Assembly: GCA_937867335.1 (NCBI GenBank)
Contig: CALMKX010000206.1
Location: 1-33,136 of the forward strand
Direction: 5' to 3'
Source of the DNA: an uncultured Acidobacteriota bacterium
GTDB taxonomy: Bacteria > Acidobacteriota > Thermoanaerobaculia > Multivoradales > SZUA-115
Length of the DNA stretch: 33,136 bases
Shown one piece after another: positions 1 to 33,136 of the stretch; within the stretch, counting starts at the first letter, position 1; every line of letters starts with the position of its first letter. The position numbers were made by a program, and so were the translations under genes. The notes beneath the pieces were generated by a model. It did no database searches, was not told where the DNA came from, and worked only from the letters and a program-made list of their open reading frames with translations.

Positions 1-583
1 CGTCCAGCATTGCAAGACGCAGCTGAAAGTTGCAGGGCGGGCAGTCCAGGTTCGGATTCAGGAAGTTCTCCCACTGGAAGATTAGGGCGTAGCCGCCTGG
101 GGCGGCGGCGAGACTGGCGACCCCGCCAGCCTCGATGGGGCGATCACGCCAGTTCTGTCGCTCGACCAGCAGATTGAGGTCTCGATCGAGAGAGAGCAGC
201 CCAGTTGTTTCCTGCCCTGGCAAGAACGCCTCCCAGGACGCCAAGAAGCCCTCTGAGCCGGCTGCGAGTCGGGTTCCGAAGACCAGCTCGCTCTGGGTCA
301 GAATCCTCTCCGAGCTCTGTGTCCCGTCTGGACGCGAAGCCCGAAGGACGACCCAGTTCTGCAGATCCTCCGTCCCAGGAATCGGCTCGGGATCCTCCCA
401 GATCACGGCGCAGACGCTTGTGGGCTCACACGCTACTCCAGTCGGCACTTGGCGTTGTGAGATCCGCTCGTTTACCTGAATCTCCGGCCCGGCCGGGCTT
501 TGAGCCAGAGCAGGGCCGCCGAGCACAATCAAGCTCTCGGACCAGATCAGCAACCAGATCGTTCGCCGGGCAAGGAGAGACAA
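1..583 (-). CDS. Secreted repeat protein, 3' end beyond window
   Basis: The frame is open for 194 codons from a TTG at 583-581 to the left edge, so the C-terminus is missing. The start is set by a GGGAGG ribosome binding site six bases upstream, which directly follows the stop codon of the preceding gene (12-base gap), so the two are probably co-transcribed. The N-terminus is a signal peptide: two arginines, a hydrophobic core rich in Leu/Ile/Trp, and an ALA-Q cleavage site near residue 28. The mature start (IQVNERISQ, then CAVIWEDPE and FLASWEAF) resembles the repeated VNxT...P...FVVAW pattern at the C-terminus of the upstream gene product. That pattern is common in exported proteins with beta-propeller-like repeats. 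No enzyme function can be assigned. Confidence 0.72.
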   Translation of the reverse strand, partial: MSLLARRTIWLLIWSESLIVLGGPALAQSPAGPEIQVNERISQRQVPTGVACEPTSVCAVIWEDPEPIPGTEDLQNWVVLRASRPDGTQSSERILTQSELVFGTRLAAGSEGFLASWEAFLPGQETTGLLSLDRDLNLLVERQNWRDRPIEAGGVASLAAAPGGYALIFQWENFLNPNLDCPPCNFQLRLAMLD

Positions 584-594
584 GGAGAACCTCC

Positions 595-3261
595 CTACTC
601 CGAGCTCAAGCGCACCGGCGGGGCCAGCGGGCTCCCACTCGAATCGAACCTCTCCTCAAGCACTTGGATGCTGCCATCATCCACTCCCACCTCCGCCCAG
701 CGTACTCGAATTTCGCCGAGAGGCAAGATCTCTACTTCCTGGAGCACCAAGTCGGAGTCGCTCTGGGTTACCGAAATCTCGGCCGTACTCGCTTCACCCG
801 AGGCTGTGAAGGCGCGAAAGGAGAGCGAGGCAGGATTCTTCTCGTCCTCCTCCGTGACCCAGGCCACTACGAAAGAGCTGTCCGGCCCCACGCCGAGCTG
901 GGGAGCATGCTGGTGGCCGGCGGTGGTCTGGTTGACCCGCTTCTCCTCGGACAGCGGCGAAAGCGAGCTGTCGAAGCGGCGCAGGACGATGCTGCCTCGG
1001 TCCCCGTCCTGGCCGTAGCTCGCCCAGGCGGCGAGCAGGTTGCCGGCACTGTCCGTACCCAGGGCGGGCTCGGACTGGTCGTGCTCGGTGGTGCTGTTGA
1101 GCTGAGTCACGGCTCCCCGCTTTCCGGCGCTGGCGTCGAAGGCTTGCGCAAACACCCCCAAGAGGCTGCCATCGAGGCTTTCGGCCTGCCAGGCGGCCAC
1201 GTAGCCAGAGCCGAGGCGAGCCACCCGGGGAGCGCTCGGGAAGGCTCCGGCCTCCTCTGCCAGGGCGGTTTCCACGGGCTCGAGGCCGAGGGCAGGGCTC
1301 GCAAGCGAGAAGTGCAGGCTGCCAGGGCCTGCTTCGCTGGCGGGCTCGGTCCAAACCTGAACTGGATCGGCACCGGAGCCGCTGAAGGGACTAGTCAGCG
1401 CAGCGCCTGTGCGCTGGACTTCCAGGAACCAGTCGCACTTCTGCTCGCCGACAACAGAACAGGTCGGGGGCTGCACCGTCACGCTGCTTGACGTCGCTGC
1501 GCAAGTGCTACTTGGCAGAGCCGTACCTCCGACGGCCGGGAACCAGCGATAAGTCCAGCCGGTGCACGCGAGCCCTGTGAGCGTCTGCTTGCTGATCTGG
1601 ATCTGGTAGGTGGGGGGCAAAGGTGAGACGTCTGCCCCCGGCAGATACGCCAGCACCAGCGAGCTCAAGTCGGAAGCGAGCACCATCTTCTGCTCATGGT
1701 GCGGATCGGCCGGCTGGTTGAGGATCCAGGCCGGGCGGGGGAAGAGCCCCGAGCGGTTGCGGAAGCGGTTGAACAGCAGGCTCATGTCAACCGCCGAAGG
1801 CCTTCCCAGGTCGATGTTCGGCTCGTGCCAGAAGACGAGTTTCGACGCCCCGTAGCTGAATCCCATGGAATTGGAGAGGCTGGAGAGGTAGCCGGCCTGG
1901 CGGACTCGGTAGCGGTTGTCCACGGGGTTGGTGGGGTCGTAGGAGAAAGCGTCGTAGGGGCCTTCTCCGTTGGTGGCGGGCAGCTTGGGGCCGGTGTAGG
2001 CGGAGAGCGTCAAGGGCATCTCGCGGGCCCGGCGCATGGCCGTTTGCACCATGGTTTCAGTCGGCAGTGGCCCCGGGCAGGCCTGGCCGGCGGTGCCCAG
2101 GCCGCCGGTCGCGTGGCCGCTCTGGAAGAGGTAGAAGCTCATCCAGCTCGAGCCGGTGGCGAAGCTCTGGTAGTCCGTGCACAGCGAGCGGCCGGCGAGG
2201 TGGTTGGTGAGGAGCTGGCGAGGGGAGGAAAGCTGCAGCGCGCTACCCACCGTCTGCATCAGGCTGGCCGTGGAGGTGCCGTTCTGGGTGGTGAGGTCCA
2301 GGCGGGTGTCGAAGCCGGGAGAGTAGATCACGTGGTTGCCGGCCAGCCGGGCGGCCAGGTAGCGGGCGAAGTCCTCGGCGTTGGCCGGGTTGGGGAAGGG
2401 GTGAGTGGCGTCGCCCAGGCCCACCGGGTCCGCGACGCCTACCACCACCACTAACAGATCCTGCTGGTTGGCCAGTTCGACCATCTGCTCGAAGGCCTGC
2501 CAGTAGGCGGGGCGGGGCTTGGAGCAGTCGTTGGGGATCGGAGCGGAGGAGCTGCAGCCGGCCACCGTGTCGAAGGAGAAGCCGGCCGCGGCGGGCAGGG
2601 AAGGCCAGCTCTGCCCGGCGCCGCTCCAGGCCAGGGCTGGGGCGGTCAGGAGCACGGTGAAGCCCTTGGCCTTGCGGTCCGCCAGGTAGCTCGCCCAGGC
2701 AGCGGTGTCGCCGTGGATCTCCCGCGGCGGGGCGGTCCAGGCGGTGTCCGCGGCCCAGGAGAAGGGCTGCGAGAGGTCCTGGTAGTACAAAGCGCTGCGG
2801 CTGAGCTGGCCGTCGCCGGTCACGCCGAGGAGCTGGGTAGGCCGCCCGCGGTCGTAGAGCCGCACGCCGCTGGTGGTATTGGCGGTGACGGCGATCGTGC
2901 CGGAGCTGGGGGTCCAGGTGGTACCGGTGGCGCAGCTCTGGCCGCCGGTGGAGCCTGTGCAGGAAGCCACTCGCCAGGTCCAGCTGCCGGCAGGCAGGGC
3001 GGCTCGCACCTTGAAGTTCTTGGGGGCGCTCGCCGAACCCTCCCAGAAGGCGTCCTGGGTGAAGGTTCCTAGGGTGGTGGAGCTGAACTCCACGCGGACC
3101 ACCAGGTCCTTGTAAGGGTTGCCGCCGCCGGTGGTGAAGTCCTTGCTGGAAACCAGGGTCTTCTCCCAGCGGCGCCATTGGGAGACGGTGTCCTGGGCTC
3201 GAGCGGGGAGGGCGGCGGCAAGGGCGAGCAGAGCGATGGCTGCGTAGTTGCGGAGAGTCAT
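595..3261 (-). CDS. Secreted apiosidase-like (DUF5060/DUF4038) glycoside hydrolase with C-terminal repeats
   Basis: An 888-residue exported protein with a signal peptide at 1-22 (ARA-Q cleavage). Residues about 24-135 look like DUF5060, a beta-sandwich found before glycoside hydrolase domains (WRRWEKTL, YKDLVVRVEF, WTWRV). Residues about 165-500 resemble the DUF4038/apiosidase-like TIM barrel: FSWAADTAW (168-175), YLADRKAKGFTVL (192-204), a helix plus strand ending IYSPGFD (312-318), and MGFSYGASKLVFWHEP near 466-481. The C-terminal 170 residues hold repeats of the VNQTT...APQLGVG...FVVAW kind. The family acts on plant or microbial polysaccharide side chains. The usual GGE/GGD-type acidic motif is not clear here, so activity is uncertain. 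The ATG is supported by GGAGG nine bases upstream. Confidence 0.75.
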   Translation of the reverse strand: MTLRNYAAIALLALAAALPARAQDTVSQWRRWEKTLVSSKDFTTGGGNPYKDLVVRVEFSSTTLGTFTQDAFWEGSASAPKNFKVRAALPAGSWTWRVASCTGSTGGQSCATGTTWTPSSGTIAVTANTTSGVRLYDRGRPTQLLGVTGDGQLSRSALYYQDLSQPFSWAADTAWTAPPREIHGDTAAWASYLADRKAKGFTVLLTAPALAWSGAGQSWPSLPAAAGFSFDTVAGCSSSAPIPNDCSKPRPAYWQAFEQMVELANQQDLLVVVVGVADPVGLGDATHPFPNPANAEDFARYLAARLAGNHVIYSPGFDTRLDLTTQNGTSTASLMQTVGSALQLSSPRQLLTNHLAGRSLCTDYQSFATGSSWMSFYLFQSGHATGGLGTAGQACPGPLPTETMVQTAMRRAREMPLTLSAYTGPKLPATNGEGPYDAFSYDPTNPVDNRYRVRQAGYLSSLSNSMGFSYGASKLVFWHEPNIDLGRPSAVDMSLLFNRFRNRSGLFPRPAWILNQPADPHHEQKMVLASDLSSLVLAYLPGADVSPLPPTYQIQISKQTLTGLACTGWTYRWFPAVGGTALPSSTCAATSSSVTVQPPTCSVVGEQKCDWFLEVQRTGAALTSPFSGSGADPVQVWTEPASEAGPGSLHFSLASPALGLEPVETALAEEAGAFPSAPRVARLGSGYVAAWQAESLDGSLLGVFAQAFDASAGKRGAVTQLNSTTEHDQSEPALGTDSAGNLLAAWASYGQDGDRGSIVLRRFDSSLSPLSEEKRVNQTTAGHQHAPQLGVGPDSSFVVAWVTEEDEKNPASLSFRAFTASGEASTAEISVTQSDSDLVLQEVEILPLGEIRVRWAEVGVDDGSIQVLEERFDSSGSPLAPPVRLSSE

Positions 3262-3278
3262 GATGCAGTGCCTCCATG

Positions 3279-3300
3279 GCTATTTTATATTACGAATAGC
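3279..3300 (-). promoter_or_regulatory. AT-rich inverted repeat and likely -10 region upstream of the DUF4038 gene
   Basis: The arms GCTATT (3279-3284) and AATAGC (3295-3300) flank an AT-only core that reads TATAAA or TAATAT on the minus strand, which would serve as a -10 element. It sits just upstream of the GGAGG (3271-3275) of the 888-residue gene in an otherwise GC-rich 126-base gap. No clear -35 hexamer is visible, so this may be a promoter overlapped by an operator, or an AT-rich element only. Confidence 0.35.
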
Positions 3301-3387
3301 ACAGAGGCAGAAAAGCAGTATGGACGGAGTCTGGGCCCGCTCCGGGGCGAAACCGGCGGCTCCCGAGCTCTGAGGCTGCCGGCGGTG

Positions 3388-4515
3388 TCAGGTCGCCCGG
3401 CGGCCGGGCACGGAGGGGCGGCTGTCGAAGAGGTCGTCGGTGAGATGCACCAGCCGATCCACGTTGGCGCTCGCCCTCTCGAGGAGCAACCGTCCCTGGT
3501 CGGCGGTGTAGGAGCCGTGGGCCTCGCGTACCAGCTCGATCGCCCCCTTGATCACCGTGATCGGGTTGCGGATCTGGTGCGAGAGGTTGGTCACCAGCTC
3601 GCTCTGCCGGGCCTTCACGCTGCGGGCGGCGCGGGAGCTGCGGTCGGCCCGACGAACCTGCCGAGCCAGGCGCTGAATCTCGGCCACCAGGTCGTTGGTG
3701 GCTTCCTCCAGCTGGCTCATCAGCCGGCGGTTCTCCACCTCCCGCTGGCGGCGGGCGATGTTCTCGCGCAGCCGGAGCTCCACGACCCGCGGCTTCAAAG
3801 GCTCGAGCAGGTAATCGCTCGCTCCGGCGGCAAGGGCGGAGAGCGCCTCGTCTTCTGTCGCCGCGGGGGTGACCACCACCAGGGAGATGTCCGGCTGGAG
3901 GGCCCGCGCCGCGGAGACGAAACCGGCGAGCGAGGCGTCGTCGCCGGCCACCAGGATCAGGTCCATCTCCTCCTGCCCGAGGGCCGCGAGGGCTGCCTCG
4001 CGGCTGGCCGCGCGCCGCACCCGCTCCGGCCCGCCGGTAAGGTGGGCGCGCACCTCGCGCTCGCTGCGCCGGCCGAGGCCCACCAGGAGGGCGAGCGGCG
4101 CGGGGGCTTGAGGCTGCTCGGCGGGGCGCGCCGAGAGCAACGCCTGGATCTGCTCGATCAAGACGCGCGAAGTGAAGGGCTTTTCGAGGTAGGCGTTGGG
4201 CTGGCGGTCTCGCTGGCTCTCCTGCAGCTGGTTGAGGCAGGAAGCCAGACGGCCGCAAACCGGCGAGGTCATGATCACCGGGATGTTCGCCGTGGTCTCG
4301 CTCGAGCGCAGGCGGCGGGTGAGCTCGAAGCCGTCGAGTTCGGGCAGCACCAGCTCGGTCACCACCACCGCCGGATGAGGTAGGCGGTGGGCCAGGCGGA
4401 GAGCCTTGGCCCCGTCGGCAACCAGCTGGACCTCGAATCCGGCTGCGATCAGAGCCGGCTCGAGGGAACGGCCCAGCTCAAGATCGTCGTCGGCAATGAG
4501 GACTCGAGTCGGCAT
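3388..4515 (-). CDS. Double pseudo-receiver protein with kinase dimerisation (HisKA) domain and no ATPase
   Basis: A 375-residue soluble protein. Receiver 1 (4-125) keeps the acidic pocket D9-D11 and K112, but the phospho-acceptor position is Glu54 (TELVLPELDG) instead of Asp. Receiver 2 (about 138-250) is degenerate: the acceptor position is Ala190 and the conserved Lys is Glu238 (LLEPL). A coiled coil (about 250-300) leads into a HisKA-like helix pair with His313 in SHQIRNP, followed by a second helix ending near 362. The protein stops at 375 with no N, G1 or G2 boxes. Only 126 bases separate it from the next gene, so a frameshifted ATPase domain cannot be hidden there. It cannot autophosphorylate alone; it might be a phosphotransfer substrate, a dimeric scaffold or an inhibitor of neighbouring kinases. 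A promoter lies at 4578-4606. Confidence 0.82.
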   Translation of the reverse strand: MPTRVLIADDDLELGRSLEPALIAAGFEVQLVADGAKALRLAHRLPHPAVVVTELVLPELDGFELTRRLRSSETTANIPVIMTSPVCGRLASCLNQLQESQRDRQPNAYLEKPFTSRVLIEQIQALLSARPAEQPQAPAPLALLVGLGRRSEREVRAHLTGGPERVRRAASREAALAALGQEEMDLILVAGDDASLAGFVSAARALQPDISLVVVTPAATEDEALSALAAGASDYLLEPLKPRVVELRLRENIARRQREVENRRLMSQLEEATNDLVAEIQRLARQVRRADRSSRAARSVKARQSELVTNLSHQIRNPITVIKGAIELVREAHGSYTADQGRLLLERASANVDRLVHLTDDLFDSRPSVPGRRAT

Positions 4516-4577
4516 TCGGAAAGAGATCTCGTCGAGAGTTGTGGCGAGCCCGCTTGTTTAGGTTCGCCAATGTTTCC

Positions 4578-4606
4578 ACACTATGGAGCAAAAGGGAAAA
4601 AGTCAA
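4578..4606 (-). promoter_or_regulatory. Sigma-70-type promoter for the double pseudo-receiver gene
   Basis: On the minus strand a TTGACT -35 (4606-4601) is followed after exactly 17 bases by TAGTGT (4583-4578), about 62 bases upstream of the ATG at 4515. The stretch 4560-4640 is markedly AT-rich compared with its surroundings, as expected of a promoter. Confidence 0.5.
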
Positions 4607-4636
4607 CAAGTGTTACGGCAAATAGATAGAAACAAT

Positions 4637-4650
4637 CCTTTGGCCAAAGG
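4637..4650. promoter_or_regulatory. Perfect 14-bp palindrome, candidate operator
   Basis: CCTTTGGCCAAAGG is a perfect palindrome 30 bases upstream of the -35 box at 4601-4606, in the gap between the OmpR-family regulator (stop 4729) and the next minus-strand gene. Its position suits an activator site. Binding by the adjacent regulator is inference only. Confidence 0.3.
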
Positions 4651-4728
4651 TGGCGCCGACGAAACCCGACCAGTGTAGCAGCTCTGGCGAGCCGCCGCTT
4701 GCCGGCTGAGGAAATTCGAAGCCAACGC

Positions 4729-5451
4729 TCAGGTGGGTTCGAAAAAGCTGTAGCCGGCTCCCCGCTGGGTGATCAAGTAGCGCGGCCGTCCCGGCTCGGG
4801 CTCGATCTTGTGGCGCAGGCGGTGGACGTGCACCCGCAGCGTATCCTCGTAGACTTCCTCGAGGGGCCAGATGCGCCGCAGCAGGAAGTCGCTGCGCACC
4901 GTTCGGCGGGCGCTGCGCATCAGGATGTGGAGGATCTTGGTCTCGGTCGGTGTGAGGGCTACCCGTTGGCTGTCGACATAGGCTTCCTGGTGGGCGAAAT
5001 CGATCGCCAGATGATCGTCCACCCGGGTCACCGGCTCCAGGGTGAAGGCGAAGTCGCCCAGGCGGCGGAGCACCCGCCGCACCCGCGCCGCCAGCTCGAG
5101 GGGGCGGAAGGGCTTGACGACGTAGTCTTCGGCCACGGTGTCGATGGCCTGGATGATGGTCGGCTCATCGTCGACCGCCGAGAGGAAGATCACCGGCACG
5201 TCGCTCGAGCGGTTGAGGTTGTTGCAGAGCTCGAGGCCGGTCATCCCGGGCATCATCAGGTCGACCACCGCAAGGTGAGGCAAACCATGCTGGCGAACCC
5301 AGTCGAGCGCTTCCGGGCCCGAGGAAGCGGTGCCTACTTCGAAACCCTCGTTCTCCAGGGTGAACCGGACTACGCGCAGAATATCCGGGTCGTCGTCGAC
5401 ACAGAGGATGCGCTGACCTTCTTGCGACTCGAAGCTACTGGTCTTGTGCAC
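4729..5451 (-). CDS. OmpR-family winged-helix response regulator
   Basis: A 240-residue response regulator. The receiver (14-130) has the acidic triad D19-D21, phospho-acceptor D64 (VVDLMMPG), and K113 (VVKPF). The OmpR/PhoB winged helix (about 140-238) shows LTPTETKIL, the recognition-helix stretch YEDTLRVHVHRLRHKI, and the wing ending GAGYSF. A GTG at 5451-5449 is chosen as start. The open frame continues upstream to an in-frame TTG at 5514, but that codon lies inside the divergent promoter at 5483-5532. No internal ATG precedes the receiver. It is divergently transcribed from a receiver and kinase block starting at 5558, so its partner is probably the kinase at 6031-8958 or the hybrid kinase after it. 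Confidence 0.88.
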   Translation of the reverse strand: MHKTSSFESQEGQRILCVDDDPDILRVVRFTLENEGFEVGTASSGPEALDWVRQHGLPHLAVVDLMMPGMTGLELCNNLNRSSDVPVIFLSAVDDEPTIIQAIDTVAEDYVVKPFRPLELAARVRRVLRRLGDFAFTLEPVTRVDDHLAIDFAHQEAYVDSQRVALTPTETKILHILMRSARRTVRSDFLLRRIWPLEEVYEDTLRVHVHRLRHKIEPEPGRPRYLITQRGAGYSFFEPT

Positions 5452-5482
5452 GTCGTCGAGTTCTCGTGGAGATGCCGGATTT

Positions 5483-5532
5483 CCGTTCGGTAGACTGCCG
5501 CGAAGTATACTCAAACATTGGATTTCGAACGG
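5483..5532. promoter_or_regulatory. Mirror-symmetric divergent promoter
   Basis: Inverted arms CCGTTCG (5483-5489) and CGAACGG (5526-5532) are exactly centred on the palindrome AGTATACT (5504-5511). Each strand therefore reads CGTTCG, 16 bases, TATACT. TATACT is a good -10 match on both strands, and the arms lie where -35 elements would be. Predicted leaders are about 40 bases to the ATG at 5558 (plus) and about 46 bases to the GTG at 5451 (minus). The two overlapping promoters could not easily be occupied by polymerase at once, so transcription of the two sides may be mutually exclusive or governed by one bound dimer. Confidence 0.5.
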
Positions 5533-5557
5533 GCCGGTATCGCTCGTGAGGGAAAAA

Positions 5558-5959
5558 ATGGACCGGGCACCGCTGCGCAGGATTCTACTCGTTGAAGACG
5601 AGATCGACATCCAGCTGGTCGCCCGGCTGTCCCTGGAGCGCCACGACCGCTTCGAGGTGGCGATCGCGGGCTCGGGCGAAGAAGCGCTCGAGCTGGCCAG
5701 GACCTTCCAGCCGCAGATGGTGCTCCTCGATGTGATGATGCCGGGGCTCGACGGCTTCGGCACCCTGGCCGGCCTCAGGCGCCTGCCGGGCCTGGCCGAG
5801 GTGCCGGTGGTCTTCGTCACCGCCCGGGCCCAGAGCCACGAGGTGGCCGAGTATCGCGCCCTCGGCGCCCTGGAGGTGATCATCAAGCCGTTCGACCCGA
5901 TCAGCCTGGGCACGCTGCTCGAGGAGGTCTGGCAGCAACACCTGGGCAGCGGGTCGTGA
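5558..5959 (+). CDS. Single-domain response regulator (CheY-like receiver)
   Basis: A 133-residue receiver with E13-D14-E15, phospho-acceptor D58 (LLDVMMPG), T88 and K110 (IIKPFDP), and no output domain. The ATG at 5558 has GAGGG just upstream; the frame is open further back but that stretch is the divergent promoter. It precedes the PAS/GAF kinase by 71 bases and is divergent from the OmpR-type regulator. It may be an intermediate receiver in a phosphorelay that uses the Hpt of the downstream hybrid kinase, or act through protein-protein contacts. Confidence 0.88.
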   Translation: MDRAPLRRILLVEDEIDIQLVARLSLERHDRFEVAIAGSGEEALELARTFQPQMVLLDVMMPGLDGFGTLAGLRRLPGLAEVPVVFVTARAQSHEVAEYRALGALEVIIKPFDPISLGTLLEEVWQQHLGSGS

Positions 5960-6030
5960 GATGATTTCGTTTTCAAGGCCGTTGCACAAAGCTGCGGCAG
6001 CCTGAATTCGAGAGCGCCCTCCGGCCATCC

Positions 6031-8958
6031 ATGGAGCGTGAGCCACAGCGAGTCCCGGTGGTGGACCCGCCGAGTCGCATCGGCGGCGGCAGGTATGCGT
6101 GGAGTCTCGTCCTGGCGGTCGGGGCGACCTCGCTCGCGGTGCTCCTTGGCGCCTGGCTCGGCCTCGCCGACTTCCTGGCGCGCTTGTCGGCCGCCCCGGC
6201 AGGGCCTGGAGCCGGCGCGATCCACGTCATCATCGACTGGGTCTCGGTCTGCCTGACCTTCTGCTGCGCCCTTCTGGCCCTCGCCAGAGTGAGAGCCGGA
6301 CGCAGCCGGTCCGCCCACGTGCTGGTGGTATTCCTGCCGGCCATCGCCCTCGCCCAGGCGTTGTGTGCGCTCAGCGGGCCGCTGCTCGCGGGCCGGCTGG
6401 GCCTCGACCTCGGACTCGCCGAAGCCGCCGCCTGGGGCGCGGGCCAGCTTTTGACCAGCATCGCTTACGTTGTTTTCGGCGCCTTGGTCGCGTTGCGCAG
6501 GAGCCAGAGCGCCCAGGCGCTGGGGCGATTCCTGCTCTCGGTGGCCGGCCCGGCCTGTGTGGCGGTGGCTGGCCTCGGGCTGCTGATCGCCACCGGTTCG
6601 CCGCCGTCGAGCGGTATCGAGCCGTGGTCCCTCAGGGTCTGGGACGCCGCCCCGCTGGCACTCTTCCTCGTAGCCGCCGCGCTTTCTTTGCCGCGGCTCG
6701 GCTGGTCCAGCTGCTCTTGGGTGAGCCGTGGCCTGGTGGTGTCCCTGCTTCCCCAGGTGATCGGCCATGCCGCGGCTCTCTTCGGCACCGAGGGGGCGTG
6801 GAGCGCGCCGCGCATGGTGGCCGACCTCGAGCGGCTGATCGCCTTCACGTCGATCTTCGCCGGCCTGATCCTCGAGAGCGTGGAGCTCCACCGGCTGGTG
6901 GAGAAGGTGCGCGCCGAGGCGAGCGCTGCCTACGACGTGCTCGAGGAGCGCACCCGCCAGCTCGAGAAGGTGGACCTCGAGCTGCTGGCCCGGCGGCGGG
7001 ACCAGGAGCTCGTCGAGCAGCGCCTGCGGATGCTCGAGAAGGCGGTGGAGACCATGAGCGTGGGGGTGACCATCACCGACCCCGCCGGCCTGATTCTCTA
7101 CGCCAACCCCGCCGACGCCCGGCTCCACGGCTGGGAGGCCGGAGAGCTGATCGGCCAGCCGGCCGCGGTGTACTCGGCCGCCTCGGGCGCTACCGAACAG
7201 CCCCAGGAAATGATGAGGCTGTGGGCTCGCGAGGGAGTCAACCGCACCCGTCACGGTCGGGTCTTCCCCGTGCGCCTGATCTCGGACCCGGTGCTCGGCG
7301 GCGAGGGCCAGCTGATCGCCATGGTCACCCTCTGCGAGGACATCACCGAGCAGAAGCGCATCAGTGAGTCGATCGAGCGGCGGGATCGCGTGCTCGAAGC
7401 GGTGGGCATGGCCGCCGAGCGCCTTCTGCTCACCGGCAACTGGCAGCAGAGTGTCTACGACGTGCTCGAGCGGCTGGGGCAGGCCACCGGAGTGGACCGC
7501 GTGTACCTGCGCCAGCTCGGTGAGCGCAAGAGCATCGGCCCGGTGAGGAGCACCTGGGAGGCCCGCGGCCGGGACCTCGAGGACTCGGTGGTGCTCGACA
7601 TCCGTCCGCGCACCGAGGTGCTCGAGCTCCTGGGCGACGATCCTCTGGGCGGCGAGGCGCTCCACGGCCTGGTGCGGGAGCTGCCGCCCCACCTGAGGAG
7701 CGGTCTCGAGCGGCGGGGCATCCACTCGATCGCGGTGGTGCCCATCCTGGTGCGCGGCAGGCGCTGGGGCGTGCTTTCGCTCGAGTCTCAGGATCGCGAG
7801 CGGCTGTGGTCGGCGAGCGAGATCGAGGCGCTCAAGACGGCGGCCCGGATCCTCGGCGGCGCGGTCCAGCGCCAGCACGCGGAGGAGGCGCTGATCAACA
7901 GCGAGGCGAACTACCGCGAGCTGATCGAGACCGCGAGCGATCTGATCCAGAGCGTCTCGCCGGACGGCGAGCTGATCTTCGTCAACCGCTCCTGGCGGGA
8001 GGCTCTCGGCTACAAGGCCGAAGAAGTGGTGGGCATGCCGGTGTGGAAGGTGCTGCGGGCCGACCAGCACGACCACTGCCGCCAGGTGATGGGCGAGATC
8101 TTCACCGGCCGCCAGGTGGAGCGCATCGAGACGGTCTTCTGCGCCAAGGACGGCAAGGAGATCCCGGTCGAGGGCAGCCTCTCTTGCCGCTTCCAGAAAG
8201 GTCGCCCCACGGCCACCCTGGGGATCTTCCGCGATGTCACCGAGCGGCAGCTGATCGACCGCATGAAGCAGGATTTCATCTCCACCGTGAGCCACGAGCT
8301 GCGCACGCCCTTGACCTCCATGCTCGGCTCGCTCGGCCTGCTGCAGAGCAAGCGCATGGCCGAGCAGCCCGAGAAGGGGGCGGAGCTCCTGGCGATCGCG
8401 CAGCGCAACGGCGAGCGCCTGCTGCGGCTGATCAACGACTTGCTCGACCTGCAGAAGATGGCGGCCGGGGAGCTCTCGCTGCGCATGGCGGCGGTGACCG
8501 TGGCGCCGGTTCTGGAGGAAGCGATGGACGGCATCCGCGGCTTCGCCGACTCGCTCGGGGTGGTGCTCGAGCTGGAGGACGGCGCGCCGGGGGCACGAGC
8601 CTGGATCGACAAGGAGCGCCTGGTCCAGATCCTCTACAACCTGCTGTCGAACGCCATCAAGTTCTCGCCGGCAGGCCAGAAGGTGAGCATCTCCACGGCT
8701 CGGAGGGACGGGCGGGTGATCATCGCCGTCACCGACCGCGGCCCGGGCATCCCCGAGGAGTTCCGCCAGCGCCTGTTCTCCCGCTTCGCCCAGGCGGACA
8801 ACGCCAACGCTCGCCGCACCGGCGGCTCGGGGTTGGGGCTGTCGATCGTGCGCAGCTTCGTGGAAGCTCTGGACGGCACCATCCAGATCGATTCCGGCGC
8901 CGGCAAGGGGACCACGGTCACTATCGACTTCCCGCTGGCAACCGAGTCTGATCGGTGA
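6031..8958 (+). CDS. Membrane histidine kinase with PAS-GAF-PAS sensory modules
   Basis: A 975-residue kinase. Residues 22-285 hold about seven or eight hydrophobic segments forming an integral membrane sensor similar in shape to MASE-type domains. A coiled coil (285-338) leads to PAS 1 (about 338-445), GAF (455-615) and PAS 2 (622-740). The kinase core has HisKA with His755 in SHELRTP, then HATPase_c with the N box around N870-N874, G1 at D902-GPGI, and G2 GGSGLGLS at 931-938, so all catalytic motifs are intact. There is no receiver domain. Its stop codon overlaps the GTG of the next gene by four bases (GTGA), implying translational coupling to the hybrid kinase. The signal sensed is unknown. 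Confidence 0.9.
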   Translation: MEREPQRVPVVDPPSRIGGGRYAWSLVLAVGATSLAVLLGAWLGLADFLARLSAAPAGPGAGAIHVIIDWVSVCLTFCCALLALARVRAGRSRSAHVLVVFLPAIALAQALCALSGPLLAGRLGLDLGLAEAAAWGAGQLLTSIAYVVFGALVALRRSQSAQALGRFLLSVAGPACVAVAGLGLLIATGSPPSSGIEPWSLRVWDAAPLALFLVAAALSLPRLGWSSCSWVSRGLVVSLLPQVIGHAAALFGTEGAWSAPRMVADLERLIAFTSIFAGLILESVELHRLVEKVRAEASAAYDVLEERTRQLEKVDLELLARRRDQELVEQRLRMLEKAVETMSVGVTITDPAGLILYANPADARLHGWEAGELIGQPAAVYSAASGATEQPQEMMRLWAREGVNRTRHGRVFPVRLISDPVLGGEGQLIAMVTLCEDITEQKRISESIERRDRVLEAVGMAAERLLLTGNWQQSVYDVLERLGQATGVDRVYLRQLGERKSIGPVRSTWEARGRDLEDSVVLDIRPRTEVLELLGDDPLGGEALHGLVRELPPHLRSGLERRGIHSIAVVPILVRGRRWGVLSLESQDRERLWSASEIEALKTAARILGGAVQRQHAEEALINSEANYRELIETASDLIQSVSPDGELIFVNRSWREALGYKAEEVVGMPVWKVLRADQHDHCRQVMGEIFTGRQVERIETVFCAKDGKEIPVEGSLSCRFQKGRPTATLGIFRDVTERQLIDRMKQDFISTVSHELRTPLTSMLGSLGLLQSKRMAEQPEKGAELLAIAQRNGERLLRLINDLLDLQKMAAGELSLRMAAVTVAPVLEEAMDGIRGFADSLGVVLELEDGAPGARAWIDKERLVQILYNLLSNAIKFSPAGQKVSISTARRDGRVIIAVTDRGPGIPEEFRQRLFSRFAQADNANARRTGGSGLGLSIVRSFVEALDGTIQIDSGAGKGTTVTIDFPLATESDR

Positions 8959-11900
8959 CACGCAGCCTCCGCTTGGTGCGGCGGGTCTCGCTCGCCGGGC
9001 TTGGAACGGCGGCCCTGCTGCTGGGCGCCGGGGCTCCGGCAGCGCGGGCCACCGAGCCCCGGTTGTGGCCGGATCTGTCGCAGACAATCTCGCTGCGCAC
9101 CGAGTGGAGCTATCTCGACGCGGACGAGCCCCGCGGCGCGGATCCCGCGCTGGACGACTCGGCGTGGCCGCGCACCACCCTGCCGGGCAAGTTCGTCAGC
9201 GGCGAGGGTGAATCCGGGATCACCTGGTACCGCATCCGGGTGCGTATCACCGATCCCCGGCTCGCGCAGCCGCTCGGCCTCGACCAGCTGGACATCGCCG
9301 CGACCATCGGCAAGGTGAACAGCGCCTACCAGGTCTACGCCGGCGGGCTGCTCTTGGGCGGGGTGGGCCGGCTGCCTCCAGATGCCGAGATCGACTACGA
9401 CCGGCACCGCACCTACCGCCTGCCCAAGGAGGCCGTCGGGCCGGACGGCAGCCTGGTCCTGGCGCTTCGAGTGTGGAAGTCCGAAGGCACCCGCTCGGGG
9501 CGCCGGGGTGCCCCCTACGAAGGGCCGCTTCTCCTGGGGCCCCACGAAGAGCTGCTCCGGCGGGAAGTGCGAGCCGAGCTGCCGGTCTTGCTGTTCGTGG
9601 CCCTGTTCTTCGCGCTGGCGCTCTTCCATCTCGAGGTCTACCAGCGCCGCAAGGGCAACTACGCCTATTTCTGGTTCAGCCTGGCCTCGGCCGAGATCGC
9701 CCTCTACGGCCTCCTGCGCAGCCAATGGAAGTACGCCTTCGGCGACCACTTCATGGTCTACAAGGAGCTCGAGCACGGTTTGATCTACGGCATGCTGGCC
9801 ACGGCCATCCAGCTGATCTTCCCGGTGCTGGGCATGCCGATCAACCGGCTCCTGCGCTTCGCCCAGTGGCTGAGCGTCGCGGTGGGGCTCCTGGTCTCCT
9901 TGACTCCCGGGTTGCGGCTGAACCTCCTGCTGCTGCCGCTCTGGCAGGCGGGCTTGATGGCCGTGCTCGCCTCGGGCCTCTGGCTGGTGGTGCGGCAAGC
10001 CGTGCAGGGCCGCGAGGACGCCTGGATCACGGCCCTGGGAGCCGCCTTCGCCGCCCTGATGTTCGTCCACGACATCCTGGTGGATCGCGGCCGGCTGGAC
10101 CATCCGCGCATCGCCCTGGTGGGCTTCTTCGGCATGATGCTGAGCATCGCGGCGACGCTCGCCCGGCAGTTCCATCGCATGACCACCGAGCTCGAAGCGC
10201 TGCGCGAGGACCTCGAGCGGCGCGTCCAGGAGCGCACCCATCAGCTCTTCGAGGCGAATCAGGCCAAGGGCCGATTCCTCGCCACCATCAGCCATGAGAT
10301 CCGCAGCCCCTTGAACGGCGTCCTGGGCATGACCCAGATGCTGCTCGCCTCGGACCTGAAGCCCGAGCAGCGCCAGTACGCGGAGATCGTTCGCCGTTCA
10401 GGGAGTGTTCTGCTGGCGTTGCTCGACGACATCCTCGACGTCTCGCGCATCGAAGCGGGCAAGCTCGAGCTCGAGCAGCAGGATTTCGACCTCCACGGCT
10501 ACCTCGAGGAGGCGGTGGACGTGTTCTCCAACCGGGCCTCCGAGAAAGGGCTCGACCTCGCCTTCTGGGTGGACCCGGCCCTGCCCCGCCGGCTGCGGGG
10601 AGACCCCTTCCGCCTGCAGCAGATCCTCTTCAACCTGATCGGCAACGCGGTGAAGTTCACCGAGCGCGGGGGTGTCTTCGTGCGCGTGGAGGTGAGCGCG
10701 AAGAGCCCGCCGCCGGCCGAGCGAGTGGAGCTGCGCTTCAGTGTCGAGGATACCGGCATCGGCATCGCCCCGGAGGACGCCCAGCGCATCTTCGAGGCCT
10801 TCAACCAGGTGGATGCTTCGCACTCGCGGCGCTTCGGCGGCTCGGGGCTCGGGCTCGCGATCTGCCGCCAGCTCACCGAGCTGATGGGCGGGCGGATCTG
10901 GCTCGAGAGTCAGCCGGGGAGCGGCTCGGCTTTCCACTTCGAGGTGAACCTTCGCGTGGTGGAGGTCGGCAAGCCCGAGAGCTGGGCCCAGGCCCGGCCC
11001 GAGCTCGCCGGCAAGTCGATCCTGGTGGTCGCTCCAGGTTCGGTCACCCGCAGAGTGCTCCTGGAGCTGTGCCGGCTCTGGGAGATGCTGCCCACGGTGG
11101 TAACCAGCGTGGACGAGGGGCTCGCCCTGGCCGGCGGGCCGTCGCCTCCGAGCTTCGCCGTGCTCGGGCCGGCGGGGGAGGAGCCCTCCTCTCCCGCCCA
11201 GCGGCGGGCGCTGTCGGAGCTCACCCGCAAGCTGCCGACCGTGGCCATCGAGCGGCCGCGCCTGGCCTACGCCGGGGCCCGCGGAGGCGAGAGCGGAGTG
11301 ATGGCCACGGTGCTCGCGCCGGTGAAGCCCCGTGAGCTTCTGGCGGCTCTGCTCGGGCGGCCGGTCGAGGCGGCCGTGCCCAATGCGCTCGTCGCCGCCC
11401 GCGAAGAGGCTGGCACCTCGGCGCGGGCGATCCTGGTGGCCGACGACGAGGAGATCAACCGCCAGGTCTGCCTGCTGATGCTGCGCCAGCTGGGCCTCGA
11501 GGCCGATCTCGCCCGAGACGGCTTCGAAGTGCTCGAAGCCCTGGCCAGGCGGCCTTACGACCTCATTCTGCTCGACATCCGCATGCCCGGCATGGACGGC
11601 CTCGAGACGCTGAGGCGGATTCGCGCCGGCAGCTGGCCGGAGGGCAAGATGCCGCGGGTGGTGGCCCTGACCGCCCACACCAGCGACGCCGATCGCTCGA
11701 GCTTCCTCGCCGCGGGCATGGACGGCTACCTCAGCAAACCGCTGGAGCTCGAGGCCCTGGCAGCGGTGCTTCGCGGGCTGCCGCCGCCGGCCGTCGAATC
11801 GCCGTCGGGAAAGGCGAGCCCGGTCCTCGAGGCGACCATTTTCGACCGCCTCTCGGCCCTGGACGATGGCCGCGGCAGCGTGCAGCGAGACCTCGTGGCG

Positions 11901-12200
11901 CTTTTCGCCCGCCGAGCCCCGACCCAGCTCGACGCCGTGGCCACCGCCTGCGTGGCCGGAGATCTCGCCCAGGCCGCCCGGGTGCTCCACAGCTTGAAGG
12001 GCAGCTCCGGGATGCTCGGCGGCCTGGCCGTGATGGCCTCCTGCGAGGCCTTCGAGCGAGAGCTCGCGAACGGGCCCGATCCGAGCTTGTGGCAGCCCCG
12101 ACTGGTGCGGCTGCAGGTCGAACTCGATCAGCTCCTGGCCGAACTCGATCTGCGGGCGGCCGCCAGCGGGGCCGAGGCGGATACGGCTCCAGGTCCGTAA
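8955..12200 (+). CDS. 7TM hybrid histidine kinase with pseudo-receiver, receiver and Hpt domains
   Basis: A 1081-residue BarA/EvgS-like hybrid kinase. A signal-peptide-like start is followed by an extracellular beta-sandwich (about 40-195; ALDDSAWPR and GITWYRIRV resemble 7TMR-DISM or galactose-binding sensor folds). A seven-helix membrane region (205-405) and a short coiled coil come next. HisKA has His447 (SHEIRSP); HATPase_c has N560/N564, D599 (EDTGIGI) and GGSGLGL (628-634). A receiver-like segment at 687-800 lacks the acidic pocket and acceptor. The true receiver (826-940) has D830/D831, D874 and K928. The C-terminal Hpt has His1012 (LHSLKGSSGML). The GTG start at 8955 overlaps the previous stop. 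It can run a full His-Asp-His relay internally and probably donates to separate receivers nearby. Confidence 0.9.
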   Translation: MTRSLRLVRRVSLAGLGTAALLLGAGAPAARATEPRLWPDLSQTISLRTEWSYLDADEPRGADPALDDSAWPRTTLPGKFVSGEGESGITWYRIRVRITDPRLAQPLGLDQLDIAATIGKVNSAYQVYAGGLLLGGVGRLPPDAEIDYDRHRTYRLPKEAVGPDGSLVLALRVWKSEGTRSGRRGAPYEGPLLLGPHEELLRREVRAELPVLLFVALFFALALFHLEVYQRRKGNYAYFWFSLASAEIALYGLLRSQWKYAFGDHFMVYKELEHGLIYGMLATAIQLIFPVLGMPINRLLRFAQWLSVAVGLLVSLTPGLRLNLLLLPLWQAGLMAVLASGLWLVVRQAVQGREDAWITALGAAFAALMFVHDILVDRGRLDHPRIALVGFFGMMLSIAATLARQFHRMTTELEALREDLERRVQERTHQLFEANQAKGRFLATISHEIRSPLNGVLGMTQMLLASDLKPEQRQYAEIVRRSGSVLLALLDDILDVSRIEAGKLELEQQDFDLHGYLEEAVDVFSNRASEKGLDLAFWVDPALPRRLRGDPFRLQQILFNLIGNAVKFTERGGVFVRVEVSAKSPPPAERVELRFSVEDTGIGIAPEDAQRIFEAFNQVDASHSRRFGGSGLGLAICRQLTELMGGRIWLESQPGSGSAFHFEVNLRVVEVGKPESWAQARPELAGKSILVVAPGSVTRRVLLELCRLWEMLPTVVTSVDEGLALAGGPSPPSFAVLGPAGEEPSSPAQRRALSELTRKLPTVAIERPRLAYAGARGGESGVMATVLAPVKPRELLAALLGRPVEAAVPNALVAAREEAGTSARAILVADDEEINRQVCLLMLRQLGLEADLARDGFEVLEALARRPYDLILLDIRMPGMDGLETLRRIRAGSWPEGKMPRVVALTAHTSDADRSSFLAAGMDGYLSKPLELEALAAVLRGLPPPAVESPSGKASPVLEATIFDRLSALDDGRGSVQRDLVALFARRAPTQLDAVATACVAGDLAQAARVLHSLKGSSGMLGGLAVMASCEAFERELANGPDPSLWQPRLVRLQVELDQLLAELDLRAAASGAEADTAPGP

Positions 12201-12222
12201 TTTGGCTTGTAAGTGCCTCCGG

Positions 12223-12243
12223 CGATTCTGACTCCGAGAATCG
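12223..12243 (+). other. Stem-loop between hybrid kinase and CheA-like kinase genes
   Basis: CGATTCT and AGAATCG form a perfect 7-bp stem around a 7-base loop, 22 bases after the TAA at 12200. It is followed by another GC-rich self-complementary stretch but no run of T, so it is not a classic intrinsic terminator. It may stabilise the mRNA end or attenuate transcription into the gene at 12360. The rest of the 159-base gap shows no gene. Confidence 0.3.
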
Positions 12244-12359
12244 AGGAGCGCGGCTCCCGCTCGGCGCCAGCCGGGCTCCCGTCGGAGCCTGGGTGGCAAG
12301 GGCTGCCTCGCTGAGGAAGGACTCCTGGCGGAGACACCGGTTCGATTCGGCGGAATGCC

Positions 12360-15242
12360 ATGAACGAGGTCGATCCATCTCCCAGCGCGAGCGCACCGAG
12401 GGCCGAGCCCCCTTCGGGAGCGACGGGTGGCGCTCCTGAGGCACCGGCGCTATCGCGCCTGCGGCCCTTCCGCCGCATCGCCCTGCGCAGCATCCTCGGC
12501 CTGACGGTCGTTTCGGCCGTGCTCCTGGCCGGCGTGCTGCTGGTGATGAACACCGTCGGGCGGCGGCTGCTCATGAAGCAGTCCGCCCGGCGAATCGAGG
12601 AGTACGGCAACCGCAGCGTGGAGGCTCTGGCGGCCCGTACCCGCGAAGTGGCCGCCCTGGCCCGCACGGTGGCGAGAGTGAGCGAGGAGCTGCCCCGCGA
12701 CCGCCGGGTCCTGCTGGAGACTCTGCCGCGGCTGATCGACTTCCAGGGCGACCGCGGGGTGGCCGGTGGCGGCTACTGGCCCGAGCCGGGCTTCTTCGCG
12801 CAGGGAGTGGACCGCAGCAGCTTCTTCTGGGGCCGCAACGCCTCCGGCGAGCTCACGTTCCACGACGACTACAACGACCAGCTCGGCCCCGGCTACCGCA
12901 ACGAAGAATGGTACGTGCCGGCGCGATTCCTGCGCCCCGGAGCGGTGTTCTGGAGCGAGTCCTACACCGACCCCTACACCTACCAGCCGATGGTGACCTG
13001 TACCGCCACCTCCTACCGAGACGGCCACTTCGCCGGCGCCGCCACCATCGATGTCACCCTCGAGAGCCTGGCGGCGCTGACCGAGCGCTGGGGCCGTGAG
13101 GCCGGCGGCTACGCTTTCCTGGTCGACCGAAATAACCGTTTCCTCACCTATCCGCAAGTTTCGAAGATGTGGCACCAGGCGATCGACGACCGCGGCCGAA
13201 CCACCGAGGCGCCGCTGCTCGCCGCCGAGCTGGCCCGCACCGAGCCAAGCTTCCTGCCCCTGACCCGGGTAATGGAGGAGATGGACCTGGCGCTGCTGGG
13301 CAAGGCGAGGTCGGACGCGCGCTACGACCAGGAGCTGGTGGAGCACATCGATCGCGACAGCTACGCCATCACCCGGCCCGAGGCCGAGCTGATCGTGGCG
13401 GGGCTCGCCGATCCCCTGAGCGACCAGCACGAGCGCACCTACCTCGAGCGCACTCTCGCGCTCGCCCGCGACCCGCTGCTGGGCGAGGCTTCACACGGCT
13501 ACTTCTTCTACGTCCCGGGTTCTTATTGGAAGCTGGTGCTGGTGATGCCAGACGCCACCGCCGGAGCGGTCGCCTCGCGCATCTCGTGGCTGCTGGTGCT
13601 CGCTACGGCGCCGATCGTCCTCTTGATCCTCCTGGCCGCCTATGGCTTCACCGTGCGCTCGCTGATCCGCCCCGTCGCCGAGCTCGCGGCGGCAGCGAGC
13701 GCCGTGCAGGAGGGCCGGCTGGACGTGGAGGTCGAGAACCGGCCGCGCAACCAGGTGGGGGCTCTGGTCGTGGCCTTCAACCAGATGATCGCCCGCCTGC
13801 GAGTGTCCACCGGCCATCTGCGGGAGGCCAATCAGCGGCTGGAGCACTCGCTCGACCTGACCCGGGCGATCCTCGGCACCGTCCACGAGGGGCTGTTCCT
13901 GGTCGATGCCGACGGCCGGATCGAGCCCGGCTATTCCGCCGCCCTGACCCGGATCCTGGGCATCCAGGAGCTCGCCGGCCGGGACTTCCTCGAGCTCCTC
14001 GGAGGGCTGGTCTCGCCTCGCGATCAGTCGTTGGTGGAGCGGTTCCTGCGCATCCTCTTCGACGCCGACAAGACCGATGGCCTGGTGGCGAAGGCCAATC
14101 CCCTGCGCCAGGTGGAGGCCCGGCTTCCCAGCGAGGACGGCCTGCCGACCATCAAATACCTGGCCTTCCGTTTCGACCGCGTGCGCTACGGTGGGGCTCT
14201 CCGCCACGCCCTGGTCACCGTTTCGGACGTCACCTCGAAGGTGGAGCTGTCGCGCCGGCTGATGGAGTCCGAGCGCAAGATGCAAGACCAGAAAGAGCTG
14301 GTGGCCAGCGTGCTGCACGTCGAGCCGGCGATGCTCTCGGAGTTCATCGACGGCGTCGAAGCCGAGCTGGTGGCCACGTTGTCGCTGATCGCCCGCTGCC
14401 ACGAGGGCGGCGAGGGTCGCGGCCAGCCCTGCTACCAGGAGCTGCTGGGGCGGATCCTCAAGTCCGTGCACACCATCAAGGGCACGGCGTCGATGCTCGG
14501 CATCGAGTACTTCGCCACCACCGCCCACCACTTCGAGAGCCTGGTGCTCGCTCTTTCCGAGCGCGTCACCCTCTCCGCGCACAGCTTCGACGAGCTCGAG
14601 GACGAAGTGCGGAACATGCTCTCGCACCTGCGTGAAACCCGGGAGATCATCCGCCGCTTCAGCGACGGCCACGCGCCGGAGCGGGTGCGCAGCGACGTCA
14701 GCCTGCTCACCGACGTGCTCGACCGCTACGTCCAGGACCTCGCCCATCGGCACGGCCGGAGCGCGTCCTTCACGCTCTCGGCGGAGGACTCGTTGCGCAT
14801 CCCGTTCGGGCTCAAGACCTCGGTGCGCAACGTGCTGTCGCAACTGGTGCGCAATGCGGTGGTCCACGGCATCGAGCCGCCCGGCGAGCGGCTGCGGGCC
14901 AACAAGGCCCTGGTGGGCAAGGTGGAGGTTCGCCTGGCGCGGGTGAACGGCTGCCTCGAATTCGCCGTGCGCGACGACGGCCGCGGCATCGCGGAATCGC
15001 AGCTGGAGCCCACTCGCGCGGAGTGCTCTTGCGCCCAGAGCACCGCCGAGCGGATTTTCGAGATGGGCAGCACCTCAGCGAGCCAGCCAGGGCTGGACGC
15101 TGGCCGCGGCGTGGGGCTCACGGTGGTCAAGGACCTGGTGGAGAACCTGGGCGGCCGAGTCTCGGTGGATCAGAATCCCGGCCATTTCTGCGAGTTCCGG
15201 GTGGTGCTCCCGGTCGAGCCGCCCGGAGGGCTGCCTTCGTGA
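12360..15242 (+). CDS. Membrane-bound CheA-like kinase: dCache-HAMP-PAS-Hpt-HATPase
   Basis: A 960-residue protein combining a chemoreceptor front end with a CheA-like back end. A proline/alanine-rich cytoplasmic start precedes TM1 (about 42-63), a periplasmic dCache-type domain (75-400; FFWGRNASG, WYVPAR, YTDPYTYQPMVT, GAATIDVTLESL), TM2 (408-430) and HAMP (432-485). A PAS-like domain (495-630) and short coiled coil follow. An Hpt domain (655-765) carries His704 in SVHTIKGTASMLG. The ATPase (818-952) has N832 (LVRNAVVHG, as in CheA), D872/D873 (RDDGRGI) and GRGVGL. There is no SHExRxP-type HisKA and no CheW-like domain, so it probably phosphorylates its own Hpt and then the CheY-like receiver, whose GTG overlaps its stop by four bases. 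The ribosome binding site before 12360 is weak. Confidence 0.88.
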   Translation: MNEVDPSPSASAPRAEPPSGATGGAPEAPALSRLRPFRRIALRSILGLTVVSAVLLAGVLLVMNTVGRRLLMKQSARRIEEYGNRSVEALAARTREVAALARTVARVSEELPRDRRVLLETLPRLIDFQGDRGVAGGGYWPEPGFFAQGVDRSSFFWGRNASGELTFHDDYNDQLGPGYRNEEWYVPARFLRPGAVFWSESYTDPYTYQPMVTCTATSYRDGHFAGAATIDVTLESLAALTERWGREAGGYAFLVDRNNRFLTYPQVSKMWHQAIDDRGRTTEAPLLAAELARTEPSFLPLTRVMEEMDLALLGKARSDARYDQELVEHIDRDSYAITRPEAELIVAGLADPLSDQHERTYLERTLALARDPLLGEASHGYFFYVPGSYWKLVLVMPDATAGAVASRISWLLVLATAPIVLLILLAAYGFTVRSLIRPVAELAAAASAVQEGRLDVEVENRPRNQVGALVVAFNQMIARLRVSTGHLREANQRLEHSLDLTRAILGTVHEGLFLVDADGRIEPGYSAALTRILGIQELAGRDFLELLGGLVSPRDQSLVERFLRILFDADKTDGLVAKANPLRQVEARLPSEDGLPTIKYLAFRFDRVRYGGALRHALVTVSDVTSKVELSRRLMESERKMQDQKELVASVLHVEPAMLSEFIDGVEAELVATLSLIARCHEGGEGRGQPCYQELLGRILKSVHTIKGTASMLGIEYFATTAHHFESLVLALSERVTLSAHSFDELEDEVRNMLSHLRETREIIRRFSDGHAPERVRSDVSLLTDVLDRYVQDLAHRHGRSASFTLSAEDSLRIPFGLKTSVRNVLSQLVRNAVVHGIEPPGERLRANKALVGKVEVRLARVNGCLEFAVRDDGRGIAESQLEPTRAECSCAQSTAERIFEMGSTSASQPGLDAGRGVGLTVVKDLVENLGGRVSVDQNPGHFCEFRVVLPVEPPGGLPS

Positions 15243-15601
15243 AGCTGCTGGTGGTCGACGACGCCGCCACGGTGCGCGATCTGGTCAACCAGCAGCTCAA
15301 CGCCTCGGGGCTCGACGAAGTGATCTTCGCTCGCGACGGCTACGAGGCCCTGGAGCAGTTCCGGCGCCATCGACCGGAGCTGGTGCTGCTGGATCTCACC
15401 ATGCCGGAGATGGACGGGCTCACCTGCCTGTCGCAGATCAAGGCCATCGCTCCCCAAACGCAGGTGGCGGTGATCTCGGCCTTGACCGATGCCGAGACGG
15501 CGATCGAAGCGGTGGAGCGGGGTGCCAGCGAGTTCCTCTACAAGCCGTTCACCGGCGACGAGCTCAACACGGCCATCGAGCAGCTGCGTTCGCTGCTCTG
15601 A
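15239..15601 (+). CDS. CheY-like single-domain receiver coupled to the CheA-like kinase
   Basis: A 120-residue receiver with D7/D8, phospho-acceptor D52 (LLDLTMPEMDG), S80 and K102 (YKPF). The start is the GTG at 15239, which overlaps the TGA of the upstream kinase and is preceded by GGAGGG eight bases away; no other start fits. It has no output domain. Tight coupling marks it as the direct phospho-acceptor of the kinase at 12360-15242. It ends 18 bases before the stop of the convergent binding-protein gene, with no visible terminator between. Confidence 0.9.
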   Translation: MKLLVVDDAATVRDLVNQQLNASGLDEVIFARDGYEALEQFRRHRPELVLLDLTMPEMDGLTCLSQIKAIAPQTQVAVISALTDAETAIEAVERGASEFLYKPFTGDELNTAIEQLRSLL

Positions 15602-15619
15602 GCCGCGTTTCCGGCAGCC

Positions 15620-16708
15620 TCAGTGGGGCCGGGTGAAGTCCAGCCAGAACCGGTCCACCAGGGCCCGAGCCGGGCCGAGGCCGCGCACGATGTGGTAGGG
15701 CACGCCCTCGGGAAGCTGATAGGAGGGCCCGTCCCGTACTTCGGAATCGAGCAGGGGCAGAGCCGCCGCGACGGTCACCGCCGTGCGGTTCTCGTTGCTC
15801 AGCCGGGCGGCCACGGCGGGTTCGAGCAGGAAGTTCAAGAGCTCGGCGGCGGCTTCCTTGGCGTCGCTCGAGGCCAGGATCGAAAGGTTGTCGATCCACA
15901 GCAGATAGCCTTCCCGAGGCAGCGTGAAAGCGAGGTGCGGGGCACGAGCGGCCAGCCGCGCGAGGTCGCCGCTCCAGCCCTGGGCGAGCACCACCCTGCC
16001 GGCGGCGAGGCGATCGAGGTAACTCTCGCTGTCGATGGCGGCGAAGTTCTTCTCGCTCGCCTCGAGCAGGTCCCGGGCGCGGGCGAGTTCACCCGCGTCG
16101 GTGCTGTTGGGCGGCAGCCCGAGGTAGATCAGGGCCGCTCCGAGGGCGTCCCGGGGATCGTTGAGCAGGCTGATCTTGCCGCTTTGGGGGCGAGCCAGCC
16201 GAGGGTCGAAGAGATAGCCCCAGCTCGCGGGGGGCTCGGAGAAAGCGCGACGATCGTAGCCGAGGCCGGTGGTTCCCCAATAGAAGGGCGCGCTGTAGAG
16301 GAGCTCCGGGTCGTAGGCGGGGTTCAAGAACCGGCGGCCGATCTTGCCCAGGTTCGGGATGGCCGAGGCCGGCAGGCGGGCGAGGAGGCCCTTGGCGGCG
16401 GCCTCCTGGACCACCGAGCCGCTGGGCGTCCAGACATCCCAGCGCTCACCGGCCAGAAGCCGGCGCATCACTTCTTCGTTGGAGTTGATGAAGTCGATCT
16501 GGAGATGAACGCCGGTGCGCTTCTCGAAGTCGGCCGCCACTCCGGGAGTGATGTAGGCGGCCCAGGTGACGACCTTGAGGGAGCGCGGAGGAGCCGCCGC
16601 ACGCTTGCCAGCTGGGAGTTGCGGAACCGAGCCAGCTCCGCAACCCCAACCCAATGCCAACCCCCCGAAGAGGACCGCTTCGAGAGCGGTCCGAAGCCTT
16701 CTTCTCAA
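15620..16708 (-). CDS. PotD/PotF-like polyamine-binding periplasmic protein 1
   Basis: A 362-residue extracytoplasmic binding protein of the spermidine/putrescine family. The start is a TTG at 16708 with GGAAGG just upstream. A signal sequence ends at Cys23 (LGWGC), an imperfect lipobox, so it is probably a lipoprotein. Family features include VVTWAAYI near residue 47 (matching NWSDYI of PotF), the YWGTTGLGYD motif, and GWSGDL, which matches the PotF WAGD loop that contacts the ligand amine. No polyamine ABC permease or ATPase genes are in the window. It is the last gene of a minus-strand series behind the chemosensory operon, separated from the MHYT gene by 48 bases, so a sensory role is plausible (inference). 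Confidence 0.85.
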   Translation of the reverse strand: MRRRLRTALEAVLFGGLALGWGCGAGSVPQLPAGKRAAAPPRSLKVVTWAAYITPGVAADFEKRTGVHLQIDFINSNEEVMRRLLAGERWDVWTPSGSVVQEAAAKGLLARLPASAIPNLGKIGRRFLNPAYDPELLYSAPFYWGTTGLGYDRRAFSEPPASWGYLFDPRLARPQSGKISLLNDPRDALGAALIYLGLPPNSTDAGELARARDLLEASEKNFAAIDSESYLDRLAAGRVVLAQGWSGDLARLAARAPHLAFTLPREGYLLWIDNLSILASSDAKEAAAELLNFLLEPAVAARLSNENRTAVTVAAALPLLDSEVRDGPSYQLPEGVPYHIVRGLGPARALVDRFWLDFTRPH

Positions 16709-16756
16709 GCAGCCTTCCCCACGGCAAAGCGGCGGGGAAAGCGAGCTGCGAGAAGA

Positions 16757-17494
16757 TCAAGTCTCGGCAAGCTCGAGGTCCCTCTCCGCTCCGGTCAGAG
16801 AAACGAACAGTAGCACCGTTAGCAGGATCATGGAGGCGGCGAAGATATAAACCGCCATGCTCTCGGACTGGATCGCCGAGGCCGGGATCTCGATGTTCTT
16901 GTTGTTGGGAGTCATCTCGGCAGCCAGCATGCCGGTGTAGTGCATGCCGCACACCGCCGCGCCCATCACGAACGCGCTCGCGAAGCGCTGCCAGCGGCCG
17001 TGGAGGTTGAAGACGATCCACAGGGCCGCGGTGGCCGCCACCATGGCGATCACGATCGAGAGGATGAAGAGCCCCGTCTTGTAGCGCACGTCCATCGGCA
17101 TGATCATCGCCGCCATGCCGGTGTAGTGCATGGTGGCGACCCCGGTGCCGGTGACCAGGCCGGCGGCGATCAACTTGCCGAGGCTCACCTGCCCGCGGCC
17201 TACCACGAACAGCCCGAGAGCGGTCACGCCCACGGCGAGCAAGGCCGAAAGCACGGTGAGGGTGAAGTCGTAGGCCACTGGCAGGTCCATCTTGAGGGCC
17301 AGCATGCCGATGAAGTGCATCGACCAGATGGCACCACCACCCAGAGCGAAGGCAGCAAGGATCAGCCAGCCCCAGAAGGCCCCTCCCGTAGCCCGGCGCA
17401 GGCGATTCACAAGCTCGAGACAGCAGTAGGCGCCAAAGACAGAGACAACATAAGACAATAGAACAAGAGAGTAATCCCAACTTCCATGTTGCAT
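16757..17494 (-). CDS. Stand-alone MHYT-domain membrane sensor protein
   Basis: A 245-residue integral membrane protein with about seven helices. The signature motifs are spaced regularly: SMHFIGM, TMHYTGM and GMHYTGM. In MHYT domains the Met and His residues are proposed to bind copper and sense O2, CO or NO. There is no GGDEF, EAL or kinase domain, only a short charged tail, so the signal must pass through a partner. The ATG at 17494 is preferred over longer starts because GGGGAGG lies about nine bases upstream; the in-frame extension looks non-coding. It lies between two polyamine-binding-protein genes on the same strand. Confidence 0.87.
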   Translation of the reverse strand: MQHGSWDYSLVLLSYVVSVFGAYCCLELVNRLRRATGGAFWGWLILAAFALGGGAIWSMHFIGMLALKMDLPVAYDFTLTVLSALLAVGVTALGLFVVGRGQVSLGKLIAAGLVTGTGVATMHYTGMAAMIMPMDVRYKTGLFILSIVIAMVAATAALWIVFNLHGRWQRFASAFVMGAAVCGMHYTGMLAAEMTPNNKNIEIPASAIQSESMAVYIFAASMILLTVLLFVSLTGAERDLELAET

Positions 17495-17645
17495 GCCGTG
17501 TCCTCCCCTGAAAACGGGAAATCTTCTTCTGTGGCTGTTCCCAATTCTCATAGACGCTGCAGGAGGCTCGAGCGGGACAGAAAACGGCGAAAAAGTGAGG
17601 TCGTTGCGCAGCTGGAGGCTCCCCGCGGGCGCCATCCGCTGCGGC

Positions 17646-18728
17646 TCACCGGCTCTTGCCCCGCACCCGGCTCCACAGTTGGTCGTAGAGCCCGTTGTCG
17701 CTGCCCAGGTTCTTGATCAGGCTCAGCCGGGCGAGCGTCTCGCGGCTGGGGTAGATCACCGGGTTGGCGCGGTCCTGGACGTCGAGGAAGGGCTCGGCGG
17801 CCCGGTTGGGGGAGGCGGTGTGGTTGTAGTTGGCCAGGCGGGCGCCCACCTGCGGATCGAGCAGGAAGTTGAGGAAGCGCTCGGCGAGGTCCCGGTGCGG
17901 GGCGCGGGCCGGGATCGCCAGGTTGTCCACCCAGTAGTTGCCGCCCTCTCGCGGCACGAAGTAGCTGGCGCTCGGCAGCTCCTCCATGCCCCTGAGAGCA
18001 TCGCCGTTGTAGGAGACCACCAGATCCGCCTCTCCTTTGACCAGCTTGGTCTTCGACTCGACGCCACCGAAGAAGCCCACGGAGCGCTGGCTGGTTTGCA
18101 CCAGCAGATCCTCCGCCCGGGCGAGCGCGGCCTTGTCGGTGGTGCTGGGGTCGTAGCCGAGGTAGAGCAGGGCGGGGCCGATCATCTCCCGCTTGGAGTC
18201 CATCAGGGTGAAGCGGCCGCGCTGGCGGGTCGGGTCGAAGACCAGGCCCCAGCTGCGCTCGCTCTCCGGCACCGGGGCGCGGGCGAAGATGCCGGTGGTG
18301 CCCCAGAGGTAGGGAACTGTGAAGAGGTTGCCGGGGTCGTAGGGAGGGTTGAGGAAATTCGTGGCGATGTTGGCCACGTTGGGCAGATTGGCCTTGCGCA
18401 GGGGAGCCAGCAGGTGGCGATCGATCAGGGTGGGAATCACGAAGTCCGAGGGCACCACCACGTCGTAGCGGGCGTCGCCGCCCCGCTCGAGCTCGGCGAT
18501 CATGCTCTCGAGGTCCTCGTAGCTCGTGAGATTCACCTTGCAGCCGGTCTGGCGGGAGAAATCGTCCAGGATGTCCTGAGGGATGTACTCCGACCAGTTG
18601 TACAGGTTGAGTTCGCTGCCCGAGACGGCAGGGCGGGGTTGCCCCGGATCGGAGCCGCATCCGGCCTGCGTGAGGAGCATGGATGCTAAGACAGAAGATG
18701 CGAAGAGTCTTTTCATGGCAAATACCAA
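17646..18728 (-). CDS. PotD/PotF-like polyamine-binding periplasmic protein 2
   Basis: A 360-residue paralogue of the binding protein at 15620-16708. Family features are LYNWSEYIPQDILDDF, VVPSDFVI, NPPYDPGNLFTVPYLWGTTGI, SYNGDA (PotF-type ligand Asp) and FLNFLLDPQVGARLANYN. A signal sequence ends in LTQAGC, an acceptable lipoprotein cleavage site. The start is taken as TTG at 18728-18726 because GGAGG lies six bases upstream; an in-frame ATG at 18716 has its nearest GGAGG 18 bases away and would give 356 residues. It follows cheA by 117 bases on the same strand, and no permease genes are present. Ligand specificity cannot be settled from sequence. Confidence 0.87.
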   Translation of the reverse strand: MVFAMKRLFASSVLASMLLTQAGCGSDPGQPRPAVSGSELNLYNWSEYIPQDILDDFSRQTGCKVNLTSYEDLESMIAELERGGDARYDVVVPSDFVIPTLIDRHLLAPLRKANLPNVANIATNFLNPPYDPGNLFTVPYLWGTTGIFARAPVPESERSWGLVFDPTRQRGRFTLMDSKREMIGPALLYLGYDPSTTDKAALARAEDLLVQTSQRSVGFFGGVESKTKLVKGEADLVVSYNGDALRGMEELPSASYFVPREGGNYWVDNLAIPARAPHRDLAERFLNFLLDPQVGARLANYNHTASPNRAAEPFLDVQDRANPVIYPSRETLARLSLIKNLGSDNGLYDQLWSRVRGKSR

Positions 18729-18845
18729 GAGTTTCCTCCTTGCCGTTGGGATTCTGCTTCGAACTCGCATCGAATCTGAAATGTCGGTTTGGCCCTCGTC
18801 CTCGGCCGTTCTCACGGCGCTCTCCGTTTGCGGTTTCTCAGGAGC

Positions 18846-21578
18846 TCAGGCGGGGTTGGTGGGGGGCAGGTCGGAGCTGGCGGCTTCCTGGCGACGCCGG
18901 CTGGCCCTTTCGGTCAGCCGCGCCAGAGTGTCCACCAGGACCTCGGGGTGGTACGGCTTCACCAGGTAGTCCGAAGCCCCCAGCTCGAAAGCGCGATCGC
19001 GGTGTTTCTGGCCGGCACGAGAGGTGAGCATCACCACCGGCAAGGCCCGGTAGGCGCCCTGACTGCGCAGAGTGGTGAGCAGCTCGTAGCCGTCGAGGCG
19101 TGGCATCTCGATGTCGACCAGGAGGGCGTCTGGCGCTGCCGTGAGGCTCGCCAGGATCTCCAGCGCCTCCATGCCGTCGCGGGCGGCGATCGGCTTCCAG
19201 CCTTGGGCAGCGAGCAGGCTGGAGAGCACCTTGCGCACCGACAGGGAGTCGTCCACCACCATCACGGTGAGTGCCCGCGCCTTTGCGGCACCGGGCCTAC
19301 TCTCGGCGGCCGCTTCCGGCGCGGCGAAGAGGCGGTCCGGGTCGGCGATCAGCACCACCGAGCCGTCGCCCAGGAGGGTGGCGCCGAGGAAGCCAGGAAC
19401 CCGGGGCAAGAGCGAGCCCAGGCTCTTGACCACCACCTCCTGAGCATCGCCCAGGCGGCTCACCACGGCCACCAGGCGGCTGCCGCCGGAGCGCAGCACC
19501 AGGGCCGGCGCCCGCTCGGCCAGCCGGGAGCCGTGCGACTCGAAGCCCAGGGCCTCGCCGAGGGAGAGCAGCGGCAGGGTGTCCTCCCCGACCCGCATCA
19601 CGGGCTCCCCGTCGGCCTGCTCGAGAGCCGAGGGCTCGAAGCGCAGGACCCGATCCACAGCCGGCAGGGGTAGCGCCAGCCGCTGGGAGCCCACTTCCAC
19701 CAGGAGCACCTTCAGCACCGCCAGTTGCACCGGCAGGCGCAGGATGAAGCGAGTGCCGAGCTGCGGTGTGGACTCCACCCGCACCGACCCGCGCAGGCTC
19801 TCCACGGTGGAGCGCACCACGTCCAGGCCCACGCCGCGCCCCGAGACCTCGTCGACGCTTGTCGCGGTGGAGAAGCCGGGCAGGAAGATCCACTGCGCCG
19901 CCTCGGCCCAGGTAGCGCCCTCGCCATAGCCACCCGGCGCCAGGCCTCGCTGTGCGGCCACAGCGCGGATCGCCTCGAGGTCGAGGCCGGCGCCGTCGTC
20001 GGCGATCTCGAGCACCACCTCGGAGCCTTGCTGCCGGGCCACGATGGAGATCCGTCCCTGCTCCGGCTTGCCCAGGGCCCGGCGCAGCCCTGGCGCTTCC
20101 AGGCCGTGGTCGACGGCGTTGCGCACCAGGTGCAGGAGCGGGTCGGCGAGCACGTCGAGGATCTGCTTGTCGAGGCCCACGCCTTCGCCTTCGATCACCA
20201 GCTCGGCGAGCTTGGCGCGTTCGCGGGCGGTGACCCGCACCGTCCTTTGCAGCCGGGCCGAGAGCGAGGCCAGCGGCACCATGCGGATGCCGAAGAGGCG
20301 ATCCTGGAGCTCGCCGGTCAGCCGCCTCAGTCGGGTGAGCGAGGCTTCGAAATCCCCCACGCTACCGCCGAGCTCTCCGCCCAGGGTGGTCAGGTCGCTC
20401 GAGGCTTCGGTCAGGGCACGGGAGAGCTGGTGGAACTCGGTGTAGCGGTCGAGTTCGAGCTCGTCGAAATCGGCCGCGCGGGGAGAGCTCATCCAGGCGC
20501 CGGGAAGGCGGAAGCTACCACTGCCCCCGGCTCTCAACGCCGACACCTCGTAGTCCGTCTCCAGGCGGGCGGCGATACCGCGCAACCGGCCCGAGGTGAG
20601 CTTCACTTCCGCCACCTGGCGGCCGAGCTCCTGATAGCGGCGCTCGAAGACGGAGCGGGCCACCACCAGCTCGGAGACCAAGCGCACCAGCTCGTCCAGG
20701 CCGGCAACCGGTACCCTCAGCCGCTCGCCCGCGGCACGGGCCCCGGTGGCCGCCTCGGCGGATTCCTCGGCCAGGGCGGCTGCACGGGCCGAGAGAGCCG
20801 GAGCCGCTACCGGCAGGGCGCGGGAGTAGCGCTCTTCGAAGGAAGCCAGCAACTCCTCGGTGGCGGCGGAGACGCTCGGCCCGGGCCGGCGCACCAGGTC
20901 TTCGAGGGCGTCGTTGGTCTCACTGAGCAGAGCCGCCGCCTCGGGGTCGAGCTCCTGGCTGCCGTCGTAGAGGCGGTCGAGCAGGTCTTCCATGCGGTGG
21001 GCGAGCGAGGCCACGGTGGCAGCGCCCACCATCGCGGCGGCCCCTTTGACGGTGTGGATCGAGCGCCGAACCTGCTGCAGGGTCTCGCGGTCCGCCTTCT
21101 CTTCGCTGGCGAGCCGCCGCAGCAAAGCGGCGGCTCGCTCGAGGTGCTCCGTGCTCTCCTCCTTGAAAGTGTCCCAGAGATCGTCGCCCTCGAGCTCGGG
21201 GCCGCCGCCCCAGAGGGCCGGCTCGGCCGGCTGGCTGTGGGGCGGGTCCGTCTCGCTCTGCGCCATCGGAAAGGCAGCGTCCAGGGCGGCCAGGGTCTCA
21301 CCCAGGCGCGCTTTTTCGGCCTCACCGAAGCTCGCCCTGCCGCTGAGCACTGCCTCGAGCACCGCCTCGCCCTCCCCGGCCTCGGCGGCGAGATGGGCCA
21401 GGCCGAGCATGGCTCCGGCCCCTTTGATGCTGTGCAGGGCGCGATGAGCCTCCTCCAGAGCCGGCACCAGGCCGGCCTCCTCGAGGTCGGGGGCGAGCAA
21501 GCGGCGGATCCGTGGCAGGTAGCCGCCCACTTCGGCGGCGAAGCCGGCCAAGATCTCCGGGCCAAACGGCAGCTCCAT
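18846..21578 (-). CDS. cheA: CheA histidine kinase, ChpA/PixL-type, with two Hpt domains and a C-terminal receiver
   Basis: A 910-residue CheA. Hpt 1 (1-100) carries His49 in LHSIKGAGAML and Hpt 2 (130-230) carries His175 in IHTVKGAAAM. A dimerisation region and linker (about 290-430) precede the ATPase (430-615), with N487 (HLVRNAVDHG), D527/D528 (ADDGAGL), the CheA motif GFSTA (568-572) and GRGVGLDVV (580-588). A CheW-like domain (615-750) follows, then a receiver (770-892) with D776/D777, acceptor D822 (LVDIEMP) and K874 (LVKPY). Multiple Hpts plus a fused receiver are typical of type IV pilus (ChpA) and phototaxis (PixL) systems. It starts 25 bases after the chemoreceptor stop. No cheB or cheR is present in the window. 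Confidence 0.93.
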   Translation of the reverse strand: MELPFGPEILAGFAAEVGGYLPRIRRLLAPDLEEAGLVPALEEAHRALHSIKGAGAMLGLAHLAAEAGEGEAVLEAVLSGRASFGEAEKARLGETLAALDAAFPMAQSETDPPHSQPAEPALWGGGPELEGDDLWDTFKEESTEHLERAAALLRRLASEEKADRETLQQVRRSIHTVKGAAAMVGAATVASLAHRMEDLLDRLYDGSQELDPEAAALLSETNDALEDLVRRPGPSVSAATEELLASFEERYSRALPVAAPALSARAAALAEESAEAATGARAAGERLRVPVAGLDELVRLVSELVVARSVFERRYQELGRQVAEVKLTSGRLRGIAARLETDYEVSALRAGGSGSFRLPGAWMSSPRAADFDELELDRYTEFHQLSRALTEASSDLTTLGGELGGSVGDFEASLTRLRRLTGELQDRLFGIRMVPLASLSARLQRTVRVTARERAKLAELVIEGEGVGLDKQILDVLADPLLHLVRNAVDHGLEAPGLRRALGKPEQGRISIVARQQGSEVVLEIADDGAGLDLEAIRAVAAQRGLAPGGYGEGATWAEAAQWIFLPGFSTATSVDEVSGRGVGLDVVRSTVESLRGSVRVESTPQLGTRFILRLPVQLAVLKVLLVEVGSQRLALPLPAVDRVLRFEPSALEQADGEPVMRVGEDTLPLLSLGEALGFESHGSRLAERAPALVLRSGGSRLVAVVSRLGDAQEVVVKSLGSLLPRVPGFLGATLLGDGSVVLIADPDRLFAAPEAAAESRPGAAKARALTVMVVDDSLSVRKVLSSLLAAQGWKPIAARDGMEALEILASLTAAPDALLVDIEMPRLDGYELLTTLRSQGAYRALPVVMLTSRAGQKHRDRAFELGASDYLVKPYHPEVLVDTLARLTERASRRRQEAASSDLPPTNPA

Positions 21579-21603
21579 CGTGGGCTCCAGGCTTCGCTCG
21601 GCT

Positions 21604-23784
21604 TCAGGCGGCCTGCTCGGGCAGACGGAACCGCTGCATCGAGGAGGCCAGCTCGTCGGCCAGCTGGGCCAGGTAGCGCATCGAAGCCGCTGCCTTCTGG
21701 GCGCCGCCCGCCGCCTGGGTGGTGACCTGGGAGATCTGGTTCATCGCCGCCACGGCGCCTTCCGAGCCCCGGGCCTGCTCGCTCGAAGCCTGAGAGATCG
21801 AGTGGATCAGCTGCGCGAGCTGGTTGGAGACCGCCTCGATCTGCCCCAGGGCCTGGCCGGCTTCCTGGGCGACGTTCGAGCCCTGCACCACTTCCTGGGT
21901 GGTGCCCTCCATGGCGGCCACGGCCTCGGAGGTTTCAGTCTGAATCGTCTTCAGCAGCGAAGCGATGGTTTTCGAGGCTTCCGCCGAGCGTTCGGCCAGG
22001 CGTTCCACTTCTTCGGCCACCACCGCGAAGCCTCGGCCCGCTTCCCCGGCCGCGGCGGCCTGGATGGAAGCGTTCAAGGCCAGCATGCTGGTGCGGTCGG
22101 CGATGTCGGAAATCAGCTGCACGATCTCGCCGATCTCCTGCGAGCTCTCGCCCAGACGCTTGATCCGCCGCGAGGTCTCCTGCACCTGGTTGCGGATGTT
22201 GTTCATGCCGGTCATGGTGCGGCCCACGGCCGAGGCACCGCCACGGGCGCTCTTCAGGGCTTCTTGGGCCACCTGGGAGGCGGAGGCGGCGTTCTGCGAC
22301 ACCTGTTGGATGGAGCTGGCCATGGCTTCGATGACGGCGCTCGTCTGGGCGATCTTGAGCGCCTGCTGCTGGCTGCCGCGGGCGAGCAGTTCGGTGGTCT
22401 CCTGCACCCGACCGGCGGTCGAGTTCACCTCGCGGCTGGTGCTCTGCACCTGGCGGATGATGCCCTGCAGCTCGGTGATCATGTAGTTGAAGGCGTCGGC
22501 GATGGCTCCCGTCATGTCCGGCGTGACTTCGGCCTGAGCCGTCAGGTTGCCCTGGGCCACGTCGCTCACCTCGGAGAGCAGCTTCATGATCGCCGCCTGG
22601 ATCGAGTCGCGTTCTTCCTGGCTCTGCATCAGGCTGCGGGTGTTGTCGAGCATGTTGTTGAGGTAGCCGGCCGCGTTGCCGAGCTCGTCGCCCGAGAAGG
22701 CGCGGGCGCGGGTGTCGAGGCGGCCGCCGCCCACCTGGCGGAACACGCGGGTGAGCTCGGCGATCTGGTAGACGATGCCGCGGGCGATGGCGAGGGAGCC
22801 GAAAAGGCCGGCGGCGGCGAGCAGGCTGGACAGCCAGAGCCGGCGGTTGCGGGCGGCCGACGTCTGGTTGACACGGGCGAGCAGCAGCTGGTCCGCCTGG
22901 TCGCGCAGAGTCTCCGAGAGCTCGAACAGCTTGCCCAAGGCATCGCCCCCCTGGCGCAGGTGGTCCTCGAGTCGCACGGAGGGCGTGGTGGCTTCGGCGA
23001 TTCCGGCGCGGGTGGCCTCGGCGAAGCTCGCCGCTTCGCGCAGAGCACCCGAGGCAGCACCGGCCATCTGATCCTGCAGCCGGCCATTGGCCCTGAAGGC
23101 GGCGTTGAGGCCCTTCTGGAACTCCTCGACCGAGCGCTGGATATCGCTCACATCGAGCAGCAGGGCGGCGCGCTCGGCGCTCGTGGGAGCGTTCGGTGCC
23201 ACCAGCAGGCGCGCGCCGTCGGCACGCAGGCGGGAGGCCGCCTGGGTGGCGCGGGGAATCTCCACCAGCAAGCTCGAGATCAAGTAGTAGGAGTCGAGGT
23301 CCGGGTCGAGAATCAGGTTGGAGCCGTCGCCTACGCGGCGGATCAGAGCCGTGGCCGCGCGCAAGGAGTTGTCGAGAGCGGCGAGTCGCCCGTCGGCGGA
23401 AGTCTCGGCGGGCAAGGCCGCGAACGCTTTCCAGGCGCGATCGAGGTCCGCCTGGGCTTCGCTGGTGCCGAGAGTCCGGCCGAGCCGCAGCTCGCGGTCG
23501 GCGACCTGCGCCAAGGCCTGGTCCACCCGCTTCTGCAGCTCGGCATCTTCCGGCGAGCTCCCGGCCGCGGCCTTCGAGCGCAGCTCCAGCAGGCCGTGAA
23601 AAGCCTCCAGGACGGGCTTCAGGTAGCTCAAGCCCTGCCGTTCCTTGGCGGCGAACTGGATGTTGGTGTTGCTGGCGGTGAGGAACTGGAAGGTCAGGAG
23701 GGCGATAGGGATCACGAGCAGGAACACCACCAGGGCGAGCTTGATGGGGATTCGGTTCACCAACTGCTTCAGCTGTTGCAGCAT
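21604..23784 (-). CDS. pilJ: PilJ-type methyl-accepting chemotaxis protein
   Basis: A 726-residue transmembrane chemoreceptor. TM1 is at 14-35, a large helical periplasmic domain at 36-312 and TM2 at 315-338. Two HAMP-like segments (about 338-388 and 395-447) precede a long signalling coiled coil. The hairpin tip spans about 567-605 ([31 protein letters not shown]). The continuation [21 protein letters not shown] closely resembles Pseudomonas PilJ. The N-terminal periplasmic stretch [10 protein letters not shown] also recalls PilJ. It probably signals to the CheA encoded next, through the CheW encoded just before it. The ligand is unknown; the periplasmic domain could meet the polyamine-binding proteins encoded downstream (inference). 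Confidence 0.92.
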
Positions 23785-23833
23785 CCAGTCCTCTCCTCAA
23801 AAGCGCCAGGCCGCAGGGCTCGGCCGGGAAGCG

Positions 23834-24499
23834 CTAGCGAATGGCACTCCAATGAAGCTCCATGTCCTGGCTCATCCCGGCCAGGAGTCGATCCGCCGCC
23901 AGCACGGTGAGGTTTCCGTCCTCCGCCGTCTGGGTCGCCGCCGCGAAGGGGGTGTCGATCGCTCGGGTCGTCTCCGACCTCGCGGGCGTGGCCAGGCGCA
24001 GCCCGAGTACCCGCTCCACCAGGCAGCCGGCGGCCCAACTCCCAGACTCCACCACCAGCATGCGAGCCGTTCGCAGCTCGGAAAGCGGCTGGCCGGTGAG
24101 GAAATCCCCCAGGTCCACCACGGCCAGGATCTCGCCGCGCAGATTGCACAGGCCGTGGAGCCAGCGCGGGGCCCTCGGAATGGGGGCGAGGCCCGGCGCG
24201 TCAACGATCTCGGCCACCGCCTCGAGATTGCAGGCGAAGCGGCCTCCCGGGGTCTGGACGGCGATCAGGCGGAAGGCCTCGACGGGTTCCGCCTGGGTCG
24301 CTGGCTGCGTCGGCTCGGCTGCTGGAAGCGCCGCCGCGAACTCCTCGGGCGCGGCTCTCTCGCTCGCCACCCCTTGCGGGGCGGGCGAGGAAGCCTCCGG
24401 AGGCGCAACGGTGGGGCGCTCGCCCCAGGCCAGGCGAAGGGACTCGAGCAGCTCCTCGAGGGGATCGGATCCGCCTCCCCCTGAAAACGGTTGGGACAT
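23834..24499 (-). CDS. cheW: CheW-family coupling protein (PilI/PixI-like)
   Basis: A 221-residue protein whose C-terminal part (about 75-215) is a CheW domain: FRLIAVQTPGGRFACNLEAVAEIV, IPRAPRWLHGLCNLRGEILAVVDL, and a second barrel ending near DRLLAG. The first 75 residues are Pro/Ala/Glu-rich and probably disordered; CheW proteins are normally about 150-170 residues, so this extension is unusual. The ribosome binding site before the ATG at 24499 is weak. It lies 32 bases after the pilH-like gene and 49 bases before pilJ, as expected for the linker between that receptor and CheA. Confidence 0.9.
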   Translation of the reverse strand: MSQPFSGGGGSDPLEELLESLRLAWGERPTVAPPEASSPAPQGVASERAAPEEFAAALPAAEPTQPATQAEPVEAFRLIAVQTPGGRFACNLEAVAEIVDAPGLAPIPRAPRWLHGLCNLRGEILAVVDLGDFLTGQPLSELRTARMLVVESGSWAAGCLVERVLGLRLATPARSETTRAIDTPFAAATQTAEDGNLTVLAADRLLAGMSQDMELHWSAIR

Positions 24500-24531
24500 C
24501 GCTTTCGTGGCTTCTCGCCGGCTGGCCGGCT

Positions 24532-24906
24532 TCAGGCAGCCGCCAGCTGCCGGCGCAGGGTCGCCAGGAGCGAGTTAGCGTCGAACGGCTTGGTCACGTA
24601 GTCGTCGGCTCCCTGCTTGAGGCCCCAGAAGCGATCGCTGTCCTGGTTCTTGCTGGTCAGCATCACCACCTTGATCGCCTTGGTCTCGGCCGCGGTCTTG
24701 AGCTGCCGGCAGAGCTGGAAGCCGTTCTGGCCTGGCAGCACCACGTCCAACAGCACCAGGCTGGGGCGCTCGGTCTGGATTTTCGCCATGGCCTCGTCGC
24801 CATCGGCTGCGGTGAGCAGGCGGAAGCCCGAGCTTTGCAGGGCCGTCTGGATCAGCGCTCGCTCCGTGGGGCTGTCTTCCACGATCAGAATGGTTTCACC
24901 GGCCAT
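24532..24906 (-). CDS. pilH: PilH-type single-domain response regulator
   Basis: A 124-residue receiver with E10/D11, acceptor D54 (LLDVVLPGQNG), T84 region and KPF near the end. The stretches IVEDSPTERA and DSDRFWGLKQGADDYVTKPF match PilH (IVDDSPTE, ETDKVWGKRQGARDYLTKP). In Pil-Chp systems PilH tunes pilus retraction and acts as a phosphate sink. GGAGAGGG lies just upstream of the ATG. The gene sits between the PATAN gene (13-base gap) and cheW. Confidence 0.92.
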   Translation of the reverse strand: MAGETILIVEDSPTERALIQTALQSSGFRLLTAADGDEAMAKIQTERPSLVLLDVVLPGQNGFQLCRQLKTAAETKAIKVVMLTSKNQDSDRFWGLKQGADDYVTKPFDANSLLATLRRQLAAA

Positions 24907-24919
24907 GGGAATCCCTCTC

Positions 24920-25780
24920 CTAGATGACTTTTTCAGTGGCCCGCTCGGTCGCCAGGGCGTTCTCGAAGTCCTGCTCGATGGCGGCGAAGGCGGAGCGCCA
25001 CTCGCTGCGCCGGAGCTCGGTCGAGAAGCTCTGGGCGAGCTCTTCGAACCAGGCGCGGGCGAGGGTCAACACGCCGCGCCCGACATGCAACAAATAGCGA
25101 GCTGCTCGGTCTGGTTCCCGAGCATACTCGCGAACCAGGTTGCGGGGAAGGTCGAGGGAGAGCCGCTGGTTGCGCAGCTCGAACAGCTCGAGCGCCGGAT
25201 GGCTGCCCTTCAAGGCCGGCAGCAGGAAATCCGGCCGCCAGCTGTCGCGTCGCTCGGGCAGGTTCTTGGCGACGAAATCCAGGGTCTCGTTGGCGAGCTC
25301 CTCCAGCACCGCGAGCGCCTGAGCTCCCTGGCGCCGCTCGGCGAGCTCGGCGAGCCGGGCCACCTGGCGATCGAGCGTCGAGAGCAGGGCGATCAGGGCG
25401 TCCTCGGAAAGCTCGCGAGAAGCCGAGCTCGACGAGCGGCCGGTCATCGCGGTGGACCGGCTGCCTCGCCGGGCGACCGGGTCGTCGGGGTGGGAGGCCT
25501 TCCAGAGGAGGGAGGTCAGGGTGGACTGGACCGTCTGCGGAGACTCCGCCGGCGCCGCGTCGATGCGGAACACTCCCTCGGTCCAGGTCAACAGCTCGAT
25601 CGCGGCGGGATCTCCAGCGAGATCTCCCATCGAGGCGTGGCGGATGCGGCCTCCTTCGAGAATTAGGGTGCCGCTGCCACTATCCCCCCAGACCATCAAC
25701 CTCGCCTTGCGGCGCTCGCCGCAGAGCATTTGCAGAAGACCGGCCAGGCTGGCGTCGCTCAGATCCCCTTCGATGCTCAT
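24920..25780 (-). CDS. Stand-alone PATAN (DUF4388) domain protein
   Basis: A 286-residue protein. Residues 1-100 form a DUF4388/PATAN domain: IEGDLSDASLAGLLQMLC, GTLILEGGRIRHASMGDLAGDPAAIELLTWTEG (cited in parts) and FRID. The remainder is mostly helical with no recognised domain (arginine-rich RYLLHVGRGVLTLAR near the end). In cyanobacteria PATAN is fused to a CheY-like receiver (PixG, TaxP1), and such proteins bind the pilus extension motor PilB. Here the PATAN module is separate but lies directly next to the PilG-type receiver gene, seven bases after its stop. It is likely the output adaptor of the chemosensory pathway (inference). Confidence 0.8.
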   Translation of the reverse strand: MSIEGDLSDASLAGLLQMLCGERRKARLMVWGDSGSGTLILEGGRIRHASMGDLAGDPAAIELLTWTEGVFRIDAAPAESPQTVQSTLTSLLWKASHPDDPVARRGSRSTAMTGRSSSSASRELSEDALIALLSTLDRQVARLAELAERRQGAQALAVLEELANETLDFVAKNLPERRDSWRPDFLLPALKGSHPALELFELRNQRLSLDLPRNLVREYAREPDRAARYLLHVGRGVLTLARAWFEELAQSFSTELRRSEWRSAFAAIEQDFENALATERATEKVI

Positions 25781-25787
25781 CCGAGGC

Positions 25788-26675
25788 TCAGCGTCCCTCG
25801 GCCAGGGCGACCCGCGCGAAGCGAGTCACGGCGTTGCGCAAGGTCAAGGCGTCGACCGGCTTGGTGAGATAGTCCACCGCTCCGGCCAGGCGTCCTCTCA
25901 CCTTGTCGACGAAGCCGTCGCGGCCGGAGAGCATCACCACCGGCAATTGCTTGCCCTTGGCGTGGGTACGGATGATCTTGCACACCTGGTAGCCGTCGAG
26001 GTGGGGCAGGCCGATGTCGAGGAAGACCAGCTGGAAGTCCTCGTGGGCGATGCGCGACAAGGCCTCGATTCCGCTCTCGACCGCGATCACTTCGCAGCCG
26101 AGGCGCTCCAGAGCGATAGACACCAGCCGTCGCACCGTGGCGCTGTCGTCCACCACCAGGATCTTGGTGCGCGGCGGCTCGCCGGCCGGTGCCGGCGGCT
26201 CGATGGCGGGTTGCGCCGGCTCGGCCGGGGGCACGGAGCTCAGCGCGGCCCGCTCCGCGGGGCGAGCCGGCAAGGTCAGGAGTTGAGCTCCTCCCCGGCC
26301 TCCATGGGTCTCCACGGAGGGCTCCTCGGTCGCCTGGGTCGCCTCGAGGTCCGCCTCCTCCTCGGCGCTTTCCAGGCCGAGAGTCGGGGGCGGCGGAGCC
26401 GAAGCGGCGTCCTCCCAGGCCTCCACCCGGGAAATCCAGGTCCGGGCCAGAGAGTTGCCGGGGTCGAGGTAGAGCACCTGGTGCAGGCAGGTCTGAACGT
26501 CCTCGCGGCTCTCCACCACCGAAGCCAGGAGGAGCCAGCCGGAGGCACGCTTGGGCTCGAGCTTCAAGGCCTGCCAGAGCAGGCGGCGAGCCGTGCCCTT
26601 GTCTCCCTGCCGGGCGCTACGGAGAGCTTCACTCAGGAGGTGGTCCGCGTCTTCTCTCGAAATGGAGACTTGCAT
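25788..26675 (-). CDS. pilG: PilG-type receiver with N-terminal TPR-like domain
   Basis: A 295-residue protein. Residues 1-90 are helical and TPR-like (ARRLLWQALKLEPKRASGWLLLASV, with a second unit HQVLYLDPGNSLARTWI). A Pro/Glu-rich linker (90-168) leads to a receiver (170-293) with D176/D177, acceptor D220 (FLDIGLPHLDG) and K272 (LTKPV). The stretch MLSGRDGFVDKVRGRLAGAVDYLTKP closely follows PilG (MLSSKDGLFDKAKGRIVGS). PilG activates pilus extension in Pseudomonas. PilG itself is receiver-only at about 135 residues, so the TPR-like extension is an addition that may recruit partners. AGGACAGG precedes the ATG. It starts the compact six-gene chemosensory run. Confidence 0.9.
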   Translation of the reverse strand: MQVSISREDADHLLSEALRSARQGDKGTARRLLWQALKLEPKRASGWLLLASVVESREDVQTCLHQVLYLDPGNSLARTWISRVEAWEDAASAPPPPTLGLESAEEEADLEATQATEEPSVETHGGRGGAQLLTLPARPAERAALSSVPPAEPAQPAIEPPAPAGEPPRTKILVVDDSATVRRLVSIALERLGCEVIAVESGIEALSRIAHEDFQLVFLDIGLPHLDGYQVCKIIRTHAKGKQLPVVMLSGRDGFVDKVRGRLAGAVDYLTKPVDALTLRNAVTRFARVALAEGR

Positions 26676-27036
26676 GTCCTGTCCTAGGCCCTCAGCAAAG
26701 GCCCCACGATACCCGCCCGCGACTGCGAGAACGCCGTCCGAGCACCTCGGGATCGGCCTCGCCTCTCGCCGGCACCGCGCCGAGAAGCTCGGCCCAGTCC
26801 TCCCGGGAGGTGTCCAGGTCCGGAATCATGGAGCTATCGTCACTTCCATGGTCGACGCCTTTCAGAAAACTGTAAGTGTAGAGCCACCACCCAACGTGGA
26901 CAGGAAGTATGGCCGCGAGCCTAGGCTAAGAAGAATTACAATGTGCCTTAAGCCCTCCGAATCGAGTTGTTTCCCGTTCCAGCCTGCTCTTCGAGGTGAG
27001 CTAGAGGCTTTGGCGGGCCGTGGAGTTGTTGGGCGG
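26676..27036. other. 361-bp gap upstream of the chemosensory operon
   Basis: No large gene is present. The left part could hold a 45-codon frame (26692-26829, listed separately). The right part (26840-26960) is less GC-rich and is the likely promoter zone for the pilG-to-cheA operon. On the minus strand a TGTAAT (-10-like) occurs near 26935-26941, but no convincing -35 partner was found. A CCTCCCGGGAGG palindrome lies at 26799-26810. Confidence 0.4.
26692..26829 (-). CDS. Possible 45-residue small ORF upstream of pilG
   Basis: An ATG at 26829 opens a 45-codon frame starting MIPDLDTSREDWAELLGAVP and ending GRVSWGLC, with its TGA 16 bases before the pilG-like ATG. The first half has an acidic, plausible helical composition; the second half is arginine-rich and low in complexity. 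No clear ribosome binding site precedes it. It contains the palindrome CCTCCCGGGAGG. It could be a leader peptide, a small regulator or chance. Confidence 0.25.
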   Translation of the reverse strand: MIPDLDTSREDWAELLGAVPARGEADPEVLGRRSRSRGRVSWGLC

Positions 27037-28551
27037 CTAGGAGGCGTCGAAGGCGAACGAGGCGGCCTCGAGCATCAAGCCCGCGAGGCTCCTCGGCGGC
27101 GGAGCCAGGCGCCGCCAGCGCCCGACGGGTGTCAGCTCGGGGCTCGCCGTTTCGTCTTCGAGACCGCCCAGTACCAGCAATGCCGTGGCCGCGGGCGCTT
27201 CACGGCCCAGCCGCGCAAGCAGTGTGTCGGCAGCGCCGGCGAGAGGCTGGTCGCCCAACCAGACCACCAACGCGGCCAGACGCTCTGCAGCCGGCAGGGG
27301 CGGCGAGCCCTTGGCCATGGGCCAGGCCTGGATCAACAAGGTTCCGCCTTCCAGGTGGTGACGTAGCTCGAGCAGGCCCGGCGTCGTCCTCGCCCGCGCC
27401 CCGAGGCCGCTGCCGAGGTCGTCGAACCACCGTTCCAGGCGGTCCCACACGGACTCCGCCACCACCATCACTACCGCCAACGGGTCGAGGCGGAGCCCGC
27501 GGAACAGTGCTTCCTGGACCAGCTCGCGCAGAGCCAGGTCGAGCTCCTCGGGAGTTTCCTCCTCTTGCGGCGCTGCTTCCAGGGCTTCGGTCGCCCCTCC
27601 CACCAGCGGGCTCGCCGCTGCTGCGGCCGGCTGCACCGGCTGGCCCACCACCAACCCGCCGGTCTCGACCAGCCAGGCCACGGTGAGATCCAGGCGTGCA
27701 CGGGCCGCCAGCTGACCCTTGCGAAGCGTCTCCAGCGTCGAGGTGGCGCGAGTCACCGCGTCGAGCACCGCGGTGATCGGCAGGGCGGTGAAGTCCTCCG
27801 GGATCGGGGCCAGGGTGCCCAGCCGGAGTTCCCGGTCCGGCTGGGGTAGGAAGGGCCGGCGCCGCTCAAGCTCGTCGTTCACCCAGGCGGCCTCGATCAT
27901 CAGCGAATGGAGGGCCACCGGTGCGCCACCCGAAAGCGCGACCTCGTGCTCGCGGAAGCGGAACGTGCCGTCCGCGAGCTCCAGGAGCTCCGTGACCGCT
28001 TCGGACCCGCTCAATCCCCCGAGACGCGCCGAGACCACCTGGCCCTGCACCAGGGCGAGCAGGCCCATGGCCTCCGGAGCGAGAATCTCGAGCTCGCCCG
28101 TCTTCTGGGTCAGCTCGAGAGTCTGCAGCACCTCGGCCAGGGTGTTCTGGGCGATTCTCCCCTGCAGCTGGCCGTGGAACGCCGGCCGGCGGGAGATCAA
28201 GCCCTCCGCCCTCGCCAGCAGCTCGTCCGGGGAGAAAGGCTTGGCGAGGAAGTCGTCGGCCCCCATCCGGATGCCCCGCGTGCGATTCGACGAGTCGCCG
28301 ATCGCCGACAGCATCAGGACCGGCAGGCTCTGCGTCGAGGCGGTATGCCGCAGCTGCTCGAGCACCTCCCAGCCCGACAGTCCGGGCATCATCACGTCGA
28401 GGATCATCAGGTCGGCAGGAAGCCGGGCCGCCAGAGCGATCGCTTCCTGAGGGTTCAGCGTGGTCGTCACGCTGTGGCCCGCGGTCTCGAAGATCACCCG
28501 CAAGAGGCCGAGAATGTCGGGGTCGTCATCGACAAGGAGTACCCTGGCCAT
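27037..28551 (-). CDS. Receiver-PATAN (DUF4388) response regulator
   Basis: A 504-residue protein from the ATG at 28551 (a TTG five codons upstream is possible; neither has a strong ribosome binding site). The receiver (1-118) has D8-D10, acceptor D52 (ILDVMMPGLSG), S82 and K104 (LAKPFSPDEL). A PATAN/DUF4388 domain follows (about 125-215; FHGQLQGRIAQNTLAEVLQTLELTQKTG in parts, GQVVSARLGGLSGSEAVTELL, GTFRF). Residues 240-504 form an Ala/Leu-rich region with no recognised motif. Cyanobacterial PixG/TaxP1 have PATAN first and receiver last, so this order is reversed. It lies 361 bases before the pilG-like gene on the same strand and probably belongs to the same system. Confidence 0.85.
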   Translation of the reverse strand: MARVLLVDDDPDILGLLRVIFETAGHSVTTTLNPQEAIALAARLPADLMILDVMMPGLSGWEVLEQLRHTASTQSLPVLMLSAIGDSSNRTRGIRMGADDFLAKPFSPDELLARAEGLISRRPAFHGQLQGRIAQNTLAEVLQTLELTQKTGELEILAPEAMGLLALVQGQVVSARLGGLSGSEAVTELLELADGTFRFREHEVALSGGAPVALHSLMIEAAWVNDELERRRPFLPQPDRELRLGTLAPIPEDFTALPITAVLDAVTRATSTLETLRKGQLAARARLDLTVAWLVETGGLVVGQPVQPAAAAASPLVGGATEALEAAPQEEETPEELDLALRELVQEALFRGLRLDPLAVVMVVAESVWDRLERWFDDLGSGLGARARTTPGLLELRHHLEGGTLLIQAWPMAKGSPPLPAAERLAALVVWLGDQPLAGAADTLLARLGREAPAATALLVLGGLEDETASPELTPVGRWRRLAPPPRSLAGLMLEAASFAFDAS

Positions 28552-28561
28552 TGTTTTAGAT

Positions 28562-28586
28562 CTCAATACTCAATAAACGATGTCAA
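28562..28586 (-). promoter_or_regulatory. Promoter region of REC-PATAN gene with tandem 7-bp repeat
   Basis: On the minus strand a perfect TTGACA (28586-28581) is followed by a tandem direct repeat TATTGAG-TATTGAG (28575-28562), about ten bases from the ATG at 28551. No consensus -10 lies at 17 bases (AGATCT is there). If the TTGACA is a true -35, the transcript would have a very short leader, in keeping with the lack of a ribosome binding site. The repeat could instead be a binding site. Confidence 0.35.
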
Positions 28587-28669
28587 TATTCATGAAGAGA
28601 AGCCAAAGGCACCAGACTCCAGGTCATGAGAGCATCCTGGGGCTCGAAGCTAACAGCCCAGATTACGGA

Positions 28670-28698
28670 CCCCGGGGAAATTCTCCCATTCTCCGGGG
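28670..28698. other. Ten-bp stem-loop in divergent intergenic region
   Basis: CCCCGGGGAA pairs with TTCTCCGGGG (one G-U or mismatch pair) around a nine-base loop. No T-run follows on either strand, so it is not a standard terminator. It lies upstream of both flanking genes and could be a regulatory RNA structure or an operator. Confidence 0.35.
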
Positions 28699-28976
28699 GC
28701 CCTCCCGTTGGCGAAAATCTCGCGGTAGGATAGCTCCAGCGTAGCTCACTGCAGCATGAGAGGAATCACGGTCAGGGCGAAACGACGAGCCAGCTCTCAC
28801 CGGCATGGGCATTCGTTCCCAGCCTCCCGCCCTGAGCCTCGGAGAGGTACCAGAACGAGTGAAGGTGTGGTGCGCTTGAAGTCCGTGTTCCGTCGCCGGG
28901 CACAGCGCTTGCTGTGTCGCTGGCATTCTGGAGACCCGTCGCTCCTACAACACTGCTGCCCAAGAAGGAGTTCGCT

Positions 28977-29564
28977 TTGTCATCCATTTTGGATTCACTG
29001 ATGGATCAGCTCGGAGGAGACAATCTCGACCAGATCGGAGCCGCCCTGGGCACGGGTCGCTCGGAGACCCTGTCGGCAGTTCAAGCGGCTTTGCCCATGT
29101 TGATGGGAGCCATGGCCCGCAACGCTCAGACCGAGGGCGGGGCCGCCGCTCTTTCCCAGGCGCTGGGAGCCCACGACGGCAGCATCCTGGACGACCTGAT
29201 GGGCTTCCTGGGCGGTGGCGGCGGTGCCGGCTCGGGGGCGGGCATCCTCGGTCACGTCTTCGGCAACAACCGCGACGCCGCGGCAGCCCACGTGGCGCAG
29301 AGCTCCGGCATCTCGCTCGCCGGAGCGGCGCAGCTTCTGGCGATGCTTGCGCCCCTGGTGATGGGCGTGCTCGGCCGTACACAGCGCGACCAGGGCCTGG
29401 ACACCGGTGGTCTGGCCGACCTCCTCGGCAGGGAGCACGAAGTGCACAGCCAGAGGTCGCCGGGCCTGATGGACGTGCTCGGCCAGGTTCTGGGCGGCAA
29501 CCAGGGCGGCGGCCTCCTGGGCGAAATGGGTGGCCTCCTCGGCGGTCTGCTCAAGGGCGGCTGA
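28977..29564 (+). CDS. DUF937 (YidB-like) protein
   Basis: A 195-residue protein beginning at a TTG (28977) with AAGGAG six bases upstream; a longer in-frame ATG at 28914 lacks a ribosome binding site. DUF937 features are the start ILDSLMDQLGGDNLDQIGAALG, LPMLMGAMARNA, HVFGNN, VAQSSGISLAGAAQLLAMLAPLVMGVLG and the glycine-rich end LLGGLLKGG. A GGGGGAGSG low-complexity stretch lies mid-protein. Family members are widespread bacterial proteins, mostly uncharacterised; it is not an enzyme by any motif seen. The DUF4332 gene follows 106 bases later on the same strand. Confidence 0.85.
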   Translation: MSSILDSLMDQLGGDNLDQIGAALGTGRSETLSAVQAALPMLMGAMARNAQTEGGAAALSQALGAHDGSILDDLMGFLGGGGGAGSGAGILGHVFGNNRDAAAAHVAQSSGISLAGAAQLLAMLAPLVMGVLGRTQRDQGLDTGGLADLLGREHEVHSQRSPGLMDVLGQVLGGNQGGGLLGEMGGLLGGLLKGG

Positions 29565-29670
29565 GGGTAGCGAGAGGAGCAACCTCACAACCACCTGGAG
29601 TCGGCGGAGCGAGCCCCCCGCGCAGCGAATCGGCTCTGCCCTCCATGACGAAGTTTTCGGGAGAATTGCC

Positions 29671-30078
29671 ATGGGCTACGCCATCGAAGAAATCGAAGGA
29701 ATCGGTCCTGCCTACGCCGCCAAGCTGGCAGCGGCCGGCATCACCAACACTGCGGGCCTGTTGAAGAACTGCGCGGACCGCGCCGGCCGCAAGAAGGTCG
29801 CGGACCAGACCGGCATCTCCGACAGCCTGGTGCTCAAGTGGACCAATCTCGCCGACCTGATGCGCATCAAGGGCGTTGGGCCGCAGTTCTCCGAGCTGCT
29901 CGAGGCCGCCGGCGTGGACACGGTCAAGGAGCTGCGCAACCGCAACGCCGGCAACCTCACCCCGAAGCTCGCCGAGGTGCAGAAAGCCAAGCGCATCACC
30001 CGGGCCACCCCGGCCGAATCCCAGGTGGAGCGCTGGATCGAAGAGGCCAAGAAGCTCCAGCCGATGATGACCTACTAG
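29671..30078 (+). CDS. DUF4332 helix-hairpin-helix protein
   Basis: A 135-residue protein with two helix-hairpin-helix units: IEGIGPAYAAKLAAAGI (8-24) and MRIKGVGPQFSELLEAAGV (about 66-84). This is the DUF4332 pattern, related to HhH folds that bind DNA non-specifically. Start ATG at 29671 has GGGAG eight bases upstream. The stop TAG at 30076-30078 overlaps the stop of the convergent kinase gene in the sequence CTAG. Function is unknown; DNA contact is possible. Confidence 0.85.
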   Translation: MGYAIEEIEGIGPAYAAKLAAAGITNTAGLLKNCADRAGRKKVADQTGISDSLVLKWTNLADLMRIKGVGPQFSELLEAAGVDTVKELRNRNAGNLTPKLAEVQKAKRITRATPAESQVERWIEEAKKLQPMMTY

Positions 30079-31046
30079 CCCACCGCTCGGCTTCCTTCCG
30101 CCAGCTCGGCGAGCGAGCGAGCCAGGGCCTGGCCGAGCGCGGCCATCGACGGCAAGCGCTCGGCCGGCTCCTTGGCCAGGCATCGCGCCACCAGCTCGCT
30201 CAGACTCGCCGGCACCGCCGGATCGAGCTCGGAGAGCCGCGGAGGGTCCTCCAGCAGTACCCGTCGAAGCACCTTGGCAGGCTCGCCCTGGCCGAACGGC
30301 GGGAACCCCGCGACCGTCTCGAACAGCAGCGCCCCCAGGCCGTAGACGTCCGTCCGTTCATCCGCCGGGCTGGCGCCGATCTGCTCTGGAGCGAGGTAGG
30401 CCGGCGTGCCGTAAACGATTCCGGGCTGCGTGCCCCCCGGCTCCCCGGCGGCGCGGGCGATGCCGAAATCGATCAAGAAGGGATGCAACCGCCCACCCTG
30501 CCGGCAGATCAGCACATTGGCCGGTTTCAGGTCGCGATGGAGCACGCCCAGCCCATGGCAGAGCTCGAGCGCACCGGCGAGCTCCAGGGCCACCCTCAGG
30601 CGCGATCGCAGGTCGAGCTTGGGCGCTGCCACCGAGAGAGTCTCCCCCTCGACCCACTCGAGCACCAGGAAAGGCCGGCCAGCGGCGACTCCGGCGTGGT
30701 CCACCGCCCGGATGTTCGGGTGCCGCACCCGCGCCAACAGCCGGGCCTCGGCGAACAGCCGCGAGGCCGCCTGGGAGTCCTGCTTTCGGGCCAGCTTGAT
30801 CGCCACGAACCGCCGCCCCACCCGATCCCAGGCGCGGTACACCCGCCCCATCCCACCCACTCCCGCCCGCTCCAGCAGCAAATACCGTCGCCCCGCCCGA
30901 CTCGAGCGCGGAAGCCCAGGAGCCGCCCCCGAACCCCCACCCGCCAAGCCGGAAGCGAGCCCCGGCAACGGCTCCGTAGCCGCGCCACCCCCCGGCCGCG
31001 AAACCGGCCGCGAGGGAACCGAGGGATCGAATGAGTTCGAGCGCAT
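30075..31046 (-). CDS. PknB-type serine/threonine protein kinase, soluble
   Basis: A 323-residue Hanks-type kinase. A 50-residue Pro/Gly-rich start precedes the catalytic domain (54-315) with glycine loop AGVGGMGRVY (61-70), Lys84 (VAIKLA), Glu100, catalytic loop HRDLKPAN (170-177), DFG at 193-195, activation loop ending GTPAYLAPE (213-221) and D233 region DVYGLG. All catalytic residues are present, so it should be active. There is no transmembrane helix or PASTA/sensor domain, so it is cytosolic and input must come from partners. Its stop shares CTAG with the convergent DUF4332 gene. Substrates are unknown; neighbouring DUF937 or DUF4332 proteins are possible (inference). Confidence 0.92.
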   Translation of the reverse strand: MRSNSFDPSVPSRPVSRPGGGAATEPLPGLASGLAGGGSGAAPGLPRSSRAGRRYLLLERAGVGGMGRVYRAWDRVGRRFVAIKLARKQDSQAASRLFAEARLLARVRHPNIRAVDHAGVAAGRPFLVLEWVEGETLSVAAPKLDLRSRLRVALELAGALELCHGLGVLHRDLKPANVLICRQGGRLHPFLIDFGIARAAGEPGGTQPGIVYGTPAYLAPEQIGASPADERTDVYGLGALLFETVAGFPPFGQGEPAKVLRRVLLEDPPRLSELDPAVPASLSELVARCLAKEPAERLPSMAALGQALARSLAELAEGSRAVG

Positions 31047-31277
31047 CCAGCTTGGCCCTTCCTTGGCCTAGTAAGAGGAAATCCGGAAGGGAAAGCTTTC
31101 GCGGGCGAGGAAAAATCTTGGGGAGGGCCTGGGCGGCGCGCCCCAGGCCAGGGAGAAGGCGTTGATCAGCTCTCCTCAGCCGCGGGGAGAAAGCCGATCC
31201 GCTTCGTCCGCCAGGGCTCCGCGAGTCTCGGTGTGCCGGTTTCCCGTCTTTTCGAAAGTCCAGGCCAGCGGCTCAGG
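31047..31277. other. Gap between kinase and RHS fragment
   Basis: No gene is visible. It holds the hairpin at 31126-31149 and, next to the kinase start, a short run of GGAAGG-like sequence 10-14 bases before the ATG at 31046 that can serve as its ribosome binding site. The kinase promoter should lie here or upstream but no clear hexamers were seen. Confidence 0.5.
31126..31149 (-). terminator. Candidate terminator hairpin after the RHS cassette
   Basis: GGCCTGGG (31126-31133) and CCCAGGCC (31142-31149) form a perfect 8-bp stem with an 8-base loop. Reading on the minus strand, TTTTT follows about ten bases later (31115-31111). It lies between the RHS fragment (stop 31278) and the kinase start (31046), both minus strand. 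The delayed T-run makes it a weak intrinsic terminator. Confidence 0.4.
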
Positions 31278-31532
31278 CTAGGGGCGAGCGGCGGAGGCGA
31301 CGAAATACTGGACCTCCTGGTAGGTGAAGGCTCGGTTGTTCGCCACCGAGAAACTGTCTGTGACGCTGAGCGGCTTGCCTACTTTGTCGGTGCCGTAAAG
31401 CCAATCGAGCCGAGTCGTGGCTCCGGCGGTGAGCTCTACTTCGGTCGGGCTGTAGCGACCGTCGAAGCTGCGCGTCTCGGTGGTGCCGTTGCCGAGCGGC
31501 AGGGTGGCCAGGGGGCCGGGGCCCTGCCTCAA
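31278..31532 (-). pseudogene. Displaced RHS/YD-repeat fragment
   Basis: An 84-codon frame directly after the immunity-like gene (TTG at 31532, overlapping its TGA) that resembles an internal RHS repeat segment, not a whole protein: LGNGTTETRSFDGRYSPTEVEL, RLDWLYGTDKVGKPLSVTDSF and NRAFTYQEVQYF. In RHS proteins this would continue for hundreds of residues to the core domain. Here it stops after a short unrelated tail (VASAARP). It has no start-associated leader and is best seen as the remnant of a former RHS gene end displaced when the current toxin/immunity pair was inserted. Confidence 0.6.
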
Positions 31533-32119
31533 GGGGTTTCTTCCAGAGCCTCCAGAACAGCCTCCAGCTCCCCTGGCATGAAGGCTTCGCTGCGGCGGGC
31601 CTTTAGAAAAGCCACGAAGTCCCGAACCACTGCTTTTTGCTTTGGAGTCAGGCTAGCAATTCGCTCGGCCCGGAAGCTCGCTTCCTCTTCAGAATCCCAC
31701 GGCTCAGGTTCTTGAAAGGCTGAGGCTGGAATTCCGAGGCGCTTAAGAGTTGCCAAGTAATCCGGTAGCCGTCGCTGAAAGTAGTCTCGCTGGTCCGGAC
31801 TCGCAAAACTACTCAGGATAGCATCCACAATGAGATCTGCTCGCACCGGATCGAGCAGGGTGAATCTGATGAATGCCGGCAAGTAGTAACGGAACGCCTC
31901 CGGGGTCAGGAAGCCAAAGCACCCAGCCTCTCCCTGGAGATCCTCGAAGCTCAGTGAGGTCCAGAGGCGGCCTCCGAACTTCCGCTTTAAGCCCATGCGC
32001 TCCAGATCAAGGTAGCCCGGATCTGTCGTCACAAGGTCGGCTGAAATGAGGGGGACGGCAGGGAAGGCCTCCTCGAGCTTCCTCAGCAGGCTCGCCAACT
32101 CAGTTGCTGTGCTCTCCAT
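31529..32119 (-). CDS. DUF6714 family protein, putative immunity protein of the RHS toxin
   Basis: A 196-residue cytosolic protein with no signal or membrane segment. Mid-protein features are of the DUF6714 family: GRLWTSLSFEDLQGEAGCFGFLTPEAFRYYLPAFIRF (read in parts, about residues 50-87) and SLTPKQKAVVRDFVAFL near 150-167. It begins 22 bases after the RHS toxin stop on the same strand, which is the usual place for a polymorphic-toxin immunity gene. GC content is visibly lower (mid-50s percent) than the kinase region, as is common for acquired toxin/immunity pairs. Immunity function is inferred from position. Confidence 0.75.
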   Translation of the reverse strand: MESTATELASLLRKLEEAFPAVPLISADLVTTDPGYLDLERMGLKRKFGGRLWTSLSFEDLQGEAGCFGFLTPEAFRYYLPAFIRFTLLDPVRADLIVDAILSSFASPDQRDYFQRRLPDYLATLKRLGIPASAFQEPEPWDSEEEASFRAERIASLTPKQKAVVRDFVAFLKARRSEAFMPGELEAVLEALEETP

Positions 32120-32141
32120 GAGTTAGATCTCGCGCGCGAAG

Positions 32142-33136
32142 CTATCTGGGCCTAGTCAGAAGTTCAGCGCATTTCCGCCCTGCCTTGAAGGCGTTGTCTT
32201 CAGCCTTTCGATGCCCTTCATCGCCACCTCTGAAGCAACGCTCATTGACCTCCTTCCGAGCCAAGCGGCACTGAATGTTCTGAAAGAGCTTGAGCTCGAG
32301 CTCTTCGGTACTCATTCCCGGCTCACATTTGGTCGAGAGGAGTTTGCAAGCCTGGTTTACAGCAGACTGGAGAATGAAGTGCTCGGTCGGATCGCAATCA
32401 CCGCAACGAGGCTTGCAATTTGGATCAGTGAAGTCGTCGACACCTGGTTCGCCGAGTGGCGGTGGATCGAAAATTGCGTCGAAGAGGACTGTGAGCGCTC
32501 CGCCGAGGCGCCCAAGGAGGCCGAACCAAGGGGAAGGGGCTGTGGGGGGAGCACAAGACGGAGGCGGAACGAGCCGCAGAGTCGGGCCCATTGGTGAGGT
32601 CGGCGGCGGCAAGGGCGCTGGTGCGGGAAGTGCCTGCAGGCCAGAAGCGTCCCGAAAACGGACGGGGTTCGTGAGAGCGTAGCGAAAAGGCGCCGAGAAC
32701 CCGAAGGTGTAGACCGGATCCACCTCCCCATACCGCCCCGCTCCACTCTCATACCACCGATGAACGTTATAGAAAGCCCCCACCCCCAGCCCCGTCTCAC
32801 TCCAGGTCTCTTCCTCCCACTGCCCCGGCAGTCTCAGGAACAGGTTCTGCACCTCCGCGCCCGAGTAATCCTTGCCATAGGGCTCGAAGCCACCCTGCCA
32901 GAGCACAGCTCCGGTGTTGTTGGTCAAGGCGATGGGCGTTCCCAGGTGATCGGTGGTGATCCATTGGTAAGTTTCGTTGTCGCCGTCGATGGTGAGCTGA
33001 GCCACGGGCCGGCCGGCGAAGGGGAAGTAGAGGATTTCGCTGGGAGCGGTGTCTCTCGTGAGCGAATAAAGCAGCCCGGCGGAGCTGTAGGTGGGGTTGA
33101 CGAAGGGCGCCGGGGTGGCGGGTGGGCAGTTGGGGG
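32142..33136 (-). CDS. RHS repeat-associated core protein with C-terminal toxin-like module, 5' end beyond window
   Basis: The frame is open from the right edge to 32142 (330 codons), so the N-terminus and most YD repeats are missing. The RHS core is clear: LYFPFAGRPVAQLT, TTDHLGTPIAL, FEPYGKDY, LRLPGQW, GVGAFYNVHRWYESGAGRYGEVDP and YALTNPVRFRDASGL. After a Pro-rich linker, the last 90 residues change composition and carry seven or more cysteines with the pattern NERCFRGGDEGHRKAED and RKCAELL. This resembles a C-terminal module seen on other RHS proteins and annotated as a polymorphic toxin; the exact family name is not certain. The toxin part has lower GC than the core and is followed by the DUF6714 gene. 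Confidence 0.85.
   Translation of the reverse strand, partial: PNCPPATPAPFVNPTYSSAGLLYSLTRDTAPSEILYFPFAGRPVAQLTIDGDNETYQWITTDHLGTPIALTNNTGAVLWQGGFEPYGKDYSGAEVQNLFLRLPGQWEEETWSETGLGVGAFYNVHRWYESGAGRYGEVDPVYTFGFSAPFRYALTNPVRFRDASGLQALPAPAPLPPPTSPMGPTLRLVPPPSCAPPTAPSPWFGLLGRLGGALTVLFDAIFDPPPLGEPGVDDFTDPNCKPRCGDCDPTEHFILQSAVNQACKLLSTKCEPGMSTEELELKLFQNIQCRLARKEVNERCFRGGDEGHRKAEDNAFKAGRKCAELLTRPR

Follow-up and report, generated by a model that had tools for sequence, protein, structure and literature searches.

P0001, a gene on the minus strand (positions 3388–4515) of the 33,136-nucleotide stretch of DNA analysed here as the window, encodes two successive pseudo-receivers, a long helix and a HisKA domain, without an ATPase domain, as judged from translation, Pfam and codon composition. 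We read the product, with a probability of about 0.4, as a constitutive, kinase-dead DHp phosphatase or adaptor acting on the neighbouring system, with its receivers fixed in one state. Since the parts that start a signal have been lost and the residue that removes one has been kept, P0001 is a possible dedicated brake on the adjoining system.

A HisKA Domain Without an ATPase Domain

The HisKA/DHp hairpin (residues 304–364; 3424–3606, minus strand) is matched by Pfam with 48.5 bits against a cut-off of 26.9. Besides the two receivers, the AlphaFold2 model shows a helix spanning residues 242–331 and another spanning 338–364, so that the DHp hairpin is complete. Pfam found no HATPase match in P0001, the reading frame of which stops 11 residues past the DHp, and none of the ATPase motifs (N, G1 and G2 box) is present in any frame of the approximately 130 nt between the stop codon and the next gene. 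Loss of the ATPase domain by a frameshift or an assembly break was rejected, since no downstream frame holds a motif, the gene lies internal to the contig, and the gene downstream begins at 3261, 126 nt away.

The H-box reads H313-Q314-I315-R316-N317 (3565–3579, minus strand) and thus has Gln at the position essential for the kinase reaction and Asn at the phosphatase position (H-box comparison; PMC3510030). His313 is encoded by CAC (3577–3579, minus strand), and Arg316, Asn317 and Pro318 are likewise kept. The genome itself has 21 HisKA matches, 20 of them with a readable H-box; Glu or Asp stands at H+1 in 19, and the one remaining is the Gln of P0001. P0001 is also the sole HisKA gene of the genome to reach its stop codon without an ATPase domain; the frame of one further gene runs off a contig end. 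Among the roughly 100 H-boxes read across the compared loci, H+1 is Glu or Asp in 98 and Gln in P0001 alone, while two readings of Val are probably pattern errors. Two features mark a functional HisKA kinase, a HATPase_c/CA domain after the HisKA domain and an acidic H+1 residue, and P0001 has neither. The sequence mark of a HisKA-type phosphatase, Thr or Asn at H+4 on a DHp hairpin, is present as Asn317 on the modelled hairpin.

P0001 therefore appears unable to autophosphorylate: an ATP-binding domain is missing, without any remnant, and Gln314 takes the place of the acid beside His313. This agrees with a preliminary description of this DNA, in which His313 stands without any ATPase. Taken with Asn317, the missing ATPase domain and Gln314 amount to two independent losses of kinase function with retention of the phosphatase residue. 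Gln314 and Asn317, which that description did not mention, would point to dephosphorylation rather than phosphorylation in trans.

The closest functional comparison is CrdS of M. xanthus (motif H-E-I-R-N), in which E372Q kills the kinase and leaves the phosphatase intact, while N375A loses the phosphatase and keeps the kinase (PMC3510030). The engineered, kinase-dead and phosphatase-competent E372Q variant carries an H-Q-I-R-N sequence identical to that of P0001; however, CrdS is equipped with a membrane sensor as well as an ATPase domain, whereas in P0001 the change is natural and the ATPase domain absent. For EnvZ and NtrB, the isolated DHp is reported to be sufficient for phosphatase activity, with a constitutive phosphatase phenotype in vivo (PMC3510030). 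Since the ATPase domain strongly raises the phosphatase activity of both proteins (PMC3510030), the isolated DHp of P0001 may be a weak phosphatase. A ChrS variant without its ATPase domain acted as if the phosphatase function were lost, working positively (PMC9491836). Retention of His313, which a phosphatase does not strictly need, likewise counts against this role.

Two Pseudo-Receivers and a Signalling Helix

Receiver 1 (residues 3–130; 4126–4509, minus strand) is defined by Pfam, by the receiver alignment and by the modelled strands and helices of residues 3–129. Its Pfam Response_reg match covers residues 5–123 and lies above the cut-off, the score over the whole of P0001 being 68.7 bits (cut-off 30.2). 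At the phospho-acceptor position, translation and receiver comparison place Glu54 (codon GAG, 4354–4356, minus strand), so that the domain is a pseudo-receiver, a PF00072 match without a phosphorylatable Asp. The pocket around Glu54 is intact, with Asp9 and Asp10, Ser84 at the Thr position, Lys112, Tyr109 (K-3), Pro58 (D+4) and Gly62 (D+8) all in place; Ser84 is followed by a Pro in place of the small residue typical of receivers. Among the 43 receivers compared in the genome, taken as PF00072 matches, Glu54 is the sole Glu at the phospho-site, the other 42 having Asp (40), His (1) or Asn (1).

About 2.0% of receivers are without the phospho-site Asp (PMC12632262), and Glu is the commonest substitute, found in 26% of them (PMC4395418); by these rates Glu54 alone is uncommon, but neither extraordinary nor unique. 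Measured against a recent review, in which some 80% of the pseudo-receivers catalogued no longer have the second acidic residue (PMC12632262), the pocket of receiver 1 is unusually intact and has undergone one main change. It shares with other Glu pseudo-receivers the replacement of the Asp and differs from most of them in keeping the rest of the pocket. The proposal that Glu54 mimics the phosphorylated state is plausible in view of the surrounding pocket; the further step to a permanently "on" protein does not follow, since an Asp-to-Glu change often activates only in part and certain natural examples have refuted the idea (PMC12632262; PMC4395418).

Receiver 2 (residues 140–262; 3730–4098, minus strand) is degenerate. 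Its acidic pair is lost, and the positions of the Asp and the Lys are taken by Ala190 (GCC, 3946–3948) and Glu238 (GAG, 3802–3804, both minus strand). By itself it scores 24.2 bits in the PF00072 search, under the family cut-off, and it is recognised in its position, by alignment and by an alpha/beta fold in the model. The preliminary description had named Glu54, Ala190, Glu238 and His313 as the key residues of a receiver-receiver-HisKA protein without an ATPase domain; all four are correct at codon level, and translation and Pfam profiles bear out the anatomy.

A continuous signalling helix (residues 242–303; 3607–3792, minus strand) leads in the model from receiver 2 into the HisKA domain. 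The model has a mean pLDDT of 85 and a pTM of 0.46, at which the placement of the domains is unreliable; PDB fold searches gave, as expected, receivers and tandem receivers like those of PleD. The layout of receiver, signalling helix and DHp is that of LvrB and other Rec-controlled kinases (Rec-DHp-CA; PMC13269768). In LvrB, phosphorylation of the receiver drives the linking helix into a coiled coil (PMC13269768). However, the receiver of LvrB can be phosphorylated on its Asp and the ATPase domain works, whereas P0001 has Glu54 and Ala190 at the acceptor positions and no CA domain.

Gene, Neighbourhood and Relatives

The open reading frame of P0001 comprises 375 codons and starts with an ATG at 4515 in the translation of the window; the plus strand of 3388–4515 is not the gene. 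Its GC content at the three codon positions (0.76/0.48/0.89) matches that of the adjoining genes, so that P0001 looks like an intact gene. A consensus promoter scan of 3200–6100 found none. Downstream on the same strand lies a gene for an apiosidase-like glycoside hydrolase with DUF5060 (595–3261).

Upstream on the same strand is an OmpR/PhoB-type response regulator (4729–5451, minus strand; Pfam), a candidate substrate, orthologues of which occur at 50–69% identity across the order. It is followed by a single-domain response regulator (SDRR; 5573–5959, plus strand; Pfam and synteny), a second candidate, and by a PAS/GAF sensor histidine kinase with complete HisKA and ATPase domains (6031–8958, plus strand; Pfam), orthologues of which adjoin the regulator elsewhere. 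These three genes form a cassette found together in several families of the order (loci L167–L175 and L182) in varied relative orientations, and often accompanied by a hybrid histidine kinase with receiver and Hpt, here at 8955–12200 on the plus strand (Pfam and synteny). In one family of the order, f6, the cassette kinase bears two C-terminal receivers. No gene like P0001, with a REC-REC-HisKA order, was seen at the related cassette loci. P0001 has thus been added next to the regulator of a two-component cassette that is otherwise conserved, and this cassette would be its likeliest partner. The DHp of P0001 shares approximately 28% identity with that of the PAS kinase, so that it is not a recent copy, and its first DHp helix (alpha-1) is not notably similar in sequence to that of the cassette kinase, a point against pairing with the neighbouring regulator.

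No orthologue of P0001 was found in 59 relatives, a set of 149 genomes of the class, 396 sampled genomes of the phylum, GTDB contigs or plasmids; the searches instead matched hybrid kinases of the ordinary type, NtrC-type regulators or single receivers, and among the genomes searched the gene is present in one only. Neither an orthologue with Asp54 nor, downstream of the gene, an ATPase remnant came to light. Over its full length P0001 is closest to six REC-REC proteins from its own phylum (L079–L083 and L123), at 20–25% identity. In these proteins (from genomes of families f20 and f46), whose C-terminus is kinase-like, Gln, Thr, Glu or Ser stands in place of the DHp His; both receivers keep the Asp and the ATPase motifs are degenerate, so that they appear to be tandem-receiver pseudokinases. 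They resemble P0001 in their tandem receivers, a similar linker helix and the position of the DHp, whereas in what was kept and what was lost P0001 is their reverse, having lost the receiver Asp and kept the DHp His. An insertion in receiver 1 is shared with the L079 family and is ambiguous. An origin from the tandem receivers of the f6 HK-REC-REC kinases was rejected, since these are no closer to P0001 than unrelated receivers. A REC-REC gene beside the cassette at locus L175 reads as Hpt-REC-REC-GGDEF and is no orthologue.

Receiver and HisKA domains without an ATPase domain are already catalogued in archaea, and Glu pseudo-receivers are common. P0001, in which REC and HisKA are present and HATPase is absent, falls into the class "REC-HisKA, no HATPase", and is thereby like the archaeal "HisKA, no HATPase" regulators (PMC5847659), an example of which is AF_1472 of Archaeoglobus fulgidus, entered in P2CS as a "possible incomplete histidine kinase" (PMC5847659). 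The archaeal proteins, however, also bear PAS/GAF domains, whereas P0001 is bacterial and has a second pseudo-receiver, a Glu at the phospho-site and a Gln at H+1. The combination of tandem pseudo-receivers with H-Q-x-x-N was not found in the open-access papers searched.

A Putative Brake on the Neighbouring Cassette

On this reading P0001 would be a dimeric adaptor made up of the receivers and the DHp of a Rec-controlled histidine kinase, minus the ATPase domain. Its receivers are unable to accept the normal phosphoryl group on Asp, and receiver 1, whose pocket is intact apart from Glu54, probably locks the dimer and the signalling helix in one conformation. With the receivers fixed, the activity of P0001 would be set by its expression level. 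Asn317, which in HisKA proteins places the water that dephosphorylates the bound regulator, may serve the same reaction here, so that P0001 would be a dedicated, signal-independent phosphatase or docking partner that reduces the phosphorylation of a regulator nearby, the likeliest targets being the OmpR-type regulator (5451–4729) and the SDRR (5573–5959). We infer the dimerisation, the phosphatase activity, the target and the effect of Glu54 on a fixed state from sequence, the model and the comparisons above. The sharper version, a natural stand-alone and always-on regulator phosphatase with an ATPase-less H-Q DHp, a retained Asn and tandem pseudo-receivers locking its shape, added to the cassette as a brake set by expression, is possible but somewhat doubtful.

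Among the alternatives, a non-enzymatic scaffold or modulator has the best claim, although we regard it as unlikely. Here the DHp would heterodimerise with a complete kinase such as that at 6031–8958, or the receivers would dock on it, and its activity would be altered as with DivL, truncated ChrS or Osp. Indeed, ChrS without a working ATPase domain boosts signalling via a partner kinase in a manner that requires the DHp (PMC9491836), Osp, a single receiver resembling a regulator, binds the transmitter of CckA and thereby inhibits this kinase (PMC9430884), and the kinase next door to P0001 is complete. However, the low DHp identity to that kinase lends heterodimerisation no sequence support, and a pure scaffold has no need of the catalytic residues His313 and Asn317.

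Retention of His313 together with the rest of the H-box (Arg316, Asn317 and Pro318) would also suit a phosphotransfer hub or sink, in which His313 is phosphorylated in trans, as the preliminary description proposed, by the ATPase domain of another kinase or from a phosphorylated regulator and the group is then passed on, as by Spo0B, ChpT or an Hpt domain, and the archaeal proteins without HATPase have been proposed to accept phosphate (PMC5847659). Such a role has a rather low probability, since the acid that activates the His for attack on ATP is Gln in P0001, a change that in CrdS (E372Q) leaves the kinase dead (PMC3510030), and the hybrid kinase at 8955–12200 already supplies an Hpt domain to the cassette. 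Decay is not favoured: a duplicated Rec-controlled kinase on its way out, having lost its ATPase domain and phospho-sites, would account for the lack of orthologues in the class set and the sampled phylum genomes and for the loss of two receivers, of the residue that the kinase needs and of the ATPase, but it is improbable given the intact frame of 375 codons, the neighbour-like codon bias, the absence of any ATPase remnant, the conserved fold of the model, the otherwise intact pocket of receiver 1 and the retained phosphatase residue.

The mechanisms of pseudo-receivers "remain a mystery" according to a 2025 review (PMC12632262), and none of the archaeal HisKA regulators without ATPase had been studied experimentally as of a 2018 census (PMC5847659). 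With the residues that start a signal gone and the one that removes it kept, P0001 offers a clean test of whether such proteins are dedicated phosphatases; its candidate substrates adjoin the gene, and the predictions hang on the single residues Asn317, Gln314 and Glu54.

Other Genes in the Window

Beyond the hybrid kinase, a gene at 12360–15242 (plus strand) encodes a Cache-HAMP receptor fused to Hpt and HATPase, with no HisKA match, and is followed by a receiver gene; the parts fused to the receptor are CheA-like. A chemosensory cluster at 18846–28566 (minus strand) comprises CheA (with two Hpt stretches, CheW and a receiver), an MCP, CheW, CheY, two DUF4388 proteins and further receivers. 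Finally, an RHS fragment that ends in Ntox16 and the DUF6714 gene after it (31529–33005, minus strand) look like a polymorphic toxin and its possible immunity gene.

Follow-up and report, generated by a model that had tools for sequence, protein, structure and literature searches.

Why do two solitary binding proteins of the PotD/PotF type and a stand-alone MHYT membrane protein lie behind a cheA gene? The question is raised by a locus of an uncultured Acidobacteriota bacterium, found in a stretch of 33,136 nucleotides (hereafter the window), which makes up the whole of contig G000:C206 in a draft genome of 5.56 Mb and 97% completeness. A preliminary description of this DNA had placed the three genes on one strand, with no ABC permease or ATPase genes, and had suggested that they provide polyamine and copper or gas input to the neighbouring chemoreceptor or to a dCache kinase next door. 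The features that bear on the question are the following, starting with the head of the che operon.

27037..28566, minus strand: REC-DUF4388 protein, head of the che operon
25788..26675, minus strand: response regulator with an N-terminal extension
24920..25780, minus strand: DUF4388 protein
24532..24906, minus strand: single-domain response regulator
23834..24499, minus strand: CheW-like protein
21604..23784, minus strand: chemoreceptor (MCP) with HAMP; its ectodomain is all helical and has a fold match to NasR
18846..21578, minus strand: CheA (Hpt-dimerisation-HATPase-CheW-REC)
17646..18728, minus strand: SBP1, solitary PotD-like solute-binding protein; TTG start, alternative ATG at 18716
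16757..17494, minus strand: stand-alone MHYT membrane protein with three MHYT motifs and seven predicted helices, without output domain
15620..16708, minus strand: SBP2, divergent solitary PotF/PotD-like solute-binding protein; TTG start
15239..15601, plus strand: response regulator after the dCache kinase; 18 bp lie between its end and that of SBP2
12360..15242, plus strand: dCache-HAMP-Hpt-HATPase kinase, convergent, the alternative partner for the binding proteins

Gene order and the two binding proteins

On the minus strand the order is thus REC-DUF4388, REC, DUF4388, REC, CheW, MCP and CheA-REC, followed by SBP1, MHYT and SBP2, and for the last three genes both the coordinates and the family matches agree with the arrangement described earlier. 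The presence of REC, CheW, MCP, CheA-REC and REC-DUF4388 in one cluster resembles the Pil-Chp and Frz chemosensory systems; the window cluster differs from them in having no PilJ domain by Pfam and in the added binding proteins and MHYT protein. The TTG start of SBP1 at 18728 is preceded six bases 5' by AAGGAGG, a strong Shine-Dalgarno sequence, and the ATG of the MHYT gene at 17494 also has a strong one (GGGGAGGA upstream). Given intergenic gaps of 117 bp (cheA-SBP1), 151 bp (SBP1-MHYT) and 48 bp (MHYT-SBP2), it is possible that cheA through SBP2 are read as a single transcript. A sigma-70 promoter scan of the window returned no promoters, and the four terminator-like matches (1.8 expected) include none between genes. 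The trained gene caller erred at 4810-5493, part of its training stretch being wrongly framed. No match to the BPD_transp_1 profile was obtained anywhere on the contig and no potA, potB or potC homologue was found near SBP1 or SBP2, which bears out the lack of permease and ATPase genes and leaves both proteins without transporter linkage.

Both proteins belong to the PotD/PotF family: they match the Pfam profile SBP_bac_8 above its cut-off (E-values of 1.6e-15 for SBP1 and 3.3e-27 for SBP2) and their nearest solved relatives are of the PotD/PotF type, with E-values down to 5.6e-55 and 2.4e-44, respectively. The NCBIfam equivalog cut-offs for PotD/PotF were reached neither by SBP1 (173.8 of 582 bits) nor by SBP2 (149.6 of 636 bits), and a transporter-linked PotD of the same genome likewise remained below its cut-off (189.1 of 582 bits). 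With 35% identity to each other, SBP1 and SBP2 are paralogues at the level of the family; they do not form a pair in a maximum-likelihood tree of 65 sequences, in which SBP2 is a long branch of unsure position. A recent tandem duplication as the origin of the two was ruled out by this identity and by their separate places in the tree. The label of lipoprotein, which had been given to both, is unconfirmed: both have a Cys that follows a hydrophobic segment, but they fail a PROSITE-type lipobox pattern, which is passed by the transporter-linked PotD and by two proteins of the relative G022, its PotD and a binding protein fused to a receptor.

The binding pocket was compared by alignment with segments of E. 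coli PotD and PotF, using PotD position numbering for both proteins. SBP1 keeps W34, E36, Y37, S83, E171, D232, W255 and D257 and has Y at 229, its changes being Y85F, D168S (S at 168 is also present in the transporter-linked PotD) and the conservative W229Y. SBP2 keeps W34, Y37, S83, W229, D232, W255 and D257, with E36A, Y85S and the conservative E171D. The positions taken as diagnostic (W34, Y37, S83, E171, W229, D232, W255 and D257) are therefore retained in both proteins, apart from W229Y in SBP1 and E171D in SBP2, and since the pocket is mostly kept, SBP1 and SBP2 appear to be functional binding proteins for polyamines or for amines of a similar kind. The nature of the ligand has to be read with caution. 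According to PMC11113362, PA0602 of P. aeruginosa, an SBP_bac_8 protein predicted to bind spermidine/putrescine, bound GABA instead, and ethylenediamine was the only one bound of the three amines assayed; a PotD-like protein predicted for polyamines can thus bind GABA instead.

Transport or sensing: linkage and phylogeny of PotD-family proteins

The genome was also searched for a separate transporter, as the preliminary description had proposed, and potA, potB, potC and potD were found in a row on contig C200, adjoining genes for 4-aminobutyrate transaminase and succinate-semialdehyde dehydrogenase. An orphan transporter, that is, a distant potABC in want of a binding protein, is ruled out by this complete potABCD, and since the potABC of C200 has its own PotD, SBP1 and SBP2 are surplus to it.

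PotD-family neighbourhoods were compared at 55 places, 48 of them from a phylum sample of 396 genomes and the others further places from a class sample of 148 genomes. A potA, potB or potC homologue lay within 8 kb at 51 of the 55, and none of these 51 had CheA or an MCP within 8 kb. The four places without a pot gene are the two of the window, one on G022:C68 and one that is cut off by the end of its contig and for which no neighbours were detected (L256, G172:C80), which was excluded from the Fisher counts. All three of those on adequate contigs, representing two loci, stand in a che cluster (Fisher test of pot against che linkage, p of 4e-5, or 7e-4 when the window is counted once; these values are guides only, the genomes being related and hence dependent). 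Two independent che-linked loci are few. The search tables also held places outside this neighbourhood set (G041:C220, G041:C162, G010:C61, G053, G057 and G132). In other phyla, 65 of 80 PotD-like loci, mostly from Psychrobacter, had the binding protein only, with neither pot nor che genes, so the solitary state alone is no evidence for a sensor.

The closest relative of SBP1 was found in G022, a genome of the same order and another family, as residues 742-1098 of a frame of 1098 amino acids. This frame comprises a dCache domain (under the Pfam cut-off), HAMP, MCP signalling domains, a lipoprotein-type signal peptide and the binding protein, with no stop in between, and it closes an operon of REC, CheW, CheA, REC and MCP-SBP on G022:C68. 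In the tree SBP1 and this fused protein are sisters with a support of 96/92, and the PotD of C200 belongs to the wider group that holds both; beyond the che-linked rows, the tree includes L014, for which no pot genes were found, and L007, for which only a potA-like ATPase was found. The topology of the fusion is unusual. It is read from a draft genome and contains, at an internal position, a lipoprotein signal peptide and a Shine-Dalgarno-like stretch, for which reason a stop codon lost or misread where the receptor normally ends is possible, instead of a real fusion. Fused or not, the sister of SBP1 lies directly behind a chemoreceptor.

These data bear on the proposal that SBP1 and SBP2 are accessory binders that feed polyamines to the distant PotABC, their site behind cheA being incidental. 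The genome does encode a complete potABC with a PotD 48% identical to SBP1, PotD genes often stand alone in Psychrobacter, and the ligand residues are largely kept in both proteins. However, the transporter already has its own PotD, the sister of SBP1 is the receptor-fused protein and not that PotD, and the phylum sample held no further PotD without pot linkage on an adequate contig. We consider accessory transport unlikely.

Candidate receptors, the MHYT protein and conservation of the trio

The structure model of the window chemoreceptor is poor overall (mean pLDDT of 57.7) and usable in its ectodomain part alone (residues about 28-307), which is all helical, with pLDDT mostly of 65-87. This ectodomain matched chain 4akk_A of NasR with a Z of 21.4 over 260 residues (rmsd of 3.3), the next row having a Z of 14.0. 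Helical bundles commonly reach Z values of up to about 14, so the NasR match alone stands out, a likeness to the nitrate-sensing domain of that protein. No NIT match was found for this receptor in Pfam. With a NasR-like ectodomain in the model, it is a real possibility that the receptor itself may sense a small ion, beside or instead of input from a binding protein. The receptor had been labelled PilJ, a name that finds no backing in Pfam: the PilJ family gave no match to it up to an E-value of 5 and was absent among the 25 families listed for four receptor homologues, although the two may be related at the level of the fold.

The other candidate partner is the dCache-HAMP-Hpt-HATPase kinase at 12360-15242, and SBP2, SBP1 or both may act on it and its regulator, not on the chemoreceptor. 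SBP2 ends 18 bp from the regulator gene of this kinase, sensor kinases activated by binding proteins usually adjoin the gene of that protein (PMC11113362), and the G022 binding protein is fused to a dCache receptor whose ectodomain weakly resembles that of the kinase (24% over 286 columns). This resemblance, with an E-value of 0.003, is nevertheless near noise, and the kinase is convergent on the opposite strand and therefore belongs to a separate operon. We regard an action on the kinase as improbable.

The MHYT protein, whose locus is the only one of its kind in the genome, belongs to the MHYT family by its Pfam match (3e-45, in three stretches) and by three motifs in a seven-helix membrane domain. 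Its model has seven membrane-length helices (pLDDT of 85.8), with the motifs at residues 59-62, 122-125 and 184-187, close to the termini of helices 2, 4 and 6; Foldseek with this model returned nothing at E <= 0.001. Met and His of the three motifs are invariant among four stand-alone homologues. In the class and phylum tables, an open frame of fewer than 350 codons around a full-length match occurred only in G000, G006, G036 and G003; the remaining MHYT frames have 457 codons or more, a length that suggests fusions. The stand-alone gene of G036 starts 5 nt after the REC gene of an MCP-CheA-CheW-DUF4388-REC cluster, and those of G006 and G003, two of the four, have no che genes near. CoxC, whose MHYT domain senses CO with copper according to PMC11347149, which also mentions single-domain MHYT proteins, shares with the window protein the seven helices and the placement of the three motifs relative to helices 2, 4 and 6, and differs from it in that the window protein has no output domain. 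The earlier assignment as a copper or gas sensor is probable and rests on the CoxC study, on the motif arrangement and on the conservation of the motifs.

Does the trio recur as a unit? In the class sample SBP1-like proteins (E <= 1e-25) were found in 8 of 148 genomes, SBP2-like proteins (E <= 1e-8) in 9 and MHYT-like proteins (E <= 1e-15) in 7. SBP1-like and MHYT-like proteins co-occur in G000 and G007 only, and in G007 the binding protein is pot-linked and the MHYT domain lies inside a longer frame of kinase type on a different contig. The trio was found in one of the 148 genomes, the window's own, and neither an SBP1-like nor an MHYT-like protein was found in the two other genomes of the same family. 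The che core with the receptor type of the window recurs in G022:C75, G040, G044 and G033, and the trio is absent from these orthologous operons (in G040 the locus breaks off within cheA). For counting CheA genes the H-kinase_dim profile lacks sensitivity, as it matched in four of seven genomes and missed visible che clusters. In a relative from G006 whose ectodomain is different, a PBP_like_2 binding protein and a Porin_O_P protein lie between the MCP and REC-CheW-CheA; the PBP_like_2 protein represents another type of solitary binding protein among che operons.

The absence of the trio from orthologous che operons and the gaps of 117 and 151 bp would fit an unrelated insertion, in which the three genes are chance neighbours behind cheA without common function. 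This we hold to be very improbable; the neighbourhoods of binding protein and receptor (G022) and of MHYT and che genes (G036) recur independently. Conservation in relatives, a check put forward earlier, does not extend to the trio as such; it is the pairwise links that recur.

Proposed input to the chemosensory system

Taken together, the best reading of the trio, which we hold with slightly more confidence than doubt, is that of binding-protein input to the chemosensory system. The suggestion of an input to the receptor or to the dCache kinase stands in part, with the sister of SBP1 inside a chemoreceptor frame and the MHYT-che neighbourhood of G036 in its favour and the occurrence of the trio in a single class genome against it. 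We hypothesize that SBP1, and probably SBP2, are PotD/PotF-family proteins recruited for sensing, either periplasmic or membrane-tethered, and that, loaded with a polyamine or a similar amine, they would dock on a receptor ectodomain of the cluster, most likely that of the co-directional chemoreceptor and otherwise that of the dCache kinase. Docking would then alter CheA activity and response-regulator phosphorylation. The output-less MHYT protein would act as a separate membrane sensor of copper, CO or O2, possibly signalling through the same array. Amine presentation to a receptor ectodomain is the best-supported part of this proposal for SBP1, and less surely so for SBP2.

Previous studies provide parallels for the individual parts. 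In E. coli, as reported in PMC6194112, the specific spermidine response is lost when potD is deleted but not when potA is deleted; it requires PotD and Trg, PotA being dispensable. The likeness lies in a PotD-family protein that feeds a chemoreceptor independently of transport, as may be the case here; PotD of E. coli, however, belongs to the PotABCD transporter (PMC6194112), whereas the window has two solitary binding proteins behind cheA and a receptor with a NasR-like ectodomain, and the pairing is read here from neighbourhood and fusion only. NspS-MbaA, a PotD-like protein with a membrane signalling receptor in V. cholerae and S. meliloti, resembles the window in that a solitary PotD-like binding protein stands next to such a receptor (PMC9993111). 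SBP1 is identical to NspS at W41, Y233, D236, W261 and D263, and Y at PotD position 229 is common to both, in the residues given there (PMC9993111); the correspondence between NspS residues and PotD positions is otherwise putative. MbaA is a HAMP-GGDEF-EAL receptor, whereas the output in the window is the CheA pathway, and a scan of 19 reading frames of the window gave no GGDEF or EAL match. Literature joining MHYT, a solute-binding protein and a chemoreceptor was searched for and none was found, and nothing useful was found on fused receptors or on TorT/TorS. In the reading proposed here, parts that each work on a known principle are combined in a new way.

A more speculative and decidedly doubtful extension is that of an array with two outboard sensors, a polyamine-binding protein and the output-less MHYT protein as an array subunit, where in some lineages the binding protein would be joined covalently to the C-terminus of the chemoreceptor and the internal signal peptide would serve as an extra membrane anchor.

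The move of binding proteins from transport to sensing has so far been inferred mostly from a small number of cases in proteobacteria. In the present data a subclade of the PotD family appears, within two families of the same order, to have been relocated from pot to che operons, and as one of these relocations is an in-frame receptor extension, the switch from transport to sensing becomes directly testable. If true, the proposal would also give a cellular context to an MHYT protein without output domain.

Ectodomain of the chemoreceptor

The ectodomain of the window's chemoreceptor (21604-23784) matches NasR (4akk_A) with a Z score of 21.4 over 260 residues, and this structural match suggests that the receptor carries a NIT-like, nitrate-type sensor rather than a PilJ domain. 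Six residues of the ectodomain (E48, R69, W118, D162, G190 and R205) are invariant in the 5 homologues compared.

Other genes in the window

The following genes were also annotated:
595-3261, apiosidase-like glycoside hydrolase with DUF5060
8955-12200, plus strand, 7TMR-DISM hybrid kinase that carries REC and Hpt domains
32142-33005, RHS-type protein with a C-terminal Ntox16 match

The 7TMR-DISM hybrid kinase adjoins the dCache kinase, forming a plus-strand block dense in signalling genes.

Solitary binding proteins and related che operons

PotD-like genes of Psychrobacter are solitary (L014, 9920-11068), and no pot or che homologues were found in the fetched stretch. Among the related genomes, G022 has in its orthologous operon (L155, 6355-7914) an M20-type peptidase, the start of which resembles a signal peptide, after cheA at the place of the window's trio. 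In G044, the orthologous che operon lies between the genes of two proteins that have no match in Pfam (L157, 1071-2096 and 9268-10494). In G006 (L160, 2829-4919), a Porin_O_P protein and a PBP_like_2 solute-binding protein are bordered by an MCP on one side and by REC-CheW-CheA on the other, and this PBP_like_2 protein is a further solitary binding protein within a che operon.
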